The position numbers were made by a program, and so were the translations under genes. Of a stretch of DNA of 64,000 nucleotides, positions 1 through 64,000 are shown in pieces (the stretch's first letter is position 1; every line of letters starts with the position of its first letter). Where the stretch lies: the NCBI RefSeq assembly GCF_900129495.1, contig NZ_FQVX01000001.1, forward strand, positions 620,001-684,000, given 5' to 3'. Below the pieces are notes generated by a model that was given only the letters and a program-made list of their open reading frames with translations, was not told the DNA's origin and ran no database searches. Source of the DNA: Geodermatophilus nigrescens (GTDB taxonomy: Bacteria > Actinomycetota > Actinomycetes > Mycobacteriales > Geodermatophilaceae).

Positions 1-532
1 CGCCGTTGTGCACCACGCGGGTGCGGCGGCGCAGCGCCGGCACGGCGCGCACGAGGACGTCCCGCGCGGCGCCGCTGTTGGCGACCACCGAGCGGGCCAG
101 CAGGACGGGGGCGTTGAGCAGCAGCGCGACCGGGCGCGGCAGGCCGTCCTCGGCCTCGTGCACGTGGCACAGCGCCGGGCGGCCGGCGAGGCGCGCGGCC
201 ACCAGCCACAGCGGCACGGTGACGGTGTTGACGTAGACCGCTCCGGGCCGCAGGTCGCGCAGCAGCGCGACCATCGCCGGCAGCGCGCGCAGCGAGCCGC
301 CCGCGAGCGCCAGGAGGCCGCGGGGCCGCAGCAGCGCCTTGCGCAGCACCGGGACCGGCAGGACGGTGACCTCCGCGCCGGCGGCGGCGAGGCGGGCGAC
401 GAGCGGGCCGGGCGCGGGCAGCGTCACGACGACCCGCCGGCCGGCCTCCACCAGCCCGGCGACGCTCTCGACGAGCTGCAGGTCCGAGCCGTACAGGTCG
501 GCCGACGGGTGGGCCACCAGGACGGTGCTCAC
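1..532 (-). CDS. glycosyltransferase family 4, N-terminal part (cut by window edge)
   Basis: About 177 residues of an open frame that runs off the left edge. It begins VLVAHPSADLYGSDLQ, the usual opening of GT-B glycosyltransferases (acceptor-side Rossmann domain), and continues with alternating strand and helix, HVHEAEDG near residue 135 and a SVVANSG segment typical of the interdomain region in GT4 enzymes. The nucleotide-sugar-binding C-terminal half lies outside the window. The GTG start at 532 overlaps the stop of the polymerase gene upstream by four bases (GTGA), so the two should be co-translated. In context it probably adds a sugar to the lipid-linked repeat unit on the cytoplasmic face. 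The fold is clear; donor and acceptor are not. Confidence 0.8.
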   Translation of the reverse strand, partial: MSTVLVAHPSADLYGSDLQLVESVAGLVEAGRRVVVTLPAPGPLVARLAAAGAEVTVLPVPVLRKALLRPRGLLALAGGSLRALPAMVALLRDLRPGAVYVNTVTVPLWLVAARLAGRPALCHVHEAEDGLPRPVALLLNAPVLLARSVVANSGAARDVLVRAVPALRRRTRVVHNG

Positions 533-1761
533 GCGGACTCCTCCCGGGGGCGGGTGCCGCGCTCGGCGGCGAGGGACACGGCGGCGAGCAGCAGGAACGC
601 CGGGGTGGCGTCGAACAGGCCGCTCTCGAGCAGGCTGCGGCCGGCGAGGAAGAGCAGCAGCCCGAGCAGCAGCGGGCGCAGCGGGCCGGTGGTGCGGCGC
701 GCGCCGGCCGCCGTCCACACCAGCCAGCCGGCGGCCACGACCAGCCCGAGCAGCCCGGCCTGGACGAACACCGACACCCAGCTGCTGTCCAGCGGCTGCT
801 CGGTCCACCACTGGCCGCGGACCCGGATGACCTTCACCGACAGGCCGCCGCCGAACACCGACTGCCACAGCGAGTCGGCCCAGGTGCGCGCCGCGCCCCA
901 CGCGACCATGCGCGACTCCAGGGTGCCGACGCCGTCGCCGTCGCGGCTGGCGAAGGCCCCGAGCAGACCGGTGCCGAGCGCCACGCAGGTGCCGGCCGCC
1001 GCCGCGAGCAGCCCGCCGACCACGGCCCACACCGGCGGGCGCCGCACGGCCGCGAGGACGACGGCGAGCCCGAGCAGGAGCATCGCCAGGCCGGTGCGCG
1101 AGCCGGTGGCCCAGACGACGCCGAGGGCGGCGACGACGGCCAGGCCGACCGGCCACCGCCCGCCGTCGCAGAACAGCCGCCAGGTGCCGACGAGGACGAC
1201 GACGCCGGCGAGCAGGGCGAGCTCGTTGGGCGCCAGCGGCGGCACGCCGCCGGCCAGCCGGCCGGTGGCGGCCGCCGACGGGAGCCCGGTGACCGCGGCC
1301 GCGGCGGCCACCAGGCCGCAGGCGCCGGCCAGGGACAGCAGCACCGACCGCGCGTCGGAGGACCGCATGAGCAGGAAGACGGCGAGCGCGACGACGACGA
1401 CCCGCCCGGCGACCATGCCGCCGGCGAGCGGCGTCCCGGCGGTCAGCGCCCCGAAGACCGAGCCGCCGAGCAGCGCCGCGAGCACCCACAGCGTGCCGGT
1501 GCCGACGCGGCTGCGCGGGCCGGCCGCCGCCGCGAGGAGGGCCAGCACCAGGGCCAGGGCGCTGATGGCGGCCTTGGCCAGCACGACCGGGTCCAGCGAC
1601 CCGGAGAAGTACGTCCCGCGGCGCCAGCCGACCGTGGCCGCGACCAGCAGGAGCGCGACCAGCAGCCGCCCGGCGGGCCGGCGCAGCAGCGGCGTCCGGG
1701 GCCCCCGGGCCGGGGCCGCCGCGGTCCCGGCCCCCGCGACCGGGAGCGCGGCGGCCGTCAC
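529..1761 (-). CDS. O-antigen ligase/polymerase-like membrane protein (Wzy type)
   Basis: 410 residues, almost entirely hydrophobic, with roughly ten to twelve membrane segments and short Arg-rich loops. The long external loop near residues 275-320 (LESRMVAWG, then WWTEQPLDSSW) and the following VFVQAGLLGL helix match the layout of the Wzy_C/O-antigen ligase family, which polymerises or ligates undecaprenyl-linked glycans at the outer face of the membrane. GTG start at 1761, seven bases after the Wzz stop; its own stop overlaps the next gene. A second polymerase-like gene lies at 27944, so the locus carries two. Family assignment rests on topology and context because these proteins diverge strongly in sequence. 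Confidence 0.75.
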   Translation of the reverse strand: MTAAALPVAGAGTAAAPARGPRTPLLRRPAGRLLVALLLVAATVGWRRGTYFSGSLDPVVLAKAAISALALVLALLAAAAGPRSRVGTGTLWVLAALLGGSVFGALTAGTPLAGGMVAGRVVVVALAVFLLMRSSDARSVLLSLAGACGLVAAAAAVTGLPSAAATGRLAGGVPPLAPNELALLAGVVVLVGTWRLFCDGGRWPVGLAVVAALGVVWATGSRTGLAMLLLGLAVVLAAVRRPPVWAVVGGLLAAAAGTCVALGTGLLGAFASRDGDGVGTLESRMVAWGAARTWADSLWQSVFGGGLSVKVIRVRGQWWTEQPLDSSWVSVFVQAGLLGLVVAAGWLVWTAAGARRTTGPLRPLLLGLLLFLAGRSLLESGLFDATPAFLLLAAVSLAAERGTRPREESA

Positions 1762-1765
1762 CGGA

Positions 1766-2953
1766 TCAGCGCCGCGGCCGCGCGCTGCCGGCGGCGGCCG
1801 GCTGCCGCTGCCCCGTGGCGGGCGCCTCGGGTGCGGCGGGCACGGCGGGCCGGGCGTCGGTGGGGGCGGCCGCCCGCGGGGTCCGGGTGCGCGGCACGAC
1901 GGCGAGGGTCGGGGCGGTCACGCCGGCGGCGGCGAGGATGGCCCGCATCTCCGCCAGCTCCGGGGCGGTGGTGCCGCCGGCCGGGATGACGAGCACGAGC
2001 GGCTGGCGCCCGTCGGCGGCGCGGCGCCACAGCCGCATCGGCGCCCGCGGGTCGGCGACCTCCAGGTGGACGCGCGCGCCGTCGGCCGGCCGCGACTCCC
2101 CGGGGCCGGTCACCACGGTCGGGGTGCCGCGCCCGGTGAGCAGCGCGGCGACCTCGCCGGCCAGGGCGCGGGCCGCCGGCACGCCGGGGAGCCCGGGGGA
2201 GGTGAGCACGGCGGTCACGGGCGCGTCCTCGGCGGCCAGCCGGAGCCGGCGGGCCAGCACGTCGGCCGGGCGCGCGGTGAGCGCGCCGGCCCGGCGGACG
2301 CGGTGGCCGGTGAGCACCTCGGTCCCGTCCCCGCCCCAGGCGGCGCGGACGTCGGCCGCGGTGAGCAGGCGGTCGTCGGTGCGGCTGCGCAGCACGGCCA
2401 AGGCGAGGCCGACGAACAGGCCGCCCAGGAGGCCGAGGGCCAGGATGTTGGTGACAGCCGGTGACGACGGCGCGGTGGGGACGGCGGCTGGGTCGGTCAC
2501 CGTCAGGGTCACCGGGCGGTTGCCCGACGACGGCGTCTCCAGGTCCTCGACGACGTCGGTGACCCGCTCGGCGACGGCGTCGGCGATCGCCGCGGCGGCC
2601 TCCGGGTCGCGGTCGGAGACGCTGATCTCCACCTGCGAGGTGTCGGCCGGGTTGGTCGCCTCGACGCGGGCGGCGAGCTCCGGGACGGTCAGGCCGAGCT
2701 CCAGGTCGTCGATGACCGGCTCGAGCACCGAGCGGCTCACCACGACGTCGGGGTAGCTCTTCACCCGCTGGGCGACGAACTGCCCGCTGTTGGGGATCGA
2801 GGGGGAGACCGCCACGAACACGCGGGCGGAGGCGGTGTAGGTCCGCGGCGTCACGGCGACGACGACCGTGGCCAGCAGGACGCCCAGCACCGTCACCCCG
2901 ACCCAGGTCCGCCAGTGGCCGCGCAGCGCGGCGAGGTAGTCGCGCAGTTCCAT
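1766..2953 (-). CDS. Wzz-type chain-length regulator with degenerate kinase-like domain
   Basis: 395 residues. Residues 1-190 are a classic Wzz domain: MELRDYLAALRGHW at the N-terminus, TM1 about 17-36, an extracytoplasmic region starting TYTASARVFV, a proline-rich stretch (VPTAPSSPAV) and TM2 about 168-188. The cytoplasmic part (244-355) follows the strand order of a bacterial tyrosine kinase: VTAVLTSPG, a helix, TPTVVTGPG, later PLVLVIPAGG. Where a Walker A GxGKTT is expected it reads GLPGVPA with no Lys, and no Tyr cluster follows. I infer a co-polymerase with a non-catalytic kinase-like tail. First gene of the minus-strand wzz-wzy-GT operon; ATG at 2953 preceded by a G-rich RBS. Confidence 0.85.
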   Translation of the reverse strand: MELRDYLAALRGHWRTWVGVTVLGVLLATVVVAVTPRTYTASARVFVAVSPSIPNSGQFVAQRVKSYPDVVVSRSVLEPVIDDLELGLTVPELAARVEATNPADTSQVEISVSDRDPEAAAAIADAVAERVTDVVEDLETPSSGNRPVTLTVTDPAAVPTAPSSPAVTNILALGLLGGLFVGLALAVLRSRTDDRLLTAADVRAAWGGDGTEVLTGHRVRRAGALTARPADVLARRLRLAAEDAPVTAVLTSPGLPGVPAARALAGEVAALLTGRGTPTVVTGPGESRPADGARVHLEVADPRAPMRLWRRAADGRQPLVLVIPAGGTTAPELAEMRAILAAAGVTAPTLAVVPRTRTPRAAAPTDARPAVPAAPEAPATGQRQPAAAGSARPRR

Positions 2954-3039
2954 GTCCGTCCCCCCGGGTGCCGCGCGGGCCCCGCCGGAGACCCGGGGCG
3001 CCGCGGGCCGGCGGCGCTCCGCCGGCTCTGCTCCCCGCG

Positions 3040-3045
3040 ACGCTA
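3040..3045 (-). promoter_or_regulatory. candidate -10 box for the wzz operon
   Basis: Reads TAGCGT on the minus strand, about 87 bases upstream of the wzz ATG, matching the actinobacterial TAnnnT -10 pattern. No convincing -35 box is visible. The rest of the 284-base divergent gap 2954-3237 shows only G/C-rich sequence apart from this box and the plus-strand elements listed next. Confidence 0.35.
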
Positions 3046-3157
3046 GGTGCGGTCCCGGGGCGCCGGACCCGGTCGGCCGGACGCCGTCATCCGTCCGGGG
3101 GAGACCGCCCCGCCGGGGGCCGGCGGTCGCCCACCCGATGGGGTGGACCTCGGCCGA

Positions 3158-3176
3158 CGGTCACGCTGAGTGACCG
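3158..3176. promoter_or_regulatory. inverted repeat, possible operator
   Basis: Perfect CGGTCAC-N5-GTGACCG dyad that ends nine bases before the TAGCGT -10 box at 3186, so it covers the place of a -35 element. That position suits a repressor or activator site controlling the cytidylyltransferase gene. The binding protein is unknown. Confidence 0.4.
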
Positions 3177-3185
3177 GAGTGGTCG

Positions 3186-3191
3186 TAGCGT
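3186..3191 (+). promoter_or_regulatory. candidate -10 box (TAGCGT) for cytidylyltransferase
   Basis: TAGCGT lies seven bases before an in-frame GTG at 3199 and 46 bases before the preferred ATG at 3238. Initiation just downstream would give either a leaderless GTG start or a 39-base leader carrying the GGGGGAGGGGA ribosome-binding site. Confidence 0.45.
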
Positions 3192-3237
3192 CCCGTCCGT
3201 GCCGCGGCTCGCGGCCTCAGGGGGAGGGGACCTCGAC

Positions 3238-3693
3238 ATGACGGTGATCGGCTACGCGCCCGGTGCCTACGACCTGTTCCACATCGGGCACCTGAACATC
3301 CTCCGGCACGCCGCCGCGCACTGCGACCGGCTGATCGCCGGCGTCGTCGCCGACGAGGTGCTGCTGGAGACCAAGGGCCGGCTGCCGGTCATCCCGCTCG
3401 CCGAGCGCATGGAGATCGTCGCGAGCCTGCGCTGCGTCGACGCCGTCCACGCCGAGACCGTCCCCGACAAGCTCGACACCTGGCGCGAGGTCGGGTTCGA
3501 CGTGATCTTCAAGGGCGACGACTGGCGCGGGACGGCCAAGGGCCGGCGCCTCGAGCGCGACTTCGCCTCGGTCGGCGTCGAGGTCCGGTACTTCCCGTAC
3601 ACGATGCACACGTCGAGCACCGTGCTGCGCCGGGCGCTGTCCGCCATCGAGGCCGGCGAGGCCGGCGTGCGCGCCGCCGCCCTCACCTCCTGA
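3238..3693 (+). CDS. cytidylyltransferase-like protein (TagD/glycerol-3-phosphate type)
   Basis: 151 residues, the normal length of the single-domain nucleotidyltransferase family that couples CTP to a polyol or sugar phosphate. Visible motifs are the HxGH signature HIGH at 15-18, the Lys-Gly pair after it (46-47), ERMEIV at 56-61, KGDDWRG at 92-98 and TSSTVL at 125-130, the counterpart of the family's STT(K/D)I motif. The start was set at the ATG with a strong G-rich RBS eight bases upstream; an in-frame GTG at 3199 is possible. It probably supplies a CDP-activated building block for envelope polymer, but the substrate cannot be read from sequence. Confidence 0.85.
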   Translation: MTVIGYAPGAYDLFHIGHLNILRHAAAHCDRLIAGVVADEVLLETKGRLPVIPLAERMEIVASLRCVDAVHAETVPDKLDTWREVGFDVIFKGDDWRGTAKGRRLERDFASVGVEVRYFPYTMHTSSTVLRRALSAIEAGEAGVRAAALTS

Positions 3694-3787
3694 CGCCGCC
3701 GCGGGCCGGGGCCTCCCGCACCCGGCCGCGGCGCACCCATACTGCGCACCGTCCGCGCGCGGGCCGCGCGGCGGGAGGAGGCGGCCG

Positions 3788-5023
3788 GTGTACGCCAGCG
3801 TGCGTGACGTCCCGGCGACCGGGACGCCCGGCACCGGCAGCAGGCGGGTCGGCGGGACGGTCCTCGCCCTCGGCACGGTCAGCCTGCTCACCGACGTCTC
3901 CTCGGAGATGGTCGCGGCGGTCCTGCCGGTCTACCTGACGCTGACCCTGGGGCTCTCACCGCTCGCCTTCGGCGTCGTCGACGGCCTGTACCAGGGGACG
4001 TCGGTGCTCGTGCGGCTCGGCGCCGCGGCGGCGGCCGACCGGTGGCGCCGGCCCAAGGCCACCGCCGTGCTGGGCTACGGCCTGTCGGCGCTGTGCAAGC
4101 TCGGGTTGGTCGTGGCCTCCGGCGCGGCGGCCATCGGCGCCGTCCTCGCCGCCGACCGCACCGGCAAGGGCCTGCGCACCGCGCCGCGGGACGCGCTCAT
4201 CGCCGCCGCCTCCCCGCCGGGGGGCCTGGGCCGGGCGTTCGGCGTGCACCGCGCGATGGACACCACCGGCGCCCTGCTCGGCCCGCTCGTCGCCGTCGCC
4301 CTCCTGCTGTGGCTGCCCGGCGACTACGACAGCCTCTTCCTGGTCAGCGCGGTCTTCGCCGTCCTCGGCCTGGCCGTGCTGGTCACCTTCGTCCCCGAGC
4401 GCACCCGGGTGGCCGGGGCGCCGCCGGTCCGCTGGCGGCAGGTGACCGCCCTGCTCGCCGACCGGCCCGTGCGGCGGGTGGCCGCGGCCGGTGCCGTCCT
4501 CGGCCTGCTCACCGTCACGGACGGTTTCGCCTACCTGCTGCTGCGCGAGCGCGGCGCGGTCGAGGCGGCGCTGTTCCCGCTGCTGTTCGTCGGCACCGCC
4601 GGGGTGTACCTGCTGCTCGCCGTCCCGCTGGGCCGGCTGGCCGACCGCGTCGGCCGCGTGCCGGTGCTCCTCGCCGGACACGCCGCGCTGCTGCCGGCCT
4701 ACGGGGGCCTGCTGCTGCTCCCGGACGCCGGGCCGTGGCTGGTCGCGCTCGTCGTCGGGGCGCTCGGCGTGTACTACGCGGCCACCGACGGAGTGCTCGC
4801 CGCGCTGGCCGCGGAGCTGTCGCCGGAGGACGTGCGGACGTCGGGCATCGCGCTGGTGCAGACGGCGGTCGCGGCCGGCCGGTCGGCGTCGGCGGTGCTC
4901 TTCGGCCTGCTGTGGACCGCCTCGGGGCAGTGGCCGGCGCTGGCCGCGTTCGCCGTCGCCCTCGCCGTCGCGCTGCCGGCCGTCCGGTGGTCGCTGCGCG
5001 GCCTGCAGCGGGTGGCGGCGTGA
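3788..5023 (+). CDS. MFS transporter
   Basis: 411 residues with about twelve predicted membrane helices. After a short cytoplasmic tail it reads LTDVSSEMVAAVLPVYLT, and between helices 4 and 5 it carries DRTGKGLRTAPRDALI, a hallmark of one MFS_1 subgroup; GRLADRVGRVPVL later is the second-half counterpart of the conserved loop 2-3 motif. GTG start at 3788 follows a GGGAGGAGG RBS. The stop overlaps the next gene by four bases (GTGA), linking it with a membrane-anchored propeller protein. Substrate unknown; it may export something for the polysaccharide locus or simply be a resident neighbour. Confidence 0.85.
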   Translation: MYASVRDVPATGTPGTGSRRVGGTVLALGTVSLLTDVSSEMVAAVLPVYLTLTLGLSPLAFGVVDGLYQGTSVLVRLGAAAAADRWRRPKATAVLGYGLSALCKLGLVVASGAAAIGAVLAADRTGKGLRTAPRDALIAAASPPGGLGRAFGVHRAMDTTGALLGPLVAVALLLWLPGDYDSLFLVSAVFAVLGLAVLVTFVPERTRVAGAPPVRWRQVTALLADRPVRRVAAAGAVLGLLTVTDGFAYLLLRERGAVEAALFPLLFVGTAGVYLLLAVPLGRLADRVGRVPVLLAGHAALLPAYGGLLLLPDAGPWLVALVVGALGVYYAATDGVLAALAAELSPEDVRTSGIALVQTAVAAGRSASAVLFGLLWTASGQWPALAAFAVALAVALPAVRWSLRGLQRVAA

Positions 5024-6084
5024 CCGGCGACCGGGGCCGCGCCGCGCCCGCCCGCCGCCGGCTGCTCGTGTTCCTCGCCGTCGTGGCGCTCTGCGTCGGC
5101 GGCACGGTGACCTACCTCCTCGTGCAGCGGCAGGGCGACGTCGAGGCCGCGGCCGCGGCGGCGGCGGACGAGGCCGGGCGCGAGCGGCTCGCCGTCGCGG
5201 ACGTCCAGGCCGTGCCGCACGTCGTCGTCCGCAGCACCGAGCCGGGCCCGTCGTCGGGCTCCGTCGCGCTGGTGCCGCTCGACGACCCCGCGGGGCCCCG
5301 GGCGGTCCTCGACCTCGCGTGCGACCGGGTGGCCGCCGCGCGCGGGGCCGCCGTCTGCCTGCAGACGCTGCCCGGGATCGTGCCCGCGTACCGCGCCGTC
5401 TTCCTCGACGGCGAGTACCGGGAGACCGGCTCGGCCGACCTCCCCGGCCTCCCCAGCCGGGCCCGGGTCTCCGCGGAGGGCAGCTACGCGGCGACGACGG
5501 TCTTCGTCACCGGGCACGCCTACACCGACGCCCAGTTCTCCACGGAGACGGTGGTGACCGACCTCCGCGACGGCGACCCGACGCCGCTCGGGAACCTGGA
5601 GTCCTGGACGGCGACGTGGGCCGACGGCACCCGGGTGGACGCCGAGGACCGCAACTTCTGGGGCGTGTCCTTCGTCGGGGACGGGCCGGGGTTCTACGCG
5701 ACGCTCGGCACGGGCGGTGCCCGCCACCTCGTCCGGGGCGACGCCGACGAGCGGACGCTGACCGTGGTCGCCGAGGACGGCGCCTGCCCCTCCGTGTCGC
5801 CGGACGGGTCGACGGTCGTCATGAAGGAGACCGACCCCGTCTCCCGGGCGGCCGTCCTGACCGCCTACGACGTGAGCACAGGCGAGCGGACCCGGATGGC
5901 CGAGGGGCGCGCCGTCGACGACCAGGTGGCCTGGTGGGGCGACCGCGTCCTGTACGGCGTCGGCAGCGGTCTGGCGGACAGCGGGGCAGCGGACGTGTGG
6001 GTGGCGGATCCCCTGGGAGGCGGACAGCCGGCCATCCTGGTCCCGGACGCCTCGTCACCGTCCGTCGTCCTCCCCGGGAACTGA
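5020..6084 (+). CDS. membrane-anchored beta-propeller-like protein
   Basis: 354 residues: Arg-rich cytoplasmic start, one membrane segment at about 13-32, an Ala-rich stalk, then an extracytoplasmic domain with repeated four-strand patterns such as CPSVSPDGSTVVMKETD, similar to TolB/WD40-type propellers. No catalytic motif is visible. It shares a GTGA overlap with the MFS gene, so the two products are probably made together; it could be a sensor or accessory subunit of that transporter. No named family is recognised. Confidence 0.65.
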   Translation: MTGDRGRAAPARRRLLVFLAVVALCVGGTVTYLLVQRQGDVEAAAAAAADEAGRERLAVADVQAVPHVVVRSTEPGPSSGSVALVPLDDPAGPRAVLDLACDRVAAARGAAVCLQTLPGIVPAYRAVFLDGEYRETGSADLPGLPSRARVSAEGSYAATTVFVTGHAYTDAQFSTETVVTDLRDGDPTPLGNLESWTATWADGTRVDAEDRNFWGVSFVGDGPGFYATLGTGGARHLVRGDADERTLTVVAEDGACPSVSPDGSTVVMKETDPVSRAAVLTAYDVSTGERTRMAEGRAVDDQVAWWGDRVLYGVGSGLADSGAADVWVADPLGGGQPAILVPDASSPSVVLPGN

Positions 6085-6135
6085 TCCGTCCTGGGCGTCG
6101 TCACGCTCTGTTCGGCATCCGCGACGCGGCAGGAG

Positions 6136-6147
6136 GGACCTAGGTCC
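6136..6147. promoter_or_regulatory. 12-bp palindrome upstream of priming transferase
   Basis: GGACCTAGGTCC is a perfect palindrome about 170 bases before the GTG of the sugar transferase, inside the 234-base gap 6085-6318. It may be an operator. No clear sigma-70 promoter is recognised in this gap. Confidence 0.25.
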
Positions 6148-6318
6148 TGACCAGCAGATTCGGCGCGCAGAGGGGTTGCGCTGCGTCACCCGTCTCTGGT
6201 TGCTTGTGCCGCGCTTCGGTGAGCGGACCCGACCACACGGTCGCTGTCCGTACGCGGGAGGAACGGGGATGGCGCGTCGTCGTCCCCTGCCGACCTGAGC
6301 AGACAGGGGGCGGTCACC

Positions 6319-7833
6319 GTGCTCCACGACTCCCGCGAGCAGGACCGCTCCGGTGCCGCCGGCGCCGGCCTCCGGATCCACGCCGACCGCGTGCGGCGGC
6401 AGGAGCAGGACGACAGCGGCGGGCGCCGGCCGGCTCCCGGCTGGCTGCGCCGGTACCGGCGGGCAACCGTCGTCTCCGACGTGCTCGCCGCCGCGCTCGC
6501 CGGGGCGACCGCGCAGGTGCTGCGCTTCGGCACGGAGGTCGTCCCCTCGACGACGCTCCTGGTCACCGGGGTCTTCCCCGTGGTCTGGGTGGCCGTGGTG
6601 ATGCTGGCGGGCGGGCACCGTGCCGCGCACCTCGGCACCGGCACGGAGGAGTACCGGGCGGTGATCCGGGCCGGCGTGGGCTGCCTGGCGCTCATCGCGG
6701 TCGTCTCCTACGCCTTCGCGCTGCAGCTCTCCCGCGGGCTGGTCGTCGTGGCCCTGCCGGGCGCGGTCGTCCTCAGCGCGGTCGGCCGGCACGTGCTGCG
6801 ACGGGTCGTGCACCGGCTGAGGGCCGGTGGCCGCTGCCTGCGCACCGTCGTCGCCGTCGGCCGGTCGAACGCCGTCGCCGACCTCGTGCGGCAGCTCGAC
6901 CACGACAGCCACTGCGGCATGGCCGTCGTCGCGGCCTGCGTCCCCGACCGCTCGCCGACCGGTGCGCTGGTCGACACCGGGGTCCCTGTCGAGGGGGACC
7001 TGCGGTCGGCGGCCGAGGTCGCCCGCCGGCTCGACGTCGACGCCGTCGCGGTCACCAGCTCCAGCGAGACGGCGGCGGTCTACCTCCGGCGTCTGTCCTG
7101 GGAGCTCGAGGGCAGCGGCATCGAGCTGCTCGTGGCGCCCGGCCTCATGGAGGTCGCGGGCCCGCGGATGCACGTGCGCCCCTTCATCGGACTGCCTCTC
7201 GTGCACGTCGAGGAGCCGGTGTTCACCGGCCCCAAACGGTTGGTCAAGGAGCTGATCGACCGCTCGGGCGCCGCCGTCGCCCTCGTCCTGGTGCTGCCCG
7301 TGCTGCTCGCGGCGGCGGTCGCCATCCGGCTGGACAGCCCCGGTCCGGTGCTGTTCCGCCAGGTGCGGGTCGGCCGGGACGGGCGCACCTTCCCGATGCT
7401 GAAGTTCCGCACGATGGTGGCCGACGCCGAGCAGCGCCGAGGCGAGCTGGCCGACCGCAACCGCTGCGGCGACGGGCCGATGTTCAAGGTCGCCGACGAC
7501 CCGCGGATCACCCGGGTCGGGCGGGTGCTGCGCCGCCACTCGATCGACGAGCTGCCGCAGTTCGTCGACGTGCTGCTGGGGCACATGTCGCTGGTCGGGC
7601 CGCGGCCCCCGCTGCCGGACGAGGTGGCCCTCTACGACGACTCGGTCGCCCGGCGGCTGCTGGTGAAGCCGGGGCTGACCGGGCTGTGGCAGGTGTCGGG
7701 CCGCAGCGACCTCTCGTGGGACGAGGCCGTGCGGCTGGACCTGCGCTACGTCGAGAACTGGTCCCTGGCACTGGACCTGCAGATCATCTGGAAGACCTTC
7801 CGGGCCGTGGCCCGGCCGCTGGGGGCGTACTGA
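6319..7833 (+). CDS. exopolysaccharide priming glycosyl-1-phosphate transferase (WbaP/CpsE-like)
   Basis: 504 residues. It starts repeat-unit synthesis by moving a sugar-1-phosphate from a nucleotide sugar to undecaprenyl phosphate. Four or so N-terminal membrane helices (about 45-150) are followed by a Rossmann-like domain (about 165-280) and the bacterial sugar transferase domain (about 305-504). The signature runs are all present: LFRQVRVGRDGRTFPMLKFR, then RTMVADAE, the block LRRHSIDELPQF, LVGPRPPLP, and LLVKPGLTGLWQVSGRSDL. The GTG at 6319 follows AGACAGGGGGCGG. The stop overlaps the ATG of the giant DUF4082 gene (TGATG), so the two are translationally coupled. This is the best marker that the region is a Wzx/Wzy polysaccharide locus. 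Confidence 0.95.
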   Translation: MLHDSREQDRSGAAGAGLRIHADRVRRQEQDDSGGRRPAPGWLRRYRRATVVSDVLAAALAGATAQVLRFGTEVVPSTTLLVTGVFPVVWVAVVMLAGGHRAAHLGTGTEEYRAVIRAGVGCLALIAVVSYAFALQLSRGLVVVALPGAVVLSAVGRHVLRRVVHRLRAGGRCLRTVVAVGRSNAVADLVRQLDHDSHCGMAVVAACVPDRSPTGALVDTGVPVEGDLRSAAEVARRLDVDAVAVTSSSETAAVYLRRLSWELEGSGIELLVAPGLMEVAGPRMHVRPFIGLPLVHVEEPVFTGPKRLVKELIDRSGAAVALVLVLPVLLAAAVAIRLDSPGPVLFRQVRVGRDGRTFPMLKFRTMVADAEQRRGELADRNRCGDGPMFKVADDPRITRVGRVLRRHSIDELPQFVDVLLGHMSLVGPRPPLPDEVALYDDSVARRLLVKPGLTGLWQVSGRSDLSWDEAVRLDLRYVENWSLALDLQIIWKTFRAVARPLGAY

Positions 7834-10800
7834 TGGATCGATCGCGCGCTCGTTCCGTCCCCTCCCGGCTCGGGCTGGTCCTGGTCGCCCTCGTCCTCGC
7901 CACGGTCGGCCTGGCCACCGTGCCGACCCGCGCCCTCGCCGCCGACCCCTGCGCGCCGGTCGTCAACCCGGTGGTCTGCGAGAACAGCAAGCCCGGTTCG
8001 GGCGACTGGGTGGTCACCCCGGACAGCAGCATCGAGGGATTCACCACCGACATCAGCGCCGACCTCGGGGACCGCGTCGAGTTCAAGGTCCGCACGGACT
8101 CGTCCGACTACCGCATCGACGTCTACCGGTTGGGCTGGTACGGCGGGGCGGGGGGCCGCCTCGTCTCCTCGGTGCGCCCGAGCGCCACGCTCCCGCAACG
8201 GCAGCCGGACTGCCTGCGCGAGGCGGCCACCGGGATGGTCGACTGCGGCAACTGGGCGGTCTCGGCGAGCTGGACGGTGCCCACGACCGCGGTCTCGGGT
8301 GTCCACGTCGCGGTGCTGCACCGCAACGACACCGGCGCGGAGAACCAGGTCACCTTCGTCGTCCGCGACGACGCCAGCCGCTCGGACGTCGTCTTCCAGA
8401 CGTCGGACACCACGTGGGCCGCCTACAACGCCTGGGGCGGGGCCAGCACCTACTACGGCGACGGCCCCGGAGGCGCCGGCCGTGCCTACGCGGTCAGCTA
8501 CAACCGCCCGCTGACCGCGGGCGAGTCCGCCGGCCAGGTGGCCTACGCCGAGTACCCGATGATCCGGTTCCTCGAGCGCAACGGCTACGACGTCTCCTAC
8601 ATCGCCGGGGTCGACACCGACCGCCGCGGCGACCTCCTCACCAACCACCGGCTGTTCCTGTCGGTCGGCCACGACGAGTACTGGACGGGTCCGCAGCGGG
8701 CCGCGGTCGAGCGGGCCAAGGCCGCCGGCGTCCACCTGGCGTTCTTCAGCGGCAACGAGATGTGGTGGCGGTTCCGCTGGGGCCCGTCGATCGACGGCTC
8801 GGGCACCGGCCACCGCTCGTTGATCGTCTACAAGTCCAGCCTCGACGGCAGGCAGACCGACCCGTCCGGCGACTGGACCGGCACCTGGCGCGACCCGCGG
8901 TTCCGGCAGCCGGGGGTCACGCCGGAGAACGCGCTCATCGGCCAGCAGTTCTCGGTGAACGGCAACGGCGCCGGGAACCGTGCGGACTCCCTCGCCGTCC
9001 CCGCCGAGTACGGGCAGGCGCGGTTGTGGCGCAACACCGCCGTGGCCGGCCAGGCCGCCGGCTCCACCCACACCTTCGGACCCGGCACCCTGGGGTACGA
9101 GTGGGACTCCGACGTCGACAACGGCTTCCGGCCGGCGGGGATCGCCCACCTGTCCCACACGGTGGTCGACATCGCCGAGCCCGACGTCCTGCAGGACGAC
9201 TTCGGGGTGCGTTACGCCCCGGGCAGGGCGACGCACAACCTCACCCTCTACCGCGACCAGGCGAGCGGGGCGCTCGTCTTCGGCGCGGGCACCGTGCAGT
9301 GGTCGTGGGGCCTGGACGACGAGCGCGCCGGCGGCGGCCCGGCCGTCGCGAACACCCCGATGCGGCAGGCCACGGTCAACCTCTTCGCCGACATGGGCGT
9401 CCAGCCGGCCACGCTGCAGGCCGACCTGCAGGCGGCCGCCGCCAGCACCGACACGACTCCTCCGCAGGTCGAGATCACCGCGCCCGCGGCGGGGGACACC
9501 GTCAGCGTGGGATCCCCCGTCACCGTCCGCGGCACCGCCACGGACGCGGGCGGCGTCGTCTCCGGGGTCGAGGTGTCCGTCGACGGCGGCGCCACCTGGC
9601 ACCCGGCGCAGGGCCGCGGCGAGTGGTCCTACACGTACACGCCCACGGTGTCCGGGCCGTTGTCCGTCCGGGCACGGGCGGTGGACGACAGCGCCCGGCT
9701 GTCCGCGCCGGTCGCACTGGACAGCTCCGTCGGTCAGCGGACCTGCCCCTGCTCGATCTGGCCGGACTCCGCGGTCCCGGGGACGCCGGACTCGGGCGAC
9801 GCGACGCCGATCGAGGTCGGCGTGCGCTGGCAGTCCCAGGTGGCCGGGTACGTCACCGGGATCCGCTTCTACAAGGGCGTCGGGAACACGGGGACCCACA
9901 CGGGCACCCTCTGGACCGACGACGGGCGGCCCCTGGCCAGCGGCACCTTCGCCGGCGAGACCGCCACCGGCTGGCAGACGCTCGCGCTCAAGACACCGGT
10001 GGCCGTGACCGCCGGGACGACCTACGTCGTCTCCTACTTCGCCCCGAACGGCCACTACGCCGCCGACGCCGGCTACTTCTCCGCGGCGCCGACCACCAAC
10101 GAGCCGCTGACCGCCCTGCGCGACGGCGCCGCCGGACCGAACGGCGTGTACCGGACGGACGGACCCGGATTCCCGGAGCGCACCTTCCAGGGCGCCAACT
10201 ACTGGGTCGACGTCGTCTTCCAGGCCACCGCGCCCCCGGACACCACCGCACCCGGCGTGGCCCCAGGGAGCCCGATCGACGGCAGCAGCAGCGTGCCGCA
10301 GACGTCCGCCGTCACCGCGGTGTTCGACGAGCCGGTCGAGGCGACCAGCATCCGCATGGGCGTCACCGGTGCCGCGGGTTCCCCCGTCGCGGGCACCACC
10401 ACCTACGACCCGGGGACGCGCACGGCCACGTTCCGTCCCACGGAGCAGCTGGCGGCCGCGACGCGGTTCACGGTGACCGTCTCGGCCGCCACGGACCCAG
10501 CCGGCAACCCCATGGCCGCCCCGGTGAGCTGGTCCTTCACGACCGCCCGGCCACCGGCCACACCGGGCGTGTGCCCCTGCAGCGTCTGGGACGACTCGGC
10601 CGTCCCGGCAGTGGTCAGCGTGGCCGACCCCGCGGCCGTCGAGCTCGGCATGCGGTTCCGCCCCGACACGGACGGGACCGTGACCGGCGTCCGGTTCTAC
10701 AAGGGTCCGCAGAACACCGGGACGCACGTCGGCACGTTGTGGTCGGCGGACGGCCGGGAGCTCGCCCGCGCGACCTTCGGCGCCGAGTCGGCCACCGGCT

Positions 10801-13800
10801 GGCAGGAGGTCGCGTTCGACCGGCCCGTCGAGGTCACGGCCGGGACCACCTACGTCGTCTCGTACCACACGGACGCCGGCTACTACTCCGCCACGGCCGG
10901 CGGCCTCTCGCAGGCCGTCGTCCGCAGTCCGCTCACCGCACTGGCCGACGGCGAGGACGGTCCCAACGGCGTGTACGTCTACGGCGCCAGGGCCTTCCCC
11001 ACGCGGCCCGGCTCCGCCAACTACTGGGTCGACGTCGTCTTCCGCCCGGCGCCGGACACCCTGCCGCCGACGGTCACCGGGACGGCACCCGGCGCGGGCA
11101 GCACGAGCGTCCCCGTCGACGTCGTCGTGTCCGCCACCTTCAGCGAGCAGGTGGACCCGACGTCGGTCACCGTGGCCGTGTCCTCCGGCGCGGGGGCGGC
11201 CGTCCCCGGGACGACGGCCTACGACCCGGAGACCCGCACGGTCCGGTTCTCGCCGTCGGAGCCCCTGACGGCCGCCACCGGCTACAGCGCGACGGTGTCC
11301 GGGGTGCGGGACACCTCGGGCAACGCCATGTCCGCGCCACGGACGTGGTCGTTCACCACCTCGGGTGTCGGGGCCTGTCCCTGCACGCTCTTCAGCGACG
11401 CGGTGCCCGGCAACCCGGCGACCGACGACGGCCGCTCGGTGGAACTCGGCACCCGGCTGCGCTTCGACGTGGACGGCTGGGTGACCGGCGTCCGCTTCTA
11501 CAAGGGCACGGGCAACACCGGCACCCACACCGGCACGCTGTGGAGCGCCGACGGTCAGGTCCTCGCGCGTGGCACCTTCGACGCCGAGACCGCATCGGGC
11601 TGGCAGCAGCTGCGCTTCGCCAACCCGGTCGAGGTGACGGCCGGCACCACCTACGTCGTCTCCTACCACGCACCGTCCGGGCACTACGCCGCCGACGTCG
11701 GTGCCTTCACCGACCGCGGCCGGGACAACGCGCCGGTGCACGGTCTGCGGGACGGCGTGGACGGTCCCAACGGGGTCTACGCGTACGGGCCGGTCCCGGC
11801 CTTCCCGACGAGCTCGCACCGTGGCTCGAACTACTGGGTCGACGCCGTGTTCGAGACCGTCGCGCCCGCCGACAACACGCCCCCGTCGGTGACCGCGACC
11901 TCGCCTGGGGACGGCTGGTCCAGCGTGCCGGTCACCTCGCCGGTGCAGTTCACCTTCGACGAGGCGGTCCAGGCCGGCACGGCCACCGTCCGGGTCAGCA
12001 CGGCCCAGGGCGGTCCCGTGACCGGGACGGTGAGCGGCTTCGGTTCCCGCACGGTCGTGTTCACGCCCGACGCCCCGTTCCCACCGGGGACCGCCGTGAC
12101 CGCGACGGTCGAGGGGACGCGGGACCTGAGCGGCAACGCCATGGCGGCGCCCGTGACGACCTCGTTCACGACCGCGGCCGGCCAGACCGCCGGGTGTCCC
12201 TGCACGCTGTTCCCCGACAGCGCCGTTCCGGCGGTCGTGGCCGACGGCGACAGCGAGCCGATCGAACTGGGCGTGCGGTTCAGCGTCGACACCCCGGGGT
12301 CCGTGACCGGCGTGCGGTTCTACAAGGGCCCGGGCAACACGGGCACGCACACCGGCAGCCTGTGGGGCCCGGACGGCGGGCGGCTGGCACAGGCCACCTT
12401 CATCGGTGAGACGAGTGGCGGCTGGCAGCAGGTGCTCTTCGAGACGCCGGTGGAGGTCTCGCCGGGGGTGACCTACACGGCGAGCTACCACACCGACACC
12501 GGGCACTACAGCCACACGCGCGGGGCGTTCGAGTTCACCGGCGTGGACCGTGGGCCGCTGCACGCGCCGCGCGCGACCGCGACGGAGCCGAACGGCGTGT
12601 ACGTCTACGGGGCCTCCGCATGGCCGACCCGGGGCTCGAACACCGACTACGGCGTCGACGTCGTCTTCGTGACGGACGGGGCCGGCACCCCGTCGCCGCC
12701 ACCGGGCGCGGACACGACGCCGCCGCAGACGGTGCGGACCACCCCGGCCGACGGGGACCAGGGCGTGAGCAGGACGGCGCCGGTGAGTGCGGCGTTCTCC
12801 GAGCCGCTGGCGGCGTCGTCGGTCCGCTTCACCCTGACCGGGCCTGCAGGGGCCGTGCCCGTGATCGCCGGCCTGGACGCCACGGGCACGACGGTGACCG
12901 CCACCCCGACGGCGGCGCTGGAGCCCGGGACGACGTACACCGCGAGCCTCGTCGTGGCCGACACGGCGGGCAACGCCGTGCCGGCGCCGGTGACCTGGCG
13001 CTACACGACCGGGGCGGACGGGACGCCGGCCGTGGGCGAGTGCCCGTGCACGCTGTTCGCGGACGGCTCCGCCCCCGCGGCCGTCGCGGACGGTGACTCC
13101 GCCGCCGTCGAACTGGGTGTGCGGTTCTCGACCGACACGGGCGGTGTCGTCACCGGCGTCCGCTTCCACAAGGCAGCGGGCAACACCGGCACGCACACCG
13201 GCAGCCTGTGGGCGCCGGACGGGAGGCGGCTGGCGCAGGCCACCTTCGTGGACGAGACCGCGAGCGGCTGGCAGACGGTCCTGTTCGACACACCCGTGGA
13301 GGTCTCGCCGGGGGTGACGTACACGGCCAGCTACCACACCGACACCGGGCACTACGGCTACACGCGCGGTGCGTTCGAGTTCGCCGGCGTCGACCGGGGG
13401 CCCCTGCACGCGCCGCAGGCGACCGCCACGGAGCCCAACGGCGTCTACGTCTACGGGGCCTCGGCGTGGCCGACCCGCGGCTCGAACACCGACTACGGCG
13501 TCGACGTCGTCTTCGTGCCACAGACGGCGCCCGTGGTCACGGCAGCGGCCGCCCCCACGGCGGAGGCCGTGCCCGTCCCCACCACGGAGGCGGCACCGCC
13601 GGTCGCCGGTCCGGCCCCGGCGGAGTCCGCGCCGACGACGGGAGAGGCGCCGTCGTCCTCGGCTCCGTCGTCCTCGGCTCCGTCGTCCTCGGCTCCGTCG
13701 TCCTCGGCTCCGTCGTCCTCGGCTCCGTCGTCCTCGGCTCCGTCGTCCTCGGCACCGGAGACCTCGGCTCCGTCGTCCTCGGCACCGGAGACCTCGGCAC

Positions 13801-14759
13801 CGTCGAACACCGCACCGGAGACCTCGGCTCCGGAGACCTCTGCACCCTCGAGCACCGCGCCGGAGACCTCGGCACCGGGGACCTCCGCACCGTCGAGCAC
13901 GGCACCGTCGAGCACGGCACCGTCGAGCACGGCACCGCCGACCCAGACGCCGTCGTCGACACCGCCCGCCGGGGAGGCGCCGGCTCCCGCGCCGGTCTCG
14001 CTGTACACCGAGGCGGACGTGCCGCCCGAGCGGGCGGTCGACGACACGGCGCCGGCCGAGCTCGGCACGCGGTTCACCACCGCGGCCGACGTCTGGGTGA
14101 CCGCGCTGCGCGTCGCCACGGGCGCCGGCGCGACCGGGACGCCCGTCGGCAGCCTCTGGACCGCCGACGGGCAGCGCCTGGCCTCGGTACGGTTCGCGGA
14201 CCCGACGGAGCCCGGCTGGCAGACCGCCGTCCTCGGGCAGCCGGTCGCGCTGCGGGCCGGCGAGGAGTACGTCGTCAGCCACACCGCGCCGGAGGGCCGG
14301 TGGACGGAGACGGCCGGCGGGGCGGCCACCGACCGCACCAGCGGGCCGCTCACCGCGCCGGCGGATCGGGCGTCCGCGCCCAACGGCGTGCGGGGGCCCG
14401 CCGGGGCATTCCCCGCCGAGCCGGCGGACGCGGCGGCCTTCTGGGTGGACGTCGTCGTCAGCACGGTCGAGCCGCCCGGCGCGGCGACCGACACCGCGCG
14501 GCCCGCGGTGACCGCCACCGGCCCGCAGGCGACGGCGCTGTTCAGCGAGCCGGTCGAGGACGTGCGGATGACCCTCGCCGGGCCGGACGGGACCGAGGTC
14601 CCCGCCGCGCTCGGATGGGACCCGCGCACCCTCGTCGCCCGGCTCGAGCCGGCGCAGGCACTCGCGCCGGGGACCACCTGGACGGTGACGGTGAGTGCCG
14701 CCCGGGATGCGGCCGGCAACACCCTCGCCGGTCCCGTGACTTGGACGTTCACCACCTGA
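7833..14759 (+). CDS. giant secreted protein: dimethylformamidase-beta-like domain plus six DUF4082 modules
   Basis: 2308 residues. A signal peptide (1-31, cleavage near ALAA) is followed by a domain of about 500 residues resembling the C-terminal domain of N,N-dimethylformamidase beta subunits (VYRLGWYGG, TWAAYNAWGG, VGHDEYWTGPQR, FFSGNEMWWRFRW). An Ig-like domain (about 540-635) comes next. Then DUF4082 modules start near 638, 914, 1182, 1455 and 1737, most opening CPC and carrying TGVRFYKG and YWVDVVF; the first four are each followed by an SbsA-type Ig domain (FSEPV...GNAMAAPVTWSFTT pattern). A Pro/Ser/Thr/Glu linker (1897-2053) leads to a divergent sixth module and a last Ig domain. There is no LPxTG signal or C-terminal membrane helix. 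Probably an extracellular matrix or glycan-binding protein made together with the polymer; catalytic activity is unproven. Confidence 0.85.
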   Translation: MDRSRARSVPSRLGLVLVALVLATVGLATVPTRALAADPCAPVVNPVVCENSKPGSGDWVVTPDSSIEGFTTDISADLGDRVEFKVRTDSSDYRIDVYRLGWYGGAGGRLVSSVRPSATLPQRQPDCLREAATGMVDCGNWAVSASWTVPTTAVSGVHVAVLHRNDTGAENQVTFVVRDDASRSDVVFQTSDTTWAAYNAWGGASTYYGDGPGGAGRAYAVSYNRPLTAGESAGQVAYAEYPMIRFLERNGYDVSYIAGVDTDRRGDLLTNHRLFLSVGHDEYWTGPQRAAVERAKAAGVHLAFFSGNEMWWRFRWGPSIDGSGTGHRSLIVYKSSLDGRQTDPSGDWTGTWRDPRFRQPGVTPENALIGQQFSVNGNGAGNRADSLAVPAEYGQARLWRNTAVAGQAAGSTHTFGPGTLGYEWDSDVDNGFRPAGIAHLSHTVVDIAEPDVLQDDFGVRYAPGRATHNLTLYRDQASGALVFGAGTVQWSWGLDDERAGGGPAVANTPMRQATVNLFADMGVQPATLQADLQAAAASTDTTPPQVEITAPAAGDTVSVGSPVTVRGTATDAGGVVSGVEVSVDGGATWHPAQGRGEWSYTYTPTVSGPLSVRARAVDDSARLSAPVALDSSVGQRTCPCSIWPDSAVPGTPDSGDATPIEVGVRWQSQVAGYVTGIRFYKGVGNTGTHTGTLWTDDGRPLASGTFAGETATGWQTLALKTPVAVTAGTTYVVSYFAPNGHYAADAGYFSAAPTTNEPLTALRDGAAGPNGVYRTDGPGFPERTFQGANYWVDVVFQATAPPDTTAPGVAPGSPIDGSSSVPQTSAVTAVFDEPVEATSIRMGVTGAAGSPVAGTTTYDPGTRTATFRPTEQLAAATRFTVTVSAATDPAGNPMAAPVSWSFTTARPPATPGVCPCSVWDDSAVPAVVSVADPAAVELGMRFRPDTDGTVTGVRFYKGPQNTGTHVGTLWSADGRELARATFGAESATGWQEVAFDRPVEVTAGTTYVVSYHTDAGYYSATAGGLSQAVVRSPLTALADGEDGPNGVYVYGARAFPTRPGSANYWVDVVFRPAPDTLPPTVTGTAPGAGSTSVPVDVVVSATFSEQVDPTSVTVAVSSGAGAAVPGTTAYDPETRTVRFSPSEPLTAATGYSATVSGVRDTSGNAMSAPRTWSFTTSGVGACPCTLFSDAVPGNPATDDGRSVELGTRLRFDVDGWVTGVRFYKGTGNTGTHTGTLWSADGQVLARGTFDAETASGWQQLRFANPVEVTAGTTYVVSYHAPSGHYAADVGAFTDRGRDNAPVHGLRDGVDGPNGVYAYGPVPAFPTSSHRGSNYWVDAVFETVAPADNTPPSVTATSPGDGWSSVPVTSPVQFTFDEAVQAGTATVRVSTAQGGPVTGTVSGFGSRTVVFTPDAPFPPGTAVTATVEGTRDLSGNAMAAPVTTSFTTAAGQTAGCPCTLFPDSAVPAVVADGDSEPIELGVRFSVDTPGSVTGVRFYKGPGNTGTHTGSLWGPDGGRLAQATFIGETSGGWQQVLFETPVEVSPGVTYTASYHTDTGHYSHTRGAFEFTGVDRGPLHAPRATATEPNGVYVYGASAWPTRGSNTDYGVDVVFVTDGAGTPSPPPGADTTPPQTVRTTPADGDQGVSRTAPVSAAFSEPLAASSVRFTLTGPAGAVPVIAGLDATGTTVTATPTAALEPGTTYTASLVVADTAGNAVPAPVTWRYTTGADGTPAVGECPCTLFADGSAPAAVADGDSAAVELGVRFSTDTGGVVTGVRFHKAAGNTGTHTGSLWAPDGRRLAQATFVDETASGWQTVLFDTPVEVSPGVTYTASYHTDTGHYGYTRGAFEFAGVDRGPLHAPQATATEPNGVYVYGASAWPTRGSNTDYGVDVVFVPQTAPVVTAAAAPTAEAVPVPTTEAAPPVAGPAPAESAPTTGEAPSSSAPSSSAPSSSAPSSSAPSSSAPSSSAPSSSAPETSAPSSSAPETSAPSNTAPETSAPETSAPSSTAPETSAPGTSAPSSTAPSSTAPSSTAPPTQTPSSTPPAGEAPAPAPVSLYTEADVPPERAVDDTAPAELGTRFTTAADVWVTALRVATGAGATGTPVGSLWTADGQRLASVRFADPTEPGWQTAVLGQPVALRAGEEYVVSHTAPEGRWTETAGGAATDRTSGPLTAPADRASAPNGVRGPAGAFPAEPADAAAFWVDVVVSTVEPPGAATDTARPAVTATGPQATALFSEPVEDVRMTLAGPDGTEVPAALGWDPRTLVARLEPAQALAPGTTWTVTVSAARDAAGNTLAGPVTWTFTT
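12195..13518 (+). repeat. near-identical DUF4082 units spaced 846 bp apart
   Basis: Unit A begins at 12195 (Cys codon of CPCTLF) and unit B at 13041. Long stretches match almost base for base, for example 12595-12671 against 13441-13518. Unit B lacks the Ig-like half and runs straight into the linker. This points to a recent in-frame duplication, and a site where assemblies may collapse. Confidence 0.75.
13651..13935 (+). repeat. 15-bp tandem repeat encoding a Pro/Ser/Ala linker
   Basis: Nineteen units in phase. The first six (13651-13740) are identical copies of CGTCGTCCTCGGCTC; the others vary (CGGAGACCTCGGCAC, CGTCGAGCACGGCAC and similar). They encode PSSSA, PETSA and PSSTA five-residue repeats, a flexible wall-spanning type of linker. 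Length variation by slippage would stay in frame. Confidence 0.9.
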
Positions 14760-14788
14760 TCGGGCGGACCTGGAGAGGCGCGACGAGA

Positions 14789-14805
14789 GGCCCCCCGCGG
14801 GGGCC
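14789..14805 (+). terminator. short GC hairpin between giant protein and sugar operon
   Basis: GGCCCCC-CGC-GGGGGCC forms a 7-bp stem with a 3-base loop in the 106-base gap. There is no U-tract, so it could be a weak terminator, an attenuator or an RNA-stability element. Confidence 0.35.
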
Positions 14806-14865
14806 GGGAGCACACCAGACTGGCGCGGCGCGCGACCGGTCGAGGAACGACACGGGGAGAGAGCA

Positions 14866-15957
14866 GTGAGCGAAGCCATCGGCACCGCACCCGTCGGGAT
14901 CGCCGTCGTCGGCGCCGGCTACTGGGGGCCCAACCTGGTGCGCAACGCCCAGGCGACCCCGGGCCTGCGCCTGGAGTACCTCTGCGACCTCGACGTCGCC
15001 CGGGCCCGCGCGGTGCTCGGCGGCTACAGCACGGTCCGGGTCACCGACGACCTCGGCGCGGTGCTGGCCGACCCGGCGGTGGGGGCGGTCGCCGTCGCCA
15101 CCCCGGCCGCCACCCACGCCGGCATCGCGATGGCGGCGCTGTCGGCGGGCAAACACGTGCTGGTCGAGAAGCCGCTCGCGGCCAGCCTCGAGGACGGCGC
15201 GAAGCTGGTGCGCACCGCCGAGGACGCCGGGCTGGTCCTCATGCTGGACCACACCTACTGCTACACGCCCGCTGTCTCGCACCTGCGGGACCTCGTCCGC
15301 GGCGGCGAGCTGGGCACGCTGCAGTACCTGGACTCGGTGCGGATCAACCTGGGCCTGGTGCAGGCCGACGTCGACGTCGTCTGGGACCTCGCGCCGCACG
15401 ACCTGTCGATCCTCGACTCGCTGCTGCCCGACGGCGTCACACCGGTGAGCGTGGCCGCGCACGGCGCCGACCCGCTCGGCTGCGGGCAGGTCTGCGTGGC
15501 CCACCTGTCGATCGAGCTGAGCTCCGGCGCGCTGGCGCACGTGCACGTCAACTGGCTGTCGCCGACCAAGGTGCGCACCACGATCGTCGGCGGCTCGCGC
15601 CGCACCGTCGTCTGGGACGACCTCAACCCCACGCAGCGGGTGGCGGTCTACGACCGCTCGATCGAGACCCGCGACCCCGCCGAGCTGGGCGTCGAGGCCC
15701 GCAACCAGACGCGGGTGTCCTACCGGATCGGGGACATGGTCGCCCCGGCCCTCCCCGAGAGAGAGGCACTGCGCACGATGATGGGCGAGTTCGCGGCGGC
15801 GATCACCGAGGGGCGGCCGCCGCTCACCGACGGGCGGTCGGGCCTGCGGGTGCTGGCGATGCTCGAGGCGGCCAGCGCGAGCCTGCGCGCCGGCGGCGTC
15901 GCGGTCCCGGTCGAGCAGGTCGCCACCGAGACGAGCACCGTGGCGGTGCCGGCGTGA
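14866..15957 (+). CDS. Gfo/Idh/MocA-family sugar dehydrogenase
   Basis: 363 residues. N-terminal Rossmann domain with VVGAGYWGPNLVRN (G16, G18, G21), the EKP motif at 101-103 (HVLVEKPLA), then the alpha/beta C-terminal domain containing DLAPHDLSILDSLL. The family oxidises sugar hydroxyls with NAD; next to aminotransferases and acyltransferases it resembles WbpB/WlbA, which oxidises C3 of UDP-GlcNAc-derived sugars. GTG start at 14866 with a GGGGAGAGAG RBS. Its stop overlaps the epimerase start (GTGA). First gene of a tightly packed nucleotide-sugar operon that runs to 23284. The exact substrate is inferred from neighbours only. Confidence 0.88.
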   Translation: MSEAIGTAPVGIAVVGAGYWGPNLVRNAQATPGLRLEYLCDLDVARARAVLGGYSTVRVTDDLGAVLADPAVGAVAVATPAATHAGIAMAALSAGKHVLVEKPLAASLEDGAKLVRTAEDAGLVLMLDHTYCYTPAVSHLRDLVRGGELGTLQYLDSVRINLGLVQADVDVVWDLAPHDLSILDSLLPDGVTPVSVAAHGADPLGCGQVCVAHLSIELSSGALAHVHVNWLSPTKVRTTIVGGSRRTVVWDDLNPTQRVAVYDRSIETRDPAELGVEARNQTRVSYRIGDMVAPALPEREALRTMMGEFAAAITEGRPPLTDGRSGLRVLAMLEAASASLRAGGVAVPVEQVATETSTVAVPA

Positions 15958-16952
15958 GCGCCGCGGTGGAGCTCGCCAGCAGCCGGGTGCTGGTCACCGG
16001 CGGCGCGGGCACGATCGGCTCGCACGTCGTCGACCAGCTCGTCGACGCGGGCGCCGCCGAGGTCGTGGTCCTCGACAACCTCGTGCGCGGGCGGCTGGCC
16101 AACCTCGACCGGGCGCTCCGGCGCGGCGGCGACGTCGTCCGGGTGGTCGAGGGCGACATCCGCGACGTCGCCCTGGTGCACGAGCTGACCCGCGGGAGGG
16201 ACCTGGTCTTCCACCTGGCCGCGCTGCGCATCACCCAGTGCGCCGAGCAGCCCCGGCTGGCGCTGGAGTCGCTCGTCGACGGCACGTTCACGGTCCTCGA
16301 GGCGGCCGCCGAGCACGGCGTCGCGAAGGTGGTCGCCTCCTCGTCGGCGTCGGTCTACGGCCTCGCGGAGGAGTTCCCCACCACCGAGCGGCACCACCCG
16401 TACAACAACGACACCTTCTACGGGGCGGCGAAGGCCTTCAACGAGGGCATGCTGCGCAGCTTCAAGGCCATGTACGACCTCGACTCGGTCGCGCTGCGCT
16501 ACTTCAACGTCTACGGCCCGCGGATGGACGTCTGGGGCGTCTACACCGAGGTGCTCATCCGCTGGATGGAGCGCATCGACGCCGGCGAGCCGCCGCTCAT
16601 CCTCGGTGACGGCCTGCAGACCATGGACTTCGTCCACGTCGAGGACATCGCCCGCGCGAACCTGCTGGCCGCGCAGGCCGACGTCACCGACACCGTGTTC
16701 AACATCGCCTCGGGCACCGAGACCAGCCTGCGCGAGCTCGCCGACCGGCTGCTCGCGGCCATGGGGTCGGACCTGGCGCCCGTGCACGGCGAGGCGCGGA
16801 AGGTCAATGCGGTGACCCGCCGGCTGGCCGACGTCAGCGCGGCCCGCGAGCAGCTGGGCTGGACCGCCCGGATCGGTCTCGACGAGGGCCTGCGCGGGCT
16901 CGTCGAGTGGTGGCGCGCGGAGCAGCGGCTCGGGCAGGAGGCGCCGGCGTGA
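15954..16952 (+). CDS. NAD-dependent epimerase/dehydratase (extended SDR)
   Basis: 332 residues of a UDP-glucose 4-epimerase-like short-chain dehydrogenase. The cofactor motif VLVTGGAGTIGSH is at 12-24, the Ser of the SSSASVYG strand follows, and YxxxK is at 156-160 (YGAAK). FNVYGPRM and DFVHVEDIARA are also typical. It probably epimerises a nucleotide sugar or forms a keto intermediate for the aminotransferases downstream. The Tyr-Lys arrangement fits a C4-epimerase better than a 4,6-dehydratase, for which the usual Asp-Glu-Lys neighbours were not seen. Overlaps both flanking genes by four bases. Confidence 0.88.
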   Translation: MSAAVELASSRVLVTGGAGTIGSHVVDQLVDAGAAEVVVLDNLVRGRLANLDRALRRGGDVVRVVEGDIRDVALVHELTRGRDLVFHLAALRITQCAEQPRLALESLVDGTFTVLEAAAEHGVAKVVASSSASVYGLAEEFPTTERHHPYNNDTFYGAAKAFNEGMLRSFKAMYDLDSVALRYFNVYGPRMDVWGVYTEVLIRWMERIDAGEPPLILGDGLQTMDFVHVEDIARANLLAAQADVTDTVFNIASGTETSLRELADRLLAAMGSDLAPVHGEARKVNAVTRRLADVSAAREQLGWTARIGLDEGLRGLVEWWRAEQRLGQEAPA

Positions 16953-18106
16953 CCGCTCTCGACGCGCCGGCCCTCCCGGTCATCCCGGTCATGAAGCCGT
17001 GGCTGGGGGAGGAGGAGGCCGCGGCCGCCGCGGAGGCCGTCGCCTCCGGCTGGGTCGCGCAGGGCCCGCGGGTGCGCGCCTTCGAGGAGGCGTTCGCCCG
17101 CCGGGTGGGTGCGGCCGAGGCGGTCGCCGTCTCCAACTGCACGACGGCGCTGCACCTGGCGCTGCACCTGCTCGGCGTGGGCCCGGGTGACGACGTCGTC
17201 GTCCCGTCGTTCTCCTTCATCGCCACCGCCAACGCCGTCCGGCACGTCGGCGCGCAGCCGGTGTTCGCCGACGTCGACCTGGTCACGGGCAACCTCACGC
17301 CCGGCACGGTCGAGGCGGCGCTGACCCCGCGTACCCGGGCGGTGGTCGTGGTCCACCAGGCCGGGGTCCCCGCAGACACCGCCGCGCTCGGGGCGTTGCT
17401 CGAGCCCCGCGGCATCCCCGTCGTGGAGGACGCCGCGTGCGCCATCGGCAGCACCCTGTTCGGCCGCCCGGTCGGCGCCGGGGCGCAGCTGGCGGCGTTC
17501 TCCTTCCACCCGCGCAAGCTCGTCACCACCGGCGAGGGCGGGATGCTCGTGACCCCCTCGGCCGACGTCGCCGCCCGCGCCCGCCGGCTGCGCGAGCACG
17601 GCATGAGCGTCAGCGCCGCTGACCGGCACGCCAGCGGCAGCGTCGCCCCCGAGCAGTACCTGGAGCCCGGCTTCAACTTCCGCATGACCGACGTCCAGGC
17701 CGCGATCGGGCTGGTGCAGCTGACCCGGCTCGACGCGATGGTCGCGCGCCGCCGGGAGCTCGCCGCCCGCTACCGCGCGCTGCTCGCCGACCTGCCGGGC
17801 CTGCGGCTGGTGGACGACCCGTCGTGGGGGACGACGAACGTGCAGTCCTGCTGGCTGCTGCTGCCCGAGGACGCCCCCGTCGGCCGCGACGCCGTGCTGG
17901 CGCGGATGAGCGCGGCCGGGGTGTCGGGCCGCCGGGGGATCATGGCCGCCCACCTCGAGCCCGCCTACGCCGACCGGCCGCGGGTGTCGCTGCCGGCCAC
18001 CGAGCGGCTCACCGCCGACAGCCTGGTGCTGCCGCTGTTCCACCAGATGACCGAGGGCGAGCAGGACCGCGTCGTCGACGCCCTGCGCGCGGCGCTGGTG
18101 CCGTGA
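16949..18106 (+). CDS. DegT/DnrJ/EryC1/StrS sugar aminotransferase (first copy)
   Basis: 385 residues, PLP-dependent. The opening PVMKPWLGEEEAAAAAEAV, SNCTTALHLALHLLG, VVEDAACAIGS and the PLP-lysine segment SFHPRKLVTTGEGGM (K190) define the family, which transaminates keto-sugar nucleotides using Glu or Gln. Immediately downstream is a PglD/NeuD-type acetyltransferase, the usual partner, as in PglE/PglD bacillosamine synthesis. GTG at 16949 overlaps the epimerase stop and its own stop overlaps the acetyltransferase start. Sugar position (C3 or C4) is not decided by sequence alone. Confidence 0.92.
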   Translation: MTALDAPALPVIPVMKPWLGEEEAAAAAEAVASGWVAQGPRVRAFEEAFARRVGAAEAVAVSNCTTALHLALHLLGVGPGDDVVVPSFSFIATANAVRHVGAQPVFADVDLVTGNLTPGTVEAALTPRTRAVVVVHQAGVPADTAALGALLEPRGIPVVEDAACAIGSTLFGRPVGAGAQLAAFSFHPRKLVTTGEGGMLVTPSADVAARARRLREHGMSVSAADRHASGSVAPEQYLEPGFNFRMTDVQAAIGLVQLTRLDAMVARRRELAARYRALLADLPGLRLVDDPSWGTTNVQSCWLLLPEDAPVGRDAVLARMSAAGVSGRRGIMAAHLEPAYADRPRVSLPATERLTADSLVLPLFHQMTEGEQDRVVDALRAALVP

Positions 18107-18798
18107 GCGGCGCCCCGCGGCCGTTGGTCGTCCTCGGCGCCGGCGGCTCCGCGCGCGAGGTCGTGCAGCTGCTGCGCGCCTGCCCGGACGCGGCGGGGGA
18201 GCCGGTCGCCGTCACCGGCCTGCTCGACGACGACCCGGCGCGGGCGGGCACCTCCGTCGACGGCGTCCCGGTCCTCGGGCCGACCGCCGCAGCCGCGGAG
18301 CACGCCGGCCGCGGGGCGCTGCTGCTCGCCTGCGTCGGCTCGCCCCGCGACCCCGGCTCCCGGGCGCGGCTCACCGCGCGGCTCGGCCTGCCCGACGACG
18401 CCTGGGCCACCGTCGTCCACCCGCTGGCCGCCGTCTCGCCGGACAGCACGGTCGGGGCCGGCAGCGTGCTGCACGCCGGCGTCGTGCTCACCGTGGCGGT
18501 CACCGTCGGCCGCCACGTGTACGCGATGCCGCACGTCGTGCTCACCCACGACGACGAGGTCGCCGACGCGGCCACCTTCGGCGCGGGCGTGCGGCTGGCC
18601 GGCGGCGTCAGCGTCGGCGCGGCCGCCTACCTCGGCTCCGGCGCCCTGGTCCGCGAGCACCGGCGGATCGGCGCCGGCGCGCTCGTCGGCATGGGCAGCG
18701 TCGTCGTCCGCGACGTGCCGCCCGGCCAGACCTGGGCCGGCAACCCGGCCCGCCCCCTCACCCCGTCCCCGGCAGCGCTCGTGGAGGCCTCCCTGTGA
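18103..18798 (+). CDS. PglD/NeuD-type sugar O/N-acyltransferase
   Basis: 231 residues. The N-terminal Rossmann-like PglD_N domain opens VVLGAGGSAREVVQLL and includes TGLLDDDPA; the C-terminal half is a left-handed beta-helix of hexapeptide repeats (TVGAGSVLHAGVVL, RIGAGALVGMGSVV), ending in the NPARPL cap. The likely catalytic His lies in the MPHVVLTHDDEV region. These enzymes acetylate the amino group put on by the neighbouring aminotransferase, using acetyl-CoA. Overlaps by four bases with the genes on both sides. Confidence 0.88.
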   Translation: MSGAPRPLVVLGAGGSAREVVQLLRACPDAAGEPVAVTGLLDDDPARAGTSVDGVPVLGPTAAAAEHAGRGALLLACVGSPRDPGSRARLTARLGLPDDAWATVVHPLAAVSPDSTVGAGSVLHAGVVLTVAVTVGRHVYAMPHVVLTHDDEVADAATFGAGVRLAGGVSVGAAAYLGSGALVREHRRIGAGALVGMGSVVVRDVPPGQTWAGNPARPLTPSPAALVEASL

Positions 18799-19934
18799 CG
18801 ACGCTCGACAGCTCCCTGACCACCGGTCCCGTGCCGCTGGTCGACCTCGGCGTGCAGCGCGACCGCGTCGCCGGCGAGGTGGCCGAGGGGTTCGCCCGCG
18901 TGCTGGCCACCACCGCGTTCATCGGCGGCCCCGACGTCGGCGCCTTCGAGGAGGAGTTCGCGGCGGCCACCGGCCGGGTGCACTGCGTCGGCGTGGGCAA
19001 CGGCACCGACGCGCTGGAGTTCGCGCTGCGCGCCTGCGGCATCGGCGCCGGCGACGGAGTGGCGCTGCCGGCCAACACCTTCGTCGCCAGCGCCGAGGCG
19101 GTGCTGCGCGCCGGGGCGCGGCCGGTGCCGGTCGACGTCGACGACGAGCACCTGCTGCTCGACCCGGCCGCGCTGGAGGCCGTCGCCGGCGAGGTCCGCG
19201 CGGTGCTGCCGGTGCACCTGTTCGGCCAGATGGCGCCGATGGCGGAGATCGCCGACGTGGCCGCCCGGCACGGCCTCGTCGTCGTCGAGGACGCCGCGCA
19301 GGCGCAGGGCGCCACCCACCGCGGCGTGCCGATGGGCGGCTGGGGGAGCGCGGCGGGCACGAGCTTCTACCCCGGCAAGAACCTCGGCGCCTTCGGCGAC
19401 GCGGGCGCGGTGACCACCGACGACGACGGCATCGCCCGCACCGTACGGCTGCTGGCCAACCACGGCAGCGAGGTGAAGTACCAGCACCCGGTGCTCGGCT
19501 TCAACTCCCGCCTGGACACCCTGCAGGCGGTCGTGCTGCGCGCGAAGCTGCGCCGGCTGGCCGAGTGGAACGCCGAGCGCGCCGCCGCCGCGCAGCGCTA
19601 CGCGGTCCTCCTCGACGGTGTGCCCGGGGTCCGCCTGCCCGGGGTGGCGCCCGGCAACGAGCACGTGTGGCACCTCTACGTGGTGCGGGTGCCGGCCCGC
19701 GACGCCGTGCTGGCCGACCTCAACGCCGCGGGCATCGGCGCGGGCGTGCACTACCCCGTGCCGGTGCACCTGACCGGCGCGCTCGCGCCCGGCGGGCACG
19801 CGGCCGGCGACTTCCCGGTGGCCGAGCGGGCGGCGGGGGAGATCCTGTCGCTGCCCATCTATCCCGGCATCACCGCCGCCCAGCAGGAGCGGGTGGCCGC
19901 GGTGCTCACCGGGGCGGTGGCCCGCCGTGGCTGA
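18795..19934 (+). CDS. DegT/DnrJ/EryC1/StrS sugar aminotransferase (second copy)
   Basis: 379 residues. VPLVDLGVQRDRVAGEV, GVGNGTDALEFALRA, VVEDAAQAQGA and the PLP-Lys segment SFYPGKNLGAFGDAGAV (K195) place it in the subgroup of 3-keto-sugar aminotransferases such as WbpE/WlbC or DesV. With the WbpB-like dehydrogenase at 14866 and the WbpD-like acyltransferase just downstream it completes the trio that installs a 3-acetamido group. It differs clearly from the first copy, so the operon has two amination steps rather than a duplicate. Confidence 0.92.
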   Translation: MTTLDSSLTTGPVPLVDLGVQRDRVAGEVAEGFARVLATTAFIGGPDVGAFEEEFAAATGRVHCVGVGNGTDALEFALRACGIGAGDGVALPANTFVASAEAVLRAGARPVPVDVDDEHLLLDPAALEAVAGEVRAVLPVHLFGQMAPMAEIADVAARHGLVVVEDAAQAQGATHRGVPMGGWGSAAGTSFYPGKNLGAFGDAGAVTTDDDGIARTVRLLANHGSEVKYQHPVLGFNSRLDTLQAVVLRAKLRRLAEWNAERAAAAQRYAVLLDGVPGVRLPGVAPGNEHVWHLYVVRVPARDAVLADLNAAGIGAGVHYPVPVHLTGALAPGGHAAGDFPVAERAAGEILSLPIYPGITAAQQERVAAVLTGAVARRG

Positions 19935-20526
19935 CCCGGCCGGCGTGCGGGTGCACCCGCTGGGCCTGTGCGAGAGCGACGACGTGGGGCCCGGCACGCG
20001 GGTGTGGGCGTGGGCGCACGTGATGCCCGGGGCCCGCGTCGGCGCCGACTGCAACGTCTGCGACCACGCCTACGTCGAGGGCGGCGCCCGGCTCGGCGAC
20101 CGGGTCACCGTGAAGAACGGGGTGATGGTCTTCGCCGGCGTCGACATCGGCGACGACGTCTTCCTCGGGCCCGGCGTCGTCTTCACCAACGACCTGCGGC
20201 CCCGCGCCCACGTGAAGAAGGGCGCCGAGTCGCTGCTGCCCACGGTGGTCGAGGACGGCGTCACGCTCGGCGCGGGCGCCGTCGTCGTCTGCGGCACCCG
20301 GATCGGCCGGCACGCCTTCGCCGCCGCCGGGTCGGTGGTCACCCGCGACGTCCCCGCGCACGCCTTCGTCGCCGGCAACCCCGCCCGGGTGCGCGGCTGG
20401 GTCTGCTCCTGCGGCGAGCGCCTCGACGACGACCTGACCTGCCCGGCCTGCGGCCGGGCCCACCACCGCTCGGTCGCCGGCGTGCTCGACGAAGCGGCTC
20501 CCCTCCGGACGGCATCGGGCGCCTGA
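19927..20526 (+). CDS. WbpD/WlbB-like sugar N-acyltransferase with C-terminal zinc ribbon
   Basis: 199 residues. A left-handed beta-helix (roughly 15-150) built from hexapeptide repeats such as TRVWAWAHVMPGARVG and VTVKNGVMVFAGVDIG; the NDLRPRAHVKKG loop is typical of WbbJ/WlbB acyltransferases. After the NPARVRGW cap there is a tail CSCGERLDDDLTCPACG with four Cys arranged as a small zinc ribbon. It would acetylate the 3-amino sugar made by the previous gene. The GTG start at 19927 overlaps the aminotransferase by eight bases. Confidence 0.88.
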   Translation: MADPAGVRVHPLGLCESDDVGPGTRVWAWAHVMPGARVGADCNVCDHAYVEGGARLGDRVTVKNGVMVFAGVDIGDDVFLGPGVVFTNDLRPRAHVKKGAESLLPTVVEDGVTLGAGAVVVCGTRIGRHAFAAAGSVVTRDVPAHAFVAGNPARVRGWVCSCGERLDDDLTCPACGRAHHRSVAGVLDEAAPLRTASGA

Positions 20527-20528
20527 GC

Positions 20529-22055
20529 ATGGGGCTGCGCGTCGCGGAGGGAGGACCGCTGTTCGGCAGGGCGGAGCGCGCACTCGGCTGGAGCGTGGCG
20601 AGCACCGCGATCGGCAAGCTGAGCACCCTGGCGATCGGCATCGCCCTCGCCCGCATCCTCGGACCCGAGGAGTTCGGCACCTTCGCCGTCGCGCTGGTGG
20701 CGCTGCTCGCCGTCCTCAGCTTCAACGAGCTGGGTGTCAGCCTGGCGATCGTCCGCTGGCCCGGTGAGCCGGAGGACATCGTCCCGACCGTCGCCACGCT
20801 GTCCGTCCTGTCCAGCGCGGTGACCTACGCGGGATGCTGGCTCGCGGCGCCGGCCTTCAGCGCGCTGATGGGTGACCCCGCAGCCACCGACACCGTGCGG
20901 TTGCTCTGTGTCTGCGTGTTCGTCAACGGCCTGGTCGCTGCGCCCGCCGCGGTTCTCCAGCGGCGGTTCCGGCAGGACCGCAAGCTCGTCGCCGACCAGG
21001 TGACCACCTGGGTGGGTGCCCTCACCTCGATCGGCTGCGCCCTGGCCGGCATGGGTGCCATCAGCCTGGCGATCGGCCAGCTGACCGGGTCGGTCGCCGG
21101 GGCCGTGCTCCTCGCGGCCTTCGCGCCGTCGGCGCTCAGGCTCGGCTTCGACCCCGCCCGTGCCCGCGCCCTGCTCCGCTTCGGCCTGCCGCTCGCCGGG
21201 TCGAGCATCGTGGTCTTCGCCGCCGGCAACGTCGACCGGCTGATCGTGGGGGCCGTGCTGGGGCCGGTCCCCCTGGGCCTGTACGTGCTCGCGGTCAACC
21301 TGTCGAACTGGCCGGTCGCCGTCTTCTCGCAACCGGTCCGCGCCGTCGCACCGGCCACGCTGGCCCGGCTGCAGCACGACCCGGCCTCGATGCGCTCCAC
21401 GTTCCTCACGACCCTCGGTCTCCTGGCGGCGGTGACCGCGCCTGTGTGCGCCCTGCTCGGCGGCGCGGCCGAACCGCTGGTCCGGCTCGTCTACGGCGCT
21501 GTCTGGGTACCGGCAGCAGACGTCCTGCCGTGGCTGGCCGCACTCGCCGTGCTCCGTGTCCTGTTCGAGCTGCACTACGACCACCTCGTCGTGCTGGCGC
21601 GCACCGGCGTGGTGTTCACGGCCCAGGTCCTCTGGCTCGCCGCGCTGGTCCCGGCGACGGTGGTCGGTGCCCGAGCTGCCGGTGCACCGGGCGCGGCGGC
21701 GGCCGCGTTGGTGGTCGCCGCGCTGGTCGTCGCACCGGTCTACCTGACCGCCGTGCGGCGGGAGGGGATCGCCCCCTCCGCGGTGGGCAGGCGGGTGGCA
21801 CCACCCGTCGGAGGCGCCCTGGCCGTCGGGGTCCTCGCCTGGCTGGCCACCCGGAGCCTCGGCCCCGACCTCCTGGCGCTCGCGGTCGCCGCCGTTCCGG
21901 CCGTCGTGGCCGTGGCCCTGCTGCTGTACCGGTCGAGGAGGGACGTGCGGCGGTTGCGTGCGGACCTCGGCCGGCCGGCGCCGGCCACCTCGGAGCAGGA
22001 GCGGGTCCTCGCGCTGGCGGAGACCCCCGGCACGTCAGGGGTGATCCGTCCGTGA
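20529..22055 (+). CDS. polysaccharide flippase (Wzx/MOP family)
   Basis: 508 residues, about twelve to fourteen membrane helices. The N-terminus ALGWSVASTAIGKLSTLAIG followed by ARILGPEEFGTFAVAL is characteristic of lipopolysaccharide and teichuronic-acid flippases; AGNVDRLIVGAVLGPVPLGL and YAVN-like LAVNLSNWP in the middle match the second lobe. It would move the undecaprenyl-linked repeat unit to the outer face. The ATG at 20529 is two bases after the acyltransferase stop and the end overlaps the next gene (GTGA), so it belongs to the same operon. Confidence 0.92.
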   Translation: MGLRVAEGGPLFGRAERALGWSVASTAIGKLSTLAIGIALARILGPEEFGTFAVALVALLAVLSFNELGVSLAIVRWPGEPEDIVPTVATLSVLSSAVTYAGCWLAAPAFSALMGDPAATDTVRLLCVCVFVNGLVAAPAAVLQRRFRQDRKLVADQVTTWVGALTSIGCALAGMGAISLAIGQLTGSVAGAVLLAAFAPSALRLGFDPARARALLRFGLPLAGSSIVVFAAGNVDRLIVGAVLGPVPLGLYVLAVNLSNWPVAVFSQPVRAVAPATLARLQHDPASMRSTFLTTLGLLAAVTAPVCALLGGAAEPLVRLVYGAVWVPAADVLPWLAALAVLRVLFELHYDHLVVLARTGVVFTAQVLWLAALVPATVVGARAAGAPGAAAAALVVAALVVAPVYLTAVRREGIAPSAVGRRVAPPVGGALAVGVLAWLATRSLGPDLLALAVAAVPAVVAVALLLYRSRRDVRRLRADLGRPAPATSEQERVLALAETPGTSGVIRP

Positions 22056-23284
22056 GGCCGATGCGCGTCGTCGTCTACCCGCACACGATGGAGGTCGGGG
22101 GCAGCCAGTTGAACGCGCTCGAGATCGCCGCCGCCGTGCGTGAGCGCGGTCACGAGGTGCTGCTCTACGCGCCTGAGGGCGACCTGCTCGCCCACGCCCA
22201 CAGCCTCGGCCTGGAACACGTGCCCGCGCTGCGCGCCCCCTTCCACCCCTCGCCGACGGTCACGCGGGACCTCGCCCGCCTGGTCCACGACCGGGGCATC
22301 GACGTCCTGCACGGCTACGAGTGGCCCCCGGCGCTCGAGGCGTTCGGTGTGCGCGCCCTCCGGCCCCACGTGGCCGCCGTCGCCACGGTCATGTCGATGG
22401 CGATCCCGCCGTTCCTGCCGTCGTCCATGCCGCTCGTGGTCGGCACCCGCCGCCTGGCCGAGCAGGCCCGTCGCAGTCGCCGTGGGCCGGTCCGTCTGCT
22501 CGAGCCCCCCGTCGACACCCACGCGAACCGCCCCGGTGTCGCGGCCGACCGATTCCGCGCCGACCACCCGGTCGAGCCCGGTACCGCCCAGGTCGTCGTC
22601 GTCTCCCGGCTGGCGCACGAGCTCAAGCTGGAGGGGATCCTCACGGCCGTCCGGGCCGTCGCGACGCTGGCCCGCGGCCGCGCGGTCCGTCTCGTCGTCG
22701 TGGGTGACGGTCCGGCCGCCCCGGAGGTCCGCGCGGCCGCGGAGGAGGTCAACCGGGCCGCGGGCCGCGAGGTCGTCCTGCTGACGGGGCAGCTCGACGA
22801 CCCGCGCGGGGCCTACGACGCGGCGGACGTGTGCCTGGGCATGGGCGGCTCGGCCCTGCGCGCGCTGGCCTTCGCCCGGCCGCTGGTCGTTCAGGGGGAG
22901 CGTGGGTTCTTCGAGCTGCTGACCCCCGAGAGCGTGGGCACCTTCCTCGAGCAGGGCTGGTACGGGGTGGCGGACCGGGCGCCCGAGGAGGCCGTCGAGC
23001 ACCTGGCGGCGCTCCTCGTCGGGCTGCTCGACGACCCCGGGCGCCGCGAGCGCCTCGGGTGCTACGGCCGGGAGCTGGTCGAGGAGCGCTTCGGACTGGG
23101 GCGCGCCGCCGAGCTGCAGATCGAGGTGTACCGCGAGGCCGTCGAAGCACGCGCCGGGGTTGCCCGGACTCTCGCCGAGGGGGCGCGCAGCACCACCGCG
23201 GTCGTGCGGCACAAGGCCCGGCGGCGGGTCCAGCGATCGCGCGGAGACGTCGCCCGGGACGACTTCAATGCCAAGCCGGCCTGA
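22052..23284 (+). CDS. glycosyltransferase family 4
   Basis: 410 residues, GT-B fold. Starts VVVYPHTMEVGGSQLNALEIA, the acceptor-domain glycine loop; the C-terminal domain begins VVVVSRLAHELKLEGILTAV, followed by LVVVGDGP, and the family EX7E region is replaced by GMGGSALRALAFARPLVVQG. The usual first Glu is therefore not obvious, and activity on a retained nucleotide sugar is likely rather than certain. GTG at 22052 overlaps the flippase stop; an ATG at 22061 is an alternative. The 3' end overlaps the convergent gene at 23265 by 20 bases. Confidence 0.88.
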   Translation: MRPMRVVVYPHTMEVGGSQLNALEIAAAVRERGHEVLLYAPEGDLLAHAHSLGLEHVPALRAPFHPSPTVTRDLARLVHDRGIDVLHGYEWPPALEAFGVRALRPHVAAVATVMSMAIPPFLPSSMPLVVGTRRLAEQARRSRRGPVRLLEPPVDTHANRPGVAADRFRADHPVEPGTAQVVVVSRLAHELKLEGILTAVRAVATLARGRAVRLVVVGDGPAAPEVRAAAEEVNRAAGREVVLLTGQLDDPRGAYDAADVCLGMGGSALRALAFARPLVVQGERGFFELLTPESVGTFLEQGWYGVADRAPEEAVEHLAALLVGLLDDPGRRERLGCYGRELVEERFGLGRAAELQIEVYREAVEARAGVARTLAEGARSTTAVVRHKARRRVQRSRGDVARDDFNAKPA

Positions 23285-24428
23285 CCGGCGCGAGCCCGCC
23301 GTGCTCGTCGGCCGCGGCGAGCAGCGTGTCGGCCCGCGCCCCCCAGCTGTTCTCGCGGGCCCAGGCGAGGCTGCGCTCGGGCCACCCGGCGGGCGGCCCC
23401 GCCGCGGCCAGGGCCGCGGCCTCGGCGAACGCCTCCGGTGTGCCGGCCGTGGTGACGAGCCCCGCGGGCAGGAGGTCCAACGCCGGCAACGGCGTGCTGA
23501 CCACCGGAACGCCGGCGGCGAGGTACTCCAGGGTCTTGAGCGGGATGCTCGCCTCGTTGAAGGCGGTCCGGCGGTACGGCGTCAGGCCGACGTCCATGGC
23601 GGCCAGGTACCCGGGGAGGCGCTCGACCGGCTGCCGGCCGACCCACTGCACGCGCTCACGCGCCAGGAGGGCCGCGGCCCGCGCCGGCTCGAGGGCCGGG
23701 TCGAGGGGGCCGACCAGCAGGAGCGACAGCCCCGCGTCGGCGACCGCCTCCAGCAGGGCGAGGTCCAGGCGCGGCGAGAGCTGGCCGACCACGCCGGCGA
23801 CGGGCCCGCTCAGCCGGAACCCCTCGGGCCGGGACGCCGTCGCCACGCGTCGGCGCAGGCCGGGGTCGCAGCCGTTGGGCAGCACGAGCGAGTCGTGACC
23901 CGTCTCCGACCAGCGGCGGGCGAGCGCGGGGGAGATGGCCAGCCGGACGCGTGCGTCGGTGAGCTGGCGGTGCTCCCATCCCGCCAGACGGGCGGGGTCG
24001 ATGCGCAGGAGGGCGGCGCCGGCGGCGAAGTCGTCGGTGGCGTAGTAGACCCGCGTGCCGCCCGTCCGGGGACGGGGCTGCGGGGTGGCGACGACCTCGA
24101 CCGTGGGTCGGGGGCCCGTGCGCCGCAGGGCGGCCCGTGCCGCCCGCCCGGCACGCCAGGAGGACAGGCGCCAGGTCGCGCGCCGGTTGGGCCACGGCGG
24201 GCCGACGGTCCGGATGGTCACCAGGGACGGCGAACGGCGGATGCACCGGACCGGCCGGAGCAGGCCACGCAGTCCCTCGGTGCGCAGCCAGTGCTGCAGC
24301 GGCACGGGCGGGTCGACCCACAGGACCGGCCGTTGCCTGGAGACCTCCGTGGCCAGGAGCCGGTCGGTCCCGGTCACCTCGTCCCAGCCGACGCCCGGGA
24401 ACCAGACGACGGATCCGGACGGGATCAC
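23265..24428 (-). CDS. glycosyltransferase (GT-B, family 4/1-like)
   Basis: 387 residues from the GTG at 24428. WFPGVGWDEVTGTDRLLA at the N-terminus, a central YYATDDF strand, then AISPALARRW and VLPNGCDP, and the donor domain with VAGVVGQLSPRLDLALL, LLLVGPLDP, and the diagnostic PYRRTAFNEASIPLKTLEYL run, which contains the donor-phosphate-binding Glu residues. The frame stays open upstream to 24758, but that extension is Arg/Pro-rich and overlaps the divergent gene, so it was rejected. A TACTGT box sits about 35 bases upstream on the minus strand. Probably adds one sugar of the repeat unit. Confidence 0.85.
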   Translation of the reverse strand: MIPSGSVVWFPGVGWDEVTGTDRLLATEVSRQRPVLWVDPPVPLQHWLRTEGLRGLLRPVRCIRRSPSLVTIRTVGPPWPNRRATWRLSSWRAGRAARAALRRTGPRPTVEVVATPQPRPRTGGTRVYYATDDFAAGAALLRIDPARLAGWEHRQLTDARVRLAISPALARRWSETGHDSLVLPNGCDPGLRRRVATASRPEGFRLSGPVAGVVGQLSPRLDLALLEAVADAGLSLLLVGPLDPALEPARAAALLARERVQWVGRQPVERLPGYLAAMDVGLTPYRRTAFNEASIPLKTLEYLAAGVPVVSTPLPALDLLPAGLVTTAGTPEAFAEAAALAAAGPPAGWPERSLAWARENSWGARADTLLAAADEHGGLAPVRPAWH

Positions 24429-24462
24429 GGCTCGACGAGGACGACCGACCGCATGGCGCTGG

Positions 24463-24468
24463 ACAGTA
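24463..24468 (-). promoter_or_regulatory. candidate -10 box (TACTGT) for glycosyltransferase
   Basis: Lies in the 65-base divergent gap between the minus-strand GT (start 24428) and the plus-strand membrane protein (start 24494). Matches TAnnnT; no clear -35 element. The gap is too short for two full separate promoters, so transcription in the two directions is probably linked. Confidence 0.3.
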
Positions 24469-24493
24469 GCCGCGCACACCAGGGGGAGGGGAC

Positions 24494-25942
24494 GTGAGCA
24501 CACCACGGACGGGAGCAACCGGGACGCAGCCCGCGGAGGTGGCGCCGACCGGGGAGCCGCCACGACCACGGGGACGGGTGCGCCGCCGAGCGTGGACGGG
24601 GGCGGCCGCGGCGCTGGTCGTCGTCCTGGTCGTCGTCCTGGTCGTCGCGCTGGTCGTCCAGGACGACGACCCGCCCGGGAGGAGCGCGGACGGGACCGGC
24701 GACACGGACACCGGCGGGGGCGGAGCGGGCGGTGTCCTGCCTCAGGAGGGCGTCGCACTGCTGGACCTGCCGCGGATCCCGTGGGAGGGTGGCCCGGAGT
24801 ACTGGTCCCGGTTCCCCGCCGCGGTCGCCGCCGGGTGGACCGACCCGTCCTTCTTCCCGGTCGTCGCCTGGTACGACGGCATCAGCTCGGACGAGGAGGT
24901 CCAGTACGACCGCGGGGTCGGCATCAACACCTACATCGGGATGGACGCCGCGACCCCGTACAGCCTCTTCGCCGACAACGGCGTCTTCTGGATGGGCTCA
25001 CGGCTGAACGAGTCCTTCCCCGAGGACGGTGCGAACTGGCCGGCGAGCTTCCTCGACGACGAGGTCGACGGACGGTTCACCCCCGAGGACGGGAGAGCGC
25101 ACCTCGAGCAGCTGAGGGAGGACCTCCCCCCGGACCGGCCCGCCTACGCGAACTTCACCCAGACCGTCGTCAGCACCGACATGTCCGACGCCGACGCCGA
25201 GGCCTACGTCAACGACTACAGCGACATCGTCTCGGTGGACATGTACTGGTACACGATCCCCTTCTGCGACCTACGGCCCTTCCGCGGCTCGGTGTACCTC
25301 CAGCCGATCCGTGAGGACACCTGCCGGACGGCGTCCAGCTACGGCGCGGTCGTGGAGATGCTCCGTGAGCGTGACGCCGCCGACGGCCGGCTGCAGGCGG
25401 TGTGGCAGTTCGTCGAACTCCTGAACGGAGGCCCGGGGGAGGGGCCGTTCACGGCGGAGATCGAGCCCGGTCAGCTGCAGGGCGCGGTGATGAGCTCGCT
25501 GATCAACGAGGCCCGGGGGATCGTCTGGTTCAACCAGTCCCTGAGCGGTCCCTGCCAGGGCGGCAACCTCATCCGCCTCTCCCAGGTGCAGCAGGACTTC
25601 TGCGGCGCCGAGCAGGTCGCGGCCGCCGCGGAGGTCAACGGCGTCGTGCGGGATCTGGCCGCCGTGCTCAACACGCAGTCCTACGAGTGGGACGCCGGCC
25701 CGGGGCTGGACACCATGCTCAAGGCGCACGACGGGTCGGCCTACCTCTTCGCGATGGTCGACGGGTCCCAGGACCCGGGGGAGCGCACCCTCCGACTGCC
25801 TCCGGGGGTCGAGGGCACCACGGCCGAGGTGTTGTTCGAGGACCGCTCGCTGCCGATCGACGACGGCGTCGTCGTGGACACCTTCGCTGAGGAGCACACC
25901 TGGCACGTCTACCGGGTGGCCCTCGCCGAGGACCAGCCGTGA
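24494..25942 (+). CDS. membrane-anchored glycoside-hydrolase-like protein, family not recognised
   Basis: 482 residues. A cytoplasmic Arg-rich tail, one very Val-rich helix (about 34-56), an Asp/Gly/Thr linker (57-76), then an extracytoplasmic domain that looks like a (beta/alpha)8 barrel: FPVVAWYDG, VGINTYIGMD, GVFWMGSRLN, RPAYANFTQT, IVSVDMYWYTIPFCD, LQAVWQFVELLNGG, ARGIVWFNQSLSG. A small beta domain follows (SAYLFAMVDGSQDPG). Asp in SVDMYWY and Glu in WQFVELL are placed as catalytic acids would be at strand ends. I infer a cell-surface glycosidase acting on the exported polymer, but I know no family name for it. GTG start with a GGGGGAGGGG RBS. Confidence 0.7.
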   Translation: MSTPRTGATGTQPAEVAPTGEPPRPRGRVRRRAWTGAAAALVVVLVVVLVVALVVQDDDPPGRSADGTGDTDTGGGGAGGVLPQEGVALLDLPRIPWEGGPEYWSRFPAAVAAGWTDPSFFPVVAWYDGISSDEEVQYDRGVGINTYIGMDAATPYSLFADNGVFWMGSRLNESFPEDGANWPASFLDDEVDGRFTPEDGRAHLEQLREDLPPDRPAYANFTQTVVSTDMSDADAEAYVNDYSDIVSVDMYWYTIPFCDLRPFRGSVYLQPIREDTCRTASSYGAVVEMLRERDAADGRLQAVWQFVELLNGGPGEGPFTAEIEPGQLQGAVMSSLINEARGIVWFNQSLSGPCQGGNLIRLSQVQQDFCGAEQVAAAAEVNGVVRDLAAVLNTQSYEWDAGPGLDTMLKAHDGSAYLFAMVDGSQDPGERTLRLPPGVEGTTAEVLFEDRSLPIDDGVVVDTFAEEHTWHVYRVALAEDQP

Positions 25943-26952
25943 CCGCGCCGGGTACGCACGCGCTGCTGACCCGCTTCAACCTCCCCTCCCGGGGGCACGA
26001 GAGCCTCGTCCGGGCACAGGAGGACTGGCTGCGGAACCGGGTGGAGCTCTTCGAGCGGCACTGTCTGCCGTCGGTCCTCGCCCAGACCCGGCAGGACTTC
26101 TCCTGGCTGGTCTACCTGGACCCCGCCAGCCCGCGGTGGCTCCTCGAGTGGGTGGACGGACACCGGCGCAGTGGCCACTTCACCGCGCTCTTCCGGGAGG
26201 AGGTGCCGCGTGCCGACCTCCTCGCCGACATCCGGGCGGCGGCCGGGCACCGTCCGGGTGACCTGCTGACCACCAACCTGGACAACGACGACGGACTGGC
26301 GCGGGACTTCGTCGCCCGCATCCAGGACGCCGCCGTCCCCTCGGCACGAGCGGCGCTCTACGTCGGCGACGGCCTGATCGTCCGCGGGGACCGGGTGTAC
26401 CGACGCCTCGACCGGTACAACGCCTTCTGCTCGGTGCGCGAGAGCTGGGACGCCCCGGTCACCTGCTGGTCGGACTGGCACACGGGGTTGGCCGACCACA
26501 TGCCCGCCGTCGTCCTGCGCGGTGACCCGGGTTGGCTGCAGGTCGTCCACGGCGGCAACGTGAGCAACCGCGTCCGAGGCCGTCGCACTCGGCCCTCCGC
26601 CCACGCCGCCGCCTTCCCGGGGTTGCCGGAGGACCTGCCCGACCCGGGACGGGGGGCACTGACGGCCGACGCGCTGGCCGCCGGCCCGGTCCGCGCGGTC
26701 AGGGAGGGCGGCCGGGCAGCCGCGAAGTCGGTGGTGCACGCAGTCCTCGGGCGCGAGGCGCTGGACCGCGTCAAGTACGCCGCGGCGACCGTGCGCCACC
26801 GGTCCCGGAGTCAGGAGACGGCGGGCGCGAACCCGGTGACGTCGTCCGCGAGCGCCCGTATGTTGCCGGTCGACGGGGCCGCCGGGCTCCCGAACAGGGA
26901 GAACGGCGTCGCGGACCCGGTGGGAGGACGACAGGACGGCGGGCGCCCATGA
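25939..26952 (+). CDS. putative rhamnosyltransferase (Rhamno_transf family)
   Basis: 337 residues. LLTRFNLPSRG at the start, then LFERHCLPSVLAQTRQDFSW and LVYLDPASPRWL, and a DxDD-type acceptor/metal motif in TNLDNDDGLARDF, all match the family annotated as putative rhamnosyl transferase (PF11316 by memory). The C-terminal 70 residues are low-complexity and probably disordered. It overlaps the preceding and following genes by four bases each, so it is part of the 24494-30241 operon. Sugar specificity is taken from the family name only. Confidence 0.82.
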   Translation: MTAPGTHALLTRFNLPSRGHESLVRAQEDWLRNRVELFERHCLPSVLAQTRQDFSWLVYLDPASPRWLLEWVDGHRRSGHFTALFREEVPRADLLADIRAAAGHRPGDLLTTNLDNDDGLARDFVARIQDAAVPSARAALYVGDGLIVRGDRVYRRLDRYNAFCSVRESWDAPVTCWSDWHTGLADHMPAVVLRGDPGWLQVVHGGNVSNRVRGRRTRPSAHAAAFPGLPEDLPDPGRGALTADALAAGPVRAVREGGRAAAKSVVHAVLGREALDRVKYAAATVRHRSRSQETAGANPVTSSASARMLPVDGAAGLPNRENGVADPVGGRQDGGRP

Positions 26953-27947
26953 GTCGGACCGTGGTGCACACCGTGCAGGCGCGCGGGGCGGCGGAGGGCT
27001 CCGCGCCCGACCCTCGCCTCGACTGCGTCCTGGTGGTCGTCACCTACCGCAGCGCCAGTGACCTGCCGGGGCTGCTCGACTCGGTCCCGGGTGCCCTCGG
27101 GGGGCTGCGGGCCGAGGTGCTCGTCGTCGACAACGCCTCGGACGACGACGTCGCCGGCGTCGTCGCGGGCCGGCCGGGCGCCCACCTGCTGCGCGCCGGT
27201 GCCAACCTCGGCTACGCAGGAGCCATCAACCTCGCGCTGGACCGGATGCCCCCGGCTCGGTGGGTCGCCGTCCTCAACCCCGACCTCACCCTCGCGCCGG
27301 GGTCGCTGGCGACGCTGGTCGCGTGTGGCGAACGCACCGGTGCGGGCGCGGTGGTGCCCGCGTTGCTCGATGGCGAGGGGCATCGCTCCGCGTCCCTGCG
27401 GCGGGAGCCGACGGTCCGGCGGGCACTGGGGGAGGCGCTGCTGGGGGACCTCCTGCCGAGCCGACCCGACTGGGCCGCCGAACTGGTGCGCGACCCGGTG
27501 GACTACGCGAGCGAGCACCCCGTCGAGTGGGCCACCGGCGCGGTCGTCCTGATCCGGGGTGAGGCGCTGTCCAGGGTCGGTCACTGGGACCCGCGCTTCT
27601 TCCTCTACTCCGAGGAGACCGACTACCTGCGCCGTCTCCGGGAGGTCGGCCTCGCCGTGTGGTTCACGCCGGCAGCCGTCGCCCGGCACCGGGGCGGGGG
27701 CTCGGGGCAGTCCCCGGACCTCGTGGCGCTGCTGGTCGTCAACCGGGTCCGCTACGCCCTCAAGTGGCACGGCCGGCCCGCTGCCGCAGCCATGGCGGGG
27801 GTCTCGCTCCTGCACTGCGTCCTGCGGCTGGGGGACCCGGGCCACCGCCGGGCGCTCCGCGCACTGCTGTCGCCGCGGAGCCGGGACCGCCTCCCCGGGG
27901 CCTCCCGGTCGTGGTCCTCGGCTCCCGGTGCCAGGAGCGGCACGTGA
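26949..27947 (+). CDS. glycosyltransferase family 2 (rhamnosyltransferase-like)
   Basis: 332 residues, GT-A fold. LVVVTYRSASDLPGLLDSV, EVLVVDNASDDDV, NLGYAGAINLAL and VAVLNPDLTLAPGSL give the nucleotide-binding site, with NPD taking the place of DxD as in rhamnosyl- and related inverting enzymes. WATGAVVLIRGEAL and FFLYSEETDYLRRLREVGL carry the acceptor-side EEXD catalytic motif. ATG at 26949 overlaps the previous stop (ATGA). It probably extends the lipid-linked oligosaccharide in the cytoplasm. Confidence 0.9.
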   Translation: MSRTVVHTVQARGAAEGSAPDPRLDCVLVVVTYRSASDLPGLLDSVPGALGGLRAEVLVVDNASDDDVAGVVAGRPGAHLLRAGANLGYAGAINLALDRMPPARWVAVLNPDLTLAPGSLATLVACGERTGAGAVVPALLDGEGHRSASLRREPTVRRALGEALLGDLLPSRPDWAAELVRDPVDYASEHPVEWATGAVVLIRGEALSRVGHWDPRFFLYSEETDYLRRLREVGLAVWFTPAAVARHRGGGSGQSPDLVALLVVNRVRYALKWHGRPAAAAMAGVSLLHCVLRLGDPGHRRALRALLSPRSRDRLPGASRSWSSAPGARSGT

Positions 27948-29371
27948 GGGTCCCAACGACCGGGGACGCGGCCGGGACTCGGTCGACCGCGCTCGCTGCC
28001 GCATCCACCGGTGCCCGTCGTCGTGCCCGGGTGGACGTCATGCCGGCATCCCCGGTCCGGGTCCGCGAGCGGCAGGCCACGCTGTTGCTCAGCGCCTACG
28101 CGATCACGCTGTTCGTCTTCCCGTCCGACCTGGTGCTGAGGGTCGTCGGGGGCCAGGGCTACGTGGCCGGCCTGCTCGCCCTCACGCTGTTCTTCCTCTG
28201 GGTCGCATCGACGCTGGTGGGAGCGCACGACCCGCTCGCGGTCCGTCACCCGACCCGTGCAGCCCTGGCCTACTTCGCCGTCACCGGCCTGGCGTGCTGG
28301 GCGCTGACGCCCTTCCACGGCCTGGACGCCACGCAGCAGCTGGCGGCCGATCGCTGGATCATGATGCTGGCCGGGACGGCGGGCGTGGTCCTCGTGGCGG
28401 CCGAGGGCCTCGGACGCCTCGCCAACCTGATGACGGTCCTGCGGATGGCGGTGTACGGGGCCGCGTTCTGCGCGTTCGTCGCCGTCCTGCAGTGGTTGTT
28501 CACCCTCGACCTGAGCGGTCCGATCCGCCGGCTGCTGCCGGGCTTCTCGGTCGACGGCACGCTGAGCGTCTGGCAGGCCCGCGGCGCACTCCAGCGGGTG
28601 TTCGGCACCGCGATGCACCCCATCGAGCTGGGCGTCGTGGCCGGCATGCTGCTCCCGCTGGCCATCGTGCTCGCCGTCCACGACCGGCCGCGCAACGGCA
28701 TCTCGCGGTGGCTCCCCGTGCTGCTGATCGGCCTGGCCATCCCCGCCTCGGTCTCGCGTTCGGCGGTCCTGGCCGCGCTCGTGTCGTCGGTGGTCCTGGT
28801 GCTCTGCCTGCCGGCGCGGCCGCGGGTCACCGCGCTGGTGCTGTTGCCGGCCAGTGCCTTCGCCATCGGGATCGCCCGGCCGGGCTATCTGCGGACGCTC
28901 GCGGAGTTCATCGGTGCGGGGAGCGCCGACACCTCGGTGTCGAGTCGGCTCGAGGACTACCCCCTGGTGGCGCGGTTGGTCGCCGAGCACCCGTGGACGG
29001 GGCTGGGTGGCGGGACCTACCTGCCGGCCGACCTCCTGGCGGTCCTGGACAACCAGTTCCTGAAGAGCGCGATCGAGCTGGGCCTGGTCGGCATGACCGG
29101 ACTGCTGGTCTTCCTCACGGTCCCGGTGCTGACCGCGCTCGGCGCTCGGCTCCGCTCTCGCGATCCGGACCTGCGGGCGGTCGCGGCTGCGCTGGCCGGT
29201 GCCGGCCTGGCCGGGGCGGTCTGCGCCGCGACCTTCGACGCCTTCTCGTTCAACATGTTCGTCGGTGTGCAGGCGCTGGTGACCGGGTGCGCGGGTGCGT
29301 GCTGGGTGCTCTCGCGCCGCGAGGCTGACGCGCTCGAGCCCACCGAACCCGAAGCCTCCCGAGGAGACTGA
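27944..29371 (+). CDS. O-antigen polymerase-like membrane protein (second copy)
   Basis: 475 residues with about eleven or twelve membrane helices after a 45-residue polar N-terminus. Features of the Wzy/ligase family are the large periplasmic loop near the C-terminal half (ADTSVSSRLEDYPLVARLV, then HPWTGLGGGTYLPADLL and DNQFLKSAIELGLVGM), in which the conserved Arg, His and Gly-rich turn occur in the usual order. GTG at 27944 has AGGAG seven bases upstream and overlaps the GT2 stop. The Wzz gene follows three bases after its stop, so polymerase and length regulator form a pair. Confidence 0.82.
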   Translation: MRVPTTGDAAGTRSTALAAASTGARRRARVDVMPASPVRVRERQATLLLSAYAITLFVFPSDLVLRVVGGQGYVAGLLALTLFFLWVASTLVGAHDPLAVRHPTRAALAYFAVTGLACWALTPFHGLDATQQLAADRWIMMLAGTAGVVLVAAEGLGRLANLMTVLRMAVYGAAFCAFVAVLQWLFTLDLSGPIRRLLPGFSVDGTLSVWQARGALQRVFGTAMHPIELGVVAGMLLPLAIVLAVHDRPRNGISRWLPVLLIGLAIPASVSRSAVLAALVSSVVLVLCLPARPRVTALVLLPASAFAIGIARPGYLRTLAEFIGAGSADTSVSSRLEDYPLVARLVAEHPWTGLGGGTYLPADLLAVLDNQFLKSAIELGLVGMTGLLVFLTVPVLTALGARLRSRDPDLRAVAAALAGAGLAGAVCAATFDAFSFNMFVGVQALVTGCAGACWVLSRREADALEPTEPEASRGD

Positions 29372-29374
29372 CCC

Positions 29375-30241
29375 GTGGACATCTTCGCCATCCTGCGCTC
29401 GATCCGGCGCCACTGGCTCGTGACGGCCCTGGTCGTGGTGCTCACGGGCGTCGCCAGCGCCTGGTTGCTCCTCGTCATGCCGCGTGACTACGAGGCGCGC
29501 GCCTCCTTCGTGCTCGTGAACCCCGCCCCAGCCCCGAGCGACGCCCAGATCGAGCGGGACCCCACGCTCGCGGGGATCAACCGCAACAACCCGTACCTGC
29601 GGTTCGCCAACGAGGGCACGGTGGGTCAGGTCCTGTCGGCCCGTGTCGGTGGAGGGACGGTGCGCGAGGCGTTGGTCGCCCAGGGCGCGGACGCCGGCTA
29701 CACGATCGGCCCGTCCCCGACCTCCGCCCAGATCGTGGACCTGGTGGGCACGGGCTCCAGTGCCGCGGAGGCCGAGACGACCCTGGCTCTCGTCAGCGCC
29801 CGCATGGAGGCCGAGCTGGTCGCACTGCAGAAGGTCTACGACGCGGACGAGAGCGCGCTCATCAAGCCGCTGCCCGTGGCCGAGCCGACGCCCGGGCACG
29901 TCGTCGTCTCGGGCACGATCCGCTCGCTGGTCGGCATCGTGGGCGCCGGTGTCATCCTGCTGTTCGCCGCCATCTCGATCGCCGAGGGTCGTTCGGCACT
30001 GCGACGCGAGGAGGCCCGCAAGGGGCGCCACGAGGCTCCCGAGGACGACGGGACCGAGTCGTCCGCGTCGGTCGTGGCGCCCCGGACCGACGTCCCGGTG
30101 ACCGCCGCGGTCCCCGGGCCCCGGCCGGAGCCGGCCGTCGAGGTCCCCGCTCCGTCACCGGCGCGGCTCGACTCCCGCGAGGACGAGCCCGTCGCACCGG
30201 ACCGGCGGCCGCAGCCGGCCGGGGCACGGGCGGACGGCTAG
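29375..30241 (+). CDS. Wzz-type chain-length determinant (second copy, no kinase domain)
   Basis: 288 residues. MDIFAILRSIRRHWLVTALV leads into TM1 (about 14-34), the ectodomain starts DYEARASFVLVNPAP, and TM2 is at about 187-208 after the loop PVAEPTPGHVVVSG. The last 80 residues are Pro/Glu/Arg-rich and probably disordered, with no Walker motif. Partner of the polymerase at 27944; it should set chain length. The GTG start three bases after the polymerase stop has little room for an independent RBS, suggesting translational coupling. Confidence 0.85.
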   Translation: MDIFAILRSIRRHWLVTALVVVLTGVASAWLLLVMPRDYEARASFVLVNPAPAPSDAQIERDPTLAGINRNNPYLRFANEGTVGQVLSARVGGGTVREALVAQGADAGYTIGPSPTSAQIVDLVGTGSSAAEAETTLALVSARMEAELVALQKVYDADESALIKPLPVAEPTPGHVVVSGTIRSLVGIVGAGVILLFAAISIAEGRSALRREEARKGRHEAPEDDGTESSASVVAPRTDVPVTAAVPGPRPEPAVEVPAPSPARLDSREDEPVAPDRRPQPAGARADG

Positions 30242-30278
30242 ACGGCCTCCGGCCGAGCTGCCGGCGTCGTCCTCCTGC

Positions 30279-31478
30279 TCAGATCCGGGTCGGGACCTCG
30301 GCGCGCTCGATCAGCGTGGAGGCGCGGGAGTCCCACGAGCAGCCCAGGACGGACCGTCGCCGGGCCTCCGGCGTCGACGGGCCGCCGTCGGCGAGCGTCC
30401 GGCGGACCGCCGCCACGAAGTCGTCCGGCGTGTGGGCGACCCGCACCCGGTCGCGGTAGTCGGCGAGTTCGGCGAAGTCCGTGCTCACCACCGGCAGCCC
30501 GAGGGCCAGGTACTCCTTGAGCTTGATCGGGTTGGCGTGCGCGATCCAGGTGTTGTCCTGCCACGGCATGACCGCCACGTCGAACGCCGAGCCGTAGGCC
30601 GGGATCGACTCGTACGGCCGCGGGCCGAGCCAGTGCACGTTCGGGTAGCGGTCGAAGCGGCCCATCGGGTGGTTCGCGTCACCGATGAGCACCAGAGAGG
30701 CCTCGGGCAGCTCGGCCGCCAGGCGCTCGAGCAGGTCGAAGTCGACGACGAAGTCGTCGAGGGCGCCGTAGAAGCCGATGCGCGGCCCCGGGACGTCCCG
30801 GATGTCGGCCGGCCACTCCTCGTGTGGCCGCCGCCGGAAGTGACCGACGTCGACGCCGTGGTCCAGGAAGTGCCGGCGTGGGCCGGTGTGGGGCTCCTCC
30901 TCTTGCATCAGCGCGCGGCTGACGTAGAGGACGTGGTCGGCGTTCTGCAGCAGCTGGTTCTCCAGGGCGGCGATGGAACGCGTGTCGGCCTCGGGGAACG
31001 CCGAGTGCCGGTCCGACCGGTTGAAGACCAGGGAGCTGCGGCGCATCGGGCGGACCACGTCCCAGGCGGTCGGCACCGTCACGACGACCACCGGATCGCG
31101 CATGCCGAGCCACCACATCGTCGCGCGGACCTGGGCGCGCACGGCGAGTGCACCCCATCGCCGGGCCCGTTCGGAGCCGTAGAAGGGCAGGGGGAGTGGG
31201 GAGACGACGTGGAAGCCCGGCAGGTCGGGCAGCGGGCGGCGGACCAGCCGGGCCACGCTGCGGAGCTTGCGGGCCAGCCGGCGGGTCACGTGCGTGCTGA
31301 CACCGGGACGCGGCATCCGCATGCCGATGCTGTTGACCACCAGGACCTTCCGCTCGCGGGCCACCGAGCGCATGAGCTGGAAGTCCGAGTGGGCCTGGTT
31401 GTGGTACCACCAGTCCTGGGCCGCGAAGCAGACGTAGTCGGGCCCGGCACCGGGGTGGGACGCCGGGCGGCGTCTCAC
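30279..31478 (-). CDS. glycosyltransferase, GT-B fold
   Basis: 399 residues from a GTG that overlaps the WecG stop (GTGA). The N-terminal half reads DYVCFAAQDWWYHNQAHSDF and VLVVNSIGMRMPRPG; the donor half has RIGFYGALDDFVVDFDLLER, SLVLIGDANHP, VHWLGPRPYESIPAY and the diagnostic ANPIKLKEYLALGLPVV with the nucleotide-binding Glu. DHGVDVGHF marks the interdomain region. Similar proteins are often listed as GT1/GT4 in capsule loci. It forms a two-gene operon with the WecG-like enzyme and converges on the Wzz gene 37 bases away. Confidence 0.87.
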   Translation of the reverse strand: MRRRPASHPGAGPDYVCFAAQDWWYHNQAHSDFQLMRSVARERKVLVVNSIGMRMPRPGVSTHVTRRLARKLRSVARLVRRPLPDLPGFHVVSPLPLPFYGSERARRWGALAVRAQVRATMWWLGMRDPVVVVTVPTAWDVVRPMRRSSLVFNRSDRHSAFPEADTRSIAALENQLLQNADHVLYVSRALMQEEEPHTGPRRHFLDHGVDVGHFRRRPHEEWPADIRDVPGPRIGFYGALDDFVVDFDLLERLAAELPEASLVLIGDANHPMGRFDRYPNVHWLGPRPYESIPAYGSAFDVAVMPWQDNTWIAHANPIKLKEYLALGLPVVSTDFAELADYRDRVRVAHTPDDFVAAVRRTLADGGPSTPEARRRSVLGCSWDSRASTLIERAEVPTRI

Positions 31479-32386
31479 CGTCGCACCGCTTCGGGCCCGT
31501 CGGACAGGGGCGCCCGCGCCGACGGGATCCGAGGGACCGGGGCGGGACGGGTGGCGAACCCGAGGGCGGCCGCGCGGGTCAGCAGGTCCAGGGCGAACGG
31601 GAGGTCCTCGACGAGGTACCGCCGCGCCAGCCGCCGCGGCTCCAGCACGAGTCGGTGCACCCACTCGGCGCCCATCCGCTGGACGAGCCCCGGAGCCCTC
31701 CGGAACTGGCCGGCGGCGAAGGGGATGCCGGCCCCACAGCCGAGCAGCCAGGCCTCCGGCAGCAGGGGACGGAGGAGCGTGATGAGCCGCTCCTGCTTGG
31801 GGAAGCCCAGTCCGACGAGGACCAGGTCCGGACGGGCCGCGACGACGCGGTCGACCACCGCGGCGAGCTGGTCCTCGTCCCGGTCGAACCCGTAGGGCGG
31901 GGAGTCGGTCCCCGCCACGACGGTGCCGGGGAAGCGCTCCGTGAGCGCGGTCGCCGCGGCCTCCGGGACCCCGGGATCGCCGCCGAGGAGGTAGATCGAG
32001 TGACCGGTCAGGGCCGCGGCCTCGGCCAGCGTCCCGACCAGGGACGCCCCGGTGACGCGTTCGGGCAGGGGATCGCCGGCCAGGCGCGACGCCCACACCA
32101 GCGGCATGCCGTCGGCCACGGCGATCGTGGCCGATGCCACCAGCCGTGCGAGGTCGGGATCACGAGCCACCCTGCGCAGGATGTCCACGTTGACGGTGAC
32201 GATCCAGCCACCTTCGTCGTGCGCCCAGCCGGCGACCATCTGCTCCACCACGGCGGCCTCCGTCAGGGCCGCGATGCCCGCGCCACCGACGGTGCACGAG
32301 CGGACCGTCGCGGCGATGGCAGCGTCGAGGACCTCGGTGCTCTGGTCGAGGTCGCTCCGGGGAGTGGGGATGCTGACGCTCGTCAT
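31475..32386 (-). CDS. WecG/TagA/CpsF-family glycosyltransferase
   Basis: 303 residues from the ATG at 32386 (a GTG at 32425 would add 13). Family signatures: TVNVDILRRVARDPDLARLV, ADGMPLVWASRLAGDPLPER with the catalytic Asp, RVTGASLVGTLAEAA, IYLLGGDPGVPEAAA, LVLVGLGFPKQERLI and GCGAGIPFAAGQFRRAPG. Members transfer N-acetylmannosamine or glucose-type sugars to a lipid-linked first sugar. The N-terminal 45 residues and the tail after about 270 are extra to the usual 240-residue core. Divergent from mfd; marks the right end of the polysaccharide locus. Confidence 0.9.
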   Translation of the reverse strand: MTSVSIPTPRSDLDQSTEVLDAAIAATVRSCTVGGAGIAALTEAAVVEQMVAGWAHDEGGWIVTVNVDILRRVARDPDLARLVASATIAVADGMPLVWASRLAGDPLPERVTGASLVGTLAEAAALTGHSIYLLGGDPGVPEAAATALTERFPGTVVAGTDSPPYGFDRDEDQLAAVVDRVVAARPDLVLVGLGFPKQERLITLLRPLLPEAWLLGCGAGIPFAAGQFRRAPGLVQRMGAEWVHRLVLEPRRLARRYLVEDLPFALDLLTRAAALGFATRPAPVPRIPSARAPLSDGPEAVRR

Positions 32387-32512
32387 GCCGCCAGAGCGTG
32401 TCGGCGCGTCCAGGGCTGGTGTCACTCCATCGACGCGGCGGGGAGTCGCGGTCGCGTGTCCTCGCGGAGAGTCACGAGACGGTGATCACAGGGCAGCCGC
32501 TCGCCGCGTTGA

Positions 32513-32562
32513 ACTGCACAGATGCAGTCCGATGTGTTGACCCTCCGTGATGAACGCTCATC
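32513..32562. promoter_or_regulatory. two inverted repeats around a TTGACC box upstream of mfd
   Basis: ACTGCA-N4-TGCAGT (32513-32528) and GATGA-N4-TCATC (32549-32562) flank TTGACC at 32537-32542, within the 283-base divergent region before mfd. The arrangement suggests operators over a promoter, but the downstream hexamer (TCATCG at 32560) is a poor -10 box. Neither repeat resembles the actinobacterial LexA box. Confidence 0.35.
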
Positions 32563-32597
32563 GTTCTCCGCCGCAGGCGACGCACCCGAGCGGCGTC

Positions 32598-32603
32598 TAG
32601 CCT
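32598..32603 (+). promoter_or_regulatory. candidate -10 box (TAGCCT) for mfd
   Basis: TAGCCT sits 66 bases upstream of the mfd GTG and fits TAnnnT. The leader would then be about 60 bases and would include the AGGAAG ribosome-binding site at 32658. No -35 is evident at the expected distance. Confidence 0.4.
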
Positions 32604-32669
32604 GGGAGGGGGCCTGCGCCGCACTCGGCGGCACCTTGCGCGGGCCGTCGTCCCCAGGAGGAAGTCCCC

Positions 32670-35600
32670 GTGAGCCTGCGCGGCGTGCTCGACGTCGTCC
32701 TCAGCGATCCCGGCATGGCCCGCGTGGTGGCCGCCGCGGGGTCGGCCGAGCTCGCCGTCCCCGCGCCGCCGCCGGTGCAGCCGCTGGTCGCGGCCGCGCT
32801 GGCCGCGCAGGCGCCCGGGGCCGGCGTCCCGGTCCTGCTGGTCACCACCGGCGAGCGCGACGCCGACGTCGCCGCCGACCTGCTGCGCTGCTTCCTCCCC
32901 GGCCGCCGGGTGGAGACCTTCCCGGCGTGGGAGACGCTGCCGCACGAGCGGCTCTCCCCGCGCGCGGACACCGTCGGCCGCCGGCTGGCCGTGCTCCGCG
33001 ACCTCACGAACCCCGGCCAGAACGGCACGGTCGACGTGCTGGTCGCGCCCGTCCGCAGCGTGCTGCAGCCGCTCGCGCCGGGCCTCGGCGACCTCGTGCC
33101 CGTGGAGCTGAGGCCGGGCGACACCGCCGAGCTCGACGACGTCGCCCGCGCGCTGGCCGACGCCGCCTACACCCGCGTCGAGCTGGTCGAGAAGCGCGGC
33201 GAGTTCGCCGTCCGCGGCGGCCTGCTCGACGTCTTCCCGCCCACCGAGCCGCACCCCGTCCGCGTCGAGTTCTGGGGCGACGAGGTCGACGAGCTGCGGT
33301 ACTTCTCCGCCGCCGACCAGCGCTCCCTCGACGACCGGCCCGAGCGGCTGTGGGCCCCGCCGTGCCGCGAGCTGCTGCTCACCGACGCCGTCCGCGCCCG
33401 CGCCGCGGAGCTCGCGGCGGAGCACCCCGGCCTCGCCGAGATGCTCGGCAAGCTGGCCGAGGGCATCGCCGTCGAGGGCATGGAGTCGCTGACCCCCGCG
33501 CTGGTCGAGGGGCAGCTGCAGCTGCTCACCGACCTCGTGCCCGCCGGCACCCACGTCCTGGTCGCCGACCCCGAGCGGGTGCGCAGCCGCGCCGCCGACC
33601 TCGTCCGCACCGCCGAGGAGTTCCTCGCCGCCTCCTGGGCGACCGCCGCGGAGGCCGGCGAGGCGCCGCTGGACCTCGGGGCCTCGTCGTTCCGGGCGCT
33701 GGAGGACGTCGAGGCCGCCGCCCGCGGCCGCGGCCTGCCCTGGTGGACCACCGGCGCGTTCACCCTGGGCGACCTCGACGACGACGCGGCCGCGCTGGAG
33801 GCCACGACCGTCGAGCGCTTCAGCGGCGACCTCGACCGTGCGGTCGGCACCCTGCGCGACTGGACCCGCGAGGGCTGGCGCGTCGTGCTGACCTTCGCCG
33901 GCCCCGGTCCGGCCCAGCGCGCCGCCGACCAGTTCGGCGCCGCCGAGCTCGGCGTGCGGCTGGTGCCCGGCCTGGAGTCCGCCCCCGACGCCGGGCTGGC
34001 CTCCATCACCCAGGGCAACCTCGAGTCCGGGTTCGCCTTCCCCGGCGTGAAGCTCGCGCTGGTCACCGAGCACGACCTCACCGGCCAGCGCGGCACCACG
34101 ATGCGCGACGCACAGAAGATGCCCGCGCGCCGCCGCAACGCCGTCGACCTGGTGCAGCTGCAGCCCGGCGACCTCGTCGTCCACGAGCACCACGGCATCG
34201 GCCGCTACATCGAGATGGTCAGCCGCACCGTGCACGGCGGGCAGCGCGACTACCTCATCGTCGAGTACGCCCCGGGCAAGCGGAACCAGCCGCCGGACCG
34301 GCTGTTCGTGCCCACCGACTCCCTCGACCAGCTCACCCGTTACGTCGGCGGGGAGCAGCCGGCGCTGTCCAAGCTCGGCGGCGCCGACTGGCAGAAGACC
34401 AAGGGTCAGGCCCGCCGCGCGGTCAAGCAGATCGCCGCCGAGCTGATCCGCCTCTACTCCGCGCGCATGGCGACCAAGGGTCACGCCTTCGGCCCGGACA
34501 CCGTCTGGCAGCGCGAGCTCGAGGACGCATTCCCGTTCCAGGAGACGCCCGACCAGCTCGCCGCCATCGACGAGGTCAAGTCGGACATGCAGAACCCCGT
34601 GCCGATGGACCGGATCATCTGCGGCGACGTGGGCTACGGGAAGACCGAGATCGCCGTCCGCGCCGCGTTCAAGGCGGTGCAGGACGGCAAGCAGGTCGCC
34701 GTCCTCGTACCGACGACGCTGCTCGCCAACCAGCACTTCAAGACGTTCTCCGAGCGCATGGCGCAGTTCCCGGTGACGGTGAAGGTGCTGTCCCGGTTCC
34801 AGTCCGAGGCCGAGAGCACCGAGACCCTGCGCCAGCTCGCCGCCGGCGAGGTCGACGTCCTCGTGGGCACCCACCGGCTGCTGCAGCCGACCACCCGGTT
34901 CAAGGACCTCGGGCTGGTCATCGTCGACGAGGAGCAGCGCTTCGGCGTCGAGCACAAGGAGTACCTGAAGACGATGCGGACGGCGGTCGACGTCCTGTCG
35001 ATGTCGGCCACCCCGATCCCGCGCACGCTGGAGATGAGCCTGACCGGCATCCGCGAGATGTCGACGATCCTCACCCCACCCGAGGAGCGGCACCCCGTCC
35101 TCACCTACGTGGGCGCGTGGGACGACAAGCAGATGGCCGCGGCGATCCGCCGGGAGCTGCTGCGCGACGGCCAGGTCTTCGTCATCCACAACCGCGTGCA
35201 GTCGATCGACAAGGCCGCGGCGAAGATCCGCAACCTGGTGCCCGAGGCCCGCGTCGCCGTCGGCCACGGCCAGATGAAGGAGCACGAGCTCGAGCGGATC
35301 ATGGTCGGCTTCTGGGAGAAGGAGTACGACGTCCTGGTCGCGACGACGATCGTCGAGTCGGGGCTGGACATCCCCAACGCCAACACCCTGATCGTCGACC
35401 GCGCCGACACCTTCGGCCTCTCCCAGCTGCACCAGATCCGCGGCCGCGTCGGGCGTGGCCGCGAGCGCGCCTACGCCTACTTCACCTACGACCCGTCGCG
35501 GCCGCTGACCGAGACCTCGGTCGACCGGCTGACGACGATCGCGCACAACACCGACCTCGGCGCCGGCATGGCGGTCGCGATGAAGGACCTCGAGATCCGC

Positions 35601-36209
35601 GGCTCGGGCAACCTGCTCGGTGGCGAGCAGTCCGGGCACATCGCCGGCGTCGGCTTCGACCTCTACGTCCGGCTGGTCGGCGAGGCGGTGGCCGACTACC
35701 GCGCCCAGGTCACCGGCGAGGCCGCGCCCGTCGAGCCGGTCGAGGTGCGCGTGGACCTGCCCGTCGACGCCCACCTGCCGCACGACTACGTGCCCGGCGA
35801 GCGGCTGCGCATGGAGGCCTACCGCAAGGTCGCGAGCGTGCAGGACGACGACCAGGCGCAGGCCGTCCTCGACGAGCTCACCGACCGCTACGGCACCCCG
35901 CCGGCGCCGGTGCTCAACCTGCTGGCGGTGGCGCGCTTCCGCGCCGCGGTGCGGGCGCTCGGGATCACCGAGGTGTCGCTGCAGGGCCGCGTCATCCGGG
36001 TGTCGCCGGTGCCGTTGCGGGAGTCGCAGCAGATGCGGCTGGCCCGGCTCGCCGACGGCGCCACGTACAAGTCGGCCGTCGAGACGATCTCGCTGAAGGT
36101 GCCCGTCGGTCCCGACCGGCGGACGCCGCTGCGCGACGTCGCCCTGCTCGAGCACCTGCACTCGCTGCTGCGCGCGGTGATCGAGCAGCCGGTGGCCGCG
36201 GCGAGCTGA
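32670..36209 (+). CDS. mfd: transcription-repair coupling factor Mfd
   Basis: 1179 residues, normal length. It releases RNA polymerase stalled at DNA lesions and recruits UvrA. In order: UvrB-like N-terminal module with TFPAWETLPHERLSPRADT; the CarD-like RNA-polymerase interaction domain near 498 (LQPGDLVVHEHHGIGRYIEM); the helicase core with Walker A GDVGYGKTEIAVRAAF near 651, DEEQRFGVEHKEYL near 752 and SATPIPRTLEMSL; motifs V-VI with ESGLDIPNANTLIVDRAD and HQIRGRVGRG; the translocation (TRG) segment NLLGGEQSGHIAGVGFDLY near 979; and the C-terminal UvrA-masking domain. GTG start preceded by AGGAAG. Followed by surA-like and mazG genes, as in mycobacteria. Confidence 0.98.
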   Translation: MSLRGVLDVVLSDPGMARVVAAAGSAELAVPAPPPVQPLVAAALAAQAPGAGVPVLLVTTGERDADVAADLLRCFLPGRRVETFPAWETLPHERLSPRADTVGRRLAVLRDLTNPGQNGTVDVLVAPVRSVLQPLAPGLGDLVPVELRPGDTAELDDVARALADAAYTRVELVEKRGEFAVRGGLLDVFPPTEPHPVRVEFWGDEVDELRYFSAADQRSLDDRPERLWAPPCRELLLTDAVRARAAELAAEHPGLAEMLGKLAEGIAVEGMESLTPALVEGQLQLLTDLVPAGTHVLVADPERVRSRAADLVRTAEEFLAASWATAAEAGEAPLDLGASSFRALEDVEAAARGRGLPWWTTGAFTLGDLDDDAAALEATTVERFSGDLDRAVGTLRDWTREGWRVVLTFAGPGPAQRAADQFGAAELGVRLVPGLESAPDAGLASITQGNLESGFAFPGVKLALVTEHDLTGQRGTTMRDAQKMPARRRNAVDLVQLQPGDLVVHEHHGIGRYIEMVSRTVHGGQRDYLIVEYAPGKRNQPPDRLFVPTDSLDQLTRYVGGEQPALSKLGGADWQKTKGQARRAVKQIAAELIRLYSARMATKGHAFGPDTVWQRELEDAFPFQETPDQLAAIDEVKSDMQNPVPMDRIICGDVGYGKTEIAVRAAFKAVQDGKQVAVLVPTTLLANQHFKTFSERMAQFPVTVKVLSRFQSEAESTETLRQLAAGEVDVLVGTHRLLQPTTRFKDLGLVIVDEEQRFGVEHKEYLKTMRTAVDVLSMSATPIPRTLEMSLTGIREMSTILTPPEERHPVLTYVGAWDDKQMAAAIRRELLRDGQVFVIHNRVQSIDKAAAKIRNLVPEARVAVGHGQMKEHELERIMVGFWEKEYDVLVATTIVESGLDIPNANTLIVDRADTFGLSQLHQIRGRVGRGRERAYAYFTYDPSRPLTETSVDRLTTIAHNTDLGAGMAVAMKDLEIRGSGNLLGGEQSGHIAGVGFDLYVRLVGEAVADYRAQVTGEAAPVEPVEVRVDLPVDAHLPHDYVPGERLRMEAYRKVASVQDDDQAQAVLDELTDRYGTPPAPVLNLLAVARFRAAVRALGITEVSLQGRVIRVSPVPLRESQQMRLARLADGATYKSAVETISLKVPVGPDRRTPLRDVALLEHLHSLLRAVIEQPVAAAS

Positions 36210-36265
36210 CAGCGGGGCGCCGCGTCCTGCGACGGCCGTCACAGCGCATGTGGCAGCCTGCGGGC

Positions 36266-37270
36266 GTGCGCATCCGCCGTCCCGCCGCCCTCGTCCTGGG
36301 GCTCGTGACCGTCGCCGTCCCCGTGGCCGGCTGCCGGACCTCGCCGTCCGTGGCCGCCTACGTCGGCGACGAGCAGGTGACCGTCGCCGAGCTGCGGTCG
36401 GCCGTCGACGACCGCCTCGCCGACCCGGCCATCGCCGAGGCGGCCGGGGGAGGGGGCGCCGACTACACCCGCCAGGTGCTCACGCTGCTCGTCCGCGAGC
36501 GGGTCTACGCCGCGGCCGCCGAGGAGTACGACGTCGAGGTCACCGACGCCGAGCTCGGCGCGTTCATCACGCAGGCGCTCGGCGGCCAGGACGAGGAGTC
36601 GCTCTACGCCCAGGCCGCCGGGCAGGGCTACTCGCGCGAGGACGTCCGGGAGAGCGCCCGCCAGCAGCTGCTGCGCCGCGAGCTCGGCCAGGCCACCGGC
36701 CAGGGCGACGCGCTGTCGGAGGCCGCGCTGCGCGCCCGCTACGAGGAGGCGCGCGCCGGCCTGGAGCAGGCCGAGGTCGGCTACTTCGTCGTCCCCGACC
36801 AGGCCGCCGCCGACGCCGCCGTCGCCGAGCTGACCGCCGCGCCCGCCTCCTACCCGGCGGTCGCCGCCCGCTTCCCCGGGCAGAACTCGCTCCCGCAGGT
36901 GGAGAGCACGCCGGTGTCGGAGGTCAGCGGCCCGCTCGCGCAGGGCATCACCGCGGCCGCGCCGGGCACCGGCTTCACCACCACGGTCCCCGGCGTCGAC
37001 GGCGTGGTCGTCGTCTTCGTCGCCACCCGCACCACGCCCACCTTCGAGGAGGCCCGGCCCGACCTCGAGAGCCAGGCCGCCAACGGGGTGGAGGAGGCCG
37101 GCGCCGCCGTCGTCGGCGAGGTGCAGGACGAGCTGTCGGTGACCGTCAACCCCCGCTACGGCACCCTCGAGGACGACGTCGTGCAGGAGGCCGACGGCGG
37201 CGTCGTCCAGCTGCTGGACGAGGCCGGCACCGAAGCCGGCGCTCCGGCGCCCGCCACCGGTGAGGGCTGA
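36266..37270 (+). CDS. SurA-like lipoprotein (peptidyl-prolyl isomerase/chaperone N-domain)
   Basis: 334 residues. Lipoprotein signal peptide RRPAALVLGLVTVAVPVAGC with the lipobox VAGC and acylated Cys23. AAYVGDEQVTVAELRSAVDD begins a SurA_N-type helical domain, followed by the parvulin-like region (ALRARYEEARAGLEQAEVGY, VVPDQAAADAAVAEL, then a domain ending GVDGVVVVFVATRT). It should act as a membrane-attached folding factor outside the cell. An ATG at 36248 is also in frame, but the GTG gives a normal signal peptide. It sits 56 bases after mfd and just before mazG, the order seen in many actinobacteria. Confidence 0.82.
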   Translation: MRIRRPAALVLGLVTVAVPVAGCRTSPSVAAYVGDEQVTVAELRSAVDDRLADPAIAEAAGGGGADYTRQVLTLLVRERVYAAAAEEYDVEVTDAELGAFITQALGGQDEESLYAQAAGQGYSREDVRESARQQLLRRELGQATGQGDALSEAALRARYEEARAGLEQAEVGYFVVPDQAAADAAVAELTAAPASYPAVAARFPGQNSLPQVESTPVSEVSGPLAQGITAAAPGTGFTTTVPGVDGVVVVFVATRTTPTFEEARPDLESQAANGVEEAGAAVVGEVQDELSVTVNPRYGTLEDDVVQEADGGVVQLLDEAGTEAGAPAPATGEG

Positions 37271-37274
37271 CCCG

Positions 37275-38183
37275 GTGCCCCCGGCCGTCGTCGTCACGGT
37301 CAGCCCGCGGCTCCCCGGGCTGCTCGGCCCTGCCGGCTGGGCCGCGCTCGCCGGCCGCCGGGTGGCCGCGCTGCCCGGCGCCGCGGCCACCGCCGAGGTG
37401 CTGCGCGCCGCCGGGTGGGACGTCACCGACGCCACGGACGCCGCCGCCCTCGACGCCGACGTCGCCTGCCTCGCCGCGCCGGGGGAGGTGGCCGGCCGGC
37501 CCGTCGTCGACGGAGCGCCCGAGCCGCCCGGCGCCCGGCTGCTCGACGTCGTCGCCGTCATGGACCGGCTGCGCTCGCCCGGCGGCTGCCCCTGGGACGC
37601 CGAGCAGACGCACTCCTCGCTGCGCGGCTACCTGCTCGAGGAGGCGCACGAGGCCTACGACGCGATCGTCGACGACGACCCGGTGGCCATGCGCGAGGAG
37701 CTCGGCGACGTGCTGCTGCAGGTCGTCTTCCACGCCCGGGTGGCCGCCGAGGCCGACCCCGGCCGCCGGTTCGACGTCGACGACGTCGCCGGTGAACTGG
37801 TGGACAAGCTCGTCCGCCGCCACCCGCACGTGTTCGGCGACGCCGGCCCCCGCGACGTGGCGGGCGTCGAGGCCGGGTGGGAGGAGATCAAGAAGGCGGA
37901 GAAGCAGCGGCGCTCGCCGACCGAGGGGGTCTCGCGCTCGCAGCCGGCCGCCGCGTGGGGCGCCGCGCTGGTGCGCCGGGCCGGGCGGGCCGGGTTCCCG
38001 GTGCCGGAGGCGGCCGACCTGGGGTCGGCGTCGCCGGAGGAGCTGGGGGAGCGGCTGCTGGCCGTCGTCACCGCCGCGGAGCAGCGCGGCTGGGACGCCG
38101 AGGACGCCCTCCGCGAGGCCGTCCGCCGCTACGCCGGCGAGCTCGACGCCGAGGCCCGCCGCCGCGAGCGGGCCGGGGAGTGA
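37275..38183 (+). CDS. mazG: MazG nucleoside triphosphate pyrophosphohydrolase
   Basis: 302 residues. The MazG catalytic domain starts near residue 95: DRLRSPGGCPWDAEQTHSSL, then LLEEAHEAYDAI and EELGDVLLQVVFHARVA, which supply the EExxE and ExxD metal ligands, and KLVRRHPHVFGD. It hydrolyses (d)NTPs to monophosphates, cleaning oxidised nucleotides. The N-terminal 90 residues form a smaller alpha/beta region seen in other actinobacterial MazG proteins. The GTG at 37275 has GAGGG nine bases upstream; a GTG at 37260 overlapping the previous stop is an alternative. A perfect palindrome follows the stop. Confidence 0.95.
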   Translation: MPPAVVVTVSPRLPGLLGPAGWAALAGRRVAALPGAAATAEVLRAAGWDVTDATDAAALDADVACLAAPGEVAGRPVVDGAPEPPGARLLDVVAVMDRLRSPGGCPWDAEQTHSSLRGYLLEEAHEAYDAIVDDDPVAMREELGDVLLQVVFHARVAAEADPGRRFDVDDVAGELVDKLVRRHPHVFGDAGPRDVAGVEAGWEEIKKAEKQRRSPTEGVSRSQPAAAWGAALVRRAGRAGFPVPEAADLGSASPEELGERLLAVVTAAEQRGWDAEDALREAVRRYAGELDAEARRRERAGE

Positions 38184-38186
38184 GCG

Positions 38187-38218
38187 CGGGCCCGGTGACG
38201 ACGTCGTCACCGGGCCCG
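38187..38218. terminator. bidirectional terminator: 32-bp perfect palindrome
   Basis: CGGGCCCGGTGACGAC and its exact complement with no loop, centred on GACGTC, sit four bases after mazG and four bases before the convergent small gene. Such a symmetrical GC-rich hairpin can stop transcription from both sides even without a U-tract. Confidence 0.75.
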
Positions 38219-38222
38219 GGGG

Positions 38223-38378
38223 TCAGCCCTGCTTGCGCGGCACGATGCGCAGGAGCGCCGTGCCGACCGCGATGAGCGCGAAGGCCGCGAGAGCCAGCCA
38301 GATGCTGCCGAAGCCGGTGTAGGCGAGCACCGATCCGGTGCCGCCGGCCGCCAGGGGAGCCGCGGGGTTGTCGTACAC
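38223..38378 (-). CDS. 51-residue protein resembling a lone LAxTG cell-wall sorting signal
   Basis: Starts VYDNPAAPLAAGGTGSV, then LAYTG (18-22), a hydrophobic stretch (23-43), and a basic tail RIVPRKQG. That is the layout of a sortase sorting signal in its entirety; class E sortases of high-GC actinobacteria use LAxTG. There is no N-terminal signal peptide. It has a strong RBS (GAGAGGAGGTGG) that lies inside the end of the glycosyltransferase gene, whose stop is two bases away, so it is co-transcribed. It could be a sorted micro-protein or simply a small membrane partner of the glycosyltransferase. Confidence 0.75.
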   Translation of the reverse strand: MYDNPAAPLAAGGTGSVLAYTGFGSIWLALAAFALIAVGTALLRIVPRKQG

Positions 38379-38380
38379 CT

Positions 38381-39718
38381 CTACCACCTCCTCTCACGAC
38401 GGAGGGCCGCGTCGAGGTAGGCGCGGGCGTGCACGAACTGCAGGAAGACGTCGTAGAGGAGCTCGTACATCGTGGCCGCGGCGAGCATGTGCCTCCACCC
38501 GCGGTCGCGGACGGTGATGACCCGCTCGAGGACGAAGACGCCGGTCACCGCGAGCCAGAACGGCTGCACCCGGACGTGCCCGGACCCGATCAGGGACACC
38601 GCGAGCGACCCGAGGTACAGGAACGTGATGAGGACGCCGGCGAGGGTGAGCAGCTGCCGGCCCCAGTAGCGCCACGTGATGCGGGTGACGCCGTACTGCA
38701 CGCAGTTCTCGATGGCGCCGCGCTTCCACCGCAGCCGCTGGTTCCACAGCGCCCGCCAGGTCGGCATGACCTCGGTGGTGAGCGTGCACTCCTTCGGGCT
38801 GAGCACCTGGTACCCCAGGTGCAGGATCGCGAAGGTCAGCTCGTTGTCCTCGGTGAGGACGGTGGTGTCGTAGATGCCGCCGCGGCCGTCGCCGCGCGGC
38901 ACCCGGCCGTCCAGGCGCGCCTCGGAGATCCGCCGCAGGGTCGCCGCCCGGAACATCGCGGCCGTGCCGGTGACGACGAGGCACTTGCCCTGCAGCCGGC
39001 GCACGTCGCGGGCGTAGCGGGCGTACTCGTTGCGCTGCAGGTGCCCGACCAGGCCGCCGCCGGGATCGCCGCGGAACGTGCCGCCCACCGCGCCCATCCG
39101 GTCGTCCCGCAGGACGTGGTGCGCGGCGCCCTCGAGGAAGCCCTCGTCCAGCGAGGAGTCGGCGTCCTGGACGAGCACGAGGTCGTCGTCGGCGGCGTCG
39201 GGCCGGCCGGTGGTCGCGCCGCGCCGGTCGGCGGCGCCGTCGCGGCGGTCGGCCGCCGTGCGCCGGCCGCCCGTGCGGCGCTCGGGGCCGGCGGTGACGC
39301 CGGTCCCGGTACGCCGGTCGGCCGCCCTGCGCTCGCCTCCGCGGCGCTCGCCCTCGGCCACCCGGCGGAAGCGCAGCGCCCACGCCTGGTTGAGCGCGCC
39401 GGCCTTCTTGTCGGTGTTGCCGACGGTCTCGAACACCTCGGCGCCGGCCGCCCGGGCGATGGCGACGGTCTCGTCGGAGCAGTTGTCCGCGACGACGACC
39501 ACCCGCGCCGGCGGCAGCGTCTGACGCCGCAGGCCCGCGAGGGTGGCGGCGATCTGGTCGGCCTCGTCGTGCGCCGGTACGAGCACGGTGACGTAGGGCT
39601 CGCGGGGGAGGGCCGTGGTCGGAGCGGTCACCGCGTCCAGCGCGACGACGTGCACCTGCGGCTCGCCGGCCCGGACGTCGGCGCCGTCGAGCCGCTCGAG
39701 CGTCGGGCTGGCGGTCAC
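38381..39718 (-). CDS. membrane glycosyltransferase family 2 (processive, cellulose/hyaluronan-synthase-like)
   Basis: 445 residues. GT-A domain: VTVLVPAHDEADQIAATL, VVVVADNCSDET, NTDKKAGALNQAW, the metal-binding QDADSSLD (D185, D187), TEDNELTFAILHLGY (catalytic Asp) and NQRLRWKRG (the QxxRW-type motif of processive synthases). Three or four C-terminal helices follow (LLTLAGVLITFLYLGSLAV, WLAVTGVFVLERVITV, MLAAATMYELLYDVFLQFV). Unusual is an insert at about 121-178 of Arg-Asp-Gly-rich repeats (RRGGERRAADRRTG, PERRTGGRRTAADRR) just before the DxD strand. The GTG start has a GAGGAGGGGGA RBS. Probably makes and exports a polysaccharide. Confidence 0.88.
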   Translation of the reverse strand: MTASPTLERLDGADVRAGEPQVHVVALDAVTAPTTALPREPYVTVLVPAHDEADQIAATLAGLRRQTLPPARVVVVADNCSDETVAIARAAGAEVFETVGNTDKKAGALNQAWALRFRRVAEGERRGGERRAADRRTGTGVTAGPERRTGGRRTAADRRDGAADRRGATTGRPDAADDDLVLVQDADSSLDEGFLEGAAHHVLRDDRMGAVGGTFRGDPGGGLVGHLQRNEYARYARDVRRLQGKCLVVTGTAAMFRAATLRRISEARLDGRVPRGDGRGGIYDTTVLTEDNELTFAILHLGYQVLSPKECTLTTEVMPTWRALWNQRLRWKRGAIENCVQYGVTRITWRYWGRQLLTLAGVLITFLYLGSLAVSLIGSGHVRVQPFWLAVTGVFVLERVITVRDRGWRHMLAAATMYELLYDVFLQFVHARAYLDAALRRERRW

Positions 39719-39893
39719 GCGGGTCCCCCTCCTCGCGCCACCGCGGACGGGCGGGCGCCGGCCGAGTGTGCGGGGCCGGGGACCCGGCCGACCCCGCTCC
39801 AGGGACGCGCCTCACCCCAACGGGTCGTGCACGATCTTGTGCGGGTGACGCGACCGGACCGGCGGTGACGGAGCGCGAGGGAGGGCGGGCCGG

Positions 39894-40535
39894 TCAGCCG
39901 ACGGCGAGCGGTGCGTCGGGCACGGCGGTGACCCGCGGCGCGGTGAGCATGGCCTTGAGTGCGCCGAGCAGGCCGAGGCCGGCCACCGCGGCGGCGCACC
40001 AGACGCCCGGGCCGAGCGAGGCGGCGTCCCCGCCGGCGTCGACCAGCCGGCCGGCGACCGCGGCGGCCACGCCCAGCGCGACCGCCAGCGCCAGCACCCC
40101 CGACACCCGGTGGCCCCGCGCCGGGCGGAGCAGCAGGAGCCCGAGGACGACGAGCACGGCGCTCCCGGCCGCCACCGCCCCCGGCTGCCACAGGCCGGTG
40201 CGCCCGAGCTCGGCCGCCCCCTCCCGGGCCGCGCCGACCGCGCGCACCACGAGGTCCAGGCCGGTCGTCTCCCGGCCCTGCTCCCAGGGCAGCCAGGCGC
40301 TCGCCGCCCCGGCCACGCCCGCCAGCAGCAGGAGCACCCCGCCGGCGACGTCGGGGTGCCGCACGTAGGCCAGTCCCGGGCGCGCCGCGACACCGGCCAC
40401 CTCGGCGCCGTCCGGGACCGGCTCGAGGTCGCCGGCGTCGTCGTCCCCGGGCGGCTCCGCCGGGAAGCCGAGGACGGACGCACCCGCCCCGGGGTCCGTG
40501 TCGACGGGGGTCGGGTCCTGCCGGCGCTCGGTCAT
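39894..40535 (-). CDS. small four-helix membrane protein, function unknown
   Basis: 213 residues from an ATG with GGAGGA upstream. The first 60 residues are acidic and probably disordered (PVDTDPGAGASVL, GDDDAGDLEPVPDG). Four membrane segments follow: VAGGVLLLLAGVAGAASAWL, GAVAAGSAVLVVLGLLLL, VSGVLALAVALGVAAAVAG and WCAAAVAGLGLLGALKAML, with a Trp-Pro-Trp turn (AWLPWEQGR) after the first. No family is recognised. Divergent from eno; 175 bases separate its stop from the start of the GT2 gene, and I saw nothing clear in that gap except a TCGTGCACGA palindrome at 39825. Confidence 0.7.
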   Translation of the reverse strand: MTERRQDPTPVDTDPGAGASVLGFPAEPPGDDDAGDLEPVPDGAEVAGVAARPGLAYVRHPDVAGGVLLLLAGVAGAASAWLPWEQGRETTGLDLVVRAVGAAREGAAELGRTGLWQPGAVAAGSAVLVVLGLLLLRPARGHRVSGVLALAVALGVAAAVAGRLVDAGGDAASLGPGVWCAAAVAGLGLLGALKAMLTAPRVTAVPDAPLAVG

Positions 40536-40579
40536 CGGGTCCTCCGACGGTGTGGGCGCGGGGAGGCGCCCGAGGCCCG

Positions 40580-40585
40580 AGATTA
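40580..40585 (-). promoter_or_regulatory. candidate -10 box (TAATCT) for the four-helix protein
   Basis: TAATCT on the minus strand lies 45 bases before the ATG at 40535, in the divergent region shared with eno. No good -35 element at 17-18 bases. Confidence 0.35.
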
Positions 40586-40641
40586 GCGCCGGACCGGTTC
40601 CGGCGGAGTCGCTCCGTGACCGCGCCGTGACCATCTGGTGA

Positions 40642-41985
<1,344 letters not shown>

Positions 41986-41989
41986 CCGG

Positions 41990-42523
41990 GTGAGCGCCGG
42001 TACGGGGAGGCGGCGCTCGACCGGCCGCCCGCTCTCGCACGCCGCGTCCCGGCCGGTCCCGGCCGGGACGCGGTCGGGCGCGGGCAGCCGTCCCGACGCC
42101 CGCCGCCAGGGCCGGCGCACCCCGCGCCCGGCGGCCCGCACCGCCTCGACCCGGCGGCCGCTGGTCACCGGGCGCGGCGTCGTGCTGGTCGGCGTGCTCC
42201 TGCTGCTGGCGCTCACCCTCGCCGGTCCGGTGCGCCAGTGGCTGGACGGCCGGGCCGAGCTCGCCCGGCTCGCCGCGGAGAGCACCGACCTCGACGAGCG
42301 CATCGCCGAGCTCGAGGGGCAGCTGGACCGGCAGTCCGACCCCGACTGGACGGCGCAGCAGGCCCGCGAGCGGCTGTCCTACGTGCTGCCCGGCGACCGG
42401 CTGGTGGTCGTCGTCGACGGCGCGGTGGCCGAGGGCGACGCCGGCACGCTGCCCGACACGTCCGCCGCCGCGCGGCCCTGGTACGAGCAGCTGCTCGGCT
42501 CCGTCGCGGAAGCCGACGGATGA
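41990..42523 (+). CDS. ftsB: septum formation initiator FtsB/DivIC-like
   Basis: 177 residues. A basic, disordered N-terminus (about 60 residues rich in Arg and Pro), one membrane helix at about 62-83 (VVLVGVLLLLALTLAGPV), then a heptad coiled coil (RAELARLAAESTDLDERIAE) and the short region DPDWTAQQARERLSYVLPGD, which closely fits the FtsB/DivIC consensus. It is a division protein that pairs with FtsL and FtsQ at the septum. Gene order eno-ftsB-DUF501-ppx is conserved in actinobacteria. GTG start four bases after eno; stop overlaps the DUF501 ATG. Confidence 0.92.
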   Translation: MSAGTGRRRSTGRPLSHAASRPVPAGTRSGAGSRPDARRQGRRTPRPAARTASTRRPLVTGRGVVLVGVLLLLALTLAGPVRQWLDGRAELARLAAESTDLDERIAELEGQLDRQSDPDWTAQQARERLSYVLPGDRLVVVVDGAVAEGDAGTLPDTSAAARPWYEQLLGSVAEADG

Positions 42524-43110
42524 AGGAACCCGCTGCCCCCCAGCCCTCGCAGGCTCGGCCCGGGCCCCTGCCGCAGGGCCGTTCCAGTCCCTTCCCGGGA
42601 CGCCCCGTGCGCGAGCCGATGACGCCGGAGGAGCACGAGACCGTCGGCCGGCAGCTCGGGCGCCCGCCGCGCGCCGTCCGCGCCGTGGCGCACCGGTGCC
42701 CCTGCGGGCAGCCCGACGTCGTGCAGACCTCCCCGCGGCTGGACGACGGCACCCCGTTCCCGACGCTGTACTACCTGACCTGCCCGCGTGCGTCGGCGGC
42801 GGCGAGCCGGCTGGAGTCGGCGGGCCGGATGCGCGAGTGGCAGGAGGAGCTCGGCACCGACCAGGACCTCGCGGCGGCCTACCGCGCCGCGCACGAGGCC
42901 TACCTCGCCGAGCGCGACGCCCTCGGCGAGCTGCCCACCCGCGCCACCGCCGGCGGCATGCCCGACCGGGTCAAGTGCCTGCACGCCCTGGCCGGCCACG
43001 CCCTCGCGGCCGGGCCGGGCGTCAACCCGATCGGCGACCGCGCCGTCGCCGGGATGGGGGAGTGGTGGGCCCAGGGGCCCTGCGCGCTCCCCGAGGAGGA
43101 CCGCCCGTGA
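42520..43110 (+). CDS. DUF501 domain protein
   Basis: 196 residues. A Pro-rich tail (1-30) precedes the DUF501 core: VGRQLGRPPRAVRAVAHRCP, CGQPDVVQTSPRLDDGTPFP, TLYYLTCPRASAAASRLES, then MREWQEEL and MPDRVKCLHALAGHALAAGP. Several Cys/His (HRCPCG, LTCP, KCLHALAGH) suggest a metal site, an inference. Its function is unknown, but it lies between ftsB and ppx in nearly all actinobacteria. ATG overlaps the ftsB stop; its stop overlaps the ppx start. Confidence 0.93.
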   Translation: MKEPAAPQPSQARPGPLPQGRSSPFPGRPVREPMTPEEHETVGRQLGRPPRAVRAVAHRCPCGQPDVVQTSPRLDDGTPFPTLYYLTCPRASAAASRLESAGRMREWQEELGTDQDLAAAYRAAHEAYLAERDALGELPTRATAGGMPDRVKCLHALAGHALAAGPGVNPIGDRAVAGMGEWWAQGPCALPEEDRP

Positions 43111-44057
43111 CCCGCGTGGCCGCCGTCGACTGCGGGACCAACTCCATCCGGCTGCTGGTGGCCGACGTGCCCCCCGAGGGCGCGCACACCGACCTGCTGC
43201 GCCGGATGGAGGTCGTCCGGCTCGGCCAGGGCGTCGACGCCACCGGGCGGCTGGCTCCCGAGGCGATCGAGCGCACCCGCGTCGTGCTCGCCGAGTACGC
43301 CGCCCAGTCCCGCGACCTCGGCGCGACGGCGGTGCGCATGGTGGCCACCAGCGCCACCCGCGACGCGGCCAACCGCGCCGACTTCGAGGCGATGGTCCGC
43401 GACACCCTCGGCCTGCCGCCCGACGTCGTCCCCGGCGACGAGGAGGCCCGGCTGTCCTTCCTGGGCGCCACCGCCTCGCTCGACGCCGCGGCCGCCGCGC
43501 ACGGCGGCCCGCCGCCCCGCCCGCCGTACCTCGTCGTCGACATCGGCGGCGGCTCCACCGAGTTCGTCCTCGGCGACGCCGGCGGGGTGCGCGCCGCGCG
43601 GTCGGTGGACATCGGCTGCGTGCGGCTCACCGAGCGGCACCTGCACGGCGACCCGCCCAGCGCCGACGAGATCGGCCGCTCCGAGGCCGACATCCGCGCC
43701 GCGCTGGCCGAGGTGGCCGCCGCGGTGCCGGTGGGCGAGGCGGCCACCCTGGTCGGCCTGGCCGGCTCGGTGACCACGGTCGCGGCGCTCGCGCTGCGGC
43801 TGCCGGCCTACGACGCCGCGGCCATCCACGGCTCGCGCATCCCGGTGGCCGCCGTCCGGTCGGTCACCGCCGGGCTGCTCACCGCCAGCCGCGAGCGGCG
43901 GGCCGCCGAGCCGGTCATGCACCCGGGCCGGGTCGACGTCATCGGCGCCGGCGCGCTGGTGCTGCGGGTGGTCATGGACGCGTTCGCGCTCGACGAGGTC
44001 GTCGTCAGCGAGCACGACATCCTCGACGGCATCGCCCTCCGGCTCGCCCGGGGTTGA
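43107..44057 (+). CDS. Ppx/GppA-family phosphatase (exopolyphosphatase type)
   Basis: 316 residues, the short two-lobed form common in actinobacteria. AAVDCGTNSIRLLVADV is the first phosphate-binding loop of the ASKHA fold, MVATSATRDAANRADF and GDEEARLSFLGAT follow, and VVDIGGGSTEFVLGD is the second loop; VGLAGSVTTVAALAL and the C-terminal DVIGAGALVLRVVMDA complete the pattern. It hydrolyses polyphosphate or (p)ppGpp. GTG overlaps the DUF501 stop (GTGA). Ten bases separate it from the convergent DUF4235 gene. Confidence 0.94.
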   Translation: MTRVAAVDCGTNSIRLLVADVPPEGAHTDLLRRMEVVRLGQGVDATGRLAPEAIERTRVVLAEYAAQSRDLGATAVRMVATSATRDAANRADFEAMVRDTLGLPPDVVPGDEEARLSFLGATASLDAAAAAHGGPPPRPPYLVVDIGGGSTEFVLGDAGGVRAARSVDIGCVRLTERHLHGDPPSADEIGRSEADIRAALAEVAAAVPVGEAATLVGLAGSVTTVAALALRLPAYDAAAIHGSRIPVAAVRSVTAGLLTASRERRAAEPVMHPGRVDVIGAGALVLRVVMDAFALDEVVVSEHDILDGIALRLARG

Positions 44058-44067
44058 GGGCGCCGGG

Positions 44068-44361
44068 TCAGGGCCCCTCGTTGAGGCCGGGGGGCAGTTT
44101 GCCGGTCAGCGACTGGTAGGCGGCCGCGGCGCCGCGCGCGGCGACCAGCCGGCCGGCGGCCACGACGACCCCGGAGAACGCCGCCCAGGCCAGCGCGTCG
44201 GGCCAGCTCACCCCGGGCGCCGCCGGGTTCTTCGGCGGGTTGGTGCCGCGGGCGGCGTACCAGGCGGCGTCGGTGAGCTTGCGGGCGGCGATGCCGGCCG
44301 GGACGGCGAGTCCCGAGCCGAGCAGCTTCCAGGTCAGCGGCGCCTTCTCCTTGCGGGCCAT
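44068..44361 (-). CDS. DUF4235 small membrane protein
   Basis: 97 residues. KAPLTWKLLGSGLAVPAGIA with a first hydrophobic segment, ARKLTDAAWYAARGTNPPKNP, then SWPDALAWAAFSGVVVAAGR and ARLVAARGAAAAY-type ending: this is the DUF4235 pattern of two helices joined by a Pro/Asn-rich loop. Function unknown. The start codon is 63 bases from the divergent uracil-DNA glycosylase start. Confidence 0.85.
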   Translation of the reverse strand: MARKEKAPLTWKLLGSGLAVPAGIAARKLTDAAWYAARGTNPPKNPAAPGVSWPDALAWAAFSGVVVAAGRLVAARGAAAAYQSLTGKLPPGLNEGP

Positions 44362-44424
44362 GCGGTGATCATGCCCTGCCTCCCCGGCGGCCGCCCGTCC
44401 CCGCCCGGGTGGTCCACTGGGGCC

Positions 44425-45225
44425 GTGGCAGCCGACGCCCAGGGGTTCCCGGTCACCCGCAGCCCCGCCGGCGTCGCCCGCTCCGCCCGCGCGGCGCGCG
44501 ACCTCGCCGTCCTCGACGCCCGCGTCTCCGGCTGCCGGGCCTGCCCGCGGCTGGTCGCCTGGCGCGAGGAGGTGGCCCGGGTCAAGCGGGCGTCCTTCCG
44601 CGACGAGGACTACTGGGGCCGCCCGGTGCCGGGCCTGGGCCCCGCCGACGCCCGCATCGCCGTCGTCGGGCTGGCACCCGCCGCGCACGGCGGCAACCGC
44701 ACCGGCCGGGTGTTCACCGGCGACCGCAGCGGCGACTGGATCTTCGCCGCGCTGTGGCGGGCCGGCCTGGCCAGCCAGCCGACGTCGACCCACGTGGGGG
44801 ACGGCCTGGAGCTCACCGGCGTGCGGGTGGCCGCCGCCGTCCGCTGCGCGCCGCCGGACAACGCCCCGACGCCGGCCGAGCGCGACACCTGCTCGCCGTG
44901 GCTGGCCCGCGAGCTGGCGCTGCTGCCGGACCTGCGGGTCGCCGTCGTCCTGGGCGGGTTCGGCTGGACGGCGCTGTGGCCGGTCCTGGCCGGCGCCGGC
45001 TACGCCCTGCCGCGCCCGCGGCCGGCGTTCGGGCACGGCGTCGAGGTCACCGTCTCCGGGCCGCGCGGCGAGCTGACCCTGCTGGGCAGCTACCACGTCA
45101 GCCAGCAGAACACCTTCACCGGCCGGCTCACCGAGCCGATGCTCGACGCCGTCCTCGCCCGGGCCACCGAGCTGGCCGGGACCGGGGGCGCGCACCAGGG
45201 CGAGAGCGGGCCCCCGCGCCCCTAG
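44425..45225 (+). CDS. uracil-DNA glycosylase, family 5 (UdgB type)
   Basis: 266 residues from GTG 44425 (ATG 44371 and GTG 44365 are in frame upstream). CRACPRLVAWREEVARVKR gives two of the four iron-sulfur Cys; VRCAPPDNAPTPAERDTCSP gives the others. Motif A is GLAPAAHGGNRTGRVFTGDR, the family-5 form without the Asn or Asp of families 1-4, and motif B is HVSQQNTFTGRL, with Val where Pro is usual. It removes uracil and related bases from DNA, including from double strands. The TAG stop is the first half of the -10 box of the next gene. Confidence 0.92.
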   Translation: MAADAQGFPVTRSPAGVARSARAARDLAVLDARVSGCRACPRLVAWREEVARVKRASFRDEDYWGRPVPGLGPADARIAVVGLAPAAHGGNRTGRVFTGDRSGDWIFAALWRAGLASQPTSTHVGDGLELTGVRVAAAVRCAPPDNAPTPAERDTCSPWLARELALLPDLRVAVVLGGFGWTALWPVLAGAGYALPRPRPAFGHGVEVTVSGPRGELTLLGSYHVSQQNTFTGRLTEPMLDAVLARATELAGTGGAHQGESGPPRP

Positions 45226-45228
45226 GCT
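45223..45228 (+). promoter_or_regulatory. -10 box (TAGGCT) before NADH dehydrogenase
   Basis: TAGGCT ends six bases before the ATG at 45235 and its first three bases are the stop codon of the preceding gene. Predicts a leaderless transcript; there is no Shine-Dalgarno sequence. Confidence 0.6.
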
Positions 45229-45234
45229 GGCCCC

Positions 45235-46602
45235 ATGGCGACTCGTCCGGGTGCTGGGTCCCGTCCGGTGGTGCTGGTGGTCGGCGGCGGCTACGTCGGC
45301 CTCTACACCGCCCTGCGGCTGCAGAAGCGGCTCTCCCGGGGCGGCGCCGAGGTCGTCGTCGTCGACCCGCAGCCGCACATGACCTACCAGCCGTTCCTGC
45401 CCGAGGCCGCCGCCGGCTCGGTGGAGCCCCGGCACGTCGTCGTGCCGCTGCGGCGCACGCTGCCCCGCTGCCGGGTGGTGACCGGGGCGGTGCTGTCGCT
45501 GTCGCACGCCGACCGGCGGGCCCGGATCGCGCCGGTGGAGGGGGCGCCGTACGAGCTGTCCTACGACGTGCTCGTCATGGCCGCGGGCTCGGTGGCGCGC
45601 ACGCTGCCCATCCCGGGCCTGGCCGAGCACGGCATCGGCTTCAAGTCCGTCGGCGAGGCCATCTACCTGCGCAACCACGTGCTGGCCCGGCTCGACGCCG
45701 CCGCCTCCACCGACGACCCCGCCGTCCGCACCCGGGCGCTGACGTTCACCTTCGTCGGCGGCGGCTACGCCGGCATCGAGGCGTTCGCCGAGCTCGAGGA
45801 CATGGCCCGCTACGCCGTCGAGCACCACTACCCACGACTGTCGCCGAGCGACATGCGGTGGGTGCTGGTCGAGGCGACCGGCCGGATCCTGCCCGAGGTC
45901 GACCTCGACATGGCCGCCTGGACGGTCCGGCAGCTCACCGCCCGCGGCATGGACGTGCGGCTCAACACCCGCCTCGAGGAGGTCGCCGACGGCGTCGTCC
46001 GGCTCAGCGACGGCGACTCCTTCGCCAGCGACACCCTGGTCTGGACGGCGGGCACCAGGCCCAACCCGCTGCTCGCCGAGACCGACCTGCCCCTCGACGA
46101 GCGGGGCAGGGTGCGCTGCGCGCCCACGCTGCAGGTCAGCGGCCTGGAGGACGCCTGGGCCGCCGGCGACCTCGCCGCCGTCCCGGACCTGACGAAGGAC
46201 ACGCCCGGCGCCACCACCGCGCCCAACGCGCAGCACGCGGTCCGCCAGGCCAAGCGGCTGGCCGACAACGTCGTCGCCGTGCTGCGCGGCGAGGAGCCAC
46301 GGCCCTACCGGCACGCCTACGCCGGGTCGGTGGCCAGCCTCGGGCTGCACGAGGGCGTGGCGCAGGTCTACGGGGTCAAGCTCAAGGGATGGCCCGCGTG
46401 GTTCATGCACCGCGCCTACCACGTGAGCCGGGTGCCGACGTTCAACCGCAAGGCCCGGGTGGTCGCCGACTGGGCGCTGGCCTCGGTGTTCCGCCGCGAG
46501 GTCATCGCCCTGGGGCAACTGCAGGACCCGCGCCGCGAGTTCGTCACCGCCGCCGGGCTGGTCCCCGGCCGGCCGGGAGCCGAGCGGATGCAGGCCGGCT
46601 GA
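45235..46602 (+). CDS. ndh: type II NADH dehydrogenase-like FAD oxidoreductase
   Basis: 455 residues. Two Rossmann motifs: VLVVGGGYVGLYTALRLQKR (FAD) and FTFVGGGYAGIEAFAELED (NADH). VDPQPHMTYQPFLPEAAAGS resembles the quinone-side segment of NDH-2, LPLDERGRVRCAPTLQVSG, DAWAAGDLAAVPDL and TAPNAQHAVRQAKRLADNV are the family's C-terminal FAD contacts, and the final region VKLKGWPAWFMHRAYHVS is amphipathic and suits membrane binding. It would pass electrons from NADH to menaquinone without pumping protons. Transcribed from its own box at 45223. Confidence 0.9.
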   Translation: MATRPGAGSRPVVLVVGGGYVGLYTALRLQKRLSRGGAEVVVVDPQPHMTYQPFLPEAAAGSVEPRHVVVPLRRTLPRCRVVTGAVLSLSHADRRARIAPVEGAPYELSYDVLVMAAGSVARTLPIPGLAEHGIGFKSVGEAIYLRNHVLARLDAAASTDDPAVRTRALTFTFVGGGYAGIEAFAELEDMARYAVEHHYPRLSPSDMRWVLVEATGRILPEVDLDMAAWTVRQLTARGMDVRLNTRLEEVADGVVRLSDGDSFASDTLVWTAGTRPNPLLAETDLPLDERGRVRCAPTLQVSGLEDAWAAGDLAAVPDLTKDTPGATTAPNAQHAVRQAKRLADNVVAVLRGEEPRPYRHAYAGSVASLGLHEGVAQVYGVKLKGWPAWFMHRAYHVSRVPTFNRKARVVADWALASVFRREVIALGQLQDPRREFVTAAGLVPGRPGAERMQAG

Positions 46603-46631
46603 CGCCGCCCGCGGGCGCCGGTCGCCCGCAC

Positions 46632-46705
46632 GCCCCCGTGGCCCAATCGGCAGAGGCAGGCCCCTTAAAAGGGTCGCAGTGTGGGTTCGAGTCCCACCGG
46701 GGGCA
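46632..46705 (+). tRNA. tRNA-Leu(UAA), short variable arm
   Basis: Acceptor stem GCCCCCG/CGGGGGC (46632-46638 with 46698-46704), discriminator A46705. D-arm GCC-CAATCGGCAGA-GGC has the three-pair stem and the GGCAGA loop usual in tRNA-Leu. Anticodon arm GGCCC-CTTAAAA-GGGTC (46659-46675) gives anticodon UAA at 46666-46668, reading UUA. T-arm GTGGG-TTCGAGT-CCCAC. The variable region GCAGT is only five bases, although most bacterial tRNA-Leu have a long arm. The 3' CCA is not encoded (CCG follows). Confidence 0.9.
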
Positions 46706-46754
46706 CCGCAGGATCTGCGGGCCAATACACCATGAGCCGCAGGAAATACAGGGC

Positions 46755-46785
46755 TTGACGTCCCCCGTGACCGATTTGGCAGGGT
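46755..46785 (+). promoter_or_regulatory. candidate promoter for the M28 peptidase
   Basis: TTGACG at 46755 and CAGGGT at 46780, 19 bases apart; the first is a good -35 box, the second a weak -10. A small GTGAGC-N6-GCTCAC hairpin (46794-46811) lies in the presumed leader before the GAGGGGAA RBS. Confidence 0.4.
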
Positions 46786-46840
46786 GACTCCCCGTGAGCA
46801 ACGGAGCTCACTCCGCCGTCTCGAGGGGAACCAGACGTCC

Positions 46841-48478
46841 ATGACCCAGTCCCACCCGTCCCGCCGGTCACGCGCCGCCGTGATCGGCAGCGCCGGTGTG
46901 CTCGCTCTCGCCGGCAGCGTCGTCGCCGCCCTGCCCGCCGCGGCCGGCGGCAACGCCTGCGAGAACCGCAACAACAACACCGTCGCCAAGCTGACCGAGT
47001 GCGTCACGGTCGACGGCGTCACCCAGCACCTGCAGGCCCTGCAGGACATCGCCACCGCCAACGGCGGCACTCGCGTCTCGGGCAGCCCCGGCTACACGGC
47101 CTCCGCCGACTACGTGACCGGCCAGCTCGAGGCCTCGGGGTACACGGTCACCCGTCAGCAGTTCGAGTTCCCGTTCTTCGAGCAGACCGCGCCGAGTTCC
47201 TTCAGCCGGGTCTCGCCCACCGCGACGACGTATGTCGAGGGCACCGACTACGCGGTGGCCACCTACTCCGGCAGCGGTGAGCTCTCCGGGACGATCCAAG
47301 CCGTCGACGTCACCATCCCGCCGGTCGGTGCGTCCAACGGCAACACCAGCGGCTGCGAGTCCGCCGACTTCGCGGGCTTCACCCCGGGCAACATCGCGCT
47401 GGTCCAGCGCGGCACCTGCGCCTTCGGCATCAAGGTGCAGAATGCCGTCGCCGCCGGGGCCGCCGGCGTCGTGATCTTCAACGAGGGCCAGCCCGGCCGC
47501 GACATCCTGCTGCAGCCGACGCTCGGCGCACCCATCGAGGACGCCGTCCCCGTCGTGGGCGTCAGCTACGCCACGGGCGTCGAGTTCGCCTCGGCGCCGA
47601 CCGTCGTCGCGTTCGACATCCAGACGATCAGCGAGGTCCGCGAGACCGAGAACGTCATCGCCGAACTGCGCGGCCGCACCGGCGACAACGTCGTCATGGC
47701 CGGTGCGCACCTGGACTCCGTCGCGGCGGGCCCGGGCATCAACGACAACGGCTCCGGCAGCGCGGCGATCCTCGAGGTCGCGCAGAACATCGCCAAGACC
47801 AAGCCGCAGAACACCGTGCGCTTCGCCTGGTGGGGCGCCGAGGAGTACGGCCTGCTCGGCTCCAACTACTACGTCTCGCAGCTGTCGGAGCAGCAGGTCG
47901 CCGACATCGGCCTGTACCTCAACTTCGACATGGTCGGCTCGCCGAACTTCGCCCGGTTCATCTACGACGGCGACCAGTCGGCGTTCACCGCGCCCGTGAC
48001 GGTGCCTGAGGGCTCGGACCAGATCGAGTACGTCCTCGAGGACTACTTCGAGCGGCGGCAGCTGCCCTACGAGGCCACCGAGTTCAGCGGCCGCAGCGAC
48101 TACCAGGCGTTCATCCTCGCCGGCATCCCCTCCGGTGGCCTGTTCACCGGCGCCGAGGGCGTCAAGACGCCGGAGCAGGCCGCCGACTACGGCGGCCAGG
48201 CGGGCGTGGCCTACGACCCGAACTACCACCAGGTCGGGGACACGCTGGCGAACGTCAACCGCGTGGCGCTGGACACCAACTCCGACGCCATCGCCTACGC
48301 GGTGCTGACCCTGGCCTACGACACCTCGCGGGTGAACGGTGTGACGGGGCAGCCGGTCCCGGGCGGCACCTTCCAGGGTGACCCGGCCGACCGCGACTTC
48401 CGCCAGCCGGCCGGCCTGGAGACCGGCGGCGGCGGGCTCGCGCACGACCACGAGCACAGCCACGGCGACGCCGTCTGA
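46841..48478 (+). CDS. secreted M28-family zinc aminopeptidase with PA domain
   Basis: 545 residues. Signal peptide 1-35 (RSRAAVIGSAGVLALAGSVV, cleavage after PAAAG). LQDIATANGGTRVSGSPGYT leads into the peptidase; an inserted protease-associated domain (about 130-260) includes IALVQRGTCAFGIKVQNAVA. Zinc ligands and catalytic residues are in MAGAHLDSVAAGPGINDNGS (His, Asp), WWGAEEYGLLGSN (Glu-Glu), LNFDMVGSPN (Asp) and YDPNYHQVGDTL (His). A His-rich tail AHDHEHSHGDAV closes the protein. Similar to Streptomyces griseus-type aminopeptidase but longer. ATG with GAGGGGAA upstream; a hairpin follows the stop. Confidence 0.94.
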   Translation: MTQSHPSRRSRAAVIGSAGVLALAGSVVAALPAAAGGNACENRNNNTVAKLTECVTVDGVTQHLQALQDIATANGGTRVSGSPGYTASADYVTGQLEASGYTVTRQQFEFPFFEQTAPSSFSRVSPTATTYVEGTDYAVATYSGSGELSGTIQAVDVTIPPVGASNGNTSGCESADFAGFTPGNIALVQRGTCAFGIKVQNAVAAGAAGVVIFNEGQPGRDILLQPTLGAPIEDAVPVVGVSYATGVEFASAPTVVAFDIQTISEVRETENVIAELRGRTGDNVVMAGAHLDSVAAGPGINDNGSGSAAILEVAQNIAKTKPQNTVRFAWWGAEEYGLLGSNYYVSQLSEQQVADIGLYLNFDMVGSPNFARFIYDGDQSAFTAPVTVPEGSDQIEYVLEDYFERRQLPYEATEFSGRSDYQAFILAGIPSGGLFTGAEGVKTPEQAADYGGQAGVAYDPNYHQVGDTLANVNRVALDTNSDAIAYAVLTLAYDTSRVNGVTGQPVPGGTFQGDPADRDFRQPAGLETGGGGLAHDHEHSHGDAV

Positions 48479-48492
48479 CCCAGCTCCACGAC

Positions 48493-48528
48493 CCGTGGCG
48501 CCGTCCCTTCCGGGGGGCGGCGCCACGG
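48493..48528 (+). terminator. hairpin terminator after M28 peptidase
   Basis: CCGTGGCGCCGTCCC pairs with GGGGCGGCGCCACGG across a six-base loop, 15 pairs including one G-U, starting 14 bases after the stop codon. Confidence 0.7.
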
Positions 48529-48664
48529 CCGTCCCGGGGCCGTCTCCACCGCACGGGTGACCGTGTCGCGCGCGGAACGTCCAGGCCACGTGCGACGTTG
48601 TAGGAACCGAGTGGGATGCGAGGGTGCAGCCCACCGACCGACCAGTCACCTCGAGGAGATGACG

Positions 48665-49567
48665 ATGCCCAGCTCCAACCCGGTCTTCGGCCGGGGCTTC
48701 GCCAACGCCGCCAACGGCAGCGGACAGCAGGGGTACGGCGCTCCCGGCTACGGCCAGCAGTACGGGCAGCCGTACGGCCAGCAGGGCTACGCCGCTCCCG
48801 GCTACGGTCAGCCCCAGCCCTACGGCCAGCCGTACGGCGCCCCGCAGGGCTACGACCAGCAGTACGGCCAGCAGTACGGTGCCCCGGCCCCCGCCGGCCC
48901 GGCCACCCGCTACATGACGATGGACGACGTCGTCCAGAAGACGGGCCTGTCCTTCCTGGTCACCGTCCTGGCCGCCGCCGTCGTCTGGGCGCTGCCCGGT
49001 CAGGCGGCCTGGGGCCTGGCGCTGCCCGCGGTCCTCGTGGCCTTCGTCCTGGGCCTGGTGATCAGCTTCAAGCAGATCGCCAACCCGGCGGCCACGCTGG
49101 CCTACGGCGCGCTCTACGGTGTCGCGCTCGGCGCGATCAGCGAGGCCTTCAACACCATCTACCCGGGCATCGTCGTCCAGGCGGTCATCGGCACCTTCGG
49201 CGTCTTCGCCGGCATGCTGGTGGTCTACAAGACCGGCGCCATCCGGGTCACCCCCAAGCTGACCCGCTGGGTCGTGGGCGCGCTGTTCGGTGTCCTCGCC
49301 CTCGTGCTGGTCAACCTGCTGGTGTCGTTCTTCGTCCCCGGCGGCCTGGGCCTGCGTGACGGTGGCCCGCTGGCCATCGTGTTCAGCCTCGTCGTGATCG
49401 GTGTGGCGGCCTTCACGCTGCTGCTCGACTTCGACATGGCCGACCAGGCCATCCGCCGCGGTGCCCCGGCCAAGTTCGCCTGGTACGTCGCCTTCGGCCT
49501 GCTCGTCACGGTCGTCTGGCTGTACCTGGAGATCCTGCGCCTGCTGTCCTACTTCCAGGACAACTGA
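48665..49567 (+). CDS. Bax inhibitor-1/YccA-family membrane protein with Gln/Tyr/Gly-rich tail
   Basis: 300 residues. The cytoplasmic N-terminus (about 18-80) is low-complexity, with repeats of YGQ, YGAP and GYG ([14 protein letters not shown]). The core (from about 95) has seven membrane helices and matches the actinobacterial YccA-like family: [59 protein letters not shown]. Function is uncertain; homologues affect calcium leak or FtsH proteolysis. Start chosen at the second ATG (48665), which has GAGGAG at a six-base distance; ATG 48659 is too close to it. Confidence 0.88.
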
Positions 49568-49602
49568 GCACCGGCCCCGCCGCCCCGGCGGCGGGGCGCC
49601 CC

Positions 49603-49650
49603 ACACGACAGTGGCCCGGTCCCCGCGAGGGGACCGGGCCACTGTCGTGT
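49603..49650. terminator. bidirectional terminator: 22-bp perfect stem with GCGA loop
   Basis: Two perfectly complementary 22-base arms (49603-49624 and 49629-49650) joined by a GNRA-type tetraloop GCGA, between the convergent YccA and thiolase genes. It is the strongest hairpin I found in the window. Confidence 0.85.
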
Positions 49651-49684
49651 CCGGGGCCGGTCGGCGGACCGGCCCCGGCCCACG

Positions 49685-50905
49685 TCAGGAGAGGCGCTCG
49701 AGCACCATGGCCATGCCCATGCCGCCGCCGACGCACATGGTCTCCAGGCCGAAGGTCCCGTCCTTCGTCTGCAGACCGTTGAGGAGCGTGCCGGTGATGC
49801 GGGCGCCGGTCATGCCGAAGGGGTGGCCCACGGCGATGGCGCCGCCGTGCACGTTGAGCTTGTCGATGTCGATGCCCAGGTCGCGGTAGCTGGGGATGAC
49901 CTGCGCGGCGAAGGCCTCGTTGATCTCGACCAGGTCGATGTCGTCGATGGTCATGCCGGCCCGCTGCAGCGCGAGCTTCGAGGCGTCGACCGGGCCGTAG
50001 CCCATGATCTCCGGCGACAGGCCGGTGACGGCGGTGGAGACGACACGGGCCAGCGGGGTCAGGCCGAGGTCGCGGGCCTTGGTGTCGCTCATGACCACCA
50101 CGGCGGCGGCGCCGTCGTTGAGCGGGCAGGCGTTGCCGGCGGTCACCCGGCCGTCGGGGCGGAAGACCGGCTTGAGGCCGGAGATGCCCTCGAGGGTGGT
50201 GCCGGCGCGCGGGCCGTCGTCCTTGCTGACGACGGTGCCGTCGGGCGTCGTGACCGGGGTGATCTCCCGCTCCCAGAAGCCCTCGGCGATGGCCTTCTCG
50301 GCCAGGTTCTGGCTGCGGACGGCGAACTCGTCCATCTCCTGGCGAGAGACGTCCTTGAGCAGCGCCAGGTTCTCGGCGGTCTGCCCCATCGCGACGTAGA
50401 TGTCGGGGACCTCGCCGTTCTCGCGCGGGTCGGTCCAGGAGTCGGCGCCGCTCTCGGCGGTCTTGGCCACCCGGGCCTGCGCGTCGGCGAAGACCGGGTT
50501 GTGGGTGTCGGGCAGCGAGTCGCTGTTGCCCTTCACGAAGCGCGACACCATCTCCACGCCGGCGGAGATGAACACGTCACCCTCGCCGGCCTTGATGGCG
50601 TGCATCGCCATGCGGGTGGTCTGCAGCGACGACGAGCAGTAGCGGGTGATCGTCGTGCCCGGCAGGTGGTCCATGCCGAGGAGGACGCTGACGACGCGGC
50701 CCATGTTGTGGCCCTGCTCCCCGCCGGGGAGGCCGCAGCCCAGGATCAGGTCGTCGATGTCGGTGGGGTCGAGCGCCGGCACCTTGTCCAGCGCCGCCCG
50801 GACGATGGTGGCGGTGAGGTCGTCGGGCCGGAAGTCCTTGAGCGACCCCTTGAACGCGCGGCCGATGGGCGAGCGGGCGGTCGCGACGATGACGGCTTCG
50901 GGCAT
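49685..50905 (-). CDS. acetyl-CoA C-acyltransferase (thiolase)
   Basis: 406 residues. Thiolase with the acyl-binding Cys90 in TITRYCSSSLQTTRMAMHAI, the substrate loop GHNMGRVVSVLLGM, NEAFAAQVIPSYRDLG, the His motif VHGGAIAVGHPFGMTGAR and the second Cys in METMCVGGGMGMAMVLE. It either cleaves 3-ketoacyl-CoA in beta-oxidation or condenses acetyl-CoA. No partner hydratase/dehydrogenase is adjacent, so the direction is open. ATG at 50905 with GTGGAGG upstream. TAGTTT at 50967-50972 (minus) is a possible -10 box, next to a CTACCC-CC-GGGTAG dyad (50970-50983). Confidence 0.95.
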   Translation of the reverse strand: MPEAVIVATARSPIGRAFKGSLKDFRPDDLTATIVRAALDKVPALDPTDIDDLILGCGLPGGEQGHNMGRVVSVLLGMDHLPGTTITRYCSSSLQTTRMAMHAIKAGEGDVFISAGVEMVSRFVKGNSDSLPDTHNPVFADAQARVAKTAESGADSWTDPRENGEVPDIYVAMGQTAENLALLKDVSRQEMDEFAVRSQNLAEKAIAEGFWEREITPVTTPDGTVVSKDDGPRAGTTLEGISGLKPVFRPDGRVTAGNACPLNDGAAAVVVMSDTKARDLGLTPLARVVSTAVTGLSPEIMGYGPVDASKLALQRAGMTIDDIDLVEINEAFAAQVIPSYRDLGIDIDKLNVHGGAIAVGHPFGMTGARITGTLLNGLQTKDGTFGLETMCVGGGMGMAMVLERLS

Positions 50906-50966
50906 GGGGTCCTCCACGGTGAGGCGGGCTCCCGGCCGGTGCGTGCCGGGTGTCGGGTCACCCCGG

Positions 50967-50983
50967 AAACTACCCCCGGGTAG
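50967..50983 (-). promoter_or_regulatory. candidate thiolase promoter with overlapping dyad
   Basis: TAGTTT (minus strand, 50972-50967) fits TAnnnT about 62 bases from the ATG. It overlaps the inverted repeat CTACCCCCGGGTAG (50970-50983), which could be an operator, for example for a fatty-acid-responsive repressor; that role is a guess. Confidence 0.35.
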
Positions 50984-51042
50984 GCCGCCGGTCGCGGGTG
51001 CGGCCGGAACAGATCGCCGCTGTGTTCCGTGTCACGCGGCGG

Positions 51043-52068
51043 TCAGCCGACGGGCAGCCCGTCCGCCTCGCCGACCTCCGCGGGTACCGGCAGGTCGGAG
51101 GGCCGGCGGCGCAGCAGCCGCGCCCAGGTGCCCAGCGGGCCGGTGCCGGAGCCGCGCACCTCGGTGGCGCGGACCTCGGTGCCGGTCCGCCCGGCCGCGC
51201 GCGCCGCGGCGCGTGCCACCGGGCGGACGGTGCCCCGGCGCAGCCGCCGCCGGTCGGCCCGCTCCGGCCAGACGCCGACCGCGTCGGCCAGCGCCGGCAG
51301 CAGCACGGCGGCGGCCGAGGCGTAGCCGGCGGCGCTGGGGTGGAACTCGTCGACGCTGAACAGCGACCGGTCCTGGGCGAAGGAGGGGCCGAGCACGGAC
51401 CCGAGGGACACGGTCCGGCCGCCGGCCTCCACGACGGCGATGGTCTGCGCGGCGGCCAGCTGCCGGCTCCAGCGCCGCGCGAGCAGCCGCAGCGGCTGGC
51501 CGATCGGCCGGATGGTGCCGAGGTCGGGGCAGGTGCCGACGACGACCTGCGCGCCGGCCTCCCGCAGCCGCCGCACCGCGTCGGCGAGGTGGCGCACCGA
51601 CACCGACGGCCGGGTGCGGGAGGTGACGTCGTTGGCGCCGATCATGATCAGCGCGAGGTCGGGCCGTACCGCCAGCGCCCGCTCGACCTGCGGGTCGAGC
51701 TCGTAGGACTCCGAGCCGGAGACCGCGACCCGCACCAGCCGCACCGGGCGCTCGGCCAGCTCGGCCAGCGCCGCGGCGAGCAGGACGCCGGGCGTCTCCC
51801 CGGCCCGCTCGACACCGAGGCCGACGGCGCTGGAGTCGCCCAGCACGACGAACACGAGCGGCTTGACCCGCCCGCGCCCGCGGCCGTAGACGCCGTCGCC
51901 GGTCGGGGGCTCCTGCTTGGAGGTGCGGGACTCCACGCGCCGCCGCGCGGCACGGGCCTCCAGGCGCAGCACGGCGAGCAGGCCGGCGCCGGCGAGGCCG
52001 AGGCCCCCGCCGCCGTACGCGGCACCGGCCACCAGCCGTCGTGCCGTTCCCGCTCGCGTCACCGCCAC
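51043..52068 (-). CDS. SGNH/GDSL hydrolase
   Basis: 341 residues from GTG 52068 (a TTG at 52089 is possible). A short N-terminal hydrophobic segment (GAAYGGGGLGLAGAGLLAVL) may anchor it in the membrane. Blocks of the SGNH fold: VVLGDSSAVGLGVE (nucleophile Ser), VAVSGSESYEL, LIMIGANDVTSRTRP (Gly-x-Asn-Asp) and SVDEFHPSAAGYASAA (catalytic Asp and His). The last 70 residues are Arg-rich and poorly ordered. It probably removes acyl groups from a lipid or carbohydrate at the cell surface. Divergent from the DUF2252 gene. Confidence 0.88.
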   Translation of the reverse strand: MAVTRAGTARRLVAGAAYGGGGLGLAGAGLLAVLRLEARAARRRVESRTSKQEPPTGDGVYGRGRGRVKPLVFVVLGDSSAVGLGVERAGETPGVLLAAALAELAERPVRLVRVAVSGSESYELDPQVERALAVRPDLALIMIGANDVTSRTRPSVSVRHLADAVRRLREAGAQVVVGTCPDLGTIRPIGQPLRLLARRWSRQLAAAQTIAVVEAGGRTVSLGSVLGPSFAQDRSLFSVDEFHPSAAGYASAAAVLLPALADAVGVWPERADRRRLRRGTVRPVARAAARAAGRTGTEVRATEVRGSGTGPLGTWARLLRRRPSDLPVPAEVGEADGLPVG

Positions 52069-52118
52069 CCCGATCGTCGCGCCCCGCAACCACCTGTCCT
52101 GCAGGCTATCCAGCCTCT

Positions 52119-52124
52119 ACGGTG
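52119..52124 (+). promoter_or_regulatory. -10 box (TACGGT) directly before DUF2252 gene
   Basis: Ends six bases before the GTG at 52131; no Shine-Dalgarno sequence. Another candidate leaderless start. Confidence 0.5.
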
Positions 52125-52130
52125 CCCCCC

Positions 52131-53495
52131 GTGTCCGAATCCCCCCGACGGGTGTCCGCCGGCGGAACCCCCGGTGACCGGTCGCAGCTCATCGTCGACG
52201 TGCTGGTCGACGCCTTCTCCGAGCTGATGGCCGCCGACGCCGACGCGTTCCGCACGAAGTTCCGCAAGATGGCGGCCGACCCGTTCGCGTTCTACCGGGG
52301 GAGTGCCTGTCTGTTCTACGCCGACATGGACGTCCTCGACGACCGGTGGGCCGACGAGCACACCAGCCGGGTGTGGATCCAGGGCGACCTGCACGCGGAG
52401 AACTTCGGCACCTACATGGACGGTGCGGGCCGCATCGTCTTCGACGTCAACGACTTCGACGAGGCCTACGTCGGGCACGTCAGCTGGGACCTGCGGCGGT
52501 TCGTCGCGAGCTTCGCGCTGCTGGCCTGGCGCAAAGCGCTCGGCGACGACGTCATCACCGACCTGCTGCGCACCTACCTGACCGCCTACCTCGACCAGGT
52601 CGAGGCGTTCACCCGCTCCGACAACGACCGCTCCTTCGCCCTCACCGCCGCCGACACCGAGGGCGCGGTGCGCCAGGCGATCCTCGAGACGACGACGCGC
52701 ACCCGCGCCTCGCTGCTGGACCGGATGACCGTCGTCGAGGACTACCAGCGCCGGTTCGCCGACGGCGGCCGGGCCCGCCGGCTCGACGACGCCGAGCGCG
52801 ACCGGGTGCTCGCGGCACTGGAGCGCTGGCGGGGGACCGTGCACCCGCCGGCGCGCCGCCGCGACGTCGCCTACGACGTGAAGGACGTCATCGGCACCGG
52901 CGGGTTCGGCATCGGCAGCGCCGGCCTGCCCGCCTACAACGTGCTGCTCGAGGGCTATGACCAGGCGCTGGAGAACGACGTCGTCCTGTCGATCAAACAG
53001 GGCAACGTGGCCGCGCCGAGCCGCATCGTGCGCGACCCGGCCGTCGCCGCCCACTTCGAGCACCACGGGCACCGGACGGCGGTCAGCCAGCGGGCGCTGC
53101 AGTCCAACGCCTCGCAGTTCCTCGGGCACACCGAGATCGGCGGCGTCGGGTTCGTCGTGCAGGAGCTCTCGCCGTACGAGAACGACCTCGACTGGGACGA
53201 CCTCACCGAGCCCGAGGAGATCGCGCCGGTGCTGGTCCAGCTCGGCCGGGCGACGGCGAAGATGCACTGCGTCGGCGACGCCGACAGCGACCACACGCTG
53301 GTCGACTTCCAGACCGAGGACGCCGTCGTCGCGCTCGTCGGCGGGCGGCGCGAGGAGTTCCTCGACGACATGGTGGCCTTCGCGCACTCCTACGCCCGGC
53401 AGACGCAGGACGACCACCGGCTGTTCGTCGACGCGTTCCGGGCCGGGCGGATCCCGGGCATCAGCTCGAGCGGGTCGCACCCGGTACCGCGGTGA
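52131..53495 (+). CDS. DUF2252 family protein (kinase-fold-like)
   Basis: 454 residues, typical of DUF2252. FRTKFRKMAADPFAFYRGSA, then RVWIQGDLHAENFGTYMDGA and IVFDVNDFDEAYVGHVSWDL. The GDLHxxN and DxNDFD pair recalls the catalytic loop and metal-binding Asp of aminoglycoside phosphotransferase-like kinases, so a small-molecule kinase role is plausible but unproven. KDVIGTGGFGIGSAGLPAY and FVVQELSPYENDLDW are further conserved blocks. The 3' end overlaps the convergent broken acetyltransferase by 35 bases. Confidence 0.88.
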   Translation: MSESPRRVSAGGTPGDRSQLIVDVLVDAFSELMAADADAFRTKFRKMAADPFAFYRGSACLFYADMDVLDDRWADEHTSRVWIQGDLHAENFGTYMDGAGRIVFDVNDFDEAYVGHVSWDLRRFVASFALLAWRKALGDDVITDLLRTYLTAYLDQVEAFTRSDNDRSFALTAADTEGAVRQAILETTTRTRASLLDRMTVVEDYQRRFADGGRARRLDDAERDRVLAALERWRGTVHPPARRRDVAYDVKDVIGTGGFGIGSAGLPAYNVLLEGYDQALENDVVLSIKQGNVAAPSRIVRDPAVAAHFEHHGHRTAVSQRALQSNASQFLGHTEIGGVGFVVQELSPYENDLDWDDLTEPEEIAPVLVQLGRATAKMHCVGDADSDHTLVDFQTEDAVVALVGGRREEFLDDMVAFAHSYARQTQDDHRLFVDAFRAGRIPGISSSGSHPVPR

Positions 53496-53920
53496 GCATG
53501 CCGACGTGCGGCCCGATCGGCGGCACGTCGAACTCCCCGGTGACCACGGTGAACCCCAGCCGCTCGTAGAAGCCGGCCGCGCCGGTCCCGGGCGTTGCAC
53601 CACACCAGGTCCCCGCCGCGGTCGCCCACCAGCGCCAGCCCGGCCGCGACCAGCGCCCGCCCGGCGCCGGTGCCGCGGACGGCCGGGTCGGTGGCCATGG
53701 CCCGCAGCTGCCACGGCGCGCGGGCGTCGGGCCGCCACGGGCACGGGGCGGGGGACAGGCGCACCACGCCGGCCACCCGCCCGTCGGCGGTGCGGGCGGC
53801 GAGGTGCACGGTGGCCGGGTCGTCGTCGCCGGGCAGGCCGGCCGGCCCGCCGTCGCGCAGCACGACGCTGCGCAGCGGGAGGACGACGTCGGGGCCGACC
53901 TGCCCGACGGTCACGGTCAC
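53461..53920 (-). pseudogene. GNAT acetyltransferase split by a one-base frameshift
   Basis: From GTG 53920 the frame gives a GNAT N-acetyltransferase: VHLAARTADGRVAGVVRLSP, then QLRAMATDPAVRGTGAGRAL with the acetyl-CoA-binding RGTGAG loop, and LVWCNAR. There the sense changes frame: the expected AAGFYERLGFTVVTGEFDVP ending is read one frame over and stops at 53461. Dropping one G from the CCCGGG run at 53587-53592 would restore a 152-residue protein reading NARTGAAGFYERLGF. Either a real lesion or a sequencing error. The start overlaps the VWA gene stop (GTGA), so it was the third gene of that operon. Confidence 0.85.
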
Positions 53921-55896
53921 CGCGCCCGGCGTCCCCTCCGCGTGCGCAGGTAGTCGGCGACGACGTACTCGCCGAGCCGGTCGCTGTCCGGGGTGAACAC
54001 GCGGCCGCCCGCGCGCGCGGTGATGTCGTGGACGAAGTGCACCAGCCCGGGCTCCGGGTCGAGCGCGAACACGTTGAGCGTCGCGCCGGAGCGGGCCACC
54101 CGCTCCACCTCGGCGACGGTCTTGGCGATCGTCTCGGGCATCGGCGGCCAGCAGAAGTACGGCGTCCCGTCCTCCTCCAGGTGCGCCGTCGGCTCGCCGT
54201 CGGTGACCACCAGGACCACCGGCTCGGCGTCGCGGTGCTGCGCCAGGAACCGGCGGGCCAGCATCAGCCCGTGCTGCAGGTTGGTGCCCTGCAGCGTGTC
54301 CACGCTGAGCTCCGCGAGCGTCTCCGGCCGCAGCACCTGCGCGGTGGAGGAGAAGCCGATGATCTGGATGGCGTCCTGCGGGAACCGGGTGGTCACCAGC
54401 GAGTGCAGGGCCATCGCCGTCGACTTGGCCGCGCCCCACGTGCCGCGCAGCGCCATCGAGTAGGAGAGGTCGACCAGCAGGGCGACCGCGGCCCCGGTGC
54501 GCCGCTCGGTCTCCACCACCTCGAAGTCCTCGACGGCGATGCGCACCCGCCGCTCGCCGCGCGGCTCCCCGGCGGTGCGCAGGACGGCGTTGCGGACGGT
54601 GCGGACGACGTCGAGCGGCTGCTCGTCGCCGAACCGCCACTCCCGCGAGCCGCCGGTGAGCTCGCCCGCGGCCCCGGCGTCGGCGATGTCGTGCTCGCCC
54701 CGCCCGGTGGCGTCGAGCTTCGCGAACACCCGCCGCAGGGCGGTGGCGCCCAGCCGGCGGACCGCCTTGGGGGAGAGCTCCAGCTTGCCGTCCCGCCGGA
54801 CGAGGTGGCCCTGCCGCTCGAGCTCGCGCTCCATCTGCCGCAGCGCCGCGAGGTCGTCGACGGCCTCCCGGCCCAGCGCCTGCTCCAGCAGCTCCTCGTC
54901 GACGTCGGCCAGCGAGGCGCCGGCGTAGCCCTGGGAGAGCTGGTTGGACAGCGCCTCCAGGTCGGCGAGCTCGGCGACGGCGCTGGTGGCGTCGCCGAGG
55001 CCGAGGGCCTGCTCGCCGTCGGGCACCTGGCCGCGCTGGCCCCACGGCAGGTCGGGCCGCGCCTGGCGCAGCGCGTCCTGCAGGTGGGCCATCTCGCTGG
55101 CCAGGCCCATGTCGGACATGGTCTGGGCCATGAGGTCGGCCAGCTCGGCCCGCTGCTCGGGGGAGAGGCCGGCCATCATCCGCTCCTGCGCGGCAGCCCG
55201 GCGGGCGAGGGAGTCGATCAGCTCGTCCACCGACTGCGGGTCGTCGGGGAAGAACTGCCCGTGCTGCTCCATGAACTCGCGGAACTGCTCGTCGGTGTCC
55301 TCGCCGCGGTTGTGCGCGTCGACCAGCCGCGACAGGTCGGCGACCATGTCGCGCACCGCCTGCACGTCCTGCTCGGTCGCGTTCTCCAGCGCCTGTTTCA
55401 TGTTGGCGAAGGAGCTGTCGAGCACCTCGCGCCGCAGCAGGTCCTGGATCTGCTCGTAGGCCTGCCGGGCCTCGCCCGAGCGGAACGGGTAGTCCTTGAG
55501 CGCCCGCACGGCGCCCGCGGTGTCCTCCGGCAGCGCGTCGAGCTCGGCCTCGGCCAGCCGCGCGCCGTCGTCGGGGTCGGGGAACAGCTCGCGCCGCTCG
55601 GCGTCCAGCGCGCGGTCGAGCAGCTCGCGGACCTCCTGCAGCGTGCCGTCCATGCGCCCGGCGCTGCGGGCCTGCCGCAGCCGGTCGCGCACCGAGCGGC
55701 GCAGCTCGTCGAGCCCGCGTCGGCCGTCCATCCCTCGGCGCAGCAGCTCGCGCAGCGCCTCGCGCACGCCGCTGCCGCCGAGGACGGAGTCGCCGATCTC
55801 GTCGACGGCGCTGCCCAGGTCGTAGGGCGGGGCCAGCGGGTCGGGCCCGCCCCGCCAGCGTCCGTACCGGTGGCCCCTGCCGGGCCGGCGTGGCAC
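53917..55896 (-). CDS. von Willebrand factor A domain protein (partner of AAA+ ATPase)
   Basis: 659 residues. The N-terminal two thirds are helical and charged (ELLDRALDAERRELFPDPDD, QVPDGEQALGLGDATSAVAE), probably the ATPase-docking region. The C-terminal VWA domain starts near 470: AAVALLVDLSYSMALRG with the MIDAS DxSxS, then TLQGTNLQHGLMLARRFLAQ and VVLVVTDGEPTAHLEEDG. With the AAA+ gene one base upstream this is a MoxR/VWA or chelatase-like I/D pair, which uses ATP to remodel or load metal into a target. Target unknown. GTG start at 55896. Confidence 0.88.
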   Translation of the reverse strand: MPRRPGRGHRYGRWRGGPDPLAPPYDLGSAVDEIGDSVLGGSGVREALRELLRRGMDGRRGLDELRRSVRDRLRQARSAGRMDGTLQEVRELLDRALDAERRELFPDPDDGARLAEAELDALPEDTAGAVRALKDYPFRSGEARQAYEQIQDLLRREVLDSSFANMKQALENATEQDVQAVRDMVADLSRLVDAHNRGEDTDEQFREFMEQHGQFFPDDPQSVDELIDSLARRAAAQERMMAGLSPEQRAELADLMAQTMSDMGLASEMAHLQDALRQARPDLPWGQRGQVPDGEQALGLGDATSAVAELADLEALSNQLSQGYAGASLADVDEELLEQALGREAVDDLAALRQMERELERQGHLVRRDGKLELSPKAVRRLGATALRRVFAKLDATGRGEHDIADAGAAGELTGGSREWRFGDEQPLDVVRTVRNAVLRTAGEPRGERRVRIAVEDFEVVETERRTGAAVALLVDLSYSMALRGTWGAAKSTAMALHSLVTTRFPQDAIQIIGFSSTAQVLRPETLAELSVDTLQGTNLQHGLMLARRFLAQHRDAEPVVLVVTDGEPTAHLEEDGTPYFCWPPMPETIAKTVAEVERVARSGATLNVFALDPEPGLVHFVHDITARAGGRVFTPDSDRLGEYVVADYLRTRRGRRAR

Positions 55897-55897
55897 G

Positions 55898-57361
55898 TCA
55901 GGCCCCGTAGACCGTGCGGGTGCCGTCGGTGTCCTTGGCCAGCCGGCGGGTGAGGTAGAGGCCCTCGAGCGCGAACTCGACGGCGGCCGCGGCCTGCTCG
56001 GCCGACTCCTCGCCCTCCGGCACGCCCAGGCGCCCGAGCAGCTCGGCCAGGCGCGGGACGGTGCCGAGCTGGCCGAGCAGCGCCGCGCCGGGCACGAGCT
56101 CGCCGGACTCGACGGTCTCCCCGCCGGTGAAGTGCTCCTGCAGGCCGGTCAGGTCCAGCCCGCCGCAGCGGGCGCGGAACGTCTGCGCGGTGGCCTGCCG
56201 GAGCAGGTGCTCGAGCACCTCGAGCTCGCGGTCGTCGTCGGGGTCGGAGCCCGCGTCGGCGAACTCGACCTTGCCGCGGCTGGCCGGGACGATCCCCGGC
56301 AGGTCGACCACCCGCGCCACCGGCCGGGTCTCCCCGGCGATCGCGGCCCGCCGGACGGCGGAGGCGGCGACGGTCTCCAGGCCCGCGATGGCGAACCGGG
56401 CGCTGACTCCGGAGCGCTGGTCGACGTGGCTGGACTCGCGCACCAGCCGGGTGAAGCGGGCGACGATCTCCACGAGGTGCTGCGGGACGACGGGGGCGTC
56501 GAAGCCGTCGTGGCCGGTCGGCGCGCCCAGCCCGCTGGTCTGCGCCTCCTGGTGCAGCAGGCGGATCTCGTCGGCGAGCTCGATCGGGTAGTGGGTGCGC
56601 ACCTCGGCGCCGAAGCGGTCCTTGAGCGGGGTGATGATCCGCCCGCGGTTGGTGTAGTCCTCGGGGTTGGCGCTGGCCACGAGCAGCAGGTCCAGCGGCA
56701 GCCGCACGCGGTAGCCGCGGATCTGGATGTCGCGCTCCTCGAGCACGTTGAGCAGCGCGACCTGGATGCGCTCGGCGAGGTCGGGCAGCTCGTTGACGCT
56801 GAAGATGCCGCGGTTGGTGCGCGGCACCAGGCCGTAGTGCACCGTCTCCGGGTCGCCCAGGGTGCGGCCCTCGGCCACCTTGATCGGGTCGACGTCGCCG
56901 ATCAGGTCGCCGACGCTGGTGTCGGGCGTGGCCAGCTTCTCGCCGAACCGCTCGCTGCGGTGCAGCCAGGTGACCGGGGTGTCGTCGCCGTGCTCGGCGA
57001 TCTGGCGGTGCGCCCACACGCTGATCGGGGCCAGCGGGTGCTCGTTGAGCTCGCTGCCGGCCAGCACGGGCGTCCACTCGTCGAGCAGGCCGACGAGCGT
57101 GCGGATGAGGCGGGTCTTGCCCTGACCGCGCTCGCCGAGCAGGACGAGGTCGTGACCGGCGATGAGGGCCCGCTCGACCTCGGGGACGACGGTGTCCTCG
57201 AAGCCGACGATGCCGGGGAGGGTGGGCTCGCCTGCGCCGAGGCGGGCGAGCAGGTTGGCGCGGATCTCGGCCTTGACCGGCCGGAAGGCGGCCCCGCTGT
57301 CGCGGAGCGCGCCGAGTGTCGTGGGTGCGGGTGGGGTGTGCGCTGTCGCGACGTCCGTCAC
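55898..57361 (-). CDS. AAA+ ATPase, MoxR/magnesium-chelatase ChlI-like
   Basis: 487 residues (GTG 57370 would add three). ANLLARLGAGEPTLPGIVGF opens the ATPase; Walker A is VLLGERGQGKTRLIRTLVGL, Walker B-like GIFSVNELPDLAERIQVALL has Asn where Asp is usual but keeps the Glu, and the chelatase-type insert LPLDLLLVASANPEDYTNRG (sensor 1 Asn) and ITPLKDRFGAEVRTHYPIEL (Arg finger) follow. The C-terminal lid ends in ESAEQAAAAVEFALEGLYLT. Annotated in many actinobacteria as a sigma-54-interacting or chelatase subunit; there is no cobalt or chlorophyll pathway nearby, so a MoxR-like chaperone role is more likely. Divergent from ilvA. Confidence 0.9.
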   Translation of the reverse strand: MTDVATAHTPPAPTTLGALRDSGAAFRPVKAEIRANLLARLGAGEPTLPGIVGFEDTVVPEVERALIAGHDLVLLGERGQGKTRLIRTLVGLLDEWTPVLAGSELNEHPLAPISVWAHRQIAEHGDDTPVTWLHRSERFGEKLATPDTSVGDLIGDVDPIKVAEGRTLGDPETVHYGLVPRTNRGIFSVNELPDLAERIQVALLNVLEERDIQIRGYRVRLPLDLLLVASANPEDYTNRGRIITPLKDRFGAEVRTHYPIELADEIRLLHQEAQTSGLGAPTGHDGFDAPVVPQHLVEIVARFTRLVRESSHVDQRSGVSARFAIAGLETVAASAVRRAAIAGETRPVARVVDLPGIVPASRGKVEFADAGSDPDDDRELEVLEHLLRQATAQTFRARCGGLDLTGLQEHFTGGETVESGELVPGAALLGQLGTVPRLAELLGRLGVPEGEESAEQAAAAVEFALEGLYLTRRLAKDTDGTRTVYGA

Positions 57362-57437
57362 CTCAGCCACGGTACGACGACCTGCGGCGATGCGGGGATG
57401 CCCGGATGCCGGCATCCGGCCTGGGAGGATGCCTGCC

Positions 57438-58649
57438 GTGGTGCGGCTGACCAGTGGCGACGACGTCGCGGCCGCGGCCGCCCTCCTCGAGGGGGTGGCG
57501 CGCCGGACGCCGCTCGAGCACTCGCGGGCGCTGGCCGAGCAGGTCGGCGGCCCGGTGCACCTCAAGTGCGAGAACCTGCAGCACACCGGCTCGTTCAAGT
57601 TCCGCGGCGCCTACGTGCGGCTGTCCCGGCTGACGGCGGAGGAGCGGGCGCGGGGCGTCGTCGCGGCGAGCGCGGGCAACCACGCGCAGGGGGTGGCGCT
57701 GGCGGCGCGGATGCTCGGCGTGCGCGCCACCGTGTTCATGCCGGAGACCGCGCCGTTGCCCAAGGTGGCCGCCACCCGGTCCTACGGGGCCGACGCGCGG
57801 CTGCACGGCGCCGACCTCACCGCCGCGCTGGAGGCCGCCGTCGCCCACGCCGAGGAGACCGGGGCGGTGTTCATCCACCCCTTCGAGCACCCCGACGTCA
57901 TCGCCGGGCAGGGCACCGTGGGCCTCGAGGTGCTCGACCAGTGCCCCGACGTCGCCACCGTCGTCGTGTGCACCGGTGGCGGCGGGCTGGTGTCCGGGGT
58001 CGCCGCGGCGGTGAAGGAGCGGAAGCCGGGCGTGCGGGTGGTGGCGGTGCAGGCGGCCGCGGCCGCCGCGTTCCCCGGGTCGCTGGCCGCGGGGCGGCCG
58101 GTCGCGCTGTCGGGGATGGCCACGATGGCCGACGGGATCGCGGTCGGGTCGCCGGGCGAGACGACGTTCGCGCACGTGCGGGACCTCGTCGACGAGGTGC
58201 GCACGGTCAGCGAGGAGGACCTCTCCCGCGCCCTGCTGTTCTGCCTGGAGCGGGCCAAGCTGGTCGTCGAGCCGGCCGGGGTGGCGGCGGTGGCCGCGGT
58301 GCTGGCCGACCCGGCGGCGTTCCCGCCGCCGGTGGTCGCGGTGGTCTCCGGCGGCAACATCGACCCGGTGCTGCTGCTCAAGGTGGTGCAGCACGGCATG
58401 GCCGCCGCCGGGCGCTACCTGCGGCTGACGCTGCGCGTGCCCGACCGGCCCGGCTCGCTCGCGGCGGTGCTGTCGGTGCTCGCCGGCGTGGGCGCCAACG
58501 TGCTGGAGGTCGAGCACGAGCGGACGGCGACCCGGCTCGACCTCGGCCAGGTGGAGGTGTTCGTGGTGCTCGAGACCCGCGGCCCCGACCACGCGGGCGC
58601 CGTCGTCACGGCCCTGGAGCAGGCCGGGTTCGCCCCCACGGAGGACTGA
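57438..58649 (+). CDS. ilvA: threonine ammonia-lyase, biosynthetic type with ACT domain
   Basis: 403 residues. PLP-fold type II: KCENLQHTGSFKFRGAYVRL with the PLP-lysine K54, AASAGNHAQGVALAARMLGV, the phosphate-binding VVVCTGGGGLVSGVAAAVKE, and AKLVVEPAGVAAVAAVL. An ACT regulatory domain occupies about 330-403 (LTLRVPDRPGSLAAVLSVLA), so allosteric control by an amino acid is expected. It deaminates threonine to 2-oxobutanoate, the first step to isoleucine, or works in catabolism. GTG at 57438 has GGGAGG nine bases before it; ATG 57429 is too near that RBS. Confidence 0.93.
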   Translation: MVRLTSGDDVAAAAALLEGVARRTPLEHSRALAEQVGGPVHLKCENLQHTGSFKFRGAYVRLSRLTAEERARGVVAASAGNHAQGVALAARMLGVRATVFMPETAPLPKVAATRSYGADARLHGADLTAALEAAVAHAEETGAVFIHPFEHPDVIAGQGTVGLEVLDQCPDVATVVVCTGGGGLVSGVAAAVKERKPGVRVVAVQAAAAAAFPGSLAAGRPVALSGMATMADGIAVGSPGETTFAHVRDLVDEVRTVSEEDLSRALLFCLERAKLVVEPAGVAAVAAVLADPAAFPPPVVAVVSGGNIDPVLLLKVVQHGMAAAGRYLRLTLRVPDRPGSLAAVLSVLAGVGANVLEVEHERTATRLDLGQVEVFVVLETRGPDHAGAVVTALEQAGFAPTED

Positions 58650-58751
58650 TCCCCGGCGTCGCGATGAGTTCGCGGTGCGCCCGCGGTCGACAGGACGTGC
58701 CTCAGCTACGCCGCCTGCGAACAGGGCTCCGGAAGTGTCGGTCCTCACACC

Positions 58752-58757
58752 TAGCGT
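58752..58757 (+). promoter_or_regulatory. -10 box (TAGCGT) directly before ABC transporter operon
   Basis: Ends seven bases before the ATG at 58765; no Shine-Dalgarno sequence between. Same box as at 3186. Candidate leaderless start. Confidence 0.55.
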
Positions 58758-58764
58758 GGCCTGC

Positions 58765-59766
58765 ATGAGCGACGCGATCCTCGTCGAGGGACTGCAGAAA
58801 CGCTTCGGGTCCAACACCGCCCTGGCGGGGGTGGACCTGACCGTCCCGGAGGGCAGCGTCCTCGGCCTCCTGGGGCCCAACGGTGCGGGCAAGACCACGG
58901 TCGTCCGCATCCTCACCACGCTGCTGCAGCCCGACGGCGGGCGCGCGGAGGTGGCTGGGGTCGACGTCGTCCGGGAGCCGGACAGGGTCCGCGCGGTGAT
59001 CGGCCTGACCGGGCAGTACGCCGCGGTCGACGAGTACCTCACCGGGTTCGAGAACCTGGAGATGGTGGGGCGGCTGTACCGGCTCGGGAAACGGGAGTCG
59101 CGCGCCCGGGCGCAGGAGCTGCTCGAGCGCTTCGACCTCACCGACGCCGCGTCCCGGCCGGCCAAGACCTACTCCGGCGGCATGCGCCGGCGGCTCGACA
59201 TCGCCGCCTCGCTCATCGCGCGGCCCCGGGTGCTCTTCCTCGACGAGCCGACCACCGGCCTGGACCCACGCAGCCGGCAGGGCATGTGGGAGTTCATCGC
59301 CGACCTCGCCGGCGGCGGGACGACGATCCTGCTGACCACCCAGTACCTGGAGGAGGCCGACCGGCTCGCTGACCGGATGATGGTCATCGACCGCGGCCGC
59401 GTCATCGCCCGTGGCACCGCCGACGAGCTCAAGGCACAGGTGGGTGGTCAGCGGCTGGAGCTGACGCTGGGCTCGGCCGCCGAGTTGGCCGACGCCGCGC
59501 GGCTGCTCGCCCCGCTGGCCGCGGGGGAGACCCGCGTCGACGAGCAGACCCGGCGGCTGAGCGTCCCGGTGCGCGAGGGCACCGACTCGCTGGCGGAGGC
59601 GCTGCGGCTGCTCGGCGGTACCGACGTGCAGGTGCTCGACGTGGGGCTGCGCCGGCCCGACCTCGACGACGTGTTCCTCAGCCTCACCGGCCACGCGGCC
59701 GAGGACGGCTCCGACGGGGAGGGCGCCACGCAGGCGCCCGTCCAGACCGCGGGGAGTGCCCGATGA
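58765..59766 (+). CDS. ABC transporter ATP-binding protein, daunorubicin-resistance (DrrA) type
   Basis: 333 residues. Walker A GPNGAGKTT at 37-45, Q-loop in IGLTGQYAAVDEYLTGFENL (the GQ-A-VDE-LTG sequence is typical of DrrA), signature YSGGMRRRLDIAASL at 136-150, Walker B VLFLDEPTTGLDPRS at 156-170, and the H-loop position filled by Gln in LLTTQYLEEADRLADRM. The C-terminal 90 residues are the DrrA-type extension with LRRPDLDDVFLSLTGHAA. Forms an exporter with the next gene (ATGA overlap) for drugs or lipids. The missing H-loop His is normal in this subfamily. Confidence 0.95.
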   Translation: MSDAILVEGLQKRFGSNTALAGVDLTVPEGSVLGLLGPNGAGKTTVVRILTTLLQPDGGRAEVAGVDVVREPDRVRAVIGLTGQYAAVDEYLTGFENLEMVGRLYRLGKRESRARAQELLERFDLTDAASRPAKTYSGGMRRRLDIAASLIARPRVLFLDEPTTGLDPRSRQGMWEFIADLAGGGTTILLTTQYLEEADRLADRMMVIDRGRVIARGTADELKAQVGGQRLELTLGSAAELADAARLLAPLAAGETRVDEQTRRLSVPVREGTDSLAEALRLLGGTDVQVLDVGLRRPDLDDVFLSLTGHAAEDGSDGEGATQAPVQTAGSAR

Positions 59767-60566
59767 GCTCGCTGTCCGTCGCCGTCGAGGACGGCCTGAC
59801 CATCACCCGCCGCAACCTGGTCAAGGTCAAGCGGGTGCCCGAGCTGATCGTCTTCGCGACGCTGTCGCCGATCATGTTCGTGCTGCTGTTCCGCTACGTG
59901 TTCGGCAGCGCGATCCCGATCCAGGGCATCAGCTACGCGGAGTTCCTCCTGCCCGGGATCTTCGCCCAGACGATCGTCTTCGGGAGCACGATCACGGGCG
60001 CGAGCCTGGCGGAGGACCTGCAGAAGGGCCTCATCGACCGGTTCCGCTCACTGCCGATGGCGCCGTCGGCGGTGCTGGTCGGCCGCACGGTCGCCGACCT
60101 CGCGCTCAACGCCCTGTCCATCGTCGTCATGGGCGTCACCGGCCTGATCGTCGGGTGGCGGATCCGTTCTTCACTGGGGGAGGCGCTGGCCGGATTCGCC
60201 CTGCTGCTGCTCTTCGCCTACGCGATGAGCTGGCTGATGGCCACGGTGGGCCTGCTCGTGCGCGCGCCGGAGGTCGTCCAGCAGGCCAGCTTCATCGTGA
60301 TCTTCCCGCTGACCTTCATCGCCAACACCTTCGTGCCGACGAACAACTTCCCGACGGTGCTCAAGTGGATCGCCGACTGGAACCCGGTGTCGGCGGTCGT
60401 GCAGGCGGCGCGGGAGCTGTTCGGCAACACCGCCCCGGGGCTGGGTGCCTCCGACACCTGGTCCCTGCAGCACCCGGTGCTCTACACGCTGATCTGGTCC
60501 GCGCTGCTGCTGGCGGTCTTCGTGCCGCTGTCGGTGCGCATCTACCAGCGGACCGCCAGCCGCTGA
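59763..60566 (+). CDS. ABC-2 type permease, DrrB-like
   Basis: 267 residues with six membrane helices. ISYAEFLLPGIFAQTIVFGS and the loop LAEDLQKGLIDRFRSLPMAP are hallmarks of daunorubicin-type ABC-2 permeases, as are SFIVIFPLTFIANTFVPTNN and WIADWNPVSAVVQAARELFG. It is the membrane half of the exporter encoded with the preceding ATPase. Overlaps it by four bases. A 12-bp stem hairpin begins five bases after the stop. Confidence 0.95.
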   Translation: MSSLSVAVEDGLTITRRNLVKVKRVPELIVFATLSPIMFVLLFRYVFGSAIPIQGISYAEFLLPGIFAQTIVFGSTITGASLAEDLQKGLIDRFRSLPMAPSAVLVGRTVADLALNALSIVVMGVTGLIVGWRIRSSLGEALAGFALLLLFAYAMSWLMATVGLLVRAPEVVQQASFIVIFPLTFIANTFVPTNNFPTVLKWIADWNPVSAVVQAARELFGNTAPGLGASDTWSLQHPVLYTLIWSALLLAVFVPLSVRIYQRTASR

Positions 60567-60570
60567 CCCG

Positions 60571-60603
60571 CTCGTCCCGGCGGCGGAGTGTCGCCGGGAC
60601 GAG
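60571..60603 (+). terminator. hairpin terminator after ABC permease
   Basis: CTCGTCCCGGCG and CGCCGGGACGAG form a perfect 12-bp stem with a nine-base loop, right after the permease gene. Confidence 0.75.
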
Positions 60604-60640
60604 TGGGGGGCCGGACCGTGCCGGCGGACGTCGTACCCGG

Positions 60641-60671
60641 GTGGCCCGGAACCGGACCGGTTCCGGGCCAC
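60641..60671. promoter_or_regulatory. 31-bp near-perfect palindrome upstream of M3 peptidase
   Basis: Two exact 15-base arms, GTGGCCCGGAACCGG and its complement, around a single A, 39 bases before the peptidase ATG. It could be an operator or a second terminator hairpin; with a one-base centre it fits a dimeric protein site better than an RNA hairpin. Confidence 0.5.
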
Positions 60672-60710
60672 TGGTGTCCGACGGTCCGGGTCGGCGCAGG
60701 ATGGACGCCG

Positions 60711-62774
60711 ATGAGCGCCGAGCCTGCCGCCGCCCTGTCCGCCGACAACCCGCTGTCCGCCGAGTCGCCGCTGCCGTACCGGCTGCCGCCGTTCGCGGAC
60801 GTCACGCTCGAGCACTGCCGCGAGGCGATCCTCGCCGGGATGGCCGGGCAGCGCGCCGAGCTGGCGGCGATCACCGGCTCGGCGGAGCCGCCCACCTTCG
60901 AGAACACGGTCGTCGCCCTGGAACGCTCGGGTGCGCTGCTGCGCCGGGCGGAGGCGGTGTTCGGCAACCTCGCCTCGTCGCTGTCGACCCCGCGGCTGCG
61001 GGAGATCGAGCGCGAGCTCGCACCGCTGGAGGCCGCGCACGCCGACGCGCTGCGGCTGGACCCGGCGCTGTTCGCCCGCATCGACGCGGTCCACGAGGCA
61101 CGGCACGCCGCCGGCCTCGACGCCGAGGCGGTCCGGCTGGTCGAGCGGCACCACCTCGACCGCGTGCTGGCCGGCGCCCGCCTCGACGACGCCGGCCGCG
61201 CCCGGCTGTCGGAGCTCAACCGCGAGCTGTCGGAGCTGTCCACGCAGTTCGGGCAGAACCTGCAGCTGGCCACCGAGGCCGCCGCGGTCCGCGTCGCCGA
61301 GGCCGCCGAGCTCGACGGCCTGTCCGACGAGGAGGTCGCCTCGGCCGCCCGCGCCGCCGCCGACCGCGGCCTCGAGGGGTACCTGCTGCCGCTGCTGCTG
61401 CCCACCGGCCAGCCGGTGCTCGCGAAGCTGCGCGACCGGGAGCTGCGTCGGCGGGTGTTCGAGGCGTCGGCGGGCCGCGCGTCGGCGGGGGAGCACGACA
61501 ACGGGCCGGTGGCCGCGCGCATCGCCCGGGTCCGGGCCGAGCGGGCGCGCCTGCTCGGCTTCGCCACCCACGCCGATCTGGTCCTCGCCGACCAGACCGC
61601 GGGCAGCACCGCCGCCGTCGACGCGATGCTCTCGTCGATGGTCGGCCCGTCGACGGCCAACGCCCGCGCCGAGGCCGAGGTGCTCGCGGAGGTGGCCGCC
61701 CGCGACGGCGTGACCGACCTCGCCGCGTGGGACTGGGCGTTCTACAGCGAGCGGGTCCGGGCCGAGCGCTACTCGGTCGACCGGGCGGCCCTGCGGCCGT
61801 GGTTCGAGCTCGACCGGGTGCTCGTCGACGGCGTCTTCCGCGCCGCCGAGCTGCTGTACGGCTTCCGGTTCACCGCGCGCCCCGACCTCGCCGGCTACCA
61901 CCCCGACGTCCGGGTCTGGGAGGTCACCGGCCCCGACGGCGCGGAGGTCGGGCTCTACCTCGGCGACTTCCTGGCCCGCGAGGGCAAGCGCGGCGGGGCG
62001 TGGATGAGCTCGTTCGTCACCCAGTCGCGGCTGCTCGGCACGCGGCCGGTGGTAGTGAACAACCTCAACGTGGCGCCCGCGCCGGAGGGCCGGCCCACGC
62101 TGCTCACCCTCGACGAGGTCGACACGCTCTTCCATGAGTTCGGCCACGCGCTGCACGGGCTGAGCTCCGCGGTCACCTACCCGCGCTTCGCCGGCACCGC
62201 GGTGCCGCGCGACTTCGTGGAGTTCCCGAGCCAGGTCAACGAGATGTGGGCGACCTGGCCGGAGGTGCTCGGGCACTACGCCCGGCACGTCGAGACGGGC
62301 GAGCCGCTGCCGGGCGACGTCGTCGAGGCGATCGAGGCCGCCCGGCTGTGGGGCGAGGGCTTCGCGACGCTGGAGTACCTGGCGGCCACGCTGCTCGACC
62401 AGGCCTGGCACCGGATCACCCCGGAGACCGAGGTCGGCGACCCGGCCGAGTTCGAGCGGCGCGCGCTCGAGGAGGCCGGCGTCGCCTCCGACCTCGTGCC
62501 GCCGCGCTACCGGACGACGTACTTCCAGCACGTCTTCGCCGGCGGCTACGCGGCGGGCTACTACTCCTACATCTGGTCGGAGGTCCTCGACGCCGACACG
62601 GTGGAGTGGTTCCGCGAGCACGGCGGGCTGCGGCGGGAGAACGGCGACGTCTTCCGCGAGCGGCTGCTGGCGGTGGGCGGGTCGGTGGACCCGCTGGAGG
62701 CCTTCCGCGCGGTCCGCGGCCGCGACGCCGACCCGGGCCCGCTCCTGCGCCGCCGCGGCCTCGCCCCGGCGTGA
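60711..62774 (+). CDS. M3-family metallopeptidase (oligopeptidase/peptidyl-dipeptidase Dcp-like)
   Basis: 687 residues, normal for the family. The N-terminal helical half includes ITGSAEPPTFENTVVALERS and ANARAEAEVLAEVAARDGV; the catalytic half has WDWAFYSERVRAERYSVD, GAWMSSFVTQSRLLG, then the zinc site LFHEFGHALHGLSS (H475, E476, H479) with the third ligand Glu in PSQVNEMWATWPEVL, and the substrate-side FAGGYAAGYYSYIWSEVLDA. It is a cytosolic enzyme that degrades short peptides. ATG at 60711 preceded by CAGGATGG. Its stop overlaps the start of a propeller-like gene (GTGA). Confidence 0.96.
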   Translation: MSAEPAAALSADNPLSAESPLPYRLPPFADVTLEHCREAILAGMAGQRAELAAITGSAEPPTFENTVVALERSGALLRRAEAVFGNLASSLSTPRLREIERELAPLEAAHADALRLDPALFARIDAVHEARHAAGLDAEAVRLVERHHLDRVLAGARLDDAGRARLSELNRELSELSTQFGQNLQLATEAAAVRVAEAAELDGLSDEEVASAARAAADRGLEGYLLPLLLPTGQPVLAKLRDRELRRRVFEASAGRASAGEHDNGPVAARIARVRAERARLLGFATHADLVLADQTAGSTAAVDAMLSSMVGPSTANARAEAEVLAEVAARDGVTDLAAWDWAFYSERVRAERYSVDRAALRPWFELDRVLVDGVFRAAELLYGFRFTARPDLAGYHPDVRVWEVTGPDGAEVGLYLGDFLAREGKRGGAWMSSFVTQSRLLGTRPVVVNNLNVAPAPEGRPTLLTLDEVDTLFHEFGHALHGLSSAVTYPRFAGTAVPRDFVEFPSQVNEMWATWPEVLGHYARHVETGEPLPGDVVEAIEAARLWGEGFATLEYLAATLLDQAWHRITPETEVGDPAEFERRALEEAGVASDLVPPRYRTTYFQHVFAGGYAAGYYSYIWSEVLDADTVEWFREHGGLRRENGDVFRERLLAVGGSVDPLEAFRAVRGRDADPGPLLRRRGLAPA

Positions 62775-63655
62775 CCCGGCCGGCGCACCGCCGGGTCTGG
62801 CGCGTCGCCGCGGCGCCCTGGGACGACGACCTCGTGGCGACGGGGTCGTGGGAGCGGACGGTCGACGTCTGGTCACTGTCCCGGGGCGGGCACGTCACCG
62901 GCCTCGACACCGTCCTGGACGCGGGCGGCACCCGGCTGGCCCTCGTCTCAGAGCCGGAGCCGGTCGTCGTGGCGGGCGCGTGGACGCGGCACGGCGTCTG
63001 CGGTTACGCCCTGGACGGCTTCCGGATCTGGCAGAACCGCACCCGCCGCAACGTGCAGCAACTGACCGCGCTGAGCGGCGGCCGGGTCGCCGTCGGGTAC
63101 GCGAGCCAGCCGACGCTGGTCCTCGACGCGGGGACGGGCCAGGAGCTGGCGTCGCTGCGCGGCGTCACCACGGTCGTCGCGCTGGACAGGCGGTCGACGC
63201 TACTGGCGGGGACCGGGTGGCTGCAGATGGCGGATGCCGACCTGACGCCGGTGTGGCGGCGAGTGCCGCTGGCGGGGTTCGCGGTGCTCACCGCCGCGGT
63301 GGCCCCGGAGACGGTCGCCGTCGTCGAGGCCGAGGAGGGAGGGTCCGTGCTGCGCGTCCTCGACCGGGACGGCGTGCCGCGCGCGTCCGTGACGTGGCCG
63401 GGGGAGGGGATCCGTGGGGTCGGCCGCGACGCCGCGTCGGGGACGTGGGTGGTCGTGCGCTCGGACCTCGACAGCCACCGCTCGGTCCTCGTGCGGGTCA
63501 CGGACGACGGTGCGGTGGTGGACCGGCGCCCCTGGCGGCCGGTCTCCGGGACGGCCCTGGTCCGGGACGGGCGCGCACTCGTCCAGGCGGACGACGACGG
63601 GGTGCACGTCCTCGACCTCGCCGACCTGGGCCTGCGGACCCTCGCCTCGGATTGA
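62771..63655 (+). CDS. WD40/propeller-like protein, function unknown
   Basis: 294 residues, no signal peptide or membrane helix. Successive blade-like patterns are visible, each with a strand pair ending in an aromatic or Asp: TGSWERTVDVWSLSRGGHV, then VVAGAWTRHGVCGYALDGFR, VAVGYASQPTLVLDAGTGQE, LRVLDRDGVPRASVTWPGEG, LVRVTDDGAVVDRRPWRP and VHVLDLADLGLRTL. No enzyme motif. The GTGA overlap with the M3 peptidase suggests joint expression. Propellers are poorly defined by sequence, so the family name is tentative. Confidence 0.6.
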   Translation: MTRPAHRRVWRVAAAPWDDDLVATGSWERTVDVWSLSRGGHVTGLDTVLDAGGTRLALVSEPEPVVVAGAWTRHGVCGYALDGFRIWQNRTRRNVQQLTALSGGRVAVGYASQPTLVLDAGTGQELASLRGVTTVVALDRRSTLLAGTGWLQMADADLTPVWRRVPLAGFAVLTAAVAPETVAVVEAEEGGSVLRVLDRDGVPRASVTWPGEGIRGVGRDAASGTWVVVRSDLDSHRSVLVRVTDDGAVVDRRPWRPVSGTALVRDGRALVQADDDGVHVLDLADLGLRTLASD

Positions 63656-63666
63656 GCGGAGCGGAG

Positions 63667-63728
63667 TGACGGCGTTCCTCGCGCACCGCGGGTCCTGCAG
63701 GACCGGCAACGCGCGAGGAACGCCGTCA
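63667..63728. terminator. nested inverted-repeat element between convergent genes
   Basis: Outer arms of 18 exactly paired bases (63667-63684 with 63711-63728) enclose a second perfect palindrome GGTCCTGCAGGACC (63691-63704). It fills nearly all of the 81-base space between the propeller-like gene and the convergent RNHCP gene. Probably a bidirectional terminator, but the outer-plus-inner design also resembles a small dispersed palindromic element. Confidence 0.6.
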
Positions 63729-63736
63729 ATGACGGG

Positions 63737-64000
63737 TCAGAGCCAGGGGAGGGAGAGCACCAGGTCGAGGTCGTCGGGGGCGTCGCCGTCGCGGACGAGC
63801 CGGTTGGGCTGGCGGTGGCCGCACGCCGTGCAGCGGTGCACCACCTGCCAGCCCTTGCCCGACTTCTCGACCAGCCCGATCGGCTCCATCGGCTGCCGGC
63901 ACTCGCTGGCCCGGTCGCCGGGGAGGTCGTCGACGTGCAGCGACCACAGGCACGACGGGCAGTGGTTGCGGTAGTGCCCGTCGGTGTTGGCGGGGACGTC
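63737..64000 (-). CDS. RNHCP domain protein, C-terminal part (cut by window edge)
   Basis: 87 residues visible of a frame that continues beyond the right edge. It contains HYRNHCPSCLWSLHVDDLPG, the RNHCP signature that names the family, then CRQPMEPIGLV and VVHRCTACGHRQPNRLVRD. The CPSC and CTAC pairs look like zinc ligands. The family is small and of unknown function, sometimes found near RNA-related genes. It converges on the propeller-like gene across the inverted-repeat element. Confidence 0.88.
   Translation of the reverse strand, partial: DVPANTDGHYRNHCPSCLWSLHVDDLPGDRASECRQPMEPIGLVEKSGKGWQVVHRCTACGHRQPNRLVRDGDAPDDLDLVLSLPWL

Follow-up and report, generated by a model that had tools for sequence, protein, structure and literature searches.

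To our knowledge, the enzymes that remove N-acyl groups from exopolysaccharides after export all belong to CE4 or CE18. The role that we propose for a giant protein of Geodermatophilus nigrescens resembles that of the CE4-type PgaB/IcaB, the de-N-acetylation of an amino-sugar exopolysaccharide (PMC7112194), and that of the CE18 enzyme Agd3, where de-N-acetylation is aided by a carbohydrate-binding module and N-acyl removal after export was shown to make the exopolysaccharide adhesive (PMC7229062). The catalytic family of the giant (PF20254) is unrelated to CE4 and presumably distinct from CE18, and no polysaccharide deacetylase domain (NodB-type, CE4) was found in the protein among Pfam matches up to an E value of 1. 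Its closest solved relative is N-acetyl-(R)-beta-phenylalanine acylase (PDB 8huy, 8i59, and 8i5a), which has 723 to 776 residues versus 502 for the corresponding domain of the giant; unlike the acylase, the giant carries a fused DUF4082/Ig tail and is encoded within a polysaccharide cluster. The characterized DMFase hydrolyzes DMF and requires a small subunit, and a signal-peptide-like start sets the giant apart from its large subunit (PDB 6lvb; PMC7686228). The giant also differs from this subunit in that pentraxin domain II, an insertion of some 260 residues, is missing: profile positions 62 to 107 correspond to chain residues 34 to 341 of 6lvb, and the fold comparison aligned 425 of 762 residues. 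In the titles and abstract openings that we searched, mostly from outside subscription journals, no report connected DUF4082 or DMFase-like domains with polysaccharides. The extracellular modification of polysaccharides is itself known, and there is a realistic chance that the present case represents a new enzyme class.

The window, i.e., the whole 64,000-nucleotide stretch of DNA that was analyzed, harbors the giant gene in a locus with the following features.

3788-5023, + strand: MFS transporter (locus annotation)
5020-6084, + strand: gene X, encoding a conserved domain that matches no Pfam family and, as judged by eye, one membrane-anchor-like segment at the N terminus
6319-7833, + strand: priming polyprenyl glycosylphosphotransferase (PF02397, TIGR03025), its stop overlapping the ATG of the giant
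7833-14759, + strand: giant, putatively secreted protein of 2308 aa (ORF list, translation, Pfam)
14866-15957, + strand: Gfo/Idh oxidoreductase, the partner used for measuring the linkage of long DMFA2 proteins
15954-16952, + strand: NDP-sugar epimerase/dehydratase (locus annotation)
16907-18106, + strand: DegT aminotransferase, ArnB/perosamine-synthase-like (solved relatives)
17824-18798, + strand: hexapeptide acyltransferase, VioB/PglB/PerB-like (solved relatives)
18795-19934, + strand: DegT aminotransferase, QdtB/WbpE-like (solved relatives)
19927-20526, + strand: hexapeptide acetyltransferase (best solved match, 3mqg)
19968-22055, + strand: frame containing a flippase of the Wzx type (domain beginning near aa 208; the gene itself starts downstream of the frame start)
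24494-25942, + strand: predicted membrane-anchored extracellular protein (no significant Pfam match)
27659-29371, + strand: Wzy-type polymerase/ligase (domain match)
29375-30241, + strand: Wzz-like protein (match below the curated cutoff)

The priming transferase, Wzx, Wzy, and glycosyltransferases lie within one cluster, the composition of a Wzx/Wzy-dependent locus. We take ArnB/perosamine synthase and VioB/PglB/PerB to act at the 4-amino/4-N-acyl position and QdtB/WbpE at the 3-amino position; 3mqg is an LPS biosynthesis acetyltransferase, presumably 3-N-acetyl by its function. The ArnB/perosamine-synthase-like DegT protein and its VioB/PglB/PerB-like partner would therefore yield a 4-acylamino sugar, and the QdtB/WbpE-like DegT protein and its partner matching 3mqg a 3-acylamino sugar, so the predicted functions point to a surface polymer with unusual 3- and 4-acylamino sugars as the product of the locus. 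The Gfo/Idh protein gave general matches only among the comparisons. Farther downstream, residues D189, E190, D192, D249, and E308 are conserved in the 24494-25942 protein, and these acidic positions suggest that it may be an enzyme; of 11 cluster members, 7 have a DUF4082 N-terminal to the domain homologous to this protein. A second pair of genes, Wzy-like (weak match) and Wzz-like and on the opposite strand, lies at 529-2953, just upstream of the locus.

We then examined the giant itself, whose parts are listed below.

8112-9317 (aa 94-495), + strand: DMFA2_C domain, PF20254 (family search, Pfam, PDB alignments, model)
9462-9647 (aa 544-605), + strand: Big_7 Ig-like domain (Pfam)
9771-10208, + strand: DUF4082 module 1 (family search)
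10599-11030, + strand: DUF4082 module 2 (family search)
11400-11840, + strand: DUF4082 module 3 (family search; modeled, mean pLDDT 95.8)
12222-12650, + strand: DUF4082 module 4 (family search)
13071-13496, + strand: DUF4082 module 5 (family search)
13556-14005, + strand: 15-bp tandem repeats encoding a Ser/Thr/Pro/Ala-rich linker (repeat finding, translation)
14016-14447, + strand: DUF4082 module 6 (family search)

The first-pass annotation had described a frame of 2308 residues at 7833-14759 (+) that shares bases with the stop of the transferase gene and encodes a dimethylformamidase-type N-terminal domain, one Ig domain, and six DUF4082 modules. The ORF list and the translation agree with this frame, and the ATG at 7833-7835 indeed overlaps the TGA at 7831-7833 (TGATG, 7831-7835), as it does in G046, G055, and G012. 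The N-terminal assignment was correct, PF20254 scoring 349 bits against a curated cutoff of 27, and Pfam likewise returned one DMFA2_C domain and six DUF4082 modules (PF13313); Ig-like domains are present, as claimed, but are more numerous than the single one described (five Big_5 stretches and one Big_7). From the N to the C terminus, the protein consists of a signal-peptide-like start, an Ig-like and DMFA2_C amidase domain, Big_7, alternating DUF4082 and Big_5 domains, the Ser/Thr/Pro-rich linker, which precedes the last DUF4082 module, that module, and a Big_5-like end. The N terminus, MDRSRARSVPSRLGLVLVALVLATVGLATVPTRALA-AD, resembles a Sec signal peptide as judged by eye, from which we infer export by the general secretory route. 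Family searches (E value of 0.001) of the 4.74-Mb genome, which is 99.8% complete, found no PF20254 or DUF4082 outside the giant gene. The Pfam scores and the existence of orthologs rule out a chance or artefactual ORF. An antisense open frame of 2379 aa (7746-14885, - strand) covers the giant and is most likely the usual high-GC shadow ORF.

Modeling and fold comparison assigned the N-terminal domain a dimethylformamidase/N-acetyl-(R)-beta-phenylalanine-acylase fold. The profile alignment to 6lvb places Y198, Y207, and E282 at the Fe ligands of DMFase (2-Tyr-1-Glu) and H280 and N308 at its catalytic residues; all five are invariant in 40/40 aligned sequences, as is E423, and the alignments to 6lvb end before the general base E657. 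These invariant residues and the PDB alignments support the prediction of an active-type amidase site, in keeping with the earlier suggestion that the protein is able to modify polysaccharide, and we infer that iron occupies the Y198/Y207/E282 site. The amidase domain had been described as apparently lacking an alpha subunit nearby, which may be no anomaly: in the PDB searches, N-acetyl-(R)-beta-phenylalanine acylase, its closest solved relative, was represented by acylase chains only.

The model of DUF4082 module 3 is a beta-sandwich compatible with a binding face, so that the fold, whose prediction had been proposed as a check, permits ligand binding; in the model, the modules resemble sugar-binding domains. 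Searching PDB sequences with DUF4082 gave low-scoring matches only (WD40-type, other repeats, and one hypothetical protein). Identity to the closest known domains, the PHR domain (PF08005) and the Cwp84 lectin-like domain (PF18560), is 7 to 16%, no single DUF4082 stretch passes, the PF18560 match falls below its cutoff, and DUF4082 occurs as bacterial tandem modules, unlike both of these domains. PHR domains of eukaryotes are protein binders, so the ligand of DUF4082 may likewise be a protein.

We looked into the distribution of the giant in the 112 genomes of the window's family. PF20254 was present in 16 of them and the full-length DUF4082 form in 5, a sixth (G073) being cut by the contig end. 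The five full-length giants share their gene neighborhood with small differences, namely, a displaced transferase in G065 and an epimerase off its usual place in G012. Gene X was found in exactly these five genomes, and a Gfo/Idh ortholog of at least 82% identity in six, the five full-length carriers and G049 (next best, 43%). In G049, Gfo/Idh and the remaining amino-sugar genes (84 to 93%) come right after the transferase (80% identity), and the MFS, gene X, and giant genes were not found in the 40 kb examined. The TGATG of the transferase stop is kept in this genome (L063, about 17840-17930), with a gap of <100 bp to the next start, and looks like a deletion scar; we read the G049 state as a loss of the giant, the alternative being a gain in the other lineages. 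As the sugar genes persist in G049 although the giant is missing, the giant would be accessory and not needed for polymer synthesis. The other DMFA2 genes of the family are shorter and distant (27 to 29% identity where tblastn found them), with no transferase nearby within the fetched stretches. In the window's genus, a short-form DMFA2 gene (L038, 15505-18070) has weaker hits to Gfo/Idh (36%), DegT (38%), and hexapeptide genes (53%) in its vicinity; the contrast between short and long forms is therefore not absolute, as this short form adjoins a more distant amino-sugar set. The MFS and gene X may form a functional unit with the giant, though perhaps not a strict one: they are jointly absent from the G049 locus, but in other loci they are encoded on the opposite strand or could not be found (the MFS being looked for in loci), and gene X also occurs in all 12 MFS-bearing loci among the best 80 of 316 relatives.

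The 316 relatives were obtained by scanning 84,980 species genomes, and the 80 best relatives were retained. The coupling to the priming transferase put forward in the first-pass annotation holds in the window's family, where the transferase is immediately upstream of the giant in four of the five full-length cases and nearby in all five, far above the chance expectation that about 2.5% of random places lie within 10 kb of a PF02397 gene (by arithmetic; 111/112 family genomes hold PF02397, of which the 4.74-Mb window genome contains 6 copies). It fails as a general rule: the co-occurrence count, which had also been proposed, gave PF02397 within about 10 kb in 28 of the best 80 of 316 relatives and directly upstream, by coordinates, in 3, namely L072 and two that belong to the window's family (L069 and L071). 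With the transferase also displaced in Goekera (G065/L070), we discarded this coupling as a general defining feature. The giant is more consistently accompanied by amino-sugar genes of the Gfo/Idh, DegT, and hexapeptide types.

At least three of five amino-sugar genes lie within about 10 kb in 26 of the best 80 of 316 relatives, and the gene order varies, with the giant before Gfo/Idh, between the DegT and hexapeptide genes, or behind them. Outside the family, 39 of the 59 loci with full 9-kb flanks among these 80 have polysaccharide neighbors and 20 have none, under conservative thresholds by which L095 (Nostoc) and L136 (Methylobacter) were scored as "none" despite weaker sugar-gene/transferase hits. 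Twenty proteins scanned from 10 of these 20 loci corresponded to fatty-acid, sulfatase, transport, regulatory, or housekeeping genes or to further DUF4082 proteins, and such relatives favor some functional breadth. On a tree of the domain, built from 81 rows by a quick method, the sugar-linked state required 10 changes (gains and losses pooled) versus a shuffled mean of 22.8; at least 7 of the 10 are forced by well-supported branches, and 9 changes remain without unscorable rows.

To measure linkage, we used 394 genomes drawn from the class, with a frame length of 1000 aa as a proxy for the modular tail. PF20254 matched (E value of 1e-75 or better) in 137 of them and Gfo/Idh (1e-60 or better) in 41, and the test comprised 150 DMFA2 places among the matches listed and 38 Gfo/Idh places of at least 55% identity, after four were dropped (G144 and G484, with 42 to 43%, and two partial pieces in G353). 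Among the matches listed, 29/42 DMFA2 frames of at least 1000 aa have a Gfo/Idh ortholog no more than 15 kb away, compared with 0/108 of the shorter frames, which served as an internal control (Fisher, 3e-21, a value that relatedness makes too optimistic), and the linked long cases span ten family codes. At the 15-kb limit, 9 of the 38 Gfo/Idh orthologs count as unlinked, one lying at 21 kb and some on other contigs. The tie to polysaccharide genes originally claimed is thus borne out by the window locus, the family loci, the wider relatives, and this linkage test.

Several loci showed further features. A second giant DUF4082/Big_5 protein directly follows the DMFA2 giant in L081 (13082-17251), L103 (12912-17222), L075 (14566-18438), and L129 (12154-15471). 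The two genes make up a unit in L075 and in several loci of the Actinoplanes type, in some cases with no polysaccharide genes nearby. Since Actinoplanes and its relatives were among the hits, we considered a role in the sporangium matrix and set it aside, as no link was shown: in the two Actinoplanes missouriensis papers PMC13390465 and PMC12691653, "dimethylformamidase" is absent from the main texts, where the only DUF mentioned is DUF4262 in the former, with none in the latter. Priming-transferase-like fragments in two frames lie just upstream of the Methylobacter DMFA2 gene (L136, 8061-8322), and sulfatase and sulfatase-modifying-factor genes lie near a Cryobacterium DMFA2/DUF4082 gene (L111, 15100-18443).

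The same pairing recurs across many actinobacteria, which is why an undescribed extracellular polysaccharide-trimming enzyme may be encoded here. We propose, at about even chances, that the giant is a multi-modular enzyme that is exported and modifies polysaccharide, an iron-type amidase that de-N-acylates the polymer of the neighboring genes while held by its DUF4082 modules. The Gfo/Idh, DegT, and hexapeptide genes would build 3-/4-acylamino sugars into a Wzx/Wzy-assembled, exported polymer, and the giant would leave the cell after it by the general secretory route. The DUF4082 modules, with the Ig-like rods as spacers, would hold the giant on the polymer, a tethering that we suggest because inspection by eye revealed no obvious wall anchor. 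By hydrolysis, the amidase domain would remove the N-acyl substituents, most probably N-acetyl, from the 3-acylamino sugars, the 4-acylamino sugars, or both, and the resulting polysaccharide would be partly de-N-acylated, more cationic, and adhesive, shifting charge and adhesion; the giant may also cross-link chains.

The giant had originally been viewed as a matrix protein whose synthesis keeps pace with that of the polysaccharide. In a structural reading of this kind, its DUF4082/Ig rods would mainly cross-link or anchor the polymer, and its amidase domain would be secondary or serve in binding. The repeats and the Ser/Thr/Pro linker do make up most of its length, and in many relatives the last domain is a DUF4082 module, inspection by eye showing no obvious anchor; yet many relatives also keep the enzyme domain with as few as one or two modules (the loci having been fetched by that domain), and the five DMFase-equivalent residues are invariant in all 40 sequences. 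Since the catalytic residues are invariant, a polymer-modifying enzyme is likelier, and we regard a structural matrix protein as improbable. We hold it equally unlikely that the giant is a secreted amidase for another substrate, such as small N-acyl compounds, peptides, or surface proteins, its place in the cluster reflecting cell-surface coregulation. The solved relatives act on small amides (DMF; the acylase is judged by its name), and a third of the full-flank relatives (20/59) are away from polysaccharide genes, but the linkage to a specific amino-sugar pathway across ten family codes, with 0 of 108 short forms among the matches listed, argues against this reading.

Acylases can be reversible, and amino sugars are predicted in the polymer. 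These two points would allow the amidase domain to work in the forming direction and couple amino groups of the polymer to an acyl group, a peptide, or the giant protein, but an unsystematic look recognized no donor or linkage motif and the characterized DMFase hydrolyzes, so that we consider transacylation very improbable. Returning to the polymer-modifying enzyme, we suggest more tentatively, and at somewhat less than even chances, that it represents a new, widespread class of extracellular polysaccharide N-deacylases, in which a tyrosinate-iron amidase of the DMFase fold on a multi-module DUF4082 scaffold would act on polymers rich in 3-/4-acylamino sugars, independently of CE4/CE18 chemistry. 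If this is true, a different metal-amidase fold, spread across actinobacteria, would constitute a new enzyme class for the de-N-acylation of exopolysaccharides, DMFA2_C would gain a natural role beyond that of a solvent-degrading enzyme, and DUF4082 would gain a testable function as a polymer-binding module.
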